Shown here: positions 1 through 53,803 of the stretch, piece by piece
Position numbering within the stretch: position 1 is the first letter of the stretch
Layout: the number at the start of each line of letters is the position of its first letter
DNA from: Acidimicrobiales bacterium
Lineage (GTDB): Bacteria; Actinomycetota; Acidimicrobiia; Acidimicrobiales; SZUA-35
Direction: 5' to 3'
Length of the DNA stretch: 53,803 nucleotides
Assembly: GCA_013003535.1 (NCBI GenBank)
Contig: JABDIY010000030.1
Span: forward strand, 1 to 53,803
Program-made: the position numbers and the translations under genes
The notes under the pieces: generated by a model
Told to the model about the DNA's origin: nothing
What the model saw: the letters and a program-made list of their open reading frames with translations, nothing else
Databases searched by the model: none

Positions 1-831
1 TCTGTGTTTGGCGTGCCCTCCAGCAGATATCACGAGGTGGCGAATCGGGTGGGGGCAATCGTGGAGAACCCCAAGATGTTCCCAAACTTTTCAGGTCGGA
101 AGAACCTCTCGTTGCTGGCGGGGCTAAACGGAATTCCATCCAATGAGATCGATCGGGTCTTGAGCATCGTAGGTCTGGCCGACCGTGCGAAGGACACCTT
201 CAGCTCGTATTCATTAGGGATGAAACAACGCCTGGCCATTGCGGCGGCGTTGCTCAAGAACCCTGATCTCCTCATTCTGGACGAGCCGGGCAACGGTTTG
301 GATCCCGCGGGAATTGCAGAGATGCGGGTCTTGATCCGAGGAATCGCGGATGAAGGCAAGGCCGTGCTCGTGTCCAGCCATCAGTTGGCTGAGATCGAGA
401 TGGTTTGCGATGACGTCACCATCATCAGCCGGGGCAAGCTGATCGAGACTGGCACGCTGGATCACATCCGAAGTTTCGCCGGTGGCGACAATGTGGTGGT
501 TTCCATACCGGATCGCGAAGCTGCGCTATCGGTTTTAACTGCCGCGGGCTTCACCAGCCATCGCCGGCCGACACCAAACGAACTCGTGGTCGACGTACTC
601 CAGGAACGAACGGCGGAGGTCACCAAAGCTTTGGCCGACAGCGGTCTCTACCTCACCGGACTACGTTCTGAGCGCCCCACATTGGAGACTGCATTTCTCA
701 ATCTCACGGGAGCGCCACCGCCTCCAACGGTCGGAGACGCCCGCGGTGGCAGCACCGCCCGACCCGAAGCTCAGCCAGTTTCGTCGGAGAGCCCAGCGGG
801 CATTCCGCCAGTACCCGGAGGTGGGGCATGA
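1..831 (+). CDS. ABC transporter ATP-binding protein (5'-truncated by window edge)
   Basis: This is the ATPase subunit of an ABC-2 type exporter. The reading frame is open from base 1. The visible part has the signature region (SLGMKQR), Walker B followed by the D-loop (LLILDEPGNGLDP) and the switch histidine (SSHQLAE). No Walker A is present, and in this family it lies roughly 30-50 residues upstream, so the true start is outside the window and the GTG at base 4 is not the real start. After the nucleotide-binding domain comes an ABC-2-type C-terminal extension and a Pro/Ser-rich tail. The stop overlaps the start of the permease gene by 4 bp (ATGA), so the two are translationally coupled. The substrate cannot be read from sequence. 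Confidence 0.9.
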   Translation, partial: SVFGVPSSRYHEVANRVGAIVENPKMFPNFSGRKNLSLLAGLNGIPSNEIDRVLSIVGLADRAKDTFSSYSLGMKQRLAIAAALLKNPDLLILDEPGNGLDPAGIAEMRVLIRGIADEGKAVLVSSHQLAEIEMVCDDVTIISRGKLIETGTLDHIRSFAGGDNVVVSIPDREAALSVLTAAGFTSHRRPTPNELVVDVLQERTAEVTKALADSGLYLTGLRSERPTLETAFLNLTGAPPPPTVGDARGGSTARPEAQPVSSESPAGIPPVPGGGA

Positions 832-1646
832 TTCGCATTACGGTCACCGAGTTCAAGCGGCTGATGAGCCGCCGGATGACCTGGTTCTTCCCGCTGGGGT
901 TGGCCGCATTGATGGTGGGCGGGATCGTTATCGCCTACTTCGTGATCGAGAACGACGACGACAATACGCCTAACCTCGTCCAAGACATCGCCGGCGGGGT
1001 GGAGCTGGAGAGTTACTTCGTCCCGATCGCTGTTCTCCTTCCGCTCATGGCGTTCGTGATCGGGTCGTCGTATTTTGGAGCTGATGTCAAAACCGGCATG
1101 ATCGAGCAGATCCTCACCTGGGAACCGCGGCGCTTGCGGTTACTCTCGGCCCGTTTGGTCTCCGCTGTCGTTGGCGTCGCCATTCTGGCTGCAATTCTGG
1201 CGGTCATTTACGTTGGGCTCACGTTCGTGCTGGCGGGGCTCGTTGGCACTACCGATGGAACCAACGGAGAGTTCTGGGGCAACGTCGTGAAAGCCATTGG
1301 CCGGCTCGCCGTTGCGGGCGGGCTCTTTTGCGCGTTTGGCTTGGGTGTCACCGTCATTACCAACAACTCACTGGCGTCGATCGTCGGCTTCTTCATCTAC
1401 TGGTTCATCATCGAGAACCTGATCGGGTTGTTCCTGCGCAAGGTCTCGGTGTATGCCCCGATAACCAATGCCACGGCATTCGCCAACAGAAGTGACGTGG
1501 AACGCATCGAGGGCAGCGCATTCCAGGAAGAAGTGGACCTCGTGGTGAGTCACGGGTGGAGAGCAGCTGGCCTCATCCTGGCTGGCTGGTCCCTACTCTC
1601 AATCGTGGTAGGTGCCTTCATGTTCAACCGCCGAGACATCGCGTAG
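828..1646 (+). CDS. ABC-2 type transporter permease
   Basis: Integral membrane subunit partnering the preceding ATPase. The 272-residue protein starts MIRITVTEFKRLMSRR, a short cytoplasmic amphipathic start typical of ABC-2 permeases. About six hydrophobic segments follow (roughly residues 18-40, 65-85, 108-135, 155-180, 182-205 and 245-265). The start overlaps the ATPase stop, which fixes both start and operon membership. The gene ends 20 bp from the convergent CBS-domain gene. It is probably an exporter of a drug, lipid or peptide, but specificity is unknown. Confidence 0.85.
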   Translation: MIRITVTEFKRLMSRRMTWFFPLGLAALMVGGIVIAYFVIENDDDNTPNLVQDIAGGVELESYFVPIAVLLPLMAFVIGSSYFGADVKTGMIEQILTWEPRRLRLLSARLVSAVVGVAILAAILAVIYVGLTFVLAGLVGTTDGTNGEFWGNVVKAIGRLAVAGGLFCAFGLGVTVITNNSLASIVGFFIYWFIIENLIGLFLRKVSVYAPITNATAFANRSDVERIEGSAFQEEVDLVVSHGWRAAGLILAGWSLLSIVVGAFMFNRRDIA

Positions 1647-1666
1647 CCAGAATTGCCAAGGCAGGG

Positions 1667-2521
1667 TCATTGCGGCACTTCGGAGAAGGCAGCGTCGAAG
1701 TAGTCGGCGATGTCTCTGAAGGTCACGATTCCAACCGAGCGACCGGTTTCGTTCACCAAAAGGAGGTAACGATGCCGCTTCGCGGCCATCTCGTGCAATC
1801 CGTCGGCGATCTTGGCCGATGCCAGGGAGGTCGCCATGTTCTCGGTAGTCATCCACTCCCCCACCACCTCGTCGATGAGATCCTGTACGCGGCAAGCGAC
1901 TTTTCGGAAGACATCGTGTTGGGTGAACTCTCCGATTACCACGCCTCGATCATCGACGATTGAAACGAGGCCACGGTCGGATTCGACCATGAGGTTCACG
2001 GTGTCGTACAGCGTGGTGTCCGCGGTTACTTCCAGCGGGACCCGACTGGGCATGCCGTAGAAATCCACGAAGCGAAGTACGTGCTCAGCGCTGAATTCTG
2101 CCGGATCTTTCGACTCGGAGTCAAGGAACGCCGAGGCCAACGCAATCAGGTCGTAATGGGTTACGTTGGCGAACTCGCCGTCGCCCAGCCTGACCGGCAG
2201 GTTCCGAAATCGGTGTGCTCTCATGAGCCGAAGGGCATCCATCGCCGATGCGTTGGGGTCAATGATGTGCGGGTCAGGCGTCATGTGCATCGCCACCGGG
2301 CTGTCCCAGACGTCAGGAGACCGAACCACTCTATGGGTGACATCGTGTTCGGTGAAGATTCCCGAGATCTCGGTTCCGTTCATCACGAAAGCGCAGCTAC
2401 TGTTGGCCTCCGCCATGGCCAAGACCGTCTCGCGAACCGACGTCGTTTCTTCAACAACGACTTGTGACGAGAGCTCCATCTCGGCGATGGAGGTCTTCTC
2501 GAAGTGCTTGACGATTGCCAT
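1667..2521 (-). CDS. Protein with four CBS domains
   Basis: The 284-residue soluble protein is built from two pairs of CBS motifs (roughly residues 10-68, 76-135, 155-212 and 220-280). Each has the typical 'G(I/V)xTxxD' type ending (GIFTEHDV, VTHYDLI, GEFTQHDV, GIVTFRDI). CBS pairs bind adenosine nucleotides and sense energy state; no catalytic domain is attached, so it is probably a stand-alone regulatory module. A TAGTCT box ends 6 nt before the ATG, suggesting a leaderless transcript separate from the PTS genes 71 bp upstream. Its target is not evident from context. Confidence 0.8.
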   Translation of the reverse strand: MAIVKHFEKTSIAEMELSSQVVVEETTSVRETVLAMAEANSSCAFVMNGTEISGIFTEHDVTHRVVRSPDVWDSPVAMHMTPDPHIIDPNASAMDALRLMRAHRFRNLPVRLGDGEFANVTHYDLIALASAFLDSESKDPAEFSAEHVLRFVDFYGMPSRVPLEVTADTTLYDTVNLMVESDRGLVSIVDDRGVVIGEFTQHDVFRKVACRVQDLIDEVVGEWMTTENMATSLASAKIADGLHEMAAKRHRYLLLVNETGRSVGIVTFRDIADYFDAAFSEVPQ

Positions 2522-2527
2522 GTCGTC

Positions 2528-2533
2528 AGACTA
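2528..2533 (-). promoter_or_regulatory. -10 box of CBS gene (leaderless)
   Basis: TAGTCT on the minus strand, 6 nt before the ATG at 2521. No convincing -35 is seen. Confidence 0.45.
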
Positions 2534-2592
2534 ATTGATCGAGCGCCTTCTCGGTTGGGGAACAGAGCAAGAATGGCGGTCGGACGAGGGGC

Positions 2593-2898
2593 CTACGCCT
2601 TCTTGCGGGGGATGTCGGCGTTCTTGAGGACCGTGCCGTCGGAGGTGATCATCCCGGCCTTCGAGCCGATCGACAATGTGTTCGCGGCGAAGAGGTCTTC
2701 TTTGTTGATGAGGGCCCATCGGTACCCATCGACGTTCTTCTTCAGCCGTTTGAAGGCACCTTTGAAGTCGTTGGCATCGGCAGCCACAACGATCGAACCG
2801 CGGTCGAACACCAAGTCGGCATTCCCGGATGGGTCGGGTGTTGCACCAAGATTCTCGGTGGCGGCGGCGATAAGTTGATCTCGATTGAGACGGGACAT
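2593..2898 (-). CDS. Unknown 101-residue protein at the end of the PTS operon
   Basis: Small, soluble, charged protein with no signal peptide or membrane segment; I do not recognise a family. It begins MSRLNRDQLIAAATENLGAT and has a basic middle (KRLKKN, residues about 49-54) and a basic C-terminus (PRKKA). The start is only 3 bp after the stop of the EIIA-HPr gene, so the two are almost certainly co-transcribed and coupled. The position suggests a role in, or control by, the sugar-alcohol PTS. Codon use looks like that of its neighbours. Confidence 0.7.
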   Translation of the reverse strand: MSRLNRDQLIAAATENLGATPDPSGNADLVFDRGSIVVAADANDFKGAFKRLKKNVDGYRWALINKEDLFAANTLSIGSKAGMITSDGTVLKNADIPRKKA

Positions 2899-2901
2899 TG
2901 G

Positions 2902-3657
2902 TTATGGCTCCTCACTGGTAAGGATCTCGATCACAGAATTCATTGCGACACGGGCAGCGTCGGCGTCTCCCGCCGTCACCGCAACTCGAACCGTATCGCC
3001 AGAGGACGCTCCTAGAGCCAAGACGCTCATGATGCTGGTGGCCTTGGCAGTCTTGGTTCCTTTGGTGATGGTGATCTTGGCATCGGTGGTCTTGGCATAC
3101 TCCACAACTTGTGTGGCTGGTCGGGCATGAAGCCCCGACGGGTTTGTGATCACGACGTCGGTTTCCGGAGCGAGATCGTTGGTCGCGACGTCATCATCAT
3201 CTTCATCATCATCTACTTCTGGTTCACTGAGAGTATTGAACAACAGATCGGCGTCGGTGGTGGTCCACAACGTGCTGCAAAGATCTTCGTCTTGAAGGAC
3301 CTCCGCCATCGTGGAAAGAACCTGGACATGGTCATCTCCATCGGCGGCCAGTCCAATGACGAGATAGGCCGTGCCGGTCCCCCAATCGATTCCCTCGGGG
3401 TATTGGGCCACCACGATGCCGGTGCCTTTGATGAATTCTTTTGCTTCGAAGGTTCCGTGGGGCATGGCTACACCGTTACCGAGGTAGGTGGAAACCGTCT
3501 CCTCGCGCTTCTTCATACCTTCGACATAGCCACCCTCGGCAACCTTCCGCTCGACGAGGCGACCACCCACGAACTCGATCGCTTCGTTCATCGAAACCGA
3601 TGGCAGGCCGAGGTGAACATCGGACTGCGGAAGTACTTCTTTGATCAACGTGGACAT
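2902..3657 (-). CDS. PTS EIIA (mannitol/fructose type) - HPr fusion protein
   Basis: Cytoplasmic phosphocarrier combining two PTS proteins. Residues 1-145 form an EIIA domain of the mannitol/fructose family with the phospho-accepting histidine in AMPHGT (His67). Residues 147-158 are a very acidic linker (EPEVDDDEDDDD). Residues about 166-251 form an HPr domain with the active-site histidine in GLHARPA (His177) and a serine at the position of regulatory HPr Ser46 (Ser208, in TSIM). Phosphate would pass EI to His177 to His67 to EIIB within one polypeptide. The architecture resembles the FruB/FPr proteins (EIIA-HPr) but without their central domain. The gene lies 3 bp after EIIB and 3 bp before the 101-residue unknown. 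Confidence 0.93.
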   Translation of the reverse strand: MSTLIKEVLPQSDVHLGLPSVSMNEAIEFVGGRLVERKVAEGGYVEGMKKREETVSTYLGNGVAMPHGTFEAKEFIKGTGIVVAQYPEGIDWGTGTAYLVIGLAADGDDHVQVLSTMAEVLQDEDLCSTLWTTTDADLLFNTLSEPEVDDDEDDDDVATNDLAPETDVVITNPSGLHARPATQVVEYAKTTDAKITITKGTKTAKATSIMSVLALGASSGDTVRVAVTAGDADAARVAMNSVIEILTSEEP

Positions 3658-3660
3658 GGT

Positions 3661-3990
3661 CTAGACCTGCGATTCGATCGCTTGGCCGTTCTTCAGCTTG
3701 TCGACGACGCCCTTTACCGCAGGGTCCCCGAAAAACATCATGAAGGGAACGATCGCAGCCGACGGCAGCTTGGCCTTTGCCGTGCTCGCGAGCGACTGAT
3801 GGGTCACGATCACGTCGGCATTATCTGGGATTTGCGAGACTGGCGCATGAATCACGGTGCAATCCAGTTTGGCCTTCTTGACCATTTTCTTCAGCTGGTT
3901 GGCGCCCATCAGGCTGCTGCCCATCCCCGCCTCGCATGCAAAGACAATCAGCTTCACGTCGGCCGCTTCTTTAACTACTCGATCTGTCAT
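3661..3990 (-). CDS. PTS EIIB component, mannitol type
   Basis: A 109-residue stand-alone EIIB that takes phosphate from EIIA and passes it to the sugar alcohol bound by EIIC. The P-loop with the phosphocysteine reads ACEAGMGSS (Cys19), characteristic of the mannitol EIIB family. The ATG is preceded by a purine-rich run (GGGGGGA). The gene is separated from the upstream EIIC gene by 173 bp that contain a strong hairpin, but is only 3 bp from the EIIA-HPr gene. Confidence 0.92.
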   Translation of the reverse strand: MTDRVVKEAADVKLIVFACEAGMGSSLMGANQLKKMVKKAKLDCTVIHAPVSQIPDNADVIVTHQSLASTAKAKLPSAAIVPFMMFFGDPAVKGVVDKLKNGQAIESQV

Positions 3991-4115
3991 CGTGGGTCCC
4001 CCCTGGTTTCGAAGATTTCATTCGGAAAATGCCCGGCCGAATCGGCCAGGTTGTGTCCCTTGCTGTGAAATACTCTCGCACACACTGGTGCCGTTCGCAG
4101 TTCACAGGTTCGCCC

Positions 4116-4149
4116 CGGGGGTAGGAGGAGGGACGTCCTCCTACCCCCG
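4116..4149 (-). terminator. Intercistronic hairpin between EIIC and EIIB genes
   Basis: Perfect inverted repeat: left arm 4116-4129 and right arm 4136-4149, 14 bp, with a 6-nt loop, directly after the EIIC stop codon. No T-run follows on either strand, so it may be an mRNA-stabilising or processing structure, or a partial terminator, rather than a classical intrinsic terminator. Confidence 0.6.
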
Positions 4150-4163
4150 CGTGTTGGCCTGAA

Positions 4164-5327
4164 TCAGGCGACGGGCATGCCCGGGATGTCCGGCATGGCG
4201 CTACCGACATCCAAGTGGTCGATGTCGTCATCCATCTCCTTCACCGGGAACATGCGCAGGAGAATCGTACCGGTTACCAGCGATACCGCTGCGCCAACGG
4301 CTACACCGAGTAACACCCCTACCGCAGCGAAGCCGCCGGGCAAGAATGCGATGTAGGCGAAGATGCTGCCCGGTGACGGAGGTCCGGTGAGTCCGGCGTC
4401 GGTTGCGACGAACACGAGATCGGCGGAGACGCCGCCAGCCCACATTGCGCCGATCATGACCGGGTTCATCAGTACGTACGGGAAGTACACCTCATGGATG
4501 CCGCCAAAGAAGTGCACGATGATGGCGCCTGGGGCGCTGAGCTTGGCAAGACCCTTACCGGCGAGCCAGTACGAGCCGAGCAGGCCAAGACCTGGGCCGG
4601 GGTTGGACTCGAGCATGTAGTAGATCGAGCGACCGTTCTCTTGCACATCGGTGGTACCCAGTGGTGTGAGAATCCCGTGGTTGATGGCGTTGTTGAGGAA
4701 CAGCACCTTGCCAACTTGAATCGGGAAGTCCGCAAGCGGAAGCAGGCCGGCATCGGCGATCCCTTTGATCATGTCGCCGAATGCGTTGGCAATACCGCCC
4801 ATGATGGGGCCAATAACTACATAGCCCAGTAGCACCATGAAGAGACCGGCGATGCCCTGAGAGAAGTTGTTGTACAACATCTCGAACCCTGCGGGAGTGC
4901 GGTCCTCGAGGAACTCATCGATCTTCTTCATTACCCAACCGGCTAGCGGGCCGATGACCATCGCCCCGGCAAACTGGGGCGGAGCGATCGTTGAGGCCTC
5001 TGTTGCTTCACCAAAGGCGTTTTCGGCGATGGTGAATGCTGCTCCACCGATCACACCGAAAACTGCGACGGCGGCAAGCACACCACCACGGTGGCCGTAG
5101 ACCATCTTGCCGCCGGTGTAGGCGACAAGAACGGGCAATAGATACACGATCATGGGACCGACGAGGTCGCCGGTGATTGTGTCCCAATCCCAGTCAAGAC
5201 TGGTCTTGGCCAGCCACCCCGTTGGAATGAATAGGGCGGTGATAAGGCCCCAGGCAATGAATGCGCCGATGTTTGGCACAATCATTCCTGCGAGCCAGCC
5301 ACCTAACTTCTGAATTCTTTGTTGCAT
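4164..5327 (-). CDS. mtlA: PTS EIIC component, mannitol family permease
   Basis: Integral membrane channel of the PTS, 387 residues, only the IIC domain. It shows MtlA hallmarks: GFEMLYNNFSQGI, NNAINHGILTPLG and GIHEVYFPYVLMNP. Start chosen at the ATG giving MQQRIQKLGG, because GGGGAG lies 8 nt upstream (5336-5341) and the family begins here; an in-frame codon 37 residues further upstream lacks these features. EIIB and EIIA are encoded separately downstream, unlike the single-chain E. coli MtlA. Mannitol is the default substrate, but glucitol, arabitol or galactitol are possible given the neighbouring kinase and dehydrogenase. Confidence 0.92.
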   Translation of the reverse strand: MQQRIQKLGGWLAGMIVPNIGAFIAWGLITALFIPTGWLAKTSLDWDWDTITGDLVGPMIVYLLPVLVAYTGGKMVYGHRGGVLAAVAVFGVIGGAAFTIAENAFGEATEASTIAPPQFAGAMVIGPLAGWVMKKIDEFLEDRTPAGFEMLYNNFSQGIAGLFMVLLGYVVIGPIMGGIANAFGDMIKGIADAGLLPLADFPIQVGKVLFLNNAINHGILTPLGTTDVQENGRSIYYMLESNPGPGLGLLGSYWLAGKGLAKLSAPGAIIVHFFGGIHEVYFPYVLMNPVMIGAMWAGGVSADLVFVATDAGLTGPPSPGSIFAYIAFLPGGFAAVGVLLGVAVGAAVSLVTGTILLRMFPVKEMDDDIDHLDVGSAMPDIPGMPVA

Positions 5328-5543
5328 AGAAAAAACTCCCCTCGGTGAATGTTGAGTGAAATCATGACAGATCAATGTGACGATCGACACTCTCAATTGC
5401 GCTCTGGGCTGATATGACAAACTGGAATGTTCACACAAACGTGTCCAAACCCAGCATCTATCAGGGATTTCGTCGAAAACGAGGAGGAGAGTTTTTTAAC
5501 CGGCAATCATGCTCAATTTGGCCAGAAATACCTTCCCTGCGCG
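5328..5543 (-). promoter_or_regulatory. Upstream region of the EIIC gene (candidate promoter/operator)
   Basis: A 216-bp non-coding stretch between the regulator gene and the EIIC start. It contains the EIIC ribosome site (5336-5341), a short imperfect palindrome around ACACaaacGTGT (5433-5444) and CGATCG (5381-5386). It is the natural target for the PRD regulator, but I cannot name a -35/-10 pair with confidence. Confidence 0.4.
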
Positions 5544-7070
5544 TCAGGTCTCGGTTTCGGTTGGTTCGAGCAGCAGTGCATTGACTCGACGAACGTCGGC
5601 TGCGGAAAGAAGTGGGCTCACCACCAGAACCGGAACACCTCTTGTGGGCAACGGAATCGTAGAGATGACCAAATCGAACTCGGTGTCATCCACCTCCGCA
5701 TAGTTACTCGCCGACAAGACCTGCACCAGGGCGAGTTCGGGAAATTCCGCTTGGATGCGAGACACCAGCACCCACACCGTGGCCATGCCACTAGGGCAAA
5801 CGACCAACGCCCGCTTCCGGGGGCGGAGATGCGATCGTTCCATTGCGCCAGACAGATACATGGTGAGGAAACCCACCTCGTCGTCATTGAGGGCTGATCC
5901 GAAGTGTTCCCCCACCTTTGCAGCCAGCTGGCCGGTCACGGCGTAGACATCGGGATAGCGGGCGATTACCTCGGCGAGGAGCGGGTTGTGTATCGGTAGC
6001 CCATGCCGGAGGCGGACGCCGAGTCGCCCTAGATGCAGTGCCAGGTTGGTCCGTAGTTCTGCATCGTCGGCCAAACTCGGATGGAGCCGCTGGCCTGCTT
6101 CGTCCAAGAAACGATCCAACACGACCGAGATGCCCAAGGGCTCGTGTTTGACGAGCGACAACGCATCGAGGCCAAGGAGATACTCGGTTATTCCGGCCAT
6201 TTCCTCGGCGGGGAGCTCGACGCCCCTCGTGGCGAGCACCTCCATGAGTCTGCGAACTGTTTCTGACGCAGGGTGGTCCATGAGTGAAACTTGCTGGCCG
6301 GCGTCGAGGCTTATCTCCCTACCGGCTTGGGACCGGACCGCGGAGACAGCGAGGTAGAGCGCAAAGACCATTTCAGCGTTCCCATCCAACGCACCGTCGC
6401 GCAGTTCGACCGAGCGAAGGGCCTGCGAACACTCCCGGAGAGGTAACGATGCCAAGCGCTCCCGGAGGCCTTCTGGCACCCGCGTGCGAATGAGCTGAGC
6501 ATCGGAGAATTGGAAGTTCGTGAGTTCCTCCAAGGCGTCACGCGGGACCGCCTCGAGGAACAACTGGACCGTGGCTCGACGAATCTGACGTTCGCTGCCT
6601 GTGACCACGATACCTTTGCCGGGTTTGCGTACCAGCGGGAGGCCGTTGCGCTCCAGCCATGGTTCGCAGCGATGCAGGTCTCGGCGAGCTGAAGTCTTGG
6701 AAACTTCGAGCTGAAGGTTTAGTTCATCCAGGGAGACGATCTTCGGCGCAGCCCACAGCAGCGCCGCAACGAGCAAGTATTCACGCTCCGCGGGCGTATA
6801 GACCCTGGGTGCCTCCATCCGATCAGCCAGATTCTCACGAATGCGTTGCCTCGTGTCGTCATCGGCGGTCACAACCAGTCCCAATCCCCGCCGGCGGGTC
6901 AGAGAGGCCCCCTCGGCTTCCAGAAACTTCTCGGCCGTGGCGAGGCGGTAGCGGATGACCCTTTCGCTTAGTCCAAGATCGCTCGCCATCTCGGCGGTGC
7001 TGCGCGGCCGGTCCTGATCGATCAGCCATCGAGTCATTCTGATTACCCGGCTGTCCAGAATCGAAGTCAC
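5544..7070 (-). CDS. PRD-domain transcriptional regulator, MtlR-like
   Basis: A 508-residue PTS-controlled activator. Order: HTH (about residues 8-50), second HTH of Mga/HTH_11 type (about 95-160), PRD1 (about 215-310), PRD2 (about 320-415) and a galactitol-type EIIB-like domain with its cysteine in VVCPSGMA (Cys425). The family's C-terminal EIIA-like domain is absent, so it is shorter than typical MtlR (about 690 residues). His346 in PRD2 (LALHL) is kept. Tyr stands at two places where PRDs usually carry His (Tyr239 in PRD1, Tyr405 in PRD2), by my alignment from memory. It starts with GTG, 15 bp after ptsI, and probably regulates the EIIC operon just downstream. Confidence 0.88.
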   Translation of the reverse strand: MTSILDSRVIRMTRWLIDQDRPRSTAEMASDLGLSERVIRYRLATAEKFLEAEGASLTRRRGLGLVVTADDDTRQRIRENLADRMEAPRVYTPAEREYLLVAALLWAAPKIVSLDELNLQLEVSKTSARRDLHRCEPWLERNGLPLVRKPGKGIVVTGSERQIRRATVQLFLEAVPRDALEELTNFQFSDAQLIRTRVPEGLRERLASLPLRECSQALRSVELRDGALDGNAEMVFALYLAVSAVRSQAGREISLDAGQQVSLMDHPASETVRRLMEVLATRGVELPAEEMAGITEYLLGLDALSLVKHEPLGISVVLDRFLDEAGQRLHPSLADDAELRTNLALHLGRLGVRLRHGLPIHNPLLAEVIARYPDVYAVTGQLAAKVGEHFGSALNDDEVGFLTMYLSGAMERSHLRPRKRALVVCPSGMATVWVLVSRIQAEFPELALVQVLSASNYAEVDDTEFDLVISTIPLPTRGVPVLVVSPLLSAADVRRVNALLLEPTETET

Positions 7071-7085
7071 AAGACCGGCCCCATG

Positions 7086-8765
7086 TCAGGATCGGTAGTT
7101 GAGCATTCGCACCGCTGGCGCGTCGGCGGCAGAGAGGGCCTGTTCTTGGATCTCGGCCATCATCTCGGGGTCCAACTGATCGATCACTGCCTTGATGCCA
7201 TTGACCGACGGCGCGGAGACCGACAGCTTGGTGATCCCCATTTCCATGAACAGCGCTGCCGCCAGCGGATCGGCGGCAGCTTCTCCACACACCGATACGG
7301 GACAGCCATTTCGAAGTCCCGCTTTGGCAGTCATTTGGCAAAGCGCAAGTACAGCGGGATGGACGGGATCATGGAGGTACTCCAAGGTGCCACTCATCCG
7401 GTCAGCGGCCATCGCGTATTGCGTGAGGTCGTTGGTCCCGATCGAAAAGAAGTCGGCGTGCTGAGCCAAGGCATCGGCGGTAAGGGCCGCCGACGGCACT
7501 TCAATCATCACACCGAGCTTGAGATCGCCGACTGGAGTTGAAGATGCGGCCAACTCATCCCTTGCCAACGAGAGCTGTTCTTTGACTTCCACCAACTCCG
7601 AAGTGGTTGCCACCATCGGGATCATCACCCAGAGTTCACCGGCCACCGCAGCTCGAAGGAGGGCCCGCAGTTGGGTTCGGAAGAGTTCGGGCTCGTTTCG
7701 GTACAGGCGAACGCCGCGCACCCCCAGAAACGGGTTTTCCTCCTCGTCGACTTCCAGAAAGTCCGCAGGCTTATCGCCACCGATATCGAATGTCCGAATC
7801 ACGACCGGGTCGGAGAACGAGCTGAGAGCGGTGGTGTAGACCTCTACCTGCTCGTCCTCGCTGGGCGGGGCGGGACGATCCATAAACAAGAACTCGGTAC
7901 GCATCAGCCCCACGCCGTCAGCGTTTTGTGCGACGGCTCGTTCGACGTCGTCGAGATTGGCCACGTTGGCGCTCACCCGCACCGGAGCGTCCCGATACGA
8001 GACTCGCTTGCCTTTGAATTTTTGGGCGGCCTCATGAGCTGCAGCTTCGGCCGCAGCTCTCGTTTCCAGTTCCTCCCGCATCGTGTCGTCGAGATCAACG
8101 AACAACTCTCCGGTCGAACCGTCGATGCCACCGATCTCCCCCGACTGCACCTGCGTCAGAAGGTCGGGAATGCCAACCACGGCGGGTACTCCGATCGATC
8201 GTGCGATGATCGCCACGTGACTTGTAGGTCCGCCTTCTACTGTGGCGAAGCCAACAACCAGATTGGGGTCAAGCGTCGCTGTCTCGGCTGCAGTGATTTG
8301 GGCGGCGCAGAGAATACTGGGTTCGGTAATGGAGAGGCCCTTGCTAAGAGGAAGGCCGGCAAGGTGACGGCGAAGCCGATCGGTGACTTCGCCAACGTCA
8401 GCTGCTCGTGCCGCAAGATAGGGGTCGGGCAGGGACGCCAACATCGCCTGGAGCTCGGTGGCCGCGTTCTGCAGAGCAGTGTCGAAATTTTCGCCGTCGT
8501 CAAGGTGTTCTTCTACAGCGTCAGCGATCATCGAGTCTTCCGCCATGAGCGCTTGGGCGTTCAAGACTTCGGCGGCATCTTTGCGGCCCCGTTCGGCAGC
8601 TTCAGCACTTAGGTTCGAGAGATGGGCAGATACCGCTGAGCCCGCCGCCACCAGAGCTCCCGCAGGGTCATCCATATTCGGGACCACGACGGTCTCTTCT
8701 TCGATGACGATGATTGGCGCCACCGCAACACCTTTGGATGCTGCAACTCCCTGAATTCTTCGCAT
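7086..8765 (-). CDS. ptsI: PTS Enzyme I (phosphoenolpyruvate-protein phosphotransferase)
   Basis: Cytoplasmic enzyme that transfers phosphate from phosphoenolpyruvate to HPr. The length (559 residues) is typical. The phospho-histidine lies in GGPTSHVAIIAR (His183), the substrate-binding PEP-utilising barrel shows GVGLMRTEFLF and FSIGTNDLTQY, and the catalytic cysteine is in VSVCGEA (Cys493). A strong ribosome site (AAAGGAG) lies 7 nt before the ATG. It is 12 bp after the membrane-protein gene and 15 bp before the regulator, so it belongs to the operon. Having EI within a substrate-specific locus suggests a dedicated or the only PTS of this organism. Confidence 0.96.
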   Translation of the reverse strand: MRRIQGVAASKGVAVAPIIVIEEETVVVPNMDDPAGALVAAGSAVSAHLSNLSAEAAERGRKDAAEVLNAQALMAEDSMIADAVEEHLDDGENFDTALQNAATELQAMLASLPDPYLAARAADVGEVTDRLRRHLAGLPLSKGLSITEPSILCAAQITAAETATLDPNLVVGFATVEGGPTSHVAIIARSIGVPAVVGIPDLLTQVQSGEIGGIDGSTGELFVDLDDTMREELETRAAAEAAAHEAAQKFKGKRVSYRDAPVRVSANVANLDDVERAVAQNADGVGLMRTEFLFMDRPAPPSEDEQVEVYTTALSSFSDPVVIRTFDIGGDKPADFLEVDEEENPFLGVRGVRLYRNEPELFRTQLRALLRAAVAGELWVMIPMVATTSELVEVKEQLSLARDELAASSTPVGDLKLGVMIEVPSAALTADALAQHADFFSIGTNDLTQYAMAADRMSGTLEYLHDPVHPAVLALCQMTAKAGLRNGCPVSVCGEAAADPLAAALFMEMGITKLSVSAPSVNGIKAVIDQLDPEMMAEIQEQALSAADAPAVRMLNYRS

Positions 8766-8777
8766 TCTTTGTCTCCT

Positions 8778-9497
8778 TTAACGAGGTGCTTTGTCGCGCG
8801 CGATCAAGCGTCCGAGCAAGATCCGGTAGATACGGCCGCCAGCGACGAGCGTGACGCTGGTGGTGAGGGCCAGTCCTACGACGGCCAACGAAACGGTGAA
8901 GACGTTGATGAGGGGTTCGCCATCGTCGCCTTGAATTCCCAACGGGATCGCACCAAGCAAGCTGAAGAATCCAAAGAGGGCAAAGAGGCCGAAGAGGATG
9001 ATCCGACTCCCTTCCCCCAATCGCACGCTGGTACCCAGGGCCTTCATCCCCGATGTCGAGCGCCGATCGGCGATCAGATATCCGTGGAATGCGTAGAGGA
9101 TCACCACGAAGATCGCCGGCGTTGCGAAAAGGTACTGAAACCCGAGAGCGACGGCAGCCCAGAACCAGAACGAACTGACGGCCTGCTGGACAAAGAGTTC
9201 TGGTTTCTCAAACGGGCGCTTCCAGCGAACACGAATACCGTCCCCAGCATCCAGCGCATAGGAGTACCAGGGGTAGGCCGTTGTGCCAGTGAGGATCAGA
9301 CCGCCCGCGAAGGCGAAGCCCCGGACCCACTTGGAATTGTCGTTGAGCTGCGACGCCGGGAGAGCCACGATCAGATAAAACACGGTCAGTGTGACCAGGG
9401 CCGCAGCCGTCAGTGGCACGATGTTTCCAAAGTAACCTTGGACACCCTCCTTGAAAAGAGTGCCGGGGCGAACCGGGAACGGCTCGGGTTTGGTCAC
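8778..9497 (-). CDS. Six-pass membrane protein of unknown function in PTS operon
   Basis: A 239-residue hydrophobic protein with about six membrane segments (near residues 26-48, 57-80, 107-122, 124-142, 164-187 and 195-222). I do not recognise the family; it shows no transporter or enzyme motif. The GTG start overlaps the stop of the upstream kinase gene (GTGA), and the stop is 12 bp before ptsI, so it is firmly embedded in the PTS operon. A role in uptake or sensing of the same substrate is inference from position only. Confidence 0.75.
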   Translation of the reverse strand: MTKPEPFPVRPGTLFKEGVQGYFGNIVPLTAAALVTLTVFYLIVALPASQLNDNSKWVRGFAFAGGLILTGTTAYPWYSYALDAGDGIRVRWKRPFEKPELFVQQAVSSFWFWAAVALGFQYLFATPAIFVVILYAFHGYLIADRRSTSGMKALGTSVRLGEGSRIILFGLFALFGFFSLLGAIPLGIQGDDGEPLINVFTVSLAVVGLALTTSVTLVAGGRIYRILLGRLIARDKAPR

Positions 9498-10444
9498 GTC
9501 ATATCCCGTAGCGCCACGTTCTCGCTGTCGGTCGACGCATCGACTCTGGAGACGGTTACGGCTGCGTAGTCGTGCGGTTCCGGACCGGTCATGAGTGTAG
9601 TGGCACTTCGGACCGTGGCTCGAGCCCAGGCCAAGCCCTCACGAAGCGCCGCTTCGCCGTCTCCTCCGCCCGCCAAAAAACCCGACAGGAGCGCGTCGCC
9701 AGCTCCCACCGTATTTCTGACCTCTGTAGTAGATGCGACCCCGTGAAGCGCACCATCTTGATCTACGAGAACCGCTCCATCGCTACCAAGGCTTACCAGC
9801 ACTGCGGTGATTCCGGCGGATCGCAAATGCTGTGCAGCAGCGATCGCATCGGCCATCGTTTCCACTGTTTTTCCCGTGACCTCGGCTAATTCAGATCGGT
9901 TCGGCTTGAGCAGAGAACACTTCACGCCAACCATTGCCGACAACGGTGGGCCGCTGGTGTCCACCACCAAATTGGCCGTTCCCCCGGCGAGCCGCTCGGC
10001 CAGCCTGGCATAAAAGTCTGCCGGGGCACCGGGAGGAAGGCTCCCGCAGGCGGCGAACCATGAACTGCTCAGGGCGTGCTGCTGAGAGACCTCGAGGAGA
10101 GCTTCAACTTGAGCCTCATTGAGGGGATGTCCGGGTTCGTTGATCTTGGTGGTCCTGCCGTCGGACTCGATGAGACTGATGTTGGTTCGGATGTCGACGC
10201 CGGTGTTGAGTATCTCTGTTGGGACGCCTGCGAGCATGCGAGCGAAGAGTTCGCCGGTTGGACCGCCCGATGGAAAGAGGGCTCGAGCCTCGTGTCCATT
10301 GGCCACCAGCGCTCGAGCCACATTGACACCTTTGCCACCTGCTTCAACCGTCGCCATGGCCGAGCGAATGACCGCGCCAGGAATGAGCGCGTCGATGGCG
10401 ACCGTTCGGTCAATGCTGGGGTTGGGGGTGAGTGTTGTTATCAA
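9494..10444 (-). CDS. fruK: 1-phosphofructokinase family sugar-phosphate kinase (PfkB)
   Basis: Cytoplasmic kinase that phosphorylates a ketohexose phosphate (fructose-1-phosphate or tagatose-6-phosphate in the family) to the bisphosphate. The 316-residue protein begins with the FruK-like ITTLTPNPSIDRTV, has the sugar-binding AGGKGVNVARAL and the PfkB signature with catalytic Asp in NTVGAGDALLSGFL. The start is TTG, supported by the conserved N-terminus and by overlap with the upstream stop (TTGA). It sits between the dehydrogenase and the membrane protein. FruK versus tagatose-6-phosphate kinase (LacC) cannot be separated by eye. Confidence 0.88.
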   Translation of the reverse strand: MITTLTPNPSIDRTVAIDALIPGAVIRSAMATVEAGGKGVNVARALVANGHEARALFPSGGPTGELFARMLAGVPTEILNTGVDIRTNISLIESDGRTTKINEPGHPLNEAQVEALLEVSQQHALSSSWFAACGSLPPGAPADFYARLAERLAGGTANLVVDTSGPPLSAMVGVKCSLLKPNRSELAEVTGKTVETMADAIAAAQHLRSAGITAVLVSLGSDGAVLVDQDGALHGVASTTEVRNTVGAGDALLSGFLAGGGDGEAALREGLAWARATVRSATTLMTGPEPHDYAAVTVSRVDASTDSENVALRDMT

Positions 10445-12198
10445 CTACGGAACTTCTCGAGCAGGAGGTCTTCGGCGGCGTCGGTCCACAGGTGGCCCGG
10501 TGCCATGGCCGCTCCGATGTCGGGGTGTTCCTTTGCGAGGTCCGCCAGGCCGGTGAGCGGTAATCCGGTGAGCTGCGGGAAGATCATGATCTTGCCGGCA
10601 AAGCGTCCCTCGAGCATTGCCTGAACACCATCGCGACCGGCCTCGATACCGCCGACTGCGGCCAGGGATCGATCGGGCGACAGCTTTCCCTCTACCGCTT
10701 TTTGAAGAACCATCGCTTGGTCTTCGATGCTCGACCCGGACGTCCCGGTCAGTTGAGCATTATGCAAGTAGACGTTGCTGAGATTCAAGGGAGCCATGGT
10801 CCCATTGGCGACTCCGGCGAAGAGAACGAGCATACCGTTCTTCCCCATCAGCTCGGCCGCCTCCCCCATCACCGGACCAACGGGCACGGTGACCACAACG
10901 TCATCGGCGCCGTTGCCGTCGGTCATTCGCATCACCAGTTCTTGGAGCGTCTCGGTTGAGGTGCTGGAATTGATCAGCACGAGTTCTTTGCCACGTTCCT
11001 TGGCGAGGTCGGCCAACATGACCCGAGCGACGTCGAGTCGGCCGTCGTCGAGGTCCGATCCGATAATGATGTTTGGACCGTTTTCGCTCTCGATGGCTCG
11101 TTGCATGTGCATCTGACCCATCGGGCCACCCGCTCCGACGAAGACGGTTGTCCCGCCCGGGAGCAGATCGGCCCGATTTCGTGCCTCACCGTATGCAGCC
11201 GCAATATCGGGCCCGGTTGTGCCCACATATGCGGTGTAGTGATAATGCAGTCGACCTACGTCGAGTTGGGGTTTGCCATCCAGCGGGGTGGTTCCCACGA
11301 GATTCATGGTTCCCCGGAAAGCGATCAGCTTGGCGATCTCTTCCATCTGTGACGCCGAACGAGGATCGAGAACCACGATGTCATCGAACCCGGCGCCATT
11401 GGTGAGTTCCTTCGCAAGCGTTTCGTAGCCGTCGGCGGATAGGCCGTTCCTCTCAACGATCTCCGCAGTGGGGTTGTGCCTGGCGATCAGATCTCTGACT
11501 CGGCTCGAAACATCGCTGACGACGATGGTGGATGGAGCTTCCAGGCCGGAGGAGAACTCGTACTCGGTGGTGTCATCGGGTTTTCCGATGATCCACATGA
11601 CTCCGCCAGTGGCCGGGCTGAGGCGACGCCTCTGAGTGTAGGCCGCCTCGACACAGGCCCAGGGCTCGGACAATGCTGCGGCGGCATAACCCACCTCGTT
11701 GCTTACCGGGATCACGTAAGCCCCATCGTCGGCGTCCAGCACCTCGGGCCCGATGAGGTGATATTGAATGAGCCCGCCCGGAATGGTGTACCCGTACGCT
11801 GTGCTCTTGCCGTCCACGTGGATGTCGGGCTGAATCGCCAAGCGCTGACCCTTCTGGTACTTCCCTACCAAATTGGAACCTACGTCTATCACCGTCACGG
11901 ACGCTTCGTGGCCCAGCCGGGTGGGCTCTATCTTCAAATCCCGACCGTAGAGCTTTGGGTGATCGCCGCCCTGTTTCACGAGTTTCACGTCGGAGAAGCA
12001 CAGCCCGACGGCGTCTATCCGTATCAGTAGCTGATCGGGGCCGGGCGTTTGCGTTTCGTCCATGGGCTCGGGGTGACCGTCTCGGCCGACATTTTCCACC
12101 CCCTTCCCGTAGGTGTTCCAGCCAAGATTGGGCTGCGGAAGATCGGTCTTCCCTTCTCGAAATGCGGAAACGGACCAGGTGCTCTGAGGTTGGCTCAC
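10441..12198 (-). CDS. Zn-type MDR dehydrogenase with two tandem Rossmann domains
   Basis: First gene of the PTS operon, 585 residues. Residues about 50-190 form the GroES-like catalytic domain of medium-chain dehydrogenases, with zinc ligands Cys67 (GLCFSD) and His97-Glu98 (LGHEAS). The stretch CFSDVKLVKQGGDHP resembles sorbitol/L-sorbose-1-phosphate dehydrogenases; no structural-zinc cysteine cluster is seen. Two Rossmann domains follow. The first (about 198-330) has a degenerate loop (WIIGKPDD); the second (about 348-480) has an intact GAGGPMG (355-361). Their second halves align (NGAGFDDIVVLDP and NGADDVVVTVP; FRGTMNLVGTT and KNGMLVLFAGV). Normal MDRs have about 340-420 residues and one Rossmann domain. 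Likely role: oxidation of the imported hexitol phosphate. Starts with GTG. Confidence 0.85.
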   Translation of the reverse strand: MSQPQSTWSVSAFREGKTDLPQPNLGWNTYGKGVENVGRDGHPEPMDETQTPGPDQLLIRIDAVGLCFSDVKLVKQGGDHPKLYGRDLKIEPTRLGHEASVTVIDVGSNLVGKYQKGQRLAIQPDIHVDGKSTAYGYTIPGGLIQYHLIGPEVLDADDGAYVIPVSNEVGYAAAALSEPWACVEAAYTQRRRLSPATGGVMWIIGKPDDTTEYEFSSGLEAPSTIVVSDVSSRVRDLIARHNPTAEIVERNGLSADGYETLAKELTNGAGFDDIVVLDPRSASQMEEIAKLIAFRGTMNLVGTTPLDGKPQLDVGRLHYHYTAYVGTTGPDIAAAYGEARNRADLLPGGTTVFVGAGGPMGQMHMQRAIESENGPNIIIGSDLDDGRLDVARVMLADLAKERGKELVLINSSTSTETLQELVMRMTDGNGADDVVVTVPVGPVMGEAAELMGKNGMLVLFAGVANGTMAPLNLSNVYLHNAQLTGTSGSSIEDQAMVLQKAVEGKLSPDRSLAAVGGIEAGRDGVQAMLEGRFAGKIMIFPQLTGLPLTGLADLAKEHPDIGAAMAPGHLWTDAAEDLLLEKFRS

Positions 12199-12233
12199 CC
12201 CACGATTCTTTCAGCCGCACCGCCGTGCCACAA

Positions 12234-12263
12234 GTCACAGATTGACCGAAGACCCTCTGTGAC
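12234..12263 (-). promoter_or_regulatory. Inverted repeat upstream of PTS operon (candidate operator)
   Basis: GTCACAGA (12234-12241) and TCTGTGAC (12256-12263) form a perfect 8-bp inverted repeat with 14 bp between arms, half-sites two helical turns apart. It lies 36-65 bp before the dehydrogenase GTG, where a regulator would overlap the promoter. Confidence 0.45.
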
Positions 12264-12353
12264 AAAACTGTCCTCGTAGACCAAAGTGGCGTTCCAGCAG
12301 TGGGTTACGGGTTTCGCCACACGCGGAGCCTCACCGTGCCGGGGTGGGCGCGG

Positions 12354-12381
12354 TTGTGGGCCGAGAACACTGATCTACGCT
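12354..12381 (+). promoter_or_regulatory. Promoter of PH-like gene (leaderless)
   Basis: TTGTGG (12354-12359), 16-bp spacer, TACGCT (12376-12381), then 6 nt to the ATG at 12388. Confidence 0.5.
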
Positions 12382-12387
12382 TCTCAA

Positions 12388-12798
12388 ATGGAGGATCGAG
12401 CGGTCGATAGAAACGATGTGATAATCGCACGGTTGCCCCGAAAGGGCATCATTCCAACATTCCTTGTGGCCTGCATGGTCTTGGGTCCGGGTCTTCTGAG
12501 CCCCCAGTATGCGTTGGCCTGGTTCACCGGTCTGTTCTGTGTGAGCGTCATTAGCTTCCGAATGTTGCAGCTTCGGCTCGAGGTAACTGACGATGAGGTC
12601 ATTGTTACGAACTTCTTCCGAACGATCGCAGTCCCGCTCTCTGAGGTGATCGTGGAACCGAATCAACCCGAGGTGGGCTACTTGGAACTCCGAGATGCTC
12701 GAGGAGCCACGATTCACGTGGGAGCGGCTCCGAGCTGGGCCGTCAACCTTCAGACACTGCGGCAACGGTTGATCGACGAAATCGCCCGTCACGGATAG
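12388..12798 (+). CDS. Small membrane protein with PH-like domain
   Basis: A 136-residue protein with two adjacent hydrophobic segments (about residues 20-52) and a C-terminal domain of beta-rich character (LRLEVTDDEVIVTNFFRTIAV...), resembling the bacterial PH domain found in actinobacterial two-TM proteins. Start set at the ATG giving MEDRAVDRND because a TACGCT box ends 6 nt upstream; an upstream GTG-type extension would add 34 low-complexity residues. Divergent from the PTS operon. Function unknown. Confidence 0.7.
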   Translation: MEDRAVDRNDVIIARLPRKGIIPTFLVACMVLGPGLLSPQYALAWFTGLFCVSVISFRMLQLRLEVTDDEVIVTNFFRTIAVPLSEVIVEPNQPEVGYLELRDARGATIHVGAAPSWAVNLQTLRQRLIDEIARHG

Positions 12799-12853
12799 TC
12801 AATCCTGTCGCAGATTTTCTCCACCGGAGCGAAATCCTGCCGATAGAAGGTCC

Positions 12854-14575
12854 ATGAGTTTTCGCAGGTGGACCGCGATGCCGTCAGGCGCGCCGCTTTG
12901 GGTGTCCTCTGCCTCCAAGCTACAACATGTGGCGCTGCGGCGATATCACTGGCGGCTTCACCCGGTCTTGGGACTCGTAGCATTCCTTGTCCTGGCACTG
13001 GGACCCCTCGAGGGATCGATCGGGGCGCTCGTAGCAGTAGCGCTCTCGTTTGCCGGCTGCCTTGCGATCATCGGCTTCGTAGGGCAGGGGGAGGCAAGCG
13101 CAACGAGGCTGATTCTCCTGGTACTAGTGGACAGTGTGCTGATTGCCATCCTGGCAGCCCTGTACCCGGAACTGTGGGTTCCGCTGCTGGCACTGCAGGC
13201 GGCCGTAGTCAGCATGGGCTGGTTAGAGTCGGCTCGCGTCACGGCAATCCTCCTCGGAACCGCTGCCATGCTCATGGGAATCGCTGGAGTTCTCGCACAA
13301 CCCGAGCACGGATTGTCGGCGTTTGCGATCTTCCTCGGGCTTTCGGCGTCCGTATCGGTCACTGCCCTTTGGTCAGCGAGCGAGCTTCCGCTGAACGCTT
13401 TTGCCCGGTCGTTGGAGTCGGTTCGAGCCTTGGTGTGGCACGCAAACCTCGACGGAACGGTGAGCGAGGTCATCGGCCCGGTCTCGTGGCTGGTGGGAGT
13501 CTCCGGCGAAGAATTGGTCGGAACCAAGATCGAGGACGTCCTACCTGCGGAGATGCGGTCTGACTGGGAGCATCAGCTCGAAGAATTGCATTCGATCGGT
13601 TACACCAGTTTCGTCCATGAACTCAACACGAAATCAGCTCGCACGGTCCGTACTTCAATGCGACTGGTCAGGGTCGGCGACGAAGAGCCACAGATTCACG
13701 GCGTCACCGTGGACATTTCGAACGACTGGCTTGATGGAGAGGCGCAACGGCGCCAGGCGTCGGTGGTGAAACACATGACCGACGGGTTGTTGATCGTTCG
13801 TTCCGATAACCGACCAGACCCGGTAGTAGACCAGATCAACGAACCGGCAGCTGCGATGTTAGGACTCCCCGAAACCGTCTCCTGGGATGAACTGGAGCGA
13901 AAGCACGCTCAGCTGAGTGAGCGAATCGCCGCCGTCTTGGCGAATCGGATCGAGGATCATTTCGACTACGAGTCAGGAGAGGGGTCAACCACTTGGGCCC
14001 GAGTGCGGGTTTACGCAGTCAGCGAGACCCTCGTGGCCGCTCAGCTCTCCGACATCACCAGCGAACGGGAGGCACAGCAACTCGTGCAACACCAAGCACG
14101 GCACGATCACCTCACCGGCCTGCTGAATGCCGCCGAGTTCCGTCGCCAGTTGGAGACGCGTTTGGGTCAATCCAGCCTGCTCCTGGTGTTTCTCTTGGAC
14201 CTCGACAGCTTCAAGCCCGTCAACGACACCTATGGCCACGCTGCCGGCGATGTCGTACTGAAAAGTGTTGCTCGTCGACTCCGGAACTCACTGAAGTCCG
14301 ACGATTCCCTTGCCCGACTGGGTGGCGATGAGTTCGTGGGATTCGCGGAGGGCCTCACTCTTGCCGAGGATGCGGAGCGTTTCCGACTTCGACTAGAGGC
14401 GGCCTGCGCAGAGCCGGTAGTGGTGAGCCCGGACCTCACCGTTCAGGTCTCGGCATCTGTTGGCTACGTGATTGCCGAAACCACCACAGAGGTAGATGAA
14501 TTGATCGCCGCCGCAGACGCTGCCATGTACGAGCGGAAGCGAGGAAAGAAGCTCCGCAACTCCGTGCCGCTGTAG
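12854..14575 (+). CDS. Membrane PAS-PAS-GGDEF protein (putative diguanylate cyclase)
   Basis: A 573-residue signalling protein making cyclic di-GMP from two GTP. The N-terminal third (about 35-178) holds five or six membrane segments. Two PAS-like domains follow (about 185-290 and 300-405), then a GGDEF domain with the intact active site RLGGDEF (GGDEF at 490-494) and DLDSFKPVNDTYGH. At the inhibitory I-site (RxxD) the sequence is KSDD (481-484), so the Arg is replaced by Lys and product inhibition may be weak. AGAAGG precedes the ATG. No EAL domain is attached. The input signal is unknown. Confidence 0.9.
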   Translation: MSFRRWTAMPSGAPLWVSSASKLQHVALRRYHWRLHPVLGLVAFLVLALGPLEGSIGALVAVALSFAGCLAIIGFVGQGEASATRLILLVLVDSVLIAILAALYPELWVPLLALQAAVVSMGWLESARVTAILLGTAAMLMGIAGVLAQPEHGLSAFAIFLGLSASVSVTALWSASELPLNAFARSLESVRALVWHANLDGTVSEVIGPVSWLVGVSGEELVGTKIEDVLPAEMRSDWEHQLEELHSIGYTSFVHELNTKSARTVRTSMRLVRVGDEEPQIHGVTVDISNDWLDGEAQRRQASVVKHMTDGLLIVRSDNRPDPVVDQINEPAAAMLGLPETVSWDELERKHAQLSERIAAVLANRIEDHFDYESGEGSTTWARVRVYAVSETLVAAQLSDITSEREAQQLVQHQARHDHLTGLLNAAEFRRQLETRLGQSSLLLVFLLDLDSFKPVNDTYGHAAGDVVLKSVARRLRNSLKSDDSLARLGGDEFVGFAEGLTLAEDAERFRLRLEAACAEPVVVSPDLTVQVSASVGYVIAETTTEVDELIAAADAAMYERKRGKKLRNSVPL

Positions 14576-14607
14576 GACCCCGGTTGGGTCGTTTGGTGAA
14601 GATTTGT

Positions 14608-14646
14608 GGAGGGGTGGACCGGCTCCGCCACGCGCTCCACCCCTCC
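14608..14646. terminator. Hairpin between convergent GGDEF and ClC genes
   Basis: Perfect 11-bp inverted repeat GGAGGGGTGGA (14608-14618) and TCCACCCCTCC (14636-14646) with a 17-nt loop, in the 121-bp gap between two converging genes. No T-run follows, but the position fits a bidirectional terminator. Confidence 0.5.
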
Positions 14647-14696
14647 GCTGGTAGTGGTATCAGGTGTCTGGTTTTTGTGCCAGTCTTTCAAGGGCA

Positions 14697-16385
14697 TTAG
14701 TCAAGATCCCTCAGGCCGGTCAGCGAAAGAGCACTCACCACACCGATCGGCATGCCCTCGGCATCGATGACCGCGACCGCCGCCGTGTCGTTGTGATTCA
14801 TCAGTCGAGCGGCATCCATCGCTTGGGAGCCGGAAACGATCGCCGGGATGTCCCTCATCGCATCCCCTACCGTGGCGTCGAGACCATGGTCGTGAAGCGC
14901 TTTGGCGATGTCATGCAAAACCAGAAGGCCTCGGTACTCGGTATCGGCAACCGGCACCGCGGGTGACTCAGGGCTGCCACCGAGCCGATCCACCACTTCC
15001 AAGAGTCCATCGGATGGCGAGAGATACCCGACATTCTCGATGGTGACCCGGTCCACCGGGAGATCCAGCCGCTGCTCGAGGTGCCCCCGTCGCTCCCCCA
15101 CTTGACCGCTGGAAACCGAGTATTCTCCCATCATCGCCTGAGAGACGGCCGTGGCCAGCAACGCCGGAATGACGAACTCGGCTCGACCGGTGGTTTCGGC
15201 CACGAACATCACCGCCGCCAGTGGGGTCCGGTAGCCCGCCCCGAGAACTGCCGCCAAGCCGACCACCGGAAAAAGGCCGACCGTCTGGGAGTCGAACAAC
15301 ATTCCCACCACGCGTCCAAGGAGTAAGCCCTGTACCACCAAGGGCAGGAATACACCGCCGACCCCTCCGGCGGCCAGCGTCGCTGATGTGGCGAGGGCAC
15401 GGAGGGCAAACAACCCGAGCAGCACCCCAATGGAGACAGTGGGATCGAGGACGATTTCGGTGATTTGATCCGCCGCCGGACCCAGAGTTACCGGCATGCT
15501 CACCAACGCATCCGCCGCCAAGACCGCGAGACCGAGGATCGCCGCCACCAACGGCAATCGCACACTCAGTTGAAGGCGCTCCGGCATTTCCTTGGCCTCA
15601 TGGAAGAGCATCGCCAATCCGCGTGCTGCGAGCCCACCGACGATCCCCAAGAAGATCGAACCCATGACCTCATCGGTAATGGAGAATTCTGCGGCCTGGA
15701 TGGGAAGCAGGCGTTCCGAGCCGAGCAGAAAAACAAAGACGAGGTAGGACACCGAGGAGGAAACCAACGCAGGGATCAGTGCATGGCGAGCGATGTCTCG
15801 TCGATAGGGCGCTTCCAAGGCAAACAGTACGCCCGTGGCGGGTGCTCGGAAGATTGCCGAAACGCCGGCGGCGGCGCCCGCGACGAGCAAGATCCGCTGG
15901 CTACTTCGCCGCCCGAGGACCGTTAGTTTTCGGTTGTCCAGCCATTGACCGAGGACGGCACCGGTGTAGACCGATGGACCTTCCATTCCGAGCGCACCAC
16001 CGCCGCCGACCGTGGCCACGGCCGCTGCGAGTTTTGGGCCTAGGCGGAACGGATTCAGCTCGTGCCGTTTATGAAACGCCCCAACGTAAGAATCCGACGT
16101 GGATGAGTCGGTTCGACCCCCGAAATGGAGAACAGTGGCGGCGATTGTCAAGCCGACACCGGGTGCCAACACCATGACGAGAAGTGATCGATCGTCGGCC
16201 AAGAGCCAATGCAGCAAGCCGTCGACGGTGATCCATTCGAGCGTTGCAACCACGAGACCTACCACGGCGCCAAGGGCTCCGTAGATTGCGAAACGGGCCA
16301 CGCCGCTGGCTCCGGTCACCGAGTTTGCTCGCGTCGATGCCCGGGTGTCCTCAAACCCCTCTCGGAAAGACTGCGAAACCGGCAC
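14697..16385 (-). CDS. ClC-family chloride channel/antiporter with CBS domains
   Basis: A 562-residue membrane protein. The ClC core (about residues 30-435) carries the gating glutamate in GMEGPSV (Glu135) and the anion-site GGVGGVFLPL. A cytoplasmic C-terminal CBS pair (about 445-560) probably senses nucleotides. At the place of E. coli ClC Glu203 (the internal proton glutamate, in EE) the sequence reads LEAPYRRD, so Ala replaces it by my alignment; the central Tyr445 position also seems non-aromatic. This leaves open whether it is a coupled exchanger or a channel. GTG start chosen because a TAGGCT box ends 6 nt upstream. Confidence 0.9.
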   Translation of the reverse strand: MPVSQSFREGFEDTRASTRANSVTGASGVARFAIYGALGAVVGLVVATLEWITVDGLLHWLLADDRSLLVMVLAPGVGLTIAATVLHFGGRTDSSTSDSYVGAFHKRHELNPFRLGPKLAAAVATVGGGGALGMEGPSVYTGAVLGQWLDNRKLTVLGRRSSQRILLVAGAAAGVSAIFRAPATGVLFALEAPYRRDIARHALIPALVSSSVSYLVFVFLLGSERLLPIQAAEFSITDEVMGSIFLGIVGGLAARGLAMLFHEAKEMPERLQLSVRLPLVAAILGLAVLAADALVSMPVTLGPAADQITEIVLDPTVSIGVLLGLFALRALATSATLAAGGVGGVFLPLVVQGLLLGRVVGMLFDSQTVGLFPVVGLAAVLGAGYRTPLAAVMFVAETTGRAEFVIPALLATAVSQAMMGEYSVSSGQVGERRGHLEQRLDLPVDRVTIENVGYLSPSDGLLEVVDRLGGSPESPAVPVADTEYRGLLVLHDIAKALHDHGLDATVGDAMRDIPAIVSGSQAMDAARLMNHNDTAAVAVIDAEGMPIGVVSALSLTGLRDLD

Positions 16386-16391
16386 CGGAGG

Positions 16392-16397
16392 AGCCTA
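16392..16397 (-). promoter_or_regulatory. -10 box of ClC gene (leaderless)
   Basis: TAGGCT on the minus strand, 6 nt before the GTG at 16385; it supports the GTG start. Confidence 0.45.
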
Positions 16398-16550
16398 CGC
16401 GTTGCTGCTCTTTGTGTTGGGGCACTCCCCAGACCGGAATCGGGACATTGACCGGCGCGACAGTCTGAGCGCGGGACACGAATACGGTCCGTCCGCCCGA
16501 TGCGGTCTACGATCAAAATTGGATCAATGCCGAGGCCGAGGAGCGAAACA

Positions 16551-17879
16551 ATGTCGGAATTCTTCCAGGGCGTAGGTCCCATTCCCTACGAAGGACCAGG
16601 GTCCGATAATCCTTTGGCATTTCGCTGGTATGACCGAGATCGCGTCGTGTTGGGAAAATCGATGGAGGAGCATCTCCGTTTCGGCGTGTGCTACTGGCAC
16701 TCCTTCGCCTGGGATGGTTCAGACATCTTCGGAGCTGGCACATTCGACCGACCATGGAATCTCCCGATCGGCGATCCGATGGACCGGGCCGCTGCCAAAA
16801 TGGAGATGGCCTTTGAGTTCTTCGAGAAGCTCGGTGCGCCATTTTTTTCCTTTCACGATCGCGACATCGCTCCTGAAGGCGCCACGTTTGCCGAGAGTTG
16901 CAGCAATTTCGATGTGATGGTGGACAAGGCCGAAGCCCACATGGCTCGGACAGGAACGAGATTGCTGTGGGGCACCGCTCAGGCCTTCTATCAGCCCCGC
17001 TACGCCGCCGGCGCCGCAACGAACCCCAACCCATTGGTTTTCGCTCACGCGGCGGCGCAGGTGAAGCATTGTATGGATGCCACGCACAGGCTCAAAGGAG
17101 CAAACTATGTGCTGTGGGGTGGCCGGGAAGGTTATGAAACACTGCTCAACACCGACATGGCCCAAGAACTCGACCAACTGGGTCGGTTCCTCAACATGGT
17201 GGTCCAATACAAACACGACATCGGCTTCGAAGGGACCATTCTGCTGGAGCCAAAACCACAAGAACCCACCAAACACCAATACGACTACGACACCGCCACC
17301 GTGTATGGGTTTCTTCAGCGCTACGGGCTAGAGAACGAGATCAAAGTCAACATCGAGGGGAATCACGCCACGCTGTCCGGCCATGACTTTGCTCACGAGA
17401 TCGCAACTGCGGTTTCATTTGGGATCTTCGGAAGCATCGATGCGAACCGAGGCGACGACCGCCTCGGTTGGGATACCGACCAGTTCCCAAACAGCGTTGA
17501 CCAGATGAGTTTCGCGGTATACGAGATTTTGAAGGGTGGAGGGTTCACCACTGGAGGCTTCATGTTCGACACAAAGCTTCGGCGCCAAAGCCTGGCTCGC
17601 GATGACCTGTTTCACGGACACATCGGTGCGATGGACACGATGGCGCGAGCCTTGCTCGTGGCGGCCGACCTCATCGAAAACAACCAGATCGAAGCGTTTC
17701 GCCGAGAACGATACGCTGCCTGGTCAGGTGAAATGGGGCGAGACATCATGGCCGGCAACCTCAGTCTCGCCGACCTCCATGCTCGGGTACTGGCGGACAA
17801 CATCGATCCCAAGCCGGTGACCGGACGCCAGGAGATGTTGGAAAACCTTCTCAATCGTGCGATCGAGCGAGCCAAATAG
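16551..17879 (+). CDS. xylA: Xylose isomerase (class II)
   Basis: Interconverts D-xylose and D-xylulose in the cytoplasm (also glucose and fructose in many homologues). The 442-residue length fits class II enzymes. Visible motifs are [18 protein letters not shown], catalytic His102 and Asp105 in [20 protein letters not shown], and the metal ligands in [14 protein letters not shown]. Start at the ATG giving MSEFFQGV, with GAGGAG 8 nt upstream; an in-frame upstream start is not needed. No xylulokinase or xylose transporter lies beside it, so it is a single-gene unit divergent from the ClC gene. Confidence 0.96.
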
Positions 17880-17980
17880 GCGGCCAAACCAGCCGGTTCC
17901 ACGATCTCGAAAGCCCCATTCCCATGATTGTGGACCGATGTTGCCTCAACAATCCGGAGGTTCGGGCGGTCGGAGATGAT

Positions 17981-17986
17981 TACCAT
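17981..17986 (+). promoter_or_regulatory. -10 box of antiporter gene (leaderless)
   Basis: TACCAT, 7 nt before the GTG at 17994. It favours this start over the in-frame ATG at 17976. Confidence 0.4.
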
Positions 17987-17993
17987 CTCTCCT

Positions 17994-19673
17994 GTGAGTC
18001 TATTTCCGTTGATCCTGGCGGCTGAAGAGGAAACGTCACAGCTGATAAAGCAAGAGACCGCAGTGGTCATCTTGCTGGGAATCGCTGCTGCGGTTGCGGT
18101 CTTCGCCCGGCGTGCCCGATTCCCATTCACCGTGGCCCTCGTGCTGGCTGGCTTCGTGGCCGCCGGACTCGGCGAGGTTGTTTCCGTGGAAGCCAGCGCA
18201 GATCTCATTCTGGCACTGCTGGTTCCACCGCTCCTGTTCGAAGCGACCCTCAATCTGCCGTGGAAGAAACTCAAGGCCGACCTTGTCCCTATCCTCACAC
18301 TGGCACTGGCGGGGACCCTCTCAGGATCGTTCGCGGTGGGGACGGTGGTGCACCTCGTTCTCGACCTGCCGTGGGCATTGAGCTTCGCTTTCGGCGCCCT
18401 CATCTCGGCCACCGATCCCGTCGCGGTGATCGCCTTCTTCAAGTCGCTGGGAACCCCCAAGCGATTGACCGTCCTCGTTGAAGGGGAATCCCTCTTCAAC
18501 GACGCCGTGGCCGTTGTGGTGTTCGGTGTGGCCCTCGACGTTGCCGAAGGCAACGCATTCGGTCTCGCCGACGCATTCGGAGACTTCTTCATCGTTTCGG
18601 CGGGCGGCCTAGCAGTCGGTCTGGTCCTCGGGTACGTGGTCAGCGAAGTCATCCTCGCCGGCGTCGATGACGCTCTCATCGAGACCTCCACCACCCTCGC
18701 TCTCGCTTTCGGATCGTTTCTCATGGCGGAGGAGTTTGGGCTCCTCATCGGGCGGGACGATCTGCACTTCTCGGGCATCCTTGCTGTCGTGGCCGCCGGC
18801 CTCATGGTGGGCACCCGAGGAATCGGCAACACCTCACCAACTACTCGGATGACGCTCGAACACTTTTGGGAACTTCTCACGTTCCTCGTGAACTCGTTGG
18901 TGTTCCTCTTCATCGGGCTCACCATCGGCCTCCGTGACCTCTTCACCGAATGGTGGCCGGTCGTCCTGGCCGTCGTCACCGTGCTCGCCGTTCGAGTAGT
19001 GGTGGTTTACGGCCTCACCGCATTCACCGGACTCGTCCACCCCACGCGGGACATTCCTCGGAACTTCCAGCACGTGATGTTCTGGGGAGGACTGCGCGGG
19101 GCAATCTCGCTGGCACTGGCGCTGATCATCAAGGACAACGAAACCTTGCGAGAAGAGGTCGGTGGTGAAGCGATCCAGACCGTTCTCGTCATGACCTTCG
19201 GCGTTGTATTGTTCACGTTGCTGGTTCAGGGGCTGACCATCACCGGCCTCATCCGTCGGCTGGGGCTCTCGGGCCGAACCGAAATGGAGCTGGAACAGCA
19301 GACCCACCAAGCGACCATCCATATGCGTCGAGCCGGCCAGGCCACGATCGGCCAACTTGGTTCCGAAGGAGTAATCGGGCGGGAGATGGCAGAGGCACTG
19401 TCATTGGCTTATGCCGACGATGTACAGAAAGCGTCTCGGGGTCTCGCTCAGCATGTGCGGGCCCACCCCGAACTCGGGGCCGAGATGCTCATTCGGGCCC
19501 GTCGGGAAGCGCTGGTGGCCGAACAAAGCGCATTGGGTGAGATTCTCCGCAGCGGTCTGATCGAGAACCAAGTAGCCGAAGAGCTGTCTATAACCCTCAA
19601 CAACCGCCTCGCCGCATTGGAGATCCTGAGCAACCGGTGGGAACCGGAATCTGATGACCAGGTGGGAGTGTGA
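17994..19673 (+). CDS. CPA1 family Na+(K+)/H+ antiporter
   Basis: Membrane cation/proton exchanger, about 559 residues with 12 or so membrane segments and a soluble helical C-terminal tail of about 130 residues. Family motifs: SATDPVAVIAFF (ion-binding Asp), VEGESLFNDAVAVVVF (ND motif) and FWGGLRGAISLALAL. Start chosen at the GTG (VSLFPLILAAEEE) because a TACCAT box ends 7 nt upstream; the in-frame ATG at 17976 would add six residues and has no well-spaced ribosome site. Its stop lies 2 bp before the next gene's ATG. It may use Na+ or K+; the sequence does not decide. Confidence 0.88.
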   Translation: MSLFPLILAAEEETSQLIKQETAVVILLGIAAAVAVFARRARFPFTVALVLAGFVAAGLGEVVSVEASADLILALLVPPLLFEATLNLPWKKLKADLVPILTLALAGTLSGSFAVGTVVHLVLDLPWALSFAFGALISATDPVAVIAFFKSLGTPKRLTVLVEGESLFNDAVAVVVFGVALDVAEGNAFGLADAFGDFFIVSAGGLAVGLVLGYVVSEVILAGVDDALIETSTTLALAFGSFLMAEEFGLLIGRDDLHFSGILAVVAAGLMVGTRGIGNTSPTTRMTLEHFWELLTFLVNSLVFLFIGLTIGLRDLFTEWWPVVLAVVTVLAVRVVVVYGLTAFTGLVHPTRDIPRNFQHVMFWGGLRGAISLALALIIKDNETLREEVGGEAIQTVLVMTFGVVLFTLLVQGLTITGLIRRLGLSGRTEMELEQQTHQATIHMRRAGQATIGQLGSEGVIGREMAEALSLAYADDVQKASRGLAQHVRAHPELGAEMLIRARREALVAEQSALGEILRSGLIENQVAEELSITLNNRLAALEILSNRWEPESDDQVGV

Positions 19674-19675
19674 AC

Positions 19676-20098
19676 ATGAGCAGCGCCGAGGACATCGTCT
19701 ATGTTTCCTGGGGAGGTTCAGGGCGGAACGACACGTTGGAGGACGCCGCCCGGCGAGCCAAAGATGCGGGGGTCAGCTTCATCTTCCTCGGCGTGGTCGA
19801 CAATCAAAGGTTCGGCGATTTGCCGAAGCCCACGATGAAGACGCTCCTTCGGGAGCTCGAGTTCATTCTCCGATCCCAGACGTTCGCCGTGATGCGTCAG
19901 ATCAACGGAACGGGTGTTGAGACTCAAGTCGTCGTCCGGCAGGGTGAAGTTGCAGAAGCGATCAAAAGTGTGGCCGAGACTGCCGGAGTCTCTTCGGTAT
20001 TGGTAGGTGGGCCGCTTCCCATCCGAGACCAACAAACCGCAGCCCAGGTGATCGATCAGCTCCAGGTCGACACCGGACTCAAGATCACCCTGATCTAA
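19676..20098 (+). CDS. Universal-stress-protein-like protein
   Basis: A 140-residue soluble alpha/beta protein resembling the UspA fold: N-terminal strand EDIVYVSWGG, and C-terminal SVLVGGPLP near the USP nucleotide-binding loop position. A classical GX2GX9GS loop is not clearly kept, so ATP binding is uncertain. GGGAG lies 7 nt before the ATG, inside the end of the antiporter gene, so the two are coupled. USP partners of CPA antiporters are common, and a regulatory role on the antiporter is a reasonable inference. Confidence 0.65.
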   Translation: MSSAEDIVYVSWGGSGRNDTLEDAARRAKDAGVSFIFLGVVDNQRFGDLPKPTMKTLLRELEFILRSQTFAVMRQINGTGVETQVVVRQGEVAEAIKSVAETAGVSSVLVGGPLPIRDQQTAAQVIDQLQVDTGLKITLI

Positions 20099-21073
20099 GT
20101 GCCAGAAACGCGGCGTGCTCGGGCCATGATCTGGCTCGCCCTCTCGCTTACCCTCATCGTTGGATTGGGCCCGGCCCCGAATACCGCTTCGGCGAGATCG
20201 GCAGGGCAGGTGACCAGCGTCAATCAAAACGGTCCGATCCTTCGGATCTACCTCGCTGCGCTCGGTCGCACCCCCGACCAGACCGGTCTGGAATATTGGA
20301 CCGACGTAAATCGAGCGGGCCAGAGTCTTCCCTCGATCGCTGGCTACTTCATGGAATCAGCCGAATTCCGTGAGAAGTTCGGCTCACCTGACGACCAACA
20401 GTTCGTGGAACTCGTGTACAAGAACGTCCTCGACCGTTCAGCCGATGCCAGCGGGACAGGATACTGGATGGGGCTGTTGGAGGCAGGCCACAGTCGATCC
20501 GAGATTCTCAACGGTTTCGCCCAATCGCCCGAGTTCGTTGCCCAAACCGCGGCGATGATTCAAACAGCCGAGGAGGTGGAACCGATACTCATGATTGGAG
20601 ACTCGATCTTTCACGGGATCCGACTTCTCGATCTTCCGGTGGGAGGGCGTGAGCTCCTGTGGATGACCGAGGAGGGCAGGCATCCGGCCACCCTGCCCGA
20701 TTTACTTGCCACGGCTCACACTCAGGGTACTTTGGACCTGGCTCCCATCGTGGTGATCCATCTGGGGACCAATAGCTGGCGCAGCGGTTACGTTCAGATG
20801 TTCAATCGGGAAGTGGCCGCCCTGCCCAACCACACGGTCTTCCTGGTCAACGTTGCAGCCGACCGAAGCTGGGCAGCGGCGGCGAACGCTGGACTCGCCG
20901 AGATCGTTCAGCACAACGAGAACGTGTACTTGATCGATTGGAATGCTGCAGTCAGCCGGCACCCGGAATGGATACGGGCTGACGGGGTTCACCCCACTGC
21001 CGCAGGCCTTGGGCAGCTGGCCGAGCTCATCAACGGAAGGGTGGACTCGCTCCCGTCTGTCCAGCAGGGTTAG
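20099..21073 (+). CDS. Secreted DUF4214-SGNH hydrolase-fold protein
   Basis: A 324-residue protein. The N-terminal signal peptide (about residues 1-32, hydrophobic MIWLALSLTLIVGLG, possible cleavage after TASA) is followed by a DUF4214 domain (about 45-150) with two copies of the ALGR/LDR..D..G..YW pattern (LAALGRTPDQTGLEYW, NVLDRSADASGTGYW). The C-terminal half (about 162-315) has an SGNH/GDSL-like fold: Ser169 in MIGDS, Asn225 in HLGTNSW and Asp295/His298 in DGVHP. This suggests an extracellular esterase or acyltransferase-like enzyme displayed through DUF4214. GTG start directly abuts the USP-like gene's stop; the ATG at 20126 is an alternative. Confidence 0.8.
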   Translation: MPETRRARAMIWLALSLTLIVGLGPAPNTASARSAGQVTSVNQNGPILRIYLAALGRTPDQTGLEYWTDVNRAGQSLPSIAGYFMESAEFREKFGSPDDQQFVELVYKNVLDRSADASGTGYWMGLLEAGHSRSEILNGFAQSPEFVAQTAAMIQTAEEVEPILMIGDSIFHGIRLLDLPVGGRELLWMTEEGRHPATLPDLLATAHTQGTLDLAPIVVIHLGTNSWRSGYVQMFNREVAALPNHTVFLVNVAADRSWAAAANAGLAEIVQHNENVYLIDWNAAVSRHPEWIRADGVHPTAAGLGQLAELINGRVDSLPSVQQG

Positions 21074-21083
21074 GCGCCGCCCG

Positions 21084-21269
21084 TCAGGTCGTGGCTGGAC
21101 GCATCATGTTCATCGCCACTTTGGCGAGGTTGTAGAGCACCACGAGTAGGAGTACGAAACTGATCAGTCCTCCTACGAGCGGGATGCCGCCCAGGACAGC
21201 CCGAGCGATAAAGGCCAGCACCGCCATGGCAAGGTGGCCGGAGTTTGGAGCGGTAAGTAATCGGTTCAT
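21084..21269 (-). CDS. Small hydrophobic membrane protein
   Basis: A 61-residue protein with one long or two short membrane segments (about residues 12-52, rich in Gly, Leu and Val). It resembles the many small actinobacterial membrane proteins without known function. The chosen ATG gives MNRLLTAPNSGH; CAGAAT ends 6 nt upstream, a near match to the local -10 pattern. Upstream GTG codons in frame are possible. It ends 10 bp from the convergent SGNH gene. Confidence 0.5.
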   Translation of the reverse strand: MNRLLTAPNSGHLAMAVLAFIARAVLGGIPLVGGLISFVLLLVVLYNLAKVAMNMMRPATT

Positions 21270-21342
21270 GACTACATTCTGGCGTTGAGCGCCCACTTCG
21301 TCATCGGGGCAAACCCTGATCTGACCCTGAGTACCTGCGGGT

Positions 21343-22587
21343 CTACCGAGCCTTGGCCGGGATCACCTCTCGCATAGCTTCAACTACCGTCGCATGACGT
21401 GCGTGCAGGGTGCCCAGCTGGGCTTCGGAGGCGGGACCGCCCAGACGGGCAGTGGTGAATCGACGGAGACGGTGCATTTTCAGAGCTGAGATATAGGCCG
21501 TGACCGGAGCAACGATGGCCACCGCCAAACCCATGAGGGGCGAAAAGATCGATCCAAAAGCCAAGGCCAGTACCACCCACCAAATTGGGTAGATCACCAA
21601 GCCCAGCGCGAGTTTGGAGGTGGCTTGGAAGTTGACATCGCGTCGATCGCTGAGTTTGCCGGTCAACTCGAACGCCGGAAGTGTCAGTACCTTGCCAACC
21701 ACCGTCGGGACGGCCCATGCCGCCGTCTTCACACGGGAAACCCGTTCCATTCGTTTCAGCTGCGGTGGTGTGAAATCGATGACCGATGCAACGGCCACTC
21801 CCAGGTGCTGGCATTCATCCAACAGGTCGCGAGCGGCATCGAGCGCAGTGAGAGCATGGCTTTCGGAGCGATCCACAGAGCGGTTCAGTGAGCTCAGTGC
21901 GGTGGCTGCATCGGTTCCGAATCGTGCGGCTGCGATCTCGGCGGCCACAACGGCCGCCTGATGTTTGTCCTCGGACTCCCATGTGGGAGCCACTGCGGCG
22001 AGTCCGGCTCTGATCCGATCCGTGAGCTCTCGCACCGATTGGCGGTCGATATCCCCACCTGCAACACCCTCCACCTCGATCACCTCACCGACCGCAACGG
22101 TCACCGTGGAGCGATACGTGGTTCGGTCCGGATAAATGATCCCGACCGGGAGCACAGCAACAGCCGAACTTGTTCCACGTGCGATCCGTGCAGCTCCGGT
22201 TTTCAAATCGAGCAGACCGGCGTTGTCGTGAGAGACCCCCTCCCCGAAGAGCGCAATCATCTCGCCGGCCTGCAGTGCAGCCCGAGTTTCGCTGAACATG
22301 TCGTCATTGCTGCCCCCGCCGTCCTTGGCTCGGTGAACAGGAACAGCTCGAGCGAGAACGAGAAAGGGGCGCAGCAGAGAATAGCGTGGTTCCCACAGCA
22401 CCGCCTTGGCCAGGAATCGAGGTTGACGCGGCAGCGTGGCGATCAGGACGGCGGGATCTATCAAGGCCGAATGGTGATTGGACACCACCAAGACCGGGCC
22501 GTCCTGAGGAACTCGATCGGCGTCGAGCACCCGGACCTCTGAGAAAAAGAGGTGCATCAGGATTCTGCATAGCGCCGTAACGATCAT
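21343..22587 (-). CDS. PlsC-like lysophospholipid acyltransferase with membrane extension
   Basis: Transfers an acyl group to a glycerophospholipid precursor at the membrane. The N-terminal acyltransferase domain (about residues 1-220) shows the HX4D motif SNHHSALIDP (His39, Asp44), RAVPVHR and GEGVSH in place of the usual FPEG block. The remaining half (about 220-414) is helical with two membrane segments (near 325-345 and 350-370), an extension found in other PlsC-like proteins of about 400 residues. Divergent from the dehalogenase gene. The exact acceptor (lysophosphatidate or other) is not determined. Confidence 0.85.
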   Translation of the reverse strand: MIVTALCRILMHLFFSEVRVLDADRVPQDGPVLVVSNHHSALIDPAVLIATLPRQPRFLAKAVLWEPRYSLLRPFLVLARAVPVHRAKDGGGSNDDMFSETRAALQAGEMIALFGEGVSHDNAGLLDLKTGAARIARGTSSAVAVLPVGIIYPDRTTYRSTVTVAVGEVIEVEGVAGGDIDRQSVRELTDRIRAGLAAVAPTWESEDKHQAAVVAAEIAAARFGTDAATALSSLNRSVDRSESHALTALDAARDLLDECQHLGVAVASVIDFTPPQLKRMERVSRVKTAAWAVPTVVGKVLTLPAFELTGKLSDRRDVNFQATSKLALGLVIYPIWWVVLALAFGSIFSPLMGLAVAIVAPVTAYISALKMHRLRRFTTARLGGPASEAQLGTLHARHATVVEAMREVIPAKAR

Positions 22588-22683
22588 TACCGGTTGGTCC
22601 TATACCATGCTGCGACGCTCATGGCAGTTTGACTCTCATTCGATGATGATCGTTTCATTTGGACCGCACCTGAAGGCACTCAG

Positions 22684-22689
22684 TAGTGT
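22684..22689 (+). promoter_or_regulatory. -10 box of dehalogenase gene (leaderless)
   Basis: TAGTGT, 7 nt before the ATG at 22697. Confidence 0.4.
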
Positions 22690-22696
22690 CAATCGC

Positions 22697-23572
22697 ATGG
22701 CATCAAGCGCACCATTGACCAAGAAGTTCAAGACCGTGAACGGACGGCAGATGGCGTATCACGAGACGGGGTCGGGCGATCCTGTGGTCTTCTTGCACGG
22801 CAATCCCACGTCCTCGTACCTATGGCGCAACATCATTCCCTCGGTGTCCGGAACGCACCGCTGCATTGCGCCCGATCTGATTGGCATGGGTGACTCAGAA
22901 AAACTAGATCCATCCGATTCAACTTCGTACCGATTCCACGAGCATCGCAGTTACCTCGACGGGCTGCTGGATCAGTTGGAGCTGGGCGACAACATCACTT
23001 TCGTAGTTCATGACTGGGGGTCTGCACTCGGGTTCGATTGGGCCAATCGCCATCCAGACCGCATTCGAGGTCTGGTGTACATGGAAGCGATCGTCCAACC
23101 CGTGGAATGGGATGATTGGCCCGAGGCTGCCCGGGGAATTTTCCAGGGCCTACGGTCCGAGGCTGGAGAGGAAATGATTCTGACCAAGAATCTCTTCGTG
23201 GAGGCGATCTTGCCCGCCTCGATCCAGCGCAAGCTCTCCGAGGAAGAACTGAACGAGTATCGGCGTCCATTCACCGAGGTCGGCGAAGGTCGGCGCCCTA
23301 CGCTCACCTGGCCACGTGAAATCCCCATGGGCGGAGAACCAGAGGACGTTGTGGCCATCGTGACCAGCTACGCCGCTTGGTTGACTGCCTCCGATGTGCC
23401 CAAGCTCTTTGTCAATGCCGACCCGGGGACCATCCTGACTGGCAAACAACGGGAGTTCTGCCGGTCGTGGCCAAACCAGTCCGAGGTGACCGTCAAGGGC
23501 CTTCACTTCATCCAGGAGGACTCGGCCGCCGAGATCGGCGCAGCCCTTTCGGAGTGGCTTGCTTCGCACTAG
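22697..23572 (+). CDS. Haloalkane dehalogenase (HLD-II type)
   Basis: Alpha/beta hydrolase that cleaves carbon-halogen bonds to give an alcohol and halide. The 291 residues carry the complete HLD-II set: nucleophile Asp106 with halide-binding Trp107 (VVHDWGSALG), second halide-binding Asn36 (FLHGNPTSS), catalytic acid Glu130 (YMEAIVQP) and base His270 (GLHFIQED). Asp106, Trp107 and Glu130 fall at the same numbers as in Rhodococcus DhaA. Start at MASSAPLTKK; a 30-residue upstream extension in frame is unlike the family, and a TAGTGT box lies just upstream. Natural substrate unknown; related proteins occur in organisms not exposed to pollutants. Confidence 0.92.
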   Translation: MASSAPLTKKFKTVNGRQMAYHETGSGDPVVFLHGNPTSSYLWRNIIPSVSGTHRCIAPDLIGMGDSEKLDPSDSTSYRFHEHRSYLDGLLDQLELGDNITFVVHDWGSALGFDWANRHPDRIRGLVYMEAIVQPVEWDDWPEAARGIFQGLRSEAGEEMILTKNLFVEAILPASIQRKLSEEELNEYRRPFTEVGEGRRPTLTWPREIPMGGEPEDVVAIVTSYAAWLTASDVPKLFVNADPGTILTGKQREFCRSWPNQSEVTVKGLHFIQEDSAAEIGAALSEWLASH

Positions 23573-23582
23573 AGCCAGAAAT

Positions 23583-24815
23583 TCAGCGTTGGCGGGCCGC
23601 GACACCTGGCGTTGTGGGGTCTCCGTCTCCGAAACGCCGCGCAGAGAATTTGTCGTCTCCCGGTGGGATTCGTTCGATCCGATCAAATCGATCAGCAAGC
23701 ATGTTGGCAAACCGGTGCAGCGGCTCCTCGAACCGAACGGCGTAACGGCCTTCGGTGAAGCCGCCGCGTTCCTGCCCACGCTGGCTGCGCTCGCAAATGT
23801 CGATGTCCTGGTTGTTCACCAAAACCCAGAAATCCCGAGTGAGGTTGAAAGCATCGTCTGAGACAGCATGAGAGCTTGACGGCAGCAGCCACGTGCATCG
23901 CTCTCGAGTGATCCCCGGGGCCAGCGGTTCCAATTGAATCACGAAAGCATGATTGGGCAGGACACTCAGAAGCACGTTGGGAAACAAGGCGAGGAACCGG
24001 CCGCTGGTTGCATCACCGGAGTCGAGGTTGGGGGCTGGCGGCATCGCTAACCAATCACTGCGATCGTCGCCAGAGACCGGGGTGGTGGTTTGACCGCAAT
24101 ACATGCCCGGCCCTTGCCAGCGATAGTGGTCCTTCACCCGCGAAACCTTTGCGAGTTCGGGATGCACCCACGTCAGGTGGTAGTACTCCTGAAAGTTTTC
24201 GCTGAGAAGTTTCCAATTGGCCTGGATCTCGACCGTCGTCGATTCCCGCACCGTCCAGCCCTGAAGCCCGTAGCCAGCAAGGCGCTCCCCCAGGTCGCCG
24301 AACCACTCTTGGAGTGGCGCCGTGGTGAGGTCCAGGTTGGCAAACACCAAGCCCGCAAACGTGTCAACCCGAACCCGTTTCAGCGGATAGTCGTTGGGAT
24401 CAAAATCCTCCACCGCCACGTCGGTGAATCTAGGGGTCGCCACCAACGTGCCGTCAAGGCCGTACCCCCATCGATGGTAAGGACAGCGAATCATCGATAG
24501 CCCATCGGTGTCCGCGGGCAGCAGCTCGGTCCCCCGGTGGCGGCAGGCGTTCAGAAAGCCATGCAGCGTCCCTTCCTTGTCCCGGGTGATGAGGACCGAG
24601 CGAGTGCCGACAGATCGAACCAAGACAGTCCCCGACCCCGACAACTCATCGAGACACGCCACCCCCACCCAGGCCGAATCGAAGACCGCGGACTGCTCGG
24701 CTGCGAAAAACGCCGGGGATGTATAAGCGATTGCCGGTGTAGTGCTGGCTTCTTCCACACGACGGCGCACGCCTCGCCAGAATTCGCCGATGAAGGGCTC
24801 AGGCGTGGTGCTCAT
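23583..24815 (-). CDS. Rieske non-heme iron oxygenase, alpha subunit
   Basis: A 410-residue oxygenase. The Rieske [2Fe-2S] ligands are Cys91/His93 (CRHRG) and Cys111/His114 (CPYHRWGY). The catalytic iron site shows His213 and His218 (ENFQEYYHLTWVHPE) and an Asp in NNQDIDICE (Asp337 or 339). No beta subunit, ferredoxin or reductase gene is adjacent, which fits the alpha-only families acting on choline, betaine or carnitine-like or aromatic substrates. Start set at MSTTPEPFIG; an upstream in-frame ATG adds 15 basic residues. It converges on the dehalogenase gene with a 10-bp gap. Confidence 0.9.
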   Translation of the reverse strand: MSTTPEPFIGEFWRGVRRRVEEASTTPAIAYTSPAFFAAEQSAVFDSAWVGVACLDELSGSGTVLVRSVGTRSVLITRDKEGTLHGFLNACRHRGTELLPADTDGLSMIRCPYHRWGYGLDGTLVATPRFTDVAVEDFDPNDYPLKRVRVDTFAGLVFANLDLTTAPLQEWFGDLGERLAGYGLQGWTVRESTTVEIQANWKLLSENFQEYYHLTWVHPELAKVSRVKDHYRWQGPGMYCGQTTTPVSGDDRSDWLAMPPAPNLDSGDATSGRFLALFPNVLLSVLPNHAFVIQLEPLAPGITRERCTWLLPSSSHAVSDDAFNLTRDFWVLVNNQDIDICERSQRGQERGGFTEGRYAVRFEEPLHRFANMLADRFDRIERIPPGDDKFSARRFGDGDPTTPGVAARQR

Positions 24816-24872
24816 CGTTGGAGAATTGTGCCTTATGCGGCGGATCGTTGTCCACCGCAACCACCGAGCTCC

Positions 24873-25292
24873 CTAGAAGCTGATGGCGACCGCAATTGCG
24901 TAGAAACCAAGCCCGAAGACCAGCAGAACTGTGGCGATGATGCCAATGATCCTGCCGGCGTTGGCGGTACCGCGATTGCTGGGGTCCCGGCGGCCGGCGT
25001 CGATCCCGTTGATCTCCTGCTGACCCACATACCAGGCCACCGGACCGAGGAGACCGCAGCACACGAAGCTGAGAATCCCGACCACTAACGCTGTGGTGGC
25101 CTGACTGCCCTCGGCGAACGCGGTGCCACCGAAACCGGGGGCGTAGCCCGGTTGGGGTGCGCCATACCCGGGGGATGCAGCCGTTTGGGGGCCGCCCTGC
25201 CATTGGGAACCGTCCCAGAACCTCGTGGTGCCCGGCGGATCGCCCTGAGCGTGATACCACCCCGGTGGTTGAGAAGGTTGTTGATCAGACAC
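24873..25292 (-). CDS. DUF2510-DUF4190-like membrane protein
   Basis: A 139-residue protein beginning with an actinobacterial DUF2510 motif (PPGWYHAQGDPPGTTRFWDG), then a Gly/Pro/Tyr-rich linker (about residues 35-60) and a DUF4190-type two-helix membrane domain (about 66-90 and 115-138) with the VGILSFVCCGLLGP pattern. GTG start with GGGAG about 7 nt upstream. Function unknown; such proteins are common in Actinobacteria. It lies 57 bp upstream of the Rieske gene and could be co-transcribed with it. Confidence 0.8.
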   Translation of the reverse strand: MSDQQPSQPPGWYHAQGDPPGTTRFWDGSQWQGGPQTAASPGYGAPQPGYAPGFGGTAFAEGSQATTALVVGILSFVCCGLLGPVAWYVGQQEINGIDAGRRDPSNRGTANAGRIIGIIATVLLVFGLGFYAIAVAISF

Positions 25293-25365
25293 GACGCCAC
25301 TCCCTGTCCAGCGATGATCGTCGGGCCAGCTTAAAACAGATCCCGACCGCGTTCGGTGATGGATG

Positions 25366-25371
25366 TAGGCT
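25366..25371 (+). promoter_or_regulatory. -10 box of DUF2752 gene (leaderless)
   Basis: TAGGCT, 8 nt before the ATG at 25380. Confidence 0.35.
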
Positions 25372-25379
25372 GGGGAACA

Positions 25380-25769
25380 ATGCTCTTCCGCCTACAACGG
25401 ATTGATCCGACGGCTGCTGCTGGAATCGGTTTTGCCGCCACCGCGCTGGTTATGGGAGCATCCGCCGCCGGCGACCTCCCGGTGCTGTGTCTGTTTCGGC
25501 GCTGCACCGGCGGCTACTGCCCCGGCTGTGGTGGGAGTCGAGCGGCAGTAGCGCTCGTCCAGGGCGATATTGCGGGATCGTGGGCACACCATCCATGGGT
25601 GGTCTTGCTCGTCCTCCAGACTTTGGTATTCACCGGCGCCCTGTTCGCCGGCAAAGTGCAGTTCACCGGGAGAATTCGTCAACGGCTCCTGATCGGCAAT
25701 CTTGGCCTGGGGTTGGCCATATGGACCCTCCGACTGGCGTTGGGAACCATCCCGATCCCCTTCGCTTAG
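25380..25769 (+). CDS. DUF2752 membrane protein
   Basis: A 129-residue protein with about three membrane segments (near residues 14-35, 70-92 and 104-122) and the DUF2752 cysteine motif CTGGYCPGCGGSRA after the first segment. The conserved cysteines suggest metal or redox chemistry but no function is established. Start at the ATG giving MLFRLQRIDP because TAGGCT ends 8 nt upstream; GTG/ATG codons at 25356 and 25359 are alternatives. The next gene starts 5 bp after its stop, so they form a unit. Confidence 0.82.
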   Translation: MLFRLQRIDPTAAAGIGFAATALVMGASAAGDLPVLCLFRRCTGGYCPGCGGSRAAVALVQGDIAGSWAHHPWVVLLVLQTLVFTGALFAGKVQFTGRIRQRLLIGNLGLGLAIWTLRLALGTIPIPFA

Positions 25770-25774
25770 GATCG

Positions 25775-26170
25775 ATGGCGGATATCCAACACCTGTTCGT
25801 TTACGGCACACTTCGCCAGGGCGACGTTCGCTGGCAGTTCCTGGAGCCCTACGTTGTGGACTCGGGAACGCCAGACAGCGCCGCAGGTGCGCTGTATGAC
25901 ACCGGTCGGGAATATCCTGCCGCCCGGTTCGGCGAACCCGGCACCATCGTTGGCCATCGTTATCGGCTCCTTCCCGACCGCACCGAAGAGGCGCTTGCGC
26001 TCATGGATCAAGTGGAAAGCGCAGTGGAAGGGCTCTACCACCGGATCTTGATCGTCACCGATTCCGGCGTCGATAGCTGGGCCTACCAGTACGGCGACGG
26101 TCTAGTCTTACAGCGCATCACCTCTGGAGATTGGTTCCGCCATATCGGGTTCGGGACGTCGGCGGGGTAG
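25775..26170 (+). CDS. Gamma-glutamylcyclotransferase-fold protein
   Basis: A 131-residue AIG2/GGCT-like protein. It has the substrate-binding loop FVYGTLRQGD near the N-terminus and the acidic catalytic region in VESAVEGLYHR, close to the family pattern (D/E)xxEGxxYxR. Family members turn gamma-glutamyl amines or peptides into 5-oxoproline, but many bacterial ones have unproven substrates. Its ATG is 5 bp after the DUF2752 stop, so translation is probably coupled. Confidence 0.82.
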   Translation: MADIQHLFVYGTLRQGDVRWQFLEPYVVDSGTPDSAAGALYDTGREYPAARFGEPGTIVGHRYRLLPDRTEEALALMDQVESAVEGLYHRILIVTDSGVDSWAYQYGDGLVLQRITSGDWFRHIGFGTSAG

Positions 26171-26212
26171 TTGCTGGCTGCCGTGGGACACCTCAAGGTC
26201 GAAGTGCGGTCC

Positions 26213-26218
26213 TACCCT
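26213..26218 (+). promoter_or_regulatory. -10 box of helicase gene (leaderless)
   Basis: TACCCT, 7 nt before the GTG at 26226. Confidence 0.4.
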
Positions 26219-26225
26219 CATCTGG

Positions 26226-27647
26226 GTGCCCCTTTCCTTCGCCGATCTCGACCTGTCCTCGGACATAGTGCGAACCCTGGCGGCGCTCAGGATCACCGTG
26301 CCAACACCGATCCAGGAAGCTGTCCTCGCCGATGCGCTGATGGGTCGAGATGTGTTGGGAAGGGCGCCCACCGGGTCAGGCAAGACGCTGGCGTTCGGGA
26401 TCCCCGTTCTCCAACTCGTAGAACGAGCGGAGCCTCGCCGGCCGCGTGGTCTGATCCTGGCCCCGACCCGAGAGTTGGCTGAGCAAATACGGCGAGACCT
26501 TCTACCAATCGCCAACGCGGTAGACCGAAAGCTGGTGGCCATCTACGGCGGGGTTGCCATGAATCCGCAGGTGAAGTCGCTTCGATCGGGTGTCGACGTG
26601 GTGATCGCCACCCCAGGCCGTCTTATGGACCTCATTGAGCAAGGTGAGGTTTCGCTCGATCAAGTTGATCGTGTGGTGGTGGACGAAGCCGATCGAATGG
26701 CCGACATGGGCTTCTTGCCAGACGTGCGTGAACTTCTTGATCTCACCAACCCCGTCCGGCAGACGTTCCTCTTCTCAGCAACGCTGGACAACGCGGTTGC
26801 GATCCTCACCGAGCACTATCAAGTCGATCCCGTTTCCCACCGTGTCGAGGGAGCAGAGGACGACCTTTCAGAAACAAATCACCGCTTCATTCGGCTGAAG
26901 CAACCGGACAAAATCCCCATCGCGGCCGACATCATCGACAGCCATGGATCCACCATGGTCTTCTGCCGAACTCGCCATGGCGTTGACCGGGTGTGCCGTC
27001 AACTCAAGGCGGTGGGAATCAAGGCAGCCTGGATTCATGGCGGCCGGTCTCAAGCCCAACGTGACGCCGCATTGATGGCTTTCACCGATGGCCGGGCCCG
27101 TGCCCTGGTAGCTACCGACGTAGCTGCACGAGGAATCCACGTTGACAACGTTGCGTGCGTTCTTCACTTTGATCCGCCCGCTGATGCGAAGGACTATGTG
27201 CATCGGTCAGGGCGCACCGCTCGTGCGGGGCAAAGTGGGCAAGTTGTTAGTTTCGTCACCAACGACCATTTCAAACGAATGGTCCGTATGCAGGACGAGA
27301 TGGGCATCGAAGCGGACTTCGAGACCTCCGGCGAGGTCCGCCAGCGACATGGCGCCACTCCGGTAACTGATGCTGAGCTTGGCCTGCAGTCCCACGGCCA
27401 GGAGCAGTCCAGAAAGACTCGGGAGTGGCGCGGCGGAAAGGCCAACCGCCCAGCGGTTTCAAAGGCGGAACCGAAAGAACCTGCAAAGTCGAAGTCCAAG
27501 GATCGGAGCGCCCCGACCTCCGATGAACGAACAGCTGGAAAGGCCAAGGCCGGCAAAGGTCGGAAACCTCAGCGAAGCCGCTCTGGAAAGCCCCGGCCCA
27601 AGAACAAGGGACGAGCCAAGAGGCGAGGCCCGGGTCGCCGCCCCTAA
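26226..27647 (+). CDS. DEAD-box ATP-dependent RNA helicase
   Basis: A 473-residue RNA helicase involved in RNA unwinding, ribosome assembly or cold adaptation. Motifs in order: Q motif (PTPIQEAVL), I (APTGSGKT), Ia (APTRELAEQ), II (VVDEADRM), III (FSATLD), IV-V (VATDVAARGIHVD) and VI (HRSGRTARAG). The C-terminal tail (about residues 385-473) is Lys/Arg-rich and low in complexity, as in RhlE-type helicases that bind rRNA. GTG start supported by TACCCT 7 nt upstream. It is not linked to an operon. Confidence 0.95.
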   Translation: MPLSFADLDLSSDIVRTLAALRITVPTPIQEAVLADALMGRDVLGRAPTGSGKTLAFGIPVLQLVERAEPRRPRGLILAPTRELAEQIRRDLLPIANAVDRKLVAIYGGVAMNPQVKSLRSGVDVVIATPGRLMDLIEQGEVSLDQVDRVVVDEADRMADMGFLPDVRELLDLTNPVRQTFLFSATLDNAVAILTEHYQVDPVSHRVEGAEDDLSETNHRFIRLKQPDKIPIAADIIDSHGSTMVFCRTRHGVDRVCRQLKAVGIKAAWIHGGRSQAQRDAALMAFTDGRARALVATDVAARGIHVDNVACVLHFDPPADAKDYVHRSGRTARAGQSGQVVSFVTNDHFKRMVRMQDEMGIEADFETSGEVRQRHGATPVTDAELGLQSHGQEQSRKTREWRGGKANRPAVSKAEPKEPAKSKSKDRSAPTSDERTAGKAKAGKGRKPQRSRSGKPRPKNKGRAKRRGPGRRP

Positions 27648-27648
27648 C

Positions 27649-27676
27649 TCGACACGGATTTGACTTCCACTAGAGT
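27649..27676 (+). promoter_or_regulatory. Promoter of recombinase gene (leaderless)
   Basis: TCGACA (27649-27654), 16-bp spacer, TAGAGT (27671-27676), then 7 nt to the ATG at 27684. Confidence 0.5.
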
Positions 27677-27683
27677 TGGCGGC

Positions 27684-28721
27684 ATGTCTGCCGCGGTTGG
27701 GGTCACAAACGAGGTGGCGGACCACTTTGAACGTTGGGTGCTGGAAAAACGCGCCCGATCGTCCCGGGGACTCTCAGCTCGTAGTGAGGCCGGCTATCGA
27801 ACCGATGTCGGCACCTTCGCCAAACGAGTAGCCGACCGTTTGGGTCGCGAGACTCCTCCGATTGACCCCGATATCCCCAATGCTCTCAATCTCAGCCACA
27901 TGGCCCGGATCTCGATCGCCGATTTCACCGAGGACAATCTTCTCCGAGTCATGTCAGACCTTGTGGCCGAGGGGTATCGCAACGCCTCGCGGGCTCGTAT
28001 GTTGTCCGCTCTGCGGGGCTTTTGCGGGTGGCTCGTAAAAAACCATCATCTGGATCGAGACCCGACGTTGGGTTTCGAGACGCCGTCGAAGGACAAAGGA
28101 CTACCGGTGGCGTTGACCAGCGACGAACTCCAGCGAGTGGTTTCCGCCGTCACCGGCCCTTCACCCAAATCCCGGGTCCTCTGGCCCACACGAGATCTTG
28201 CAATGTTGGCCGTCCTGGCAGGTTGCGGGGTTCGTGCCTCGGAACTCATCGGCATCCGAGTCGGAGACTTCCGTTGGGAGGATCCGCCTCGCCTCAGGGT
28301 GACCGGCAAGGGAAACAAGACTCGGAGCCTTCCCCTCAGCCCCGAGGTACTCAACGTTGTAGATGAGTACTTGACCGAAAGGGAGGGGGCCGAGGGTCCC
28401 CTACGCCCGGATTCCGTGGTCTTTGTCCGAACCAAAAGCCACAAGAAATTCACGGTCACCGCTCTGGACTACGTGGTGGAACTTTGGCTCCGGGGCAGCG
28501 GAATCGCACCGCCCGATCAAGAAAAGGCGCACCTCTTTCGGCATACCTACGCCGTTGGCGTGCTGGACAACGGCGGTACGATCGCCGAACTTCAAGCGTT
28601 GCTAGGGCATGAGTCCATTGCAACAACGTCCATCTATCTTCGCATGAGCGCCGAGGGCCTGCATCACACGGCTGCCAGTACACCGATGCACCGCCTCCTG
28701 GCCTCCAGATCATCCGCCTAG
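27684..28721 (+). CDS. Tyrosine recombinase (XerC/XerD-like)
   Basis: A 345-residue site-specific recombinase. The N-terminal SAM-like domain (about 10-125) is followed by the catalytic domain with all six residues: Arg184 (GVRASELIG), Lys209 (VTGKGNKTR), His283 and Arg286 (HLFRHTYA), His309 (LLGHES) and Tyr318 (TSIYLR). Start at MSAAVGV because TAGAGT ends 7 nt upstream. It is somewhat longer than XerC/D (about 300 residues), with an insert near residues 55-75. No phage genes, attachment sites or cargo surround it, so a host Xer-like role is more likely than a mobile element. Confidence 0.88.
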   Translation: MSAAVGVTNEVADHFERWVLEKRARSSRGLSARSEAGYRTDVGTFAKRVADRLGRETPPIDPDIPNALNLSHMARISIADFTEDNLLRVMSDLVAEGYRNASRARMLSALRGFCGWLVKNHHLDRDPTLGFETPSKDKGLPVALTSDELQRVVSAVTGPSPKSRVLWPTRDLAMLAVLAGCGVRASELIGIRVGDFRWEDPPRLRVTGKGNKTRSLPLSPEVLNVVDEYLTEREGAEGPLRPDSVVFVRTKSHKKFTVTALDYVVELWLRGSGIAPPDQEKAHLFRHTYAVGVLDNGGTIAELQALLGHESIATTSIYLRMSAEGLHHTAASTPMHRLLASRSSA

Positions 28722-28735
28722 CGCCGATAAGAAAC

Positions 28736-30166
28736 ATGTCACACAACCGTCGAAAGGTCGGCACCGTGCGCAAGTGCATCTTCATCTCGGTCCTCTTCTT
28801 GGCAGGACTATTGGGTACCAGCCCCACCCTGGCCGAGGTCGAGAGCGGCCGCGCAGATACGTCGGCTCCCGGTCCGAGCGCCGTTCACAAAGAGATGTCG
28901 GCGCGCTATGTCTCAACGTTCCGGGTCGCTACCACCTTGGAGGAACTTCAGTTCGCTCCTGATTTCAAGCCCGAGCACGCCAATCTCCTTCGCCTCTACC
29001 AAGCGTATTTCAACCGTGGCCCGGGCTTGAAGGGGGCGAAGTACTGGGTGACCACGTGGGAAGATGTGAAGGCTGAAGGAGCAACTGCCCAACGTCCTGC
29101 CGGACATGATTATCTCGGTGAGTTCGCCGACCTCTTCACCGACCAACCCGAGTTCCAAAACACCTACGGCGACGCTGACAATGCGGAATTCCTCAGCCGT
29201 GTGTACAACAACATGCTGGGGCGTGCGCCGGATCAAAAGGGCTATGACTACTGGCTGAGTTTTCTGAACGGAACAAACACTGAACAGCCCGGTGTGGTGC
29301 TCAGCAAGGGTGCCACGGTTCGGTGGGTCACTCGGTCGCCGGAGTTCGTCAATCGGTACCCATTTGGACATACCGACCTCAGCGATCATCCGTCCGACAA
29401 TGCCAATTGTGTGCCCGGCGAAGTCACTTTTCAGGGAACAGAAATCACCGGGATCTACCGGTTGCGCGATGGTGGGATTCGCGAACTCTGTTGGGGCGTT
29501 CGCAACATCGACGTCGAGGGAGCGTGGGGTCGTTTGGCTCAGGTGGCCGAACCAACCCACTTTTCGCCAGTGGTTCTCTTGGGTGTCTACCAGGGAAATG
29601 GTGCCGGAATCGTTGCTTACGCCGGCCCGACGTTCGGGGCGAACAATACCTACATCGGCGATCTCTGGCTGATCTCTGCTCAGGACGTCGCCACCAGGAA
29701 CGATCCGATCGAAGCTGACCTCACCATGGCACACGAACTCTCCCACGTGTTCACTCAGCTGGACGCGCAATACCAGCCATGGCAGAGCTCGCCGTGTTCA
29801 ACCTACGAAGCGTATTCGTTCGACTCCGACGGGAACGGCTCGATCGACACGTTCGGGTGTTACACACCGACCTCGTACCTGAATCAATGGGTCGGCAACT
29901 TCTGGAGCCAAGACGAACTCGCCAACGCCGGCAACCGAGACGCGCTTTGCGTGGACGGTCACGACTTCATCAGTAGCTATGCCACCACCTCCCCCGAGGA
30001 GGATCTGGCCGAGTCATTCAGCGGGTACGTCTACAGCGCCAACGTCTCGAACCAAGGCGCCAAGTTTGCATTCTTCGACTCGAAGCCCGAGTTGAAGGCC
30101 TACCGGGACCGGGCCCAGTCGTTTGGGTGGACCGGCTACACCGGAAGCCTCGATCAGTGCCCCTGA
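28736..30166 (+). CDS. Secreted DUF4214 protein with HExxH metallopeptidase domain
   Basis: A 476-residue exported protein. The signal peptide is in the first 33 residues (CIFISVLFLAGLLGTSPTLA). A DUF4214 domain occupies about 80-205, with two copies of the Y...R.P...G..YW pattern (AYFNRGPGLKGAKYW, NNMLGRAPDQKGYDYW). The C-terminal domain (about 225-476) holds zinc-peptidase residues His333, Glu334 and His337 (HELSHVF), with a probable third ligand in EEDLAES (Glu422 or Glu426), six or more cysteines and a DxDxNG calcium-type loop (363-371). Likely a zinc endopeptidase of unassigned family. GTG at 28766 is an alternative start. Confidence 0.82.
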   Translation: MSHNRRKVGTVRKCIFISVLFLAGLLGTSPTLAEVESGRADTSAPGPSAVHKEMSARYVSTFRVATTLEELQFAPDFKPEHANLLRLYQAYFNRGPGLKGAKYWVTTWEDVKAEGATAQRPAGHDYLGEFADLFTDQPEFQNTYGDADNAEFLSRVYNNMLGRAPDQKGYDYWLSFLNGTNTEQPGVVLSKGATVRWVTRSPEFVNRYPFGHTDLSDHPSDNANCVPGEVTFQGTEITGIYRLRDGGIRELCWGVRNIDVEGAWGRLAQVAEPTHFSPVVLLGVYQGNGAGIVAYAGPTFGANNTYIGDLWLISAQDVATRNDPIEADLTMAHELSHVFTQLDAQYQPWQSSPCSTYEAYSFDSDGNGSIDTFGCYTPTSYLNQWVGNFWSQDELANAGNRDALCVDGHDFISSYATTSPEEDLAESFSGYVYSANVSNQGAKFAFFDSKPELKAYRDRAQSFGWTGYTGSLDQCP

Positions 30167-30172
30167 CCCGAC

Positions 30173-30733
30173 TCAATCGGAATCTGACCCGGCTTCGTTG
30201 ACCCGTTCCAACAACTGATCGCGTATCGAGACACCCTTTTCCCGGGCGTTGTCTCCCGTTTTGCGCCAGCCGTGACGCGCGGAATACAGAAGTGGAGGCT
30301 CGCCCAAACGACCCTCGCGAACACCGATCACCCGGGCGAGGAAGAGGTCGTGATCGAATCGCTCGATTCGATCGAAGGTTTCACATCGCAAATAGGCGAT
30401 GGAGTTTGGCACGACCGGTAAGCCCCAGTTGGGGTCTACTTCGAGCATTTCCTCACCGACGCAGTTGAACTTGCGGCCGGGGTAGGAAAAGTACTGGCCC
30501 TCCATGATCTGGTCGGCTGCCAGAATCGAAACGCCGAAGAAGCCCGACTTCACCATGAGTGGGTACGTGTCATGCTTGGGGCTGACCGATGCGAGGACGA
30601 TCGGTTCATCAAAAGCGATCTGAGTCACCCAGTGGCTCGTATATGCCCGCGCTTCGCCACCATGACAGGCCCCAACCACCTGGACGCCCTTGATCATCTG
30701 CCCCAGCGAACGTTTGAGGGTCGGGTCAATCAT
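30173..30733 (-). CDS. Flavin reductase-like FMN-binding protein
   Basis: A 186-residue split-barrel flavoprotein of the flavin reductase/DIM6-NTAB family. It shows the substrate-binding pattern YTSHWVTQIAFDEPIVLASVSP and FGVSILAADQ. Such proteins supply reduced FMN to monooxygenases or reduce small substrates. Start at MIDPTLKRSL; it overlaps the NUDIX stop by 8 bp, so it is the last gene of the acyl-CoA synthetase - NUDIX - flavin reductase unit. It ends 6 bp from the convergent DUF4214 peptidase gene. Confidence 0.82.
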   Translation of the reverse strand: MIDPTLKRSLGQMIKGVQVVGACHGGEARAYTSHWVTQIAFDEPIVLASVSPKHDTYPLMVKSGFFGVSILAADQIMEGQYFSYPGRKFNCVGEEMLEVDPNWGLPVVPNSIAYLRCETFDRIERFDHDLFLARVIGVREGRLGEPPLLYSARHGWRKTGDNAREKGVSIRDQLLERVNEAGSDSD

Positions 30734-31214
30734 CGGAGCTCCCGTGATTGTGAACGATGTGGAGGAGATGTGGCCACGCGGCGGCGAACCCGGAATGGAG
30801 ATCCATGGTGTGCACCTCTGTCGAAGGGACCCATTCGACCGCGTCGGTTTCGAAATTGAGTGACGAGCCGAACCGGTCGGGAACCTCCACCACAGCGGTG
30901 ATGTAAGACCAATCCGTCGCCGGCTGAAACACGTAGCTCCCCAATACCGACAAAGGAGTCGGCGGCCGGCCGACCTCTTCAGAAGCTTCCCGAAGCGCCC
31001 CCTCCAGGGGTTCCTCGTGTTGTTCCAAGGCACCGCCGGCACAGGACCATGTCCCCCCCTCATGAGCGAATGGAGATCGCTTCTGAAGCTGCACGCTAAT
31101 CGCTCCGTCCTTTTCCCGGTGGACGAACAAGATGCCAGCCGCCCCGAACAGCCCCCACCGGACGCGACCGTCAGAGCAGGTCAGAAATGCGCTTCCGCTT
31201 CGTGGCTTCTCCAT
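30726..31214 (-). CDS. NUDIX hydrolase
   Basis: A 162-residue pyrophosphohydrolase with a complete Nudix box (residues 61-83: Gly61, Glu67, Arg75-Glu76, Glu79-Glu80, Gly82). Such enzymes hydrolyse nucleoside diphosphates linked to another group; this one's substrate is unknown. The start at MEKPRSGSAF is supported by a very strong ribosome site (GGAGGAGGAG) just upstream. The gene follows the acyl-CoA synthetase gene by 64 bp and overlaps the flavin reductase gene. Confidence 0.9.
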   Translation of the reverse strand: MEKPRSGSAFLTCSDGRVRWGLFGAAGILFVHREKDGAISVQLQKRSPFAHEGGTWSCAGGALEQHEEPLEGALREASEEVGRPPTPLSVLGSYVFQPATDWSYITAVVEVPDRFGSSLNFETDAVEWVPSTEVHTMDLHSGFAAAWPHLLHIVHNHGSSDD

Positions 31215-31278
31215 CTTCTCCTCCTCCGATTCCTTCCACTCTCTCACAGGGATACCAACACCGAGAGCCTCAACGGAC

Positions 31279-32820
31279 TCAGTCGACCGCAGCGCGGTCG
31301 TTCCAATACTCATCTTTGAGGAGACGTTTGTAGAGCTTTCCTGTTGGGTGGCGAGGGAGTTCGGCCCGGAAGTCTACCGAACGGGGGCATTTCACATCGG
31401 CGAGCTGCGCTCGGCAAAATGCGATCAGTTCGCCTTCGAGGTCGTCATCGGCAATCACTCCATCCGTCAACTGAACAACGGCTTTTACCTCCTCACCAAA
31501 GTCATCATTGGGGACACCGATGACTGCTACGTCGGCAACTGCCGGATGCATCGTGAGAACGTTCTCGGCCTCCTGCGGGTACACGTTCACACCGCCGGTA
31601 ATTATCATATGTGCTTTGCGGTCGGTCAGATAGAGGAATCCGTCAGCGTCGAGTTTACCGATGTCCCCAAGCGTCGACCAGCCGTTGGGTAGATGTGAAC
31701 CCGCCGTCTTATCCGGATCACCGTGGTATTCAAAGCTTCCACCGCCGGCGAAATACACCCCACCCTCCTCCCCCACGGCAAGCTCGAGGCCACGTTCGTC
31801 GCAGATGTGAACCTCGCAGTTGATCGGTTGGCCGACGGTGCCTTTGTGTGTCATCCACATATCAGAATCGCAGTAGACAAAACCGTTGCCTTCGGTCCCG
31901 GCGTAGTACTCGTGCACCACGGGACCCAGCCATTCGATCATTCGCTCTTTCACGCCGACAGGGCATGGGGCGGCCGCATGTACCACTGACCCCAGGCTCG
32001 AAAGGTCAGCCGCCGCTCTCGTAGATTCAGGTAGTTTGAGGAGGCGAACGAACATCGTGGGGACCATTTGGGTATGGGTAGCGCGATAGCGGCTAGCCAC
32101 CTCCAGGAATTGCTCGGGATCGAAGCGTTCCATCACCACCACTGTTGAACCGATGACGTGGGAACCCATGCAGAACCGCATTGGGGCAGCGTGATAGAGC
32201 GGCGCCGGGGAAAGATAGACCGACTCCGCAGTCTGGCCGAAAAGAGCGCGTTGCAATGAGGACACTGGGTGGCTGGCTGTTTCCAGGGGCTCAGGGGCAA
32301 CAGGCTTTTTCACACCTTTGGGTCGACCCGTTGTTCCGGAGCTGTACAACATGTCTTCACCAGCGACCCGGTTTGACTGTGGCTCCGGAGATTCGGCGGC
32401 AACGGCATCCTTCATGGATTCATGTCCCCTCGTAGCCGAATCAAGGATGAAGCGATGTGAAACGTTTGGGGTTCTCTCGAGCAATTCCACCGCCTGATCG
32501 GACTTGTACGCCGACGTGATGAAGACCTTGGCGGTGCAGTTGTTGACGATGTAGACCATTTCCTCGGTGGTCAAACGAGAACTCAGCGCGGTGAAGACAG
32601 CGCCGGCGTAGCGGCATCCCCAGGCGATCGGAAGGAACAGGGGGTGGTTTTCCAGGCAGAACGCCACATGATCACCAGGCGTGACCCCACAGCGGCGAAG
32701 CAGGTTGGCGATCTGGTTAGCCAACGCATCGAGTTTTGCGTACGTAGTGGTCTCACCTGTCGCGGCCATGATGATCGCCGGTCGAGTGGGCGCTTCGGCG
32801 GCGATCGCTCCCGGGTACAT
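31279..32820 (-). CDS. Acyl-CoA synthetase (AMP-binding enzyme)
   Basis: Activates a carboxylic acid to its CoA thioester through an acyl-AMP. About 513 residues with the ATP-binding loop (YSSGTTGRPKGVKK), the YYAGTEGNG region, the adenosine-binding WSTLGDIG, the hinge YLTDRKAHMIITGG and the catalytic lysine in PTGKLYKR. It most resembles the FadD-like long-chain or aromatic/steroid acid ligases of Actinobacteria. Start at the ATG giving MYPGAIAAEA, with TAGCTT ending 8 nt upstream; a GTG one codon earlier (5 nt from the box) is equally possible. First gene of a three-gene unit. Confidence 0.9.
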   Translation of the reverse strand: MYPGAIAAEAPTRPAIIMAATGETTTYAKLDALANQIANLLRRCGVTPGDHVAFCLENHPLFLPIAWGCRYAGAVFTALSSRLTTEEMVYIVNNCTAKVFITSAYKSDQAVELLERTPNVSHRFILDSATRGHESMKDAVAAESPEPQSNRVAGEDMLYSSGTTGRPKGVKKPVAPEPLETASHPVSSLQRALFGQTAESVYLSPAPLYHAAPMRFCMGSHVIGSTVVVMERFDPEQFLEVASRYRATHTQMVPTMFVRLLKLPESTRAAADLSSLGSVVHAAAPCPVGVKERMIEWLGPVVHEYYAGTEGNGFVYCDSDMWMTHKGTVGQPINCEVHICDERGLELAVGEEGGVYFAGGGSFEYHGDPDKTAGSHLPNGWSTLGDIGKLDADGFLYLTDRKAHMIITGGVNVYPQEAENVLTMHPAVADVAVIGVPNDDFGEEVKAVVQLTDGVIADDDLEGELIAFCRAQLADVKCPRSVDFRAELPRHPTGKLYKRLLKDEYWNDRAAVD

Positions 32821-32828
32821 CACCAGCG

Positions 32829-32834
32829 AAGCTA
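32829..32834 (-). promoter_or_regulatory. -10 box of acyl-CoA synthetase gene (leaderless)
   Basis: TAGCTT on the minus strand, 8 nt before the ATG at 32820 (5 nt before the GTG at 32823). Confidence 0.35.
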
Positions 32835-32896
32835 GCGGAGCACCTGGCAGCAACTCAACTCACCCGGGTCAGAAGCTGAGATTCCCATGCTGGGGA

Positions 32897-33640
32897 TCAG
32901 TCGCTGAACCCCTCGGAACACTGTCGCCACGACCAATCATCGATCTCGGCCATCAACTCGCGAGCCTCGGGTTCCAGACCCGTCCCGGTCGTCTCGTCGC
33001 GGAGTTCTTCAAGGATGTCGTCCAGTTCTCGCTCGGTCAGCAAGTCAACCCATTCCTCGCCGGTTTTGGTCTCGTAGTCAGCCTGGGCTGTGGCGGTCAG
33101 CGGCGCAGCAGTTTCTGCTGCGGCCGCAATAGTCTCACCGATTACCACAACCCGCTCGATCTCCTGTTTGATCGATTCCAGCTCTTCCGCCGAAACTCGT
33201 TCATTGGGATCGATTCGATCGATGAGTTCGACCCCTTCCCCAAAGGAAGTAAACACACTTGCGAGGCGACGGGCATTTGCCACCGCCGTGTCTCTTTTCA
33301 ACCGGGCTCTCAGCGGTTCGGCCAGCGTACGATCAGCGGCTCGTGCCTCCATCTGAAGGATTGCGGCTGCGTTGATCTCGTCAACCTCTGAGACCGACTT
33401 GTCGATGTCGTCGATGAAAGCACACATGTCTCGTTCCGGTCCCGTCAGATCGGGGTTCCCCAGCCACGCGAGCCGCACCGGGGCCCCGGGGGTCGTAGTG
33501 GTGCCGAGTTCCGGCGCCGTGACTTGGAACGTCGGGGATTGGGACTCCTCTCCCGTTGTGCAACCGGCCAGTAATCCAAGGAGCAGGAATGACGACGCGA
33601 CTGCATGCGGCTTCGACACCGAAATTCCCGATAGACCCAT
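32897..33640 (-). CDS. Putative lipoprotein, helical
   Basis: A 247-residue exported protein with a lipobox (LLAGC, lipidated Cys27) after a hydrophobic signal. The mature part begins with a Thr/Ser/Pro-rich linker and is predicted mostly helical, with many Glu, Asp and Ala (about residues 70-240). Two other cysteines (in DMCAFIDD and WRQCSEG) could pair. No family recognised; similar helical lipoproteins occur in actinobacterial cell envelopes. Its stop lies 76 bp upstream of the acyl-CoA synthetase start. Confidence 0.75.
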   Translation of the reverse strand: MGLSGISVSKPHAVASSFLLLGLLAGCTTGEESQSPTFQVTAPELGTTTTPGAPVRLAWLGNPDLTGPERDMCAFIDDIDKSVSEVDEINAAAILQMEARAADRTLAEPLRARLKRDTAVANARRLASVFTSFGEGVELIDRIDPNERVSAEELESIKQEIERVVVIGETIAAAAETAAPLTATAQADYETKTGEEWVDLLTERELDDILEELRDETTGTGLEPEARELMAEIDDWSWRQCSEGFSD

Positions 33641-33709
33641 ACGTCAGTAATCGACTGGATGTAATCGCGACTTGAGAAGTCTGACCCCAGTGGATCTCAG
33701 GCAGGTCGC

Positions 33710-33952
33710 TCAGCAGGCGACGAGGACCGGCACACGGTCGAGAACACCAGATATTGATTGATGGCTGACAATGCTTCGAACGTCCTTTGTTCGAAAGCTG
33801 GCGACGCGCTCACTCCAGGAATCGATCGAATCCCGATCCAATCCGAAATTGAAGAACGTGAGCATGGGGCCCTCTTGGGCAAAGGCATCGCAGTGGATTT
33901 CAACGGGATCAGCGGGGTGGGATGAGGCGAAGGTGAGGGTGAAAGAAGCCAT
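33710..33952 (-). CDS. Probable small protein, unknown
   Basis: An 80-residue reading frame in the gap between the lipoprotein and SDR genes. It is supported by normal GC-rich third codon positions and by a TAAGGT box 6 nt before the ATG, the pattern seen at many genes here. The N-terminus (MASFTLTFASSHPADPVEI) and the phrase GPMLTFFNFG look like a beta-rich domain. No signal or membrane segment. Two alternative frames on this strand look random. Function unknown. Confidence 0.5.
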   Translation of the reverse strand: MASFTLTFASSHPADPVEIHCDAFAQEGPMLTFFNFGLDRDSIDSWSERVASFRTKDVRSIVSHQSISGVLDRVPVLVAC

Positions 33953-33958
33953 GTGATG

Positions 33959-33964
33959 ACCTTA
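33959..33964 (-). promoter_or_regulatory. -10 box of small unknown gene (leaderless)
   Basis: TAAGGT on the minus strand, 6 nt before the ATG at 33952. Confidence 0.35.
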
Positions 33965-34036
33965 AGCCGACCACGTAGTGGAAGGTAAGTACCACGACCG
34001 GTGGGTTTCTTGGGGAAAACCTGGGAAAGCCAGGGT

Positions 34037-34831
34037 TCAGGCGTTCTGGGCGGTGAGGCCGCCATCGACGACGAGCACCGTGCCATTCACAAACGAGGCG
34101 CTGGGGAGCGCCAGCGAAAGGACGGCATGAGCTACTTCTTCTGGTTCGCCATAACGGCCGACCGGAACACGGCGACTGGCGAAAAGATCCTTGTCCTCTT
34201 CCGAGATTGCTGCGGTCATTCCGGTCCGTATTGGCCCCGGAGCAACACAGTTGACGGTGATCCCCCGGTGACCGAGTTCCACTGCCAACCCTCGGGTCAA
34301 TCCAACAATGCCATGCTTGGAGGCGGTGTAAGGCGACATGAATGGCGTTGCCCCAATTCCCTCGGTGGAGGAGATGTTGACGATCCGGCCCCGCCCTTCC
34401 CGGAGGAGGTCATCCAGGCAGGCTCGAATGAGGAACGTGTACGCCTCGAGGTTGGTCCCCAAGGTGGAGTGCCACGCCGACTCGTATTCAGCGGAATCGA
34501 TCGGAGAAGGAATCGCAACCCCGGCATTGTTGACCAGAATATCGATGGCTCCCAACTCACTCCGGATTCCCTCTACCGCAGTGATGACAGTGGCCTGATC
34601 GGTGACGTCGGCCACTCGGCCCGCGCATGTGTGTCCGGCCCTGTTTATCTCGTCGGCGACCAACTCGATTCCACCGGCGGTTCGATCGATCAGGCCAACT
34701 TTTGCTCCTTCGTCTGCGAAGAGGTGGGCCATGGCCCGTCCCATGCCCGATGCCGCGCCGGTAACGATGACGACTCGGTCGGCGACAGATCGATTCAAAC
34801 GACTCAGGCGGCCGGTTTGGTGAGCATTCAT
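34037..34831 (-). CDS. Short-chain dehydrogenase/reductase (SDR)
   Basis: A 264-residue NAD(P)-dependent oxidoreductase of the classical SDR family. Nucleotide-binding TGAASGMG (about residues 24-31), NNAG, catalytic Tyr and Lys in SPYTASKHG, and the PGPIRTGM loop. Asp in GLIDRT after the second strand favours NAD(H). It resembles FabG-like or 3-hydroxyacyl/alcohol dehydrogenases. Divergent from an enoyl-CoA hydratase gene with a 77-bp shared promoter region, hinting at a joint role in acyl or alcohol catabolism. Confidence 0.9.
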   Translation of the reverse strand: MNAHQTGRLSRLNRSVADRVVIVTGAASGMGRAMAHLFADEGAKVGLIDRTAGGIELVADEINRAGHTCAGRVADVTDQATVITAVEGIRSELGAIDILVNNAGVAIPSPIDSAEYESAWHSTLGTNLEAYTFLIRACLDDLLREGRGRIVNISSTEGIGATPFMSPYTASKHGIVGLTRGLAVELGHRGITVNCVAPGPIRTGMTAAISEEDKDLFASRRVPVGRYGEPEEVAHAVLSLALPSASFVNGTVLVVDGGLTAQNA

Positions 34832-34837
34832 TGGCTG

Positions 34838-34843
34838 AGGCTA
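34838..34843 (-). promoter_or_regulatory. -10 box of SDR gene (leaderless)
   Basis: TAGCCT on the minus strand, 6 nt before the ATG at 34831. Confidence 0.45.
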
Positions 34844-34896
34844 TCGGCATGCCGGACCCCGAGAACCGACACTCTGTGTCAATGGGAGCGCCTTGG

Positions 34897-34902
34897 TAGC
34901 GT
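34897..34902 (+). promoter_or_regulatory. -10 box of enoyl-CoA hydratase gene (leaderless)
   Basis: TAGCGT, 6 nt before the ATG at 34909; back-to-back with the SDR promoter. Confidence 0.45.
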
Positions 34903-34908
34903 TGAAGA

Positions 34909-35745
34909 ATGGCTGAGGAAACCCACAACATTCGCGACCGCATTTCCGTATCGACCGTCGACGGGGTGGCAGATGTTCGTCTCCAACGCCCCGAAAAAAT
35001 GAACGCTCTCGATCCCGAGATGTTTCGAGCTTTAATCGAAACCACGGACCACCTCGCCAAGGAGACCTCGGTTCGGGCCGTTGTGCTCAGCGGTGAAGGG
35101 CGGTCGTTCTGTGCCGGGCTGGACTTCGCCAGCTTCACGGGCATGGCCGACTCGTCGGAAAGCAGCGGGGCTGCACTTACCGAGCTCTCGCCCAGCGGCA
35201 TGACCCACTACGCGCAACAAGCGGTTTTTGGCTGGACAGAGCTGCCCATGCCGGTGATCGCCGCAGTGCACGGCCATGCGCTCGGCGGCGGGATTCAGTT
35301 GGCTCTGGGCGCAGATATTCGGATCGTGCATCCAGAGGCGAAGCTGAGCGTCCTGGAGATCCGATGGGGCCTGATTCCGGACATGACCGGCACGCAGCAG
35401 CTCGTCGATCTGGTGGGACCCGACGTAGCGAAGGAGCTCACTTTTACCGGACGGATGGTGTCGGGCACGGAATGCAAAGAACTCGGTTTGGCTACCCGCC
35501 TGTCAGAAACTCCACGAGAAGATTCTCTTGCCCTCGCTCGAGGTATCGCACAAAAATCGCCCCATGCCGTTCGAGCGACCAAGCGGCTGATGTCCAACGC
35601 AGCCCGTTTGGACCGCGCCACTGCCTTTGCTCGAGAACGAGAAGAGATCGGACGCTTGATTGGGTCGGCGAATCAAGCCGAAGCCATCGCCTCCTACTTC
35701 GAGAATCGCCCCGCCGTGTTCGCTGACCCGGGGATCAACGAATGA
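34909..35745 (+). CDS. Enoyl-CoA hydratase/isomerase family protein
   Basis: A 278-residue crotonase-fold protein acting on acyl-CoA. It has the oxyanion-hole regions FCAGLDF and HGHALGGGIQLALGADIRI. At the second catalytic glutamate the sequence is VLEIRWGLIPDMTGTQ, with Asp where isomerases or hydratases vary, so the exact reaction is open. The DUF5522 and glycerophosphodiesterase genes follow closely (13 bp and then a 4-bp overlap). Confidence 0.88.
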   Translation: MAEETHNIRDRISVSTVDGVADVRLQRPEKMNALDPEMFRALIETTDHLAKETSVRAVVLSGEGRSFCAGLDFASFTGMADSSESSGAALTELSPSGMTHYAQQAVFGWTELPMPVIAAVHGHALGGGIQLALGADIRIVHPEAKLSVLEIRWGLIPDMTGTQQLVDLVGPDVAKELTFTGRMVSGTECKELGLATRLSETPREDSLALARGIAQKSPHAVRATKRLMSNAARLDRATAFAREREEIGRLIGSANQAEAIASYFENRPAVFADPGINE

Positions 35746-35758
35746 AGCGAATTCGCGG

Positions 35759-36013
35759 GTGAAGGACCCCTACCGGAAGGATGGTTTCCGGACACCGCAT
35801 CCTTCCCGCCTTCCGGTCGACCACCCCTACTACGAAGAGATCATCAGGCGGCACACGGCGGCATGTGATGATGAGGCGATGGGGTACCTGGATCCGGTCA
35901 CTGGCCTCTTCGCCATGACAGCGATTTACCTGGCCGACCGCCCGTGTTGCGACCGGGGCTGCCGACACTGCCCTTATGTCGGCGCCGACGATGTCACAGG
36001 TGAAGATTCATGA
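35759..36013 (+). CDS. DUF5522 protein
   Basis: An 84-residue protein with the DUF5522 signature: HPSRLPVDHPYYEEIIRRH, a GYLDPVTGLFAMT stretch, and four cysteines in CCDRGCRHCPY near the C-terminus, a probable metal site. GTG start gives VKDPYRKDGF; it lies 13 bp after the hydratase stop, and its stop overlaps the next start (ATGA). Function unknown. Longer N-terminal versions in this frame overlap the hydratase gene and are unlikely. Confidence 0.8.
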   Translation: MKDPYRKDGFRTPHPSRLPVDHPYYEEIIRRHTAACDDEAMGYLDPVTGLFAMTAIYLADRPCCDRGCRHCPYVGADDVTGEDS

Positions 36014-36789
36014 TCGGCCCGGACCCGAATCGGTTTCCCTTCCTCGACTTCGATGGCATAATCGCATTTGCCCATCGGGGTGGGACCGACGTAGCGCCAG
36101 AAAACACTATTGCCGCCTTCGATCATGCGGTCAGCCTGGGGTACCGGTATCTGGAGACCGATGTGCACCGAACTGCGGACGGCACGCTCGTCGCGTTCCA
36201 TGACTCAGGGCTGCAACGCTTCACTGGCACACCTCGAGCCGTAGCGGACTGCACTTGGGAGGAACTTCAGACGATCCGGCTTGACCACGAAACTTCAGAC
36301 GGCAAGGTCTCACAACACATGATCCCCACCTTGGCTGAGCTGTTCGATAGATATCCGAACGCTCGCTTCAACATCGATCCCAAGGCCGATGATGCGGTTG
36401 ACCTGTTGGCCGAAACCATCACTTCGCACGGAGCAATCGATCGGGTATGCATAGGTGCCTTCAGCGACGCGCGGATCGGTCGCATCAAATCTCTGCTGGG
36501 ACCGGCGATATGTACGTCGCCGGGGCCACGGGCCGTATTGGCTGCCATCGCCCCGTGGCCACTCCCTGGCAATCATCCGTGTGTGAGCATCCCCACCACG
36601 TTCGGATCAATCAAGCTCAACCACAGGTTGGTTCGACGCTTTCACCGGCAGGGATACCGCATTCACGTCTGGACGGTCAACGATGCCGTCGAGATGCACC
36701 GGATGATCGACCTTGGCGTGGACGGCATCATGACCGACAACTGCACCCTGCTCAAAAGCGTCCTCGTAGAACGAGGTCTCTGGCGGTAG
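36010..36789 (+). CDS. Glycerophosphodiester phosphodiesterase
   Basis: A 259-residue cytoplasmic GDPD-fold enzyme that hydrolyses glycerophosphodiesters to sn-glycerol-3-phosphate and an alcohol. Motifs: catalytic AHRGGTDVAPENT (His, Arg and Glu), metal-binding ETDVHRTADG, second histidine in FHDSGLQR, FNIDPK and the C-terminal VWTVND with GVDGIMTDN. No signal peptide. The start overlaps the DUF5522 stop by 4 bp, so it is the last gene of the hydratase unit. It resembles UgpQ-type enzymes. Confidence 0.92.
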   Translation: MIGPDPNRFPFLDFDGIIAFAHRGGTDVAPENTIAAFDHAVSLGYRYLETDVHRTADGTLVAFHDSGLQRFTGTPRAVADCTWEELQTIRLDHETSDGKVSQHMIPTLAELFDRYPNARFNIDPKADDAVDLLAETITSHGAIDRVCIGAFSDARIGRIKSLLGPAICTSPGPRAVLAAIAPWPLPGNHPCVSIPTTFGSIKLNHRLVRRFHRQGYRIHVWTVNDAVEMHRMIDLGVDGIMTDNCTLLKSVLVERGLWR

Positions 36790-36799
36790 CCCTGTGCGG

Positions 36800-38125
36800 T
36801 TAGAACGGTTCGGTGTTGTCTTGGTCTGAGCGAGCTTGGTCTCTGGCTCGGGCGTGGTGTCGTCGTTGTCGCTCAGCTTCGGTTTTTGCTTGATGGTGTT
36901 GCCCGCAGTAGAGGCGCCCGGTTTCGGGGGTGGTTCGGCCGAGATCCTGCCATTCTTGTTGGTGGTCTACTTCGCACCATCGGGCCGGTCTTCGGCATCC
37001 GGGGATGGTGCAGTGCCGGTCCCGGTAGATCACGGCATCGCGGGCGGCGCCGGTGAAGAGTCGGCTGGTGCGACCGAGGTCAACTTTGAGAGAGGCGGCG
37101 TCGATGAGGCAGCGTCGGAGTCGGTGGTTGAGGGCGATCCGGAACGCATCATCGGGATGGATGGGTTTCCCGTCAAGGGTTTGACAGGTGTAGCCGGGTC
37201 GGAAAACGAGATCGGGTGGGATGGCCGGATCGTTGTTGGCCCACCGGTTCTTCGCAGTTTCCATCGTTTCGGCATCCATCAATACCACCAGCAACGGTTC
37301 GGGTGTTTTGCCGTCTCTTGGTGCGATGGCAGCGAGGGTGGCAATGGTACCGATGGCCCGAGCCATCCAATAGCGGGTGCCTCTACGGATCACGGGCCGC
37401 AATGTGTACTCACTGATGGAGAGATCCACCGCCAGGTCATCCTCGACGTCCTGGCCGGAAGAGGTGGATTCTGGAGTAGGTGTGTTCTTCTGGTCTCGCC
37501 GGTAATTCTCCTTGGCTTTCTCGGCAAGGCGGGTCAACGCTTCTTTCAACAGCTCGGCGTCTGTGGTGAGCAACAGCCCTTTGATGTTGGTTGTGCCATC
37601 GAGGTTGTCGCTGAAATCGATCCCAAGATCTTTGTCCTCGGGAGCTTTGGCGTCGGGGTCAGCATCCTCGCACAGGCCGATCCATGCTTCGCAGAGTCTC
37701 TTGAACTCCGGGTAGGCGAACTCTCGAGCGAAATCGACAAGTTGCTTATGGCACTGGTTGAACATTTCGGACCGGTAGCTGGTCCGGTTTCCCGGCAGAC
37801 AGGTCTTCAACACCGTCAGATGCTCATCAGTCAAGACACCCTCGCCGATGCCTTCTGCGATGGCGTCGAACCGGGCCGCTAGACGGGCGGAGCTCACGAT
37901 CCGCCGCCCCCGCCGCTGGGAGATATTGGCCTCATGGGCCAACCAGTGCCCCGGGTTGGTCAACCGAGAATCAGCTAGGCCTTCCGTGTCGGCCAATTCG
38001 ATGGCTTCGGCCCCGGCCACCGCTGCGAGCCGATCCGCGACGATCAGCATCGCCTTCTGCCGTTCACCCTGCGGGAGCAAATCAAGATCCGTCAGGGATT
38101 TCAGGATGTCCGCCGGGACCGCCAT
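36800..38125 (-). CDS. DUF222 / HNH endonuclease domain protein
   Basis: A 441-residue protein of the actinobacterial 13E12-repeat family: an N-terminal DUF222 domain (about residues 20-290) and a C-terminal HNH nuclease domain (about 345-425) with CTIPGCRRPARWCEVDH, then GRLYCGQHH, giving a Cys4 zinc frame and HNH histidines. Such genes are often multicopy in actinobacterial genomes and may be mobile; their role is unproven. Start at MAVPADILKS, with TATACT ending 5 nt upstream; an in-frame start 11 codons earlier precedes the promoter box. The C-terminus is rich in Arg, His and Gln. Confidence 0.88.
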   Translation of the reverse strand: MAVPADILKSLTDLDLLPQGERQKAMLIVADRLAAVAGAEAIELADTEGLADSRLTNPGHWLAHEANISQRRGRRIVSSARLAARFDAIAEGIGEGVLTDEHLTVLKTCLPGNRTSYRSEMFNQCHKQLVDFAREFAYPEFKRLCEAWIGLCEDADPDAKAPEDKDLGIDFSDNLDGTTNIKGLLLTTDAELLKEALTRLAEKAKENYRRDQKNTPTPESTSSGQDVEDDLAVDLSISEYTLRPVIRRGTRYWMARAIGTIATLAAIAPRDGKTPEPLLVVLMDAETMETAKNRWANNDPAIPPDLVFRPGYTCQTLDGKPIHPDDAFRIALNHRLRRCLIDAASLKVDLGRTSRLFTGAARDAVIYRDRHCTIPGCRRPARWCEVDHQQEWQDLGRTTPETGRLYCGQHHQAKTEAERQRRHHARARDQARSDQDNTEPF

Positions 38126-38130
38126 AGGTA

Positions 38131-38158
38131 AGTATAACACACAACTGTACGCCCGCAA
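38131..38158 (-). promoter_or_regulatory. Promoter of DUF222/HNH gene (leaderless)
   Basis: Minus strand: TTGCGG (38153-38158), 16-bp spacer, TATACT (38131-38136), then 5 nt to the ATG at 38125. Two CAGTTGT direct repeats 20 bp apart surround the -35 box. Confidence 0.55.
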
Positions 38159-38248
38159 CTACAACTGAGATATTTCAAGCGAATGTCTGTTCGGCTGTTC
38201 AGGCCGGGGCTCCGTAATTGCTTGACCCGCTGAAGTTTCAGGAATAGG

Positions 38249-38803
38249 TCAGGTGGCGTGGGCCATGGTCATGGCGTGGCGCACCAGAGCAACCAGGGTG
38301 TCGCGAACGGCTGCCCGGTGGCGGGCGTCGGTGACAACAACTGGAATGTGGCGAGGAAGATCGAGCGCTTCTCTGACATCCTCGGGATGGTGCCGCAGCA
38401 TTCCGTCGAAAGCGTTGATGGCCACGATGAATGGAACGCCAGCGTTTTCCATGTAGTCGATTGCCGGGAAGCACTGATCGATGCGGCCGGTGTCGATGAG
38501 GACGCAGGCACCGATCGCTCCTCGCACCAATTCGTCCCACATGAAGTGGAAGCGGTCCTGGCCTGGGGTACCGAAGAGGTAGAGAACAAGTTCGTCGCTC
38601 AAACCCACACGACCGAAGTCCATGGCGACCGTCGTGGACTTCTTGGTCTTGGCGTCACCGAAGTCATCGATGCCCTCGGACACCTTGGTCATCGCTGCCT
38701 CGGTGGTGAGCGGCTCGATATCAGAGATCGCAGACACGAACGTCGTCTTGCCGACTGCGAATCCGCCGGCAACGACGATCTTTACGGGGATTGGATTGTT
38801 CAT
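38249..38803 (-). CDS. cvnD: Conservon GTPase (CvnD-like)
   Basis: A 184-residue small GTP-binding protein of the family found in actinobacterial conservons. P-loop GGFAVGKTTFV, G3-like FGTPGQDRF and the guanine-recognition region INAFDG. Known systems pair this GTPase with a roadblock protein, a DUF742 protein and an unusual histidine kinase at the membrane. All four partners are present here in the usual order. Start at MNNPIPVKIV, 7 bp after the DUF742 stop. Confidence 0.9.
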   Translation of the reverse strand: MNNPIPVKIVVAGGFAVGKTTFVSAISDIEPLTTEAAMTKVSEGIDDFGDAKTKKSTTVAMDFGRVGLSDELVLYLFGTPGQDRFHFMWDELVRGAIGACVLIDTGRIDQCFPAIDYMENAGVPFIVAINAFDGMLRHHPEDVREALDLPRHIPVVVTDARHRAAVRDTLVALVRHAMTMAHAT

Positions 38804-38810
38804 GTCAACC

Positions 38811-39176
38811 TCACAGGGACTGCAGGCCGTCGAGCACCCGCTCCAGCAGCTGGAGGTCGGGCCGGTCGGTTGCATCGGCGGTAGCGGAATGGGTGGCGAC
38901 ATGGCCACTGTGGACAAGATCTCCAACGAGCACTTTGGCTACTTGGAGGTGAAGGCGGAGGTGAGCGGACACCTCAGCGATAGACATCGGCTGATGGCAA
39001 AGCTCAACGATCTGCCGGGGCTCGAGGTTCAGTGTGCCGGCGGCTTTCTGACCTTCCGGGGTAACCCGAACGATCGTCTCAAGCGGTAGCTCGACAACAC
39101 TGCGCGTCCGACCCCCGGTGACCATGTAGGGCCGCACGCGCAGCCCCGATAGTACATCGGGTTCGGAATCGGTCAT
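38811..39176 (-). CDS. cvnC: Conservon DUF742 protein (CvnC-like)
   Basis: A 121-residue DUF742 protein with VRPYMVTGGRT near the start and a winged-helix-like C-terminal part (EPRQIVELCHQPMSIAEVSAH). Its ATG overlaps the roadblock stop by 4 bp. In Streptomyces conservons the equivalent protein binds the complex with the GTPase and roadblock proteins. Confidence 0.9.
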   Translation of the reverse strand: MTDSEPDVLSGLRVRPYMVTGGRTRSVVELPLETIVRVTPEGQKAAGTLNLEPRQIVELCHQPMSIAEVSAHLRLHLQVAKVLVGDLVHSGHVATHSATADATDRPDLQLLERVLDGLQSL

Positions 39177-39595
39177 CGTGGAAGGGCCGCCTGAAGCTCA
39201 GCTCGGAGAGCCGGGGTGAGAACCGCACCAGTCTTGTCTACAAGGACAGCCATTTCGTAGGCCACCATGCCAACGTCACAGCTTGCGGTCGCCTTGACCG
39301 AAAGAAGCGAGCCGTCACTGATGCCCGTCACGAAGAGAAACGCATGCTCCATCTCGACGATCACCTCGGTCACAGCGCCACCCCCGAACCGGCCTGCAGC
39401 CCCATAGGCCAGACCGATCAGACCGGAGGACACTGCCGCAAAGCGATCAACGCCGTCTCGGTCAATGCCGGTAGAGGCGGCGATGGGGAGGCCGTCGCTG
39501 GAAACCACGACCGCTTCTGTTACGCCTGGGACGCGGTCAACGAAGTTGTTGACCAACCAGTTGACATTGTTTGCTTGATTGCTCAGTCCGGTCAT
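39173..39595 (-). CDS. cvnB: Roadblock/LC7 domain protein (CvnB-like)
   Basis: A 140-residue roadblock/LC7-fold protein (WLVNNFVDRVPGVTEAVVVSSDG; EMEHAFLFVTGISDGSLLSV), the family that regulates small GTPases. AGGAG precedes the ATG. It sits 18 bp downstream of the sensor kinase gene and overlaps the DUF742 gene. By analogy with MglB and CvnB it would modulate the GTPase encoded two genes downstream. Confidence 0.92.
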   Translation of the reverse strand: MTGLSNQANNVNWLVNNFVDRVPGVTEAVVVSSDGLPIAASTGIDRDGVDRFAAVSSGLIGLAYGAAGRFGGGAVTEVIVEMEHAFLFVTGISDGSLLSVKATASCDVGMVAYEMAVLVDKTGAVLTPALRAELQAALPR

Positions 39596-39613
39596 GTCGG
39601 ATCTCCTGGTTGG

Positions 39614-41797
39614 TTAATTCGGGCCGTGACCGGCATCGGGACGACTCTTGAGTCCATCGCGATAGCGGGCCAGCATGTTGCGGATTTCTTCCGGGCTGCG
39701 GTTGCTAGCTGTTGCCGCCGTCGCCGCACCGGCTGAAGGAATGGCGCGACCTTCACTCACCGGAGCGTGGTTCTGTGATCGGTCTCGGCGTACGAGCCCC
39801 GAACTGGTGCGATTGGCAGGATCATCCAGAAGAGCGTCAACACCCTGATCGAAGGCTGCCCCGGTTGGCATGGCGTGCTCCATGCTTGGTGCTGGAGCAG
39901 ACGCGCTGGGTGCGGGAGGTGTGGCCCAACCTGCATCAGGCTGCTGCTGTGGAGCTGGGGCCCGTTGCGGGGCTGGTGGCTGAAACGCTTGCGGAGCCGG
40001 GGCATGCTGTGGTGCCGGCGCCGGCTGCGGGGCTGGTGGCTGGAACGCTTGCGGTGCCGGCGCGTGCTGTGGAGCTGGGGCGGGCTGTGGTGCCGGGGCC
40101 TGTTGTGGTGCCGGTGGCTGAAACGCTTGCGGAGCTGGGGCGTGCTGTGGAGCTGGGGCGGGCTGTGGAGCTGGTGGCTGGAACGCTTGGGGAGCCGGCG
40201 CCTCATGCCAGTCGGTGGTCGGAGCCGCCTCATACTGGTCAAAGGGCTGCGGAGCTGGGTGGGGCAAATCAAATACTTGTGGCGCAGGCTCGGGTTGGTA
40301 GGCCTCTTGACTTGGTGAGTCGGCCCAGAACTGTTCTTGGGGCTCAGGCTGTCGGGGCGGCGACGGGTCGAACGCAGCTGGGGCTTGCTGGGCCTCAAAG
40401 GGTGACGTTTCAAATCCAGCCGGAGCTGACTCAGCCTCGAACGGTGCGGGCTGGAATGCAGCTGGGGCCTGCTGGGCCTCAAAGGGTGACGGTTCAAACC
40501 CAGCCGGAGCTGACTCGGCCTCAAACGGTGCGGGCTGGAACGCGGGCGGATTCGAAGTTGATTCGAAAGCTGCCGGAGCGGGTTGGAACGTTGTCGGCGC
40601 AGGAGCTGCGGCGGCCGCAGGAGCGGGGGCAATCCGAGGGGTCGGGGCGCCGGTAGCGCCGGGTGCTGGCTGGAAGGCCGCAGGTATGTTGGCTGCGGCT
40701 CCGCTGGAGAGCGCACTACCCGGAATCCGCACTGCGGCCGTGGTTCCACCGCCCTCGGTGTGCCCGAGAGCAACCTGGACGCCCAGCCGTTCCGAGAGTC
40801 GACCAATGACCTGAAATCCCAGTGACCGGGTAAGGGCCAAACCGAGTTCCGGTGGGTTTTGGATTGTGGCGTTGGCGTTGGCGATCTGTTCGGCGCTCAT
40901 GCCGATTCCATGGTCTCGCACAACGATCTCGTAGAACCCGTTCACGTCGAAGCCACCGAAGACTTCCACTGGGGCATCGGGTGGAGAGAACTGCGTCGCG
41001 TTTTCCAGCAGCTCGGACATCAAATGTGCTACGTCTACCGCGCCCTGGGGTCCGATGTGGGCGGTCTTGATCTCGCCCATCGCCACGTGTTGGTAGTCCT
41101 CGATCTCGCTCATGGCGACCCGGACCACGTCGGCCAATACCACCGGGCCACCGCGACGGCGGCTCGGTTCAGCACCAGCGAGGACCAAAAGGCTCTCGGC
41201 GTTGCGACGCATACGGGTTGCAAGATGGTCGAGACGAAAGAGGTTCTCCAGACGATCTGGATCCTCTTCGGTGGACTCGAGATTGTCGATGTTTTCAATC
41301 TGACGATCGAGAAGGCTCTGGTTGCGGCGAGCGAGATTGACCACCAGTTCGCTGATGCCTTCTTTCACCACTCGCTGTTGTTCGTTGGCGACTGTGACAG
41401 CACGGTTCTGAAGACTGTTGAGAGCATCTCCCAACTGTGCCAATTCGGTCTCGCCACTCACGGCAAGCGGTTCGAAGTCCGGCATCGAAACGCCGGGATT
41501 GCTCAGCGATTCGATGAGAAGGGGAAGACGTACGTCGGCGAGTTCCTTGGCGGCCTCCGAAACCTCCTTGATCGGTTCCAGAACACGGCGGCCGACAACG
41601 ATAACCATGCCAACGCTGAGGAGCATGCCTGCGACTGCCACCAGACTCAGAACCTGGACCCCGGTCTTGATCTCGTCGATGCTCGGCGTACCCAGGAAGG
41701 TCACCGTCGCCCCGTAGGCGGCGATGAAGGCCAGGAGCACGATCGGGGGGATGGCGATGAGCGCCAGTAGGTTACGCAGGTTGAGTTTCTTTGACAT
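39614..41797 (-). CDS. cvnA: Conservon sensor histidine kinase (CvnA-like) with repeat-rich tail
   Basis: A 727-residue membrane protein. Two membrane helices (about residues 9-31 and 47-69) enclose a loop of only about 15 residues, so the large extracellular sensor domain usual for CvnA is missing. A HAMP-like and helical region follows, then a kinase core with LFRLDHLATRMRRN (His191), N-box LMSELLENATQF and G1 RDHGIGMS (about 290-300). Residues about 365-650 are low-complexity Pro/Ala/Gln-rich repeats, followed by a conserved-looking end. GAGAGG lies just before the ATG. First gene of the conservon. Confidence 0.9.
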   Translation of the reverse strand: MSKKLNLRNLLALIAIPPIVLLAFIAAYGATVTFLGTPSIDEIKTGVQVLSLVAVAGMLLSVGMVIVVGRRVLEPIKEVSEAAKELADVRLPLLIESLSNPGVSMPDFEPLAVSGETELAQLGDALNSLQNRAVTVANEQQRVVKEGISELVVNLARRNQSLLDRQIENIDNLESTEEDPDRLENLFRLDHLATRMRRNAESLLVLAGAEPSRRRGGPVVLADVVRVAMSEIEDYQHVAMGEIKTAHIGPQGAVDVAHLMSELLENATQFSPPDAPVEVFGGFDVNGFYEIVVRDHGIGMSAEQIANANATIQNPPELGLALTRSLGFQVIGRLSERLGVQVALGHTEGGGTTAAVRIPGSALSSGAAANIPAAFQPAPGATGAPTPRIAPAPAAAAAPAPTTFQPAPAAFESTSNPPAFQPAPFEAESAPAGFEPSPFEAQQAPAAFQPAPFEAESAPAGFETSPFEAQQAPAAFDPSPPRQPEPQEQFWADSPSQEAYQPEPAPQVFDLPHPAPQPFDQYEAAPTTDWHEAPAPQAFQPPAPQPAPAPQHAPAPQAFQPPAPQQAPAPQPAPAPQHAPAPQAFQPPAPQPAPAPQHAPAPQAFQPPAPQRAPAPQQQPDAGWATPPAPSASAPAPSMEHAMPTGAAFDQGVDALLDDPANRTSSGLVRRDRSQNHAPVSEGRAIPSAGAATAATASNRSPEEIRNMLARYRDGLKSRPDAGHGPN
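39971..40190 (-). repeat. 60-bp in-frame repeats in kinase tail (APQAFQPPAPQ type)
   Basis: The core GGTGGCTG recurs at 39975, 40035, 40113 and 40173 (spacing 60, 78, 60), encoding about 20-residue units of the form APQAFQPPAPQ-APAPQ. The spacing keeps the frame. Confidence 0.85.
40371..40538 (-). repeat. 84-bp tandem repeat in kinase tail
   Basis: Two near-identical 84-bp units (starting 40371 and 40455) encode 28-residue units containing FEAESAPAGFE and SPFEAQQAPAAF. Confidence 0.85.
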
Positions 41798-41982
41798 AGG
41801 CCTCTCACACTCTTGATGTCTCGTTCACTTTCGGCGCTGAACCGAACACCTTTAAGGAAAAGACCGAGTCTTTGAACAAAAGCCAGTCGATTCGTCTTCG
41901 ATCGCCCGATCTGACGGCTCAACTTGACCACCGGAAGCGAAACTCGATCAACCGGGTGAACCGACTTCGCTTCGTGTTCGGC

Positions 41983-41988
41983 TAGCTT
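41983..41988 (+). promoter_or_regulatory. -10 box of DUF4388-like gene (leaderless)
   Basis: TAGCTT, 6 nt before the GTG at 41995, 9 nt before the ATG at 41998. Confidence 0.35.
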
Positions 41989-41994
41989 TTAGCC

Positions 41995-42690
41995 GTGATG
42001 TCCGCTTCCCCGATAACCGAAGGCTCCCTTGCTGAGGTGCCCCTCCGCCAGATCGTGCTGCAGCTCTCCGAGAAGCGCGCAACGGGCGCGCTGCGTATTC
42101 GGGATGGCGGCGCAATCTGGTTGTCTGACGGTCGTATCTATCTCGCTCAGTCAGCCCAGGGCCCCCGAATCGCCGACGTGCTGTTTGGTGCCAGCGTCGG
42201 CACGTTGTCAGAAATCAATGGCGCTCTCAATGGTGCAGGCCAAACGACCGCTATTGACACGCTGCTCGCCAACCATCCCGACCGTGGTCCAGTTCTTGAA
42301 CGCCTCATCCACGAGGCCAACCTCACCGCGATGTTTGAACTCCTCGTACCGAGTCGTGAGCAGTTCTCGTTCGACGAAGGCGCAACCCACCGACTCGGGA
42401 CGCGATTCTCCGAGCCCTCCACCACACTCCTGGATCAAGCAGCTCGGCGACTTGATATTTGGAAACAAATTGCCCACAGAATCCCCAACACCGGCGTGAA
42501 GTTTGCGTTGAACGCCGACCTTCCTGCGGAGGAGCAACTGATTTCCAACGATGAGTGGCGCTATTTGGCCATGCTGGATGGGAGAACCTCGGTTGCTGAC
42601 GTGATCGCGAAGACTGGAGAGAGCGCTTTTCGCGTTTGTTCGGGGCTCTACAGACTCCTCCTGGAAGACCTGATCCACGAAGTTCAATAG
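41995..42690 (+). CDS. DUF4388-like protein
   Basis: A 231-residue soluble protein. Its N-terminal part (about 1-100) matches the DUF4388/PATAN type (EGSLAEVPLRQIVLQLSEKRATGALRI, IWLSDGRIYLAQS), a small domain found in bacterial signalling proteins. The C-terminal part (about 165-230) has a winged-helix-like look (LAMLDGRTSVADVIAKTG). GTG start chosen from the -10 spacing; the adjacent ATG is equally possible. Divergent from the conservon with a 197-bp gap, so a functional tie is possible. Confidence 0.7.
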   Translation: MMSASPITEGSLAEVPLRQIVLQLSEKRATGALRIRDGGAIWLSDGRIYLAQSAQGPRIADVLFGASVGTLSEINGALNGAGQTTAIDTLLANHPDRGPVLERLIHEANLTAMFELLVPSREQFSFDEGATHRLGTRFSEPSTTLLDQAARRLDIWKQIAHRIPNTGVKFALNADLPAEEQLISNDEWRYLAMLDGRTSVADVIAKTGESAFRVCSGLYRLLLEDLIHEVQ

Positions 42691-42795
42691 ACCCGTTCTG
42701 GGAGTACCGAGACCAGGGATTTCTGACCCGTTGTGAGGATGGGCCAGACGACCTGATTGTCTAAAGATGGCGCGGAAGATGCCGAAAGGCGACAC

Positions 42796-43395
42796 ATGAC
42801 AGAACGCGTCGTAAATGAGATCCCCACGGGTGAAGCTCTCTTCAAGGCGCGGTTGCGGGTTGGTCACTCGATCGAGTCGGCCGCGATGGCACTTCACATC
42901 CCGCCTTCGGCTCTGGCGGACTACGAATCCGGATTCCGAACACCCGGTGACGACCTCATCAACGAGCTAGCGGATCTTTATGGTGTTGAACGCCATCGTT
43001 TGGCGAGCAGGCCCTGGGTGCCCCAGGTACCGCCCGAATACCATCCTGAGACCAACACGCTCAGTATGGGCTGGCACACGATTCAGGTTCATCCAGGTGA
43101 CAACGAACACCTGATTCGATCGGTGGCGGCAGTGGTTCGATCCATGCGGTCCATAGCCGAAGCCAGTCCGCTTCAGCTTCGCGGGCTGGAGCTCCCACTC
43201 CTCGCCAAACTGATGGACCTCACCGATCCAGAACTCCCGAATCTATTGGCGTATTATCTCGCAATCGGCCCTGACGCCGCTTTGCAGCTGGTGAACGAAA
43301 TGGTGGCCACGCAAGGAAACACCTCCACCGAAGACGAGACACCTGAGGAACCCAAGGTCAGACGAGTGGCCGATCAGTTGGCTTCACCGGGCTAG
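42796..43395 (+). CDS. XRE-type helix-turn-helix protein
   Basis: A 199-residue protein with an N-terminal XRE HTH (about residues 15-65: GEALFKARLRVGHSIESAA, IPPSALADYESGFRTP) and a C-terminal helical region of unknown type. AAAGG lies 7 nt before the ATG at 42796; a TTG start 13 codons earlier is possible. It follows the DUF4388-like gene by 105 bp. Its 3' end overlaps the convergent gltD gene by 38 bp. Confidence 0.75.
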   Translation: MTERVVNEIPTGEALFKARLRVGHSIESAAMALHIPPSALADYESGFRTPGDDLINELADLYGVERHRLASRPWVPQVPPEYHPETNTLSMGWHTIQVHPGDNEHLIRSVAAVVRSMRSIAEASPLQLRGLELPLLAKLMDLTDPELPNLLAYYLAIGPDAALQLVNEMVATQGNTSTEDETPEEPKVRRVADQLASPG

Positions 43396-44815
43396 GTAGG
43401 AACGACTCCCCCATGAGGTGAGCGTCGACGGCCGCAGCACACGAGCGCCCTTCGGCGATGGCCCAGACGATCAGGCTTTGCCCTCGACCCATGTCACCAC
43501 ATGCAAACACACCGGGAACTGTGGTGGCCCAGTCCTTGTCCCGGACCACGTTTCCTCGGTTGTCCAGTTCAACGCCGAGATCGGTGATCATGCCGTTCTT
43601 TTCGGGGCCTACGAAGCCCATCGCCAGCAGAACCAGGTCGGCATCCATTTCGAACTCTGTACCAGGAATCGCCTCGAAATCGGGGCCGACCTCGTTTCCA
43701 TGCAGCTTTTGCACCTTGCCGCCTTGGCCGGTGAACTTCGTGGTGTTGACACTGAAGAGGCGATCACCACCTTCTTCATGGGCCGAGGTCACCTTGTACA
43801 CCACGGGAAAAGTGGGCCAGGGCGTGCGTTCGCTGCGGGACTGAGGCGGCCGCGGCATGATCTCGAACTGGCTAACAGACTTGGCGCCTTGGCGGTGGGC
43901 GGTACCGAGACAATCAGCCCCCGTATCGCCGCCGCCGATGATGATCACGTGTTTGTCTGTTGCCAAAATCGGAGACTGTTCTAGATCCCCGAGTTGCACT
44001 CGGTTGGATGGCGGAAGGTATTCCATCGCTTGATGGATGCCCTCCAGCTCTCGACCAGGAACGGGAAGGTCTCGGGGGGTCGTTGAACCCCCGGCAAGGA
44101 CGACTGCATCGAAGTCGTTGGTGAGGTCCTCGACGGGAATCGAGGTCGGCTCGCCTACTGGCCCACCGATGTTGGCGTTCACGTAGAACTCGGTTCCCTC
44201 GGCGGTCATCTGGTCGAGCCGTCGATCGAGAACCCATTTCTCCATCTTGAATTCCGGGATTCCATAGCGCAGTAATCCGCCGATCCGATCCGCCCGTTCG
44301 AACACCACTACTCGATGGCCGGCTCGAGTGAGCTGTTGAGCTACGGCGAGTCCGGCCGGTCCTGATCCCACGACTGCAACGGCCTTGCCCGTGACTTTGG
44401 ACGGCAGGATCGGTGTTACCCACCCCTCGGCAAACGCTCGCTCGATGATGGTGACTTCCACTTGTTTGATCGTGACCGGATCATCGTTGATTCCTACAAC
44501 GCACGCCCCCTCGCAGGGGGCCGGGCAAAGGCGACCGGTGAATTCCGGGAAGTTATTGGTGGCATGCAGCCGCTCAATAGCGTCCTTCCACTGATCGCGA
44601 TGGACCAGATCATTCCAGTCCGGTATCAAGTTGCCGAGCGGGCAACCGTTGTTGCAGAACGGGATCCCGCAATCCATGCAACGTGACGCCTGATTCTTCA
44701 ACTCGGCGTCGGGGAAATCCTCGTAGACCTCTTTCCAGTCACGAAGGCGAACCGGCACAGGTCGGCGGGCAGGCGTGGTTCGCTCATGAATCAGGAATCC
44801 TTGTGGATCACCCAT
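43358..44815 (-). CDS. gltD: Glutamate synthase small subunit
   Basis: Beta subunit of NADPH-GOGAT, 485 residues. It accepts electrons from NADPH and passes them to the large subunit. N-terminal cysteines for [4Fe-4S] clusters ([23 protein letters not shown]), FAD-binding [10 protein letters not shown] and NADPH-binding [10 protein letters not shown] are all present. Start at [10 protein letters not shown]; it overlaps the gltB stop by 8 bp, so the two are coupled. The 3' end overlaps the opposing HTH gene by 38 bp. Confidence 0.95.
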
Positions 44816-47800
44816 TGGATGCCTCCATGACGGCGGCAACCGGATCGGTTCCGTTCGTTTCTGCTGCTTTCATCGCACTGAGCACCCTCTTGTAGTCCCG
44901 AGGCATGACCTTGACGAACATTTCGACGTCCCGCTTCCACGCCACCAGAATGCGTTCGGCGACCGTTGATCCGGTTTCGGCCAGATGAACCTCGATGATC
45001 TGTCTGAGTTCAGCCTGGTCTTCCCTGGACAATGGCTCGGTTTCGACAAGCTCCCTGTTTACGCGTGAACTGAACAGACCGTCATCGTCAAACACGTAGG
45101 CGATCCCACCACTCATACCAGCTGCGAAATTTCGTCCGGTTCGTCCCAGTATGACCGCGCGACCCCCGGTCATGTACTCGCAACCATGATCGCCGACGCC
45201 TTCGGCAACTGCGACGGCACCCGAGTTGCGAACGCAGAATCGCTCGCCAACGCGGCCACGGAAATACGCCTCACCGGCCGTAGCGCCGTAGAGCAGGACA
45301 TTCCCGGCGATCACGTTGTCCTCGGCGGCGAAGGGGGAATCCTCCGGGGGCCTGACCACGATCCGCCCTCCGCTCAGGCCCTTCCCGACATAGTCGTTGG
45401 CATCGCCGGTGAGGCGGAGCGTCACGCCCGACGGAACGAACGCACCAAGGCTCTGTCCTGCGGAGCCTTTGAGATCGATCTGAATGGTGTCCGTTGGCAA
45501 ACCCTTGCCCCCGTGCACCTTGGTGATCTCGTGCCCAAGCATCGTGCCGACCGTCCGATTCTCGTTGCTGATCGGGTAAGAGAGATAGACCGGTGTGACG
45601 TCGCTGATCGCTGAGGCTGCATCTTCGATGAGCGTCTGGTCCAGAGCTCGTTCGAGTCCGTGATCTTGGGTGACGACGTTCATCCGGGCGGCGTCTTCGC
45701 TGAGTTCGGGAAGATACAGAATCGGCGCGAGATCGAGACCCGCAGCCTTCCAATGGTCGATCGCCCGAGAGGTGTCGAGGCAGTCAGCCCGACCAATCGC
45801 GTCATCCAACTTCCGGAACCCGAGTTCGGCCAGGAGTTCACGCACTTCCTCGGCGATGTACTCGAAGAACGTTTCGACAAACTCTGGTTTGCCGCTGAAT
45901 TTGGCTCGCAGTTCGGGATTCTGGGTCGCTACACCAACGGGGCAGGTGTCGAGATGGCAAACCCGCATCATCACGCAGCCGCTCACAACCAGTGGTGCCG
46001 TGGCGAAGCCAAACTCTTCGCCGCCCAACAAGGCGGCGATGATCACGTCTCGGCCGGACTTGAGCTGTCCGTCTACCTGAACCACGATCCGGTCCCGCAA
46101 GTCGTTCAACAAGAGCGTCTGTTGGGTCTCGGCCAAGCCGAGCTCCCAGGGCCCACCGGCGTGCTTCAACGACGTGAGAGGCGAGGCACCGGTTCCGCCG
46201 TCGTGACCGGAGATCAGGACAACGTCAGCTTTGGCTTTGGAGACGCCGGCCGCCACGGTTCCAACACCTACTTCGGCGACCAGCTTCACATGTACTCGGG
46301 CGGCCGGATTGGCATTCTTCAGATCGTGGATGAGTTGGGCCAAGTCCTCGATGCTGTAGATGTCGTGGTGAGGCGGCGGCGAGATCAGGCCGACGCCCGG
46401 GGTCGAGTGACGCGTCTTGGCGATCCACGGCCAAACCTTCTTGCCAGGCAATTGGCCACCCTCGCCGGGTTTGGCGCCCTGGGCCATCTTGATTTGAATG
46501 TCGTCGGAGTTGGTCAAATACTCGGCGGTCACCCCGAACCGGCCCGACGCAACCTGCTTGATAGCAGAGCGGCGGGAGTCACCGTTTGCGTCGGGTATCC
46601 AGCGCTCGGGGTCTTCACCACCCTCACCAGTGTTGGACTTCCCGCCGAGACGATTCATGGCGATCGCCAACGTTTCATGAGCCTCGGCGCTGATCGACCC
46701 ATAGCTCATCGCTCCGGTGGCGAAACGCTTCAGTATTTCGCTGGCTGGCTCGACCTCCTCGATTGGGATAGACGCACGACGAGAATTGAATCGGAACAGG
46801 CCGCGAAGCGTGGCGAGCTGTTCGGACTGGCTGTCCACCAACTCGGTGTACTCCTTGAAGATCTCGTATTGCTTTGTGCGGGTGGCGTGCTGAAGCTTGA
46901 AAACGGTCTCTGGGTTGAACAGGTGGTACTCCCCCTCCCGCCGCCACTTGTACTCGCCCCCGAGCGCGAGCTCACGGTGGGCTCGCACCTCTGGACGATC
47001 GGGAAACGCCAATCGATGCCGGGCCTGGCATTCAGCGGCGATCATTCCAAGATCGATTCCGCCCAACTTGGACGTTGTTCCAGTGAAGAACTCGTCCATG
47101 ACGGGCTGAGCGATGCCGACCGCCTCGAAGATTTGAGCGCCCGTATAGGAGGCGACCGTGGAGATCCCCATCTTGGACATCACCTTGATGATTCCTTGTG
47201 TTGCGGCCTTCACGTAGTTGGCCGGTGCGCTGGTGATGTCGGCATCAAGCGATCCGGAACGAATCCGATCCTCGAGAGTGGCCATGATCAGGGAAGGGCA
47301 GATGGCGTTGGCCCCAAAGCCCAGCAGGAGTGCGAGGTGATGCACCTCGCGAACATCTGCACCATCCACGATCACGCCTACTTTGGTTCTGCTCTTCTGG
47401 CGAACCAGGTGTTGATGCACAGCCCCGCTGGCCAGCAGCGACGGTACCGGCGCATAGTCGGCGGTGGCGCCACGGTTGGAGATGACAACGATCTTGGCGC
47501 CAGCCGCAACGGCGGCCGAGGCGTCGGCCCGCATCGTGTCCAGAGCAGTGCGCAGACCTGCCTCACCCTCGTTCACGTTGTAGAGCGCCCGGAGCTGCAC
47601 CGTCTCGAACTGCGGGTAGAGCCCTTCCGCGTTGGCTTCGATGATGCGGTGAAGTTCGTCAGCGGTCAGCACGGGCCGGTCGAGACGGATCTGGTCGCAC
47701 CAATCGGGCCCAGGTCTGAGAATGTTGGACTGCGGACCGAGGCGAACCTCGGAACTGGTGACCAGTTCCTCCCGGATGGCGTCGAGCGGTGGATTGGTCA

Positions 47801-49379
47801 CTTGGGCGAACAGCTGAGAGAAATAGTCGAAGAGCATTCGCGGCCGATTGGAGAGCACGGCGATCGGCGTGTCCGTTCCCATGGAACCAATGCCTTCTTT
47901 CGCCGTGATGGCCATGGGTGCAACCAGCAGGTTGAGCTCCTCTTCGGTGAAGCCATTGGCAATTTGTTCCGGGACGAGGTGCTCATGAACCGGGCTGACG
48001 TGCGGGCGTTCGGGAAGATCGTCGAGGCCTTTCAGGCGCCGGATCCATTCGCCGTAGGGGTGCTCTGCCGCCAGAGACATCATGATCTCGTGGTCACCAA
48101 CGATTCGCCCCTCCGTTGTGTTGACCAAAAACATTTTGCCCGGTTCCAGACGGCCTTTCCGAACCACCTGCGCGGTGGGAACATCGACAACGCCAACTTC
48201 AGAGGCCATGACCACGAGGCCGCCGTCGGTAACCCAATAACGCGAGGGCCGCAGGCCATTACGATCAAGAACCGCCCCGACCATCTGACCATCGGTGAAG
48301 GTGACCGACGCCGGACCATCCCAAGCCTCCATGGCCGATGCGTAGAAGTCGTAGAAGGCGCGAATTTCCGCCGGCATGGTGGTGTTGTGCTCCCAGGCTT
48401 CGGGCATCAGCATCAACATCGCATGGTGAATGGGGTACCCGCCGAGGTGAAGCATTTCGAGCGCCTCGTCCAGGCTGGCGGTATCGGAGGCGTCGGGTGT
48501 GCAGACCGGAAAGATGTGATCGAGCTTCGAGCCCCAGAAGTCGGTCTCCAACAACCCTTCTCGGGCTCGCATCCAGTTCCGGTTGCCACGAACCGTATTG
48601 ATCTCGCCATTATGAGCGATGAATCGATAGGGATGGGCCAACGGCCACGCCGGAAAAGTGTTTGTGGAAAAGCGGGAGTGAACCAGAGCGATTGCACTCT
48701 CCAGCCGCTCGTCGGCCAGCTCCGGGAAAAAGCTCAAGAGCTGGGGCGTGGTGAGCATCCCTTTGTACACGATCGTGCGGGAGGACAAGCTGGCGAAATA
48801 GATCTCAGCGTCGGTACGATCGGGCACCTCGTGCTCGATTCGTTTCCGAGCCAGGTACACCTGCCGATCCAGGTCCAAACCCGTCCGCCCGAATTCGGAG
48901 GCGATGAACACCTGCTCGAAGCGAGGGAGAAGATCCTTGGCCTGCTCACCCAGATCGCCAACCTCGATCGGAACCGGTCGAAACGCCAGTGTCTCCAGCC
49001 CTTGTTCGGCGAAGATTCGCACCATTGCTTGACGGGCCTTGAGGGCCACATCTTCATCTTGGGGCAAGAACACTATCCCGGTGGCGTAGCTCCCGACCTC
49101 GGGCAAACCCGCGATGACCGACCGGTAGTACCCATCCGGTATCTGAATCAGAATCCCGGCACCGTCACCCGTGGTAGGTTCGGCGTTGGTGGCTCCCCGA
49201 TGCTGGAGCTTCACCAGCGCAGTCAACGCCCGCTCTACAACCTCACGGGAGGGTCGACCGTGCAAGTCGGCTACGAATGCGACGCCGCAAGCATCATGTT
49301 CGTTACGGGGATCATAAAGACCCTGGGCTTTGGGGAGAATATTCACTTGCACTCCTTGGGCGGTACGTACGTGTGACAT
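44808..49379 (-). CDS. gltB: Glutamate synthase large subunit
   Basis: Makes two glutamates from glutamine and 2-oxoglutarate. A 1523-residue protein with a short propeptide ending before Cys31 (HDA-CGVAFV), the N-terminal nucleophile of the glutaminase domain (31-about 420). A central domain and the FMN-binding synthase domain (about 800-1200) follow, with [3Fe-4S] cysteines in [15 protein letters not shown], then the GltS beta-helix domain. Start set at [10 protein letters not shown], near the family's usual N-terminus; in-frame TTG/GTG codons upstream are possible. A TATAGA box lies about 40 nt upstream. Confidence 0.95.
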
Positions 49380-49492
49380 AACGGGACATCGTTGGCCCGC
49401 ACGGAGAAAACTCACTCTATACCGCGCCAAGCGCTTTCCGCTGAGAAGGACGGACTACGCCCCGGTCCGCCGCTCCACCCAAGTGGTCACGG

Positions 49493-50761
49493 CTAGGCGA
49501 TCCGTAGAACGGAGGCCAAAGCCTTCGTAAGGTGGCCAACGTCCTCGACACCGCACATTTCGCGTATCGAATGCATCGCCAGCTGCGGAGCTCCTACGTC
49601 GACGGTTCGGACCCCGAGCTCAGCGGCAGTTGCCGGCCCGATCGTTGAGCCGCACGGCAGGTCATTGCGATGCACATAGGTTTGGACAGGTACATCGGCA
49701 GCTGCGCACGCCATGCGGAACGGCGTTTCACTCAGCGCATCCGAGGCATACCGTTGATTGGCGTTTCGTTTGACCACTACGCCGCTGTTGATCGCGATTC
49801 GGTGGTCTGGCTCGTGACGGTCCACATAGTTCGGATGCGTAGCGTGCGCGCAGTCGGCCGAGACGACATAGCTTCGACTCAGCGCTTCCAGATAAGTTGT
49901 ACGGTCCCATCCTGCTGACGCTCCAATTCGTTCGAGGACGTTGGGCAGCGCTGCGCCGGCGGCGCCGGTTGAAGATTGGGAGCCAACCTCCTCGTGGTCG
50001 AACAACGCGAGAACGGCGATTGCCTCTCTGGATTCCCCAATGGGATCGTGCTGTATTTGCGTGATGGCCTCGGTGGCTGCGAATGAACTGAGCTGATTGT
50101 CAATCCGGGCGGCCGCAATCATGTCACCGTTGCGGCCGAACCGCACCGGTTTCTGGGTGTCGAACGCCATCACATCCCACGCCAAGATGGAATCGACGGG
50201 GAGACCGGTCTGCTCGGCTAGGTACCCCAGGAACGATCCGGTGTCGCCCTCCAGCGACCAGACCGGGTTCAGATGGGCTTGGGGATCGAGCTTCAGGCCG
50301 TTCTCGCGGATCTTGCGGTCCAGGTGGATTGCCAATTGCGGGATACGGAGTAACGGGCGATTATCGTGAAACAGAATTGTCCCGTCTGCGTAGGTCACGC
50401 GACCGGCTAGACCAAGCTCGCGATCCAACCAGGAGTTCAACAGGACGCCGCCGTAGACCTCGACACCTAATTGGTTCCAACCGGCGCTCTGAATATCGGC
50501 GTTCACCCGGATTCGAAGGTTCGGTGAATCGGTGTGCGCTCCCAAGACGGTGAAACGGTTGGCAGACCCTCCATGACTCCAGGCGATGATCGATCCACCG
50601 TCGATCCTGTAATAGCTGCCGGCGCCCGGCGGGATCGACTCGGTTGCTGCTATTTCGGTGAAGCCAGCAGCGTCCAGCCGGCCTGCTGCGGTTCGGGCGC
50701 AGTGGTAAGGAGTAGGGCTGACCTCTATGAATGAGAGCAGCGAATCAACAAGATCGCTCAT
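49493..50761 (-). CDS. M18 family aspartyl aminopeptidase
   Basis: Cytoplasmic di-zinc aminopeptidase, 422 residues, removing N-terminal acidic (or other) residues. Metal-site and catalytic motifs: GAHTDSPNLRI, AARIDNQLSS, LFDHEEVGSQS and the C-terminal APQLAMHSIREMCG. The start is supported by TACGTT ending 6 nt before the ATG. Upstream of gltB on the same strand with a 113-bp gap, so probably a separate unit. Confidence 0.93.
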   Translation of the reverse strand: MSDLVDSLLSFIEVSPTPYHCARTAAGRLDAAGFTEIAATESIPPGAGSYYRIDGGSIIAWSHGGSANRFTVLGAHTDSPNLRIRVNADIQSAGWNQLGVEVYGGVLLNSWLDRELGLAGRVTYADGTILFHDNRPLLRIPQLAIHLDRKIRENGLKLDPQAHLNPVWSLEGDTGSFLGYLAEQTGLPVDSILAWDVMAFDTQKPVRFGRNGDMIAAARIDNQLSSFAATEAITQIQHDPIGESREAIAVLALFDHEEVGSQSSTGAAGAALPNVLERIGASAGWDRTTYLEALSRSYVVSADCAHATHPNYVDRHEPDHRIAINSGVVVKRNANQRYASDALSETPFRMACAAADVPVQTYVHRNDLPCGSTIGPATAAELGVRTVDVGAPQLAMHSIREMCGVEDVGHLTKALASVLRIA

Positions 50762-50767
50762 TCTGTC

Positions 50768-50773
50768 AACGTA
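50768..50773 (-). promoter_or_regulatory. -10 box of aminopeptidase gene (leaderless)
   Basis: TACGTT on the minus strand, 6 nt before the ATG at 50761. Confidence 0.45.
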
Positions 50774-50824
50774 GTCTCATCGCAGCGAATACGAGAGGAC
50801 TTCTCCTGTACCGGTGAACCTCGG

Positions 50825-51457
50825 TCAGCCGCAGCAGAGCTGATCGATGGCCCGATGCGCGGCTTGGAAGAAGTGCCGAGGGTGGCGACGAGAAATGAGA
50901 CGTATTTCGGCGATGCTGAAGATCGAATTGAAACGACAGATGCGGAGCGAAACATTCACTCGCCCGGGCCAGACCAGGAAGGCGTCCGAGAGTTCGCCCG
51001 GCACAACCAGGTCCTCGGCAGCGATGCTGGCCGACTTCCGATCGATCACCAATGGACCGCGATTTCCTCTTGCCGTCAGCACGTGACTGATGAGCACGGC
51101 CGGTTGGGAATGAAACAGCCGCACCGATCGAGAGCCCCTCCGCGGAAGGCCGGACGTCCCCGAGCCCCACAGAGGAACCGAGCCCCGGCTCTGCGCTGCT
51201 CCGAGAGGACGAACTGCGACCCGGGAACGCTCGCTGTTGGAACTCCCTGAAACTGCAGCGTCATAAAGATCGGCTGCAGTGAGAAGCCGTTCGGATTCGT
51301 CGATCAGTTGTATCGATTCGTCGACGTCGGTTTCCCGCCGAGCATCGAGCAGAACCGGTGCCCGAGCGTGAGCCTTTTGGGGTCCCACCGCTTCGGCTTT
51401 GACCGCGAGCGGTCGGTAGAAGGTCTCGGTGAACTTCAATCGATGTCTGGTGGGCAT
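50825..51457 (-). CDS. Hypothetical protein, unknown family
   Basis: A 210-residue reading frame rich in Arg, Ala and Ser, with a mixed N-terminal part (MPTRHRLKFTETFYRPLAV) and a C-terminal part of beta-rich character (FLVWPGRVNVSLRICRFN). No signal peptide or membrane segment. The opposite-strand alternative is less protein-like. GGTGACGGA precedes the ATG. It lies 63 bp upstream of the aminopeptidase and is divergent from hppA. Function unknown. Confidence 0.55.
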   Translation of the reverse strand: MPTRHRLKFTETFYRPLAVKAEAVGPQKAHARAPVLLDARRETDVDESIQLIDESERLLTAADLYDAAVSGSSNSERSRVAVRPLGAAQSRGSVPLWGSGTSGLPRRGSRSVRLFHSQPAVLISHVLTARGNRGPLVIDRKSASIAAEDLVVPGELSDAFLVWPGRVNVSLRICRFNSIFSIAEIRLISRRHPRHFFQAAHRAIDQLCCG

Positions 51458-51641
51458 TCCGTCACCAGAATGACACGAAACCTTATCGCTGGGTATTCAA
51501 CGGCCGGTCCTGCGCTGAAGTGGTCTTTCGGGAGCAATGACCCTTAGTGAATCGGCGGCGGGGAGAGTAGCCTCCCTCGGTCGCTGTGTGTTCGCGCGCG
51601 GTGCACCGAGAGAGTCAAAACACGCCTAGCAGGAGTTCTCC

Positions 51642-53786
51642 GTGGAGTTAGTTCCCTACCTTGCATTTCTATCCGCTGTCGCTGCCCTGGGGGTAGCCGT
51701 CTTCTTCTTCAACGACGTGAAGAAAGCCAGCCCTGGCAACGAGCGGATGGTGTTCATCATGACCGAGATCCAGAAGGGCGCGAAGGCCTTTCTGAAGCAG
51801 GAGTACACCTGGGTCAGTGCGTTTGTGGTAGTCCTCGCTCTCCTCCTCGCCGTATTTGTGGATCCGCTGGCATCGATCAGCTACGTCCTCGGAGCGTTCC
51901 TGTCGGCTGCGGCCGGTTACGCGGGTATGACTGTGGCAACGATGGCCAATGCCCGCACCACGGAGGCAGCCAAAGACGGACCCGGGAAGGCCCTTCCGAT
52001 CGCGTTCCGCGGCGGGGCCGTGATGGGCTTCTCGGTGGCCGGCATGGCACTGGCCGGACTCTCCTTCGTTTACCTGCTCTTCGTCGTTTGGCTCGAGACC
52101 GACTCAGCCTTTGAGATCGTCACGGCCTACGGGCTTGGAGCCTCCTCCATTGCGTTGTTCTCGCGTGTTGGCGGTGGCATCTTCACCAAGGCCGCCGATG
52201 TCGGTGCCGACCTGGTGGGCAAAGTCGAGGCTGGCATCCCCGAGGATGATCCTCGTAACCCGGCCACGATCGCTGACAACGTTGGCGACAACGTTGGTGA
52301 CGTAGCAGGAATGGGTGCGGACCTCTTCGAGTCGTATGCCGGTTCGATCATTGCACCAATCTCGCTCGTTGCTTTCGCCGTAGGCATCAGTGCGAGCGGT
52401 GCTGATGGAGCTCCCAGCGCCACTGATAGCGGCGTGATCTCGCTGTTGATGTTCCCGTTCGCGGTGGCCTTTGTGGGCATGGTGGCCAGCATCATCGGTT
52501 CTTTCCTGGTCAAGGGTGGATCCTCAACCGACAGCCGAGCCCTCAGCAAGGCACTCCATCTCGGTACCAACGTTGCCATGGGGCTCACGGTCCTGGGTAC
52601 GCTCGCATTGAGCTTCTGGATGTTCTCCGACCTCGAGCAGCCGGTTGGCCTGGCGCTCTCCGTTGTTGGTGGTCTGATCGTGGGCTGGGCTCTCGGCAAG
52701 TGTGCTGAGTACTACACCAGTGATCACTTCGGGCCGGTCAAGAAAATCGCCAATCAAACCGAAACCGGGGCGGCCACCACGGTTCTGTCAGGGATCAGCA
52801 CTGGGATGATCTCGGTACTCCCCTCCGTACTCCTCATCGTCATAGGTGTTGGCGTGGCCTGGTATGGCGGCGAATGGGCTTTCGGTGACACCGCTTCCTT
52901 TGGTGCTCTGGAGGGTGGCATTTATGGCATCGCCGTAGCGGCAATCGGCATGCTCGCAACCACAGGTGTTGTGGTTTCCGTGGACGCCTATGGGCCGATC
53001 GCCGACAATGCGGGTGGCATCGCCGAAATGGCCGAACTGGACCCATCGGTCCGCGAGGTCACCGACGCTCTGGACAGCCTGGGAAACACCACGGCTGCGG
53101 TGGCCAAAGGCTTTGCGGTTGGCTCGGCCGCTCTCACAGCTTTGGCCCTGTTCAAGAGCTTCGAGTTCGCCATCAATCAGGCTGGCGGCGAGCCGCTCGA
53201 TCTCAACATCGGCAATGTTGAAGTCTTTGTCGGCCTGTTCCTGGGTGCCATGCTTCCCTTCCTGTTCGCCGCGCTCACCATCGACGCTGTCGGTCGAGCC
53301 GCTCAGGAGATGATCGAAGAAGTGCGGCGGCAGTTCCGCGAGATTCCCGGACTGCGGGAAGGTAAGCCAGGTGTCATCCCCGACAGTGCCCGCTGCGTTG
53401 CCATCTCCACCAAGGCTTCGCTGCGGGAAATGATCGTTCCTGGTGCACTCGCCGTAGTCGTTCCGTTGGTGATCGGTTTCATAAGCGTCGATGCGCTCGG
53501 CGGCTTCCTCGCCGGAGCTCTGGTGACCGGGTTCGCCTTGGCGATCTTCATGGCCAATGCCGGTGGAGCGTGGGACAACGCCAAGAAATATATCGAAGCG
53601 GGACATCACGGCGGCAAGAACTCAGATGCCCACAAGGCAGGCGTTGTCGGAGACACCGTGGGCGACCCATTCAAGGACACGAGCGGCCCGAGTTTGAATA
53701 TTCTGATCAAGCTCATGAGCATGGTCAGCGTGGTCGTGGCCGGCTTAATTGTCCGCTACAGCCTGATGGCAATGGGCATTTTCTAG
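51642..53786 (+). CDS. hppA: Membrane-bound pyrophosphatase (K+-dependent type)
   Basis: A 714-residue ion pump with about 16 membrane segments that couples pyrophosphate hydrolysis to H+ or Na+ transport. Substrate-site motifs [21 protein letters not shown] (start residue 186) with [12 protein letters not shown], and [15 protein letters not shown] near 445-459, are complete. At the K+ switch the sequence is GNTTAAVAK (Ala485, Ala488) rather than GNTTKA..T, which marks K+-dependent enzymes. GTG start with AGGAG 6 nt upstream (51631-51635). Na+ or H+ transport cannot be settled by eye. Confidence 0.95.
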
Positions 53787-53803
53787 CCTTCGCACTCCCG
53801 GCT

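Follow-up and report, generated by a model that had tools for sequence, protein, structure and literature searches.

The window analysed here, a stretch of 53,803 nucleotides, carries a series of minus-strand genes in which an unusual dehydrogenase stands beside a kinase and the genes of a mannitol-type PTS:

2902-3657, minus strand: PTS IIA fused to HPr (PF00359 and PF00381)
3661-3990, minus strand: PTS IIB (PF02302)
4164-5327, minus strand: mannitol-type PTS IIC, its start chosen within the open reading frame 4164-5438; TIGR00851 is the best family, at 380.8 bits, below the cut-off of 468.4
5544-7070, minus strand: PRD/Mga-type (MtlR-like) regulator
7086-8765, minus strand: PTS enzyme I (TIGR01417, over cut-off)
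8778-9497, minus strand: membrane-type protein of 239 residues with no family match, with relatives at 24 of 80 loci
9494-10444, minus strand: PfkB-type hexose kinase of the 1-phosphofructokinase group (TIGR03168, over cut-off), its reading frame overlapping the dehydrogenase stop
10441-12198, minus strand: tandem-Rossmann medium-chain dehydrogenase of 585 residues, with a GTG start at 12198 and its stop at 10441-10443 (Pfam ADH_N and ADH_zinc_N; AlphaFold2)

The extent and length of the dehydrogenase gene given in a first-pass annotation are borne out on the minus strand, and the plus-strand frame over 10441-12198 is interrupted by stops. For the whole protein, PF08240 and PF00107 both score over their Pfam cut-offs; ADH_N is placed at residues 53-129, and ADH_zinc_N at E<=10 in two stretches, the better of which (378-498) corresponds to the second Rossmann domain. 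The single GroES-like domain with Cys67, His97 and Glu98, also proposed in that annotation, is supported by Pfam and by the invariance of these residues, and of Glu178, in 81 aligned proteins. The layout of the chain is as follows:

11629-12132, minus strand: GroES-like catalytic domain, residues 23-190, with the four invariant residues
11173-11625, minus strand: first Rossmann domain (R1), residues about 192-342, without a classical NAD site
11530-11586, minus strand: R1 residues 205-223, without a helix, replacing the glycine-rich loop and first helix
11242-11247, minus strand: His318-Tyr319 of R1
10729-11172, minus strand: second Rossmann domain (R2), residues 343-490, of the cofactor-binding type
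11116-11136, minus strand: glycine-rich loop GAGGPMG of R2, residues 355-361
10444-10728, minus strand: C-terminal part of the catalytic domain, residues 491-585 (AlphaFold2 model)

As a rule, MDR enzymes have one Rossmann domain per chain. This protein departs from the rule with two and is hence a variant. The first-pass annotation had described two successive Rossmann domains, linked through three motif pairs matched by eye in their second halves, with a glycine-rich loop in R2 and none in R1; the folds, the loop assignment and all three motif pairs are recovered by prediction or alignment. The AlphaFold2 models (pLDDT 93-94; full-length pLDDT 93.3, pTM 0.91) show two Rossmann folds, with no helix between strands one and two of R1 (residues 205-223). 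Profile-profile comparison of R1 with R2 (hhalign) gives a probability of 96.1% and an E-value of 2.8e-9, and BLASTP gives 21% identity at E 2e-4 in a single comparison. Scanned alone, R1 matches Pfam ADH_zinc_N at E 1.3e-5 (25.6 bits, below the 31.8 cut-off), and R1 matches the same model at E<=10 in 65 of 81 family members. The predicted fold of R1 alone resembles the coenzyme domains of solved alcohol dehydrogenases, although the Foldseek scores are modest, with a best E of 6.7e-6 and TM-scores (by query length) of 0.48-0.59 among the matches listed, and the R1 sequence profile retrieves no ADH from PDB sequences with a credible E-value (5vm2 scores best, E 0.57). Single-Rossmann relatives align twice to the query; one of them (L009) does so on residues 48-329 and 348-582 with the same subject domain. 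A single fold carrying an unrelated insert is ruled out because R1, modelled by itself, is predicted to adopt the fold of an MDR coenzyme domain. The protein thus has two predicted Rossmann domains behind one catalytic domain, and their resemblance exceeds chance.

The tandem form is not confined to this contig. All of the best 80 genome matches span both Rossmann domains, and these 80 further loci rule out a lone chimaera or an assembly artefact. Going by their titles, they belong to Acidimicrobiia, Chloroflexota, three Desulfobulbales-type genera and one Neomarinimicrobiota MAG. On a tree of 40 rows, R1 forms one group (100/99) and R2 another (91/87), so that a single origin of the tandem arrangement is likely from the sequences. 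No NCBIfam model reaches its cut-off for the protein: IolM, scyllo-inosose 3-dehydrogenase (NF041097), scores 69.7 bits against 450, and galactitol-1-phosphate 5-dehydrogenase (NF007642) 12 bits against 550. Publications on tandem, duplicated or pseudodimer MDR enzymes offered nothing on point by title and start of abstract, and within the same bounds no tandem form appeared in work on sorbose-1-phosphate reductase; no described family of about 585 residues with known activity was found in these sources. To this extent the protein merits its earlier description as the least explained enzyme of the locus. That description misses its kin: the enzyme is one of a widespread family, related to YggP and SorE, which spans several bacterial phyla and keeps its operon setting.

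Counting residues by alignment column in 83 tandem R1/R2 copies and 14 single-Rossmann relatives allowed us to compare what each copy has kept. The Met and Gly of the glycine-rich loop are at 1.00 in R2 versus 0.02 and 0.01 in R1, and Phe-Ala-Gly is at 1.00 in R2 versus 0-0.04 in R1. The reverse holds for His-Tyr, present in 83/83 R1 copies and 0/83 R2 copies. All 14 single-Rossmann relatives carry both the glycine-rich loop and His-Tyr, with every tested position at 1.00 except the Ala of Phe-Ala-Gly (0.86). The combination typical of the YggP/SorE group, namely loop, Phe-Ala-Gly and His-Tyr in one Rossmann domain, is therefore divided here between R2 and R1. A pattern that includes a second Gly after His-Tyr fits only 64 of the 83 R1 copies, as that Gly varies. 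In a second set of 23 new tandem rows (7 with 31-40% identity, and 16 close ones that may duplicate loci already in the first set), which becomes 25 rows once two distant rows are repeated alongside, His-Tyr occurs in R1 in 25/25 and in R2 in 0/25, and Gly361 in 25/25. Arg316 of R1 is absent from the single-domain relatives. Four positions conserved in the latter are gone from both R1 and R2. Judged from these alignments, the losses run in opposite directions, R2 keeping the loop without His-Tyr and R1 keeping His-Tyr without the loop, a pattern that is new here.

The neighbourhood is also conserved. Among the loci of the best 80 matches, a PTS part is found at 70, PfkB at 72, both (the PTS genes being of mannitol type) at 62 and neither at none. 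At one locus (L077, from Desulforhopalus) the gene after PfkB encodes a class II fructose-bisphosphate aldolase, over cut-off. At another (L098) the dehydrogenase and PfkB lie beside ABC-type transport genes, recognized by eye, without a PTS, and the Deinococcus relative is adjoined by an SDR and an FGGY kinase; phosphorylated mannitol therefore cannot be the substrate everywhere. The MtlD hallmark Mannitol_dh_C (PF08125) is absent among the Pfam matches of the 585-residue protein, and a search of its own genome for this domain found none.

The enzyme is probably a sugar-alcohol-phosphate dehydrogenase; mannitol-1-phosphate is its likely substrate and fructose-1-phosphate the favoured product. 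The coenzyme domains of an ordinary MDR dimer lie packed against each other, and in the horse liver enzyme Met306 and Leu309, located before the last strand, reach the substrate pocket of the partner. The literature excerpts on these two residues state a substrate-site role; an across-subunit role was not found in them. By analogy of packing, R1 would replace the coenzyme domain of the partner subunit as a built-in pseudo-partner and would lend His318-Tyr319, and also Arg316, to the active site formed by the GroES-like domain and R2, so that each chain would be a pseudo-dimer holding a single active site. When contacts between R1 and R2 were sought by direct-coupling analysis in 106 sequences (effective number 76), clade signal dominated and the result carried no information. 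SorE acts next to the phosphate, reducing L-sorbose-1-phosphate. In a similar reaction run in reverse, the dehydrogenase would oxidise the carbon adjoining the phosphate of mannitol-1-phosphate delivered by the mannitol-type PTS, and the adjoining 1-phosphofructokinase-type PfkB would convert the resulting fructose-1-phosphate to fructose-1,6-bisphosphate. Taken jointly, a zinc-dependent polyol-phosphate dehydrogenase with a duplicated Rossmann domain, R1 as partner stand-in and a route from mannitol-1-phosphate to fructose-1-phosphate is the best explanation, and we hold it with moderate confidence. Counting against it are the modest structural matches of R1, its weaker conservation than that of R2, and the four family positions gone from both copies.

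An MtlD-like reaction yielding fructose-6-phosphate from mannitol-1-phosphate, with PfkB serving as a 6-phosphofructokinase, is a tentative alternative. The chemistry of SorE-type enzymes, which acts beside the phosphate, speaks against it, as does the separate PFK encoded in the same genome. The kinases themselves point both ways: the 1-phosphofructokinase model (TIGR03828) is passed by 6 of 8 PfkBs (that of the window and seven picked from the 72 loci), but the PfkB of the window, at 269.8 bits, is below the cut-off of 292. No PfkB is seen at 8 of the 80 loci, including all four from Herpetosiphon (9 kb shown on each side), whose product may need no such kinase. The reaction would match the PTS route of E. 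coli, in which MtlD converts mannitol-1-phosphate to fructose-6-phosphate (PMC11519228).

The role of R1 admits other readings as well. An allosteric or regulatory domain with a remodelled cleft for a different ligand (sugar phosphate or nucleotide) could account for the conserved loop of R1 (Gly205 invariant, Asp209 and Tyr213 nearly so), which lacks a helix and would leave room for a ligand. Yet 12 of the 17 invariant positions of residues 191-340 fall in 270-326 and just one in the loop at 205-223, and the His-Tyr that R2 has lost stands, in the AlphaFold2 model, just ahead of the last strand; we consider such a domain unlikely. The earlier suggestion of a "regulatory or substrate domain" is accordingly half right: with NAD loop and helix missing from R1 and His318-Tyr319 strictly kept there and lost in R2, the evidence favours a substrate or partner role over a regulatory one. 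A purely structural part for R1, as a spacer or in oligomerisation, with His-Tyr kept for folding, would agree with its missing cofactor loop and higher divergence (mean entropy 1.48, versus 1.22 for the better conserved R2), but a redundant spacer would leave R2 complete, and the consistent lack of His-Tyr from R2 in both sets makes this doubtful. A hydride shuttle between dinucleotides bound to both Rossmann domains is rejected as highly improbable, since R1 has neither a glycine-rich loop (none in 83 copies by pattern count) nor a helix after beta-1 and there is one catalytic domain, even though 76% of R1 copies, and 55% of R2 copies, retain the Asp that ends beta-2.

Returning to the partner stand-in, a bolder joint reading, in which the family absorbed its own dimer partner, each copy shed the half of its work that had become superfluous, and a PTS route via fructose-1-phosphate operates in place of MtlD, is speculative and somewhat unlikely as a whole. 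A PTS route from mannitol through mannitol-1-phosphate and fructose-1-phosphate to fructose-1,6-bisphosphate was not found among the publications listed on the subject. MDR enzymes form a large, much-studied superfamily, and a tandem form that is stable and whose copies show reciprocal losses amounts to a natural complementation experiment. It directs attention to residues conserved in the single-domain relatives whose action may cross the subunit interface, and may show a dimer becoming a single chain. It also provides a candidate hexitol-phosphate dehydrogenase for the mannitol-type PTS operons of Chloroflexota and Acidimicrobiia; the product of the enzyme, fructose-1- or fructose-6-phosphate, can be tested directly.

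The nearest relatives with a name that were found are the single-Rossmann proteins YggP and SorE, which among named plasmid records rank after the Deinococcus tandem protein. YggP, a putative zinc-binding dehydrogenase of E. coli, has the same Cys/His/Glu set, glycine-rich loop, Phe-Ala-Gly and His-Tyr, the last as His305-Tyr306, but in 425 residues with both feature sets in one Rossmann domain (22% identity to R1, 30% to R2). Its gene, which the listed papers mention once each, adjoins cmtA and cmtB, both annotated as components of a mannitol-specific PTS. SorE is related to YggP at about 45%, matches the tandem enzyme in two separate segments (25-27%) and also has an adjoining PTS; it differs in its length of about 410 residues, its one Rossmann domain and the mannose/fructose/sorbose family of that PTS. 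The unnamed single-Rossmann proteins L007, L010 and L037 align to the GroES-like domain plus R1 and to R2 plus the C-terminus, and carry His-Tyr and the glycine-rich loop; L007 (BLAST E 9e-33) and L037 (1.5e-31) score at least as near to the tandem enzyme as YggP does. They differ in having one Rossmann domain, and in reading Gly-Asp-Glu at the site that is Gly-His-Glu in YggP and the tandem enzyme. Among solved structures, sorbitol dehydrogenase 3qe3 can be superposed over 333 residues on one whole GroES-Rossmann-C unit of the model (Z 27.9, rmsd 2.9), with the next entries tied; 3qe3, 6ie0 and 4ej6 are MDR enzymes of about 350 residues with a single Rossmann domain. The closest parallel in principle is class II ketol-acid reductoisomerase, in which a duplicated helical knotted domain within one chain mimics a two-subunit arrangement, although its catalytic domain is unrelated.

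The gene lies on the minus strand of the window, and the plus-strand reading of the same interval is interrupted by stops:

10441-12198, minus strand: tandem dehydrogenase, 585 aa, GTG start

The first-pass annotation had placed a 585-residue dehydrogenase here, with two tandem Rossmann domains behind one catalytic domain, and both the open reading frame and the architecture are borne out. Pfam detects ADH_N and ADH_zinc_N in the protein, the latter as two stretches at E≤10 with the best one over the second Rossmann domain, while no NCBIfam model reached its curated cut-off. As judged from their sequences, the first domain (R1, residues 192-342) and the second (R2, residues 343-490) are homologous, with 23% identity across 148 columns, a BLASTP E-value of 2e-4 for that one comparison, and an hhalign probability of 96.1% (E 2.8e-9). 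Relatives with one Rossmann domain align twice, to the GroES-like domain plus R1 and then to R2 plus the C-terminus, with the same subject domain used both times. The AF2 model of the whole protein (81 sequences; pLDDT 93.3, pTM 0.91) contains one whole medium-chain dehydrogenase (MDR) unit that superposes on sorbitol dehydrogenase 3qe3 (Z 27.9, rmsd 2.9, 333 residues). R1 modeled by itself scores similarly (pLDDT 93.9, pTM 0.90). Foldseek matches of this lone-R1 model are modest (best E 6.7e-6); the 50 matches listed by VIA-align are, by title, all alcohol dehydrogenases or related enzymes aligned over the coenzyme domain, as for 1vj0_B (Z 11.1, rmsd 3.7, 131 residues, chain 178-315). R1 is strongly diverged, since its sequence profile alone matched no alcohol dehydrogenase of the PDB with an E-value that could be trusted. 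No helix follows its first strand, and the glycine-rich loop (GAGGPMG, residues 355-361 in R2) is absent from it, as already stated in the first-pass annotation.

Divergence between the two copies is reciprocal. We aligned 83 R1, 83 R2 and 14 single-Rossmann domains (E. coli YggP, two L-sorbose-1-phosphate reductases (SorE), one Lactiplantibacillus and one Photobacterium relative, and nine from the window's phylum), and took fractions at positions conserved in the 14 singles. In the glycine-rich loop, Met and Gly are at 1.00 in R2 and at 0.02 and 0.01 in R1, and Phe-Ala-Gly (460-462) is at 1.00 in R2 and 0-0.04 in R1. Conversely, Asn299 is at 0.88 in R1 and 0.04 in R2, and His-Tyr (318-319) is present in 83/83 R1 and 0/83 R2 domains, where Tyr-Leu is mostly found. 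Gly199/349, Asp273/433, Gly296/455 and Gly326/485 are common to both copies, and four positions conserved in the singles are missing from R1 and R2 alike. A second set, tested later, held 23 new tandem rows (16 close, which may repeat first-set loci, and 7 divergent) and repeated the Deinococcus and G609 genome rows of the first set, for 25 rows with 9 divergent. His-Tyr was again found in 25/25 R1 and 0/25 R2 domains; Gly361 was kept in 25/25 and Met360 in 23/25 (7/9 divergent rows), and Cys67, His97, Glu98 and Glu178 in 25/25. A merely decaying spare would leave the other copy complete, which argues for work divided between the copies. In a 40-row tree (14 R1, 14 R2, 12 singles) each set forms one group (R1 100/99, R2 91/87, singles 84/61), which makes a single duplication event probable; three of the R1 branches are long. 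The enzyme is best described as an MDR, a relative of YggP and SorE, in which the Rossmann domain is duplicated and its functions are shared out between the copies. The first-pass interpretation is thereby supported in part.

The tandem dehydrogenase has one matching place in its own genome and is not unique to it. Among sampled genomes, matches occur in 25/397 of the window's order (E≤1e-15), 11/396 of its phylum (E≤1e-20) and 23/301 of the phylum of the Herpetosiphon genome, Chloroflexota by locus title (E≤1e-30). The 11 phylum matches comprise two tandem proteins (own genome and G263) and nine single-Rossmann proteins, one of which (L003) is cut by a contig end. A scan of a species-genome collection gave at least 561 relatives among at least 596 candidate stretches. 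The best 80 of these relatives all cover both Rossmann domains (548-606 aa counted from the first aligned residue; L116 begins at a contig end). By record title, they belong to Acidimicrobiia, to Chloroflexota (Herpetosiphon, Anaerolineae and others), to Desulforhopalus, Desulfogranum and Desulfopila, and to a single Neomarinimicrobiota MAG; two records are labeled only 'bacterium' and 'Actinomyces sp.'. A further tandem relative, at 39%, lies on a Deinococcus plasmid. Genome G609 carries one at 35% (L034, 1-3165) adjoining an ORF that by eye resembles an SDR; at another place (L036/L037) this genome has an MDR of the same group with one Rossmann domain. In the single-Rossmann proteins of L007, L010 and L037, a subgroup without a name, Gly-Asp-Glu replaces the zinc-ligand motif Gly-His-Glu.

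In several phyla, the tandem dehydrogenase is a conserved member of mannitol-type PTS operons. Among the 80 best loci, some of them short contigs, 70 hold one or more PTS parts related to those of the window (IIC 61, IIB 63, IIA/HPr 64, EI 65), 72 hold PfkB, 62 hold both and none holds neither. A need for PfkB everywhere is disfavored because it was not seen in eight of the 80, including all four Herpetosiphon loci. The usual Chloroflexota order is regulator-IIC-IIB-IIA-EI-dehydrogenase-PfkB; in Acidimicrobiia loci, dehydrogenase and PfkB stand first. Two further window proteins, without Pfam or NCBIfam match, have relatives in those loci that share the window's gene order:

2593-2898, minus strand: 101-aa protein, relatives in 19/80 loci
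8778-9497, minus strand: 239-aa membrane-type protein, relatives in 24/80 loci

Other contexts exist. L098 (Neomarinimicrobiota MAG) has no PTS but, by eye, genes for ABC-type transport, and it holds other dehydrogenases; at 6343-11648 (plus strand) an MDR with one Rossmann domain and an alcohol dehydrogenase of the iron type precede the tandem dehydrogenase and PfkB. On the plasmid of Deinococcus sp. AJ005 (L128, 11198-15952, plus strand) the tandem dehydrogenase is flanked by an SDR and an FGGY kinase, which with a GntR regulator mark a second context of the family. These two loci count against a uniform substrate.

A probable mechanism follows from the loss of His-Tyr in R2. Action within the cofactor-bearing subunit is disfavored, because R2 should then have kept the pair; in the simplest reading, the His-Tyr of single-domain relatives would reach across the dimer interface. 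In a gap-free comparison extending to the Gly-Gly behind the last strand, His318 presumably coincides with or adjoins Leu309 of the horse liver alcohol dehydrogenase, an enzyme in which this residue and Met306 are contributed by the other subunit. R1 would thus be a resident partner domain within the chain, and one chain would then combine two coenzyme-type domains with one active site. Leu309 and Met306 are described as substrate-site residues in PMC9527765 and PMC4028059. Coupling analysis yielded nothing usable on R1-R2 packing.

In L-sorbose-1-phosphate, SorE reduces the keto group adjacent to the phosphate, giving glucitol-6-phosphate. By analogy, a tandem dehydrogenase with the SorE site and configuration would convert mannitol-1-phosphate to fructose-1-phosphate, a product that would explain the resident 1-phosphofructokinase type. 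Of eight PfkBs tested (the window's and seven chosen from the 72 loci), six reached the 1-phosphofructokinase model; the window's (269.8) and that of L039 (239) fell below the cut-off of 292. The own genome has a separate PFK, and the Mannitol_dh_C domain was not found in it (95.8% complete), while the same search matches 7/14 control genomes. In L077 (Desulforhopalus) a class II fructose-bisphosphate aldolase (577.7 bits, above the cut-off of 511) comes after PfkB. Together with genes read by eye only as GAPDH, as enolase and as similar to ADP-glucose pyrophosphorylase, it makes up a block of glycolysis genes downstream of the PTS operon (11695-16661, plus strand). The same locus has a 907-aa ORF (6242-8962, plus strand) matched by both the window's IIA-HPr and enzyme I, probably a PTS fusion, adjoining the tandem dehydrogenase. 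The E. coli route yields fructose-6-phosphate (PMC11519228). In E. coli, yggP overlaps yggF (fructose 1,6-bisphosphatase) and comes after cmtA (L127, 5218-7457, minus strand), and this cluster may act on a hexitol phosphate of the same type.
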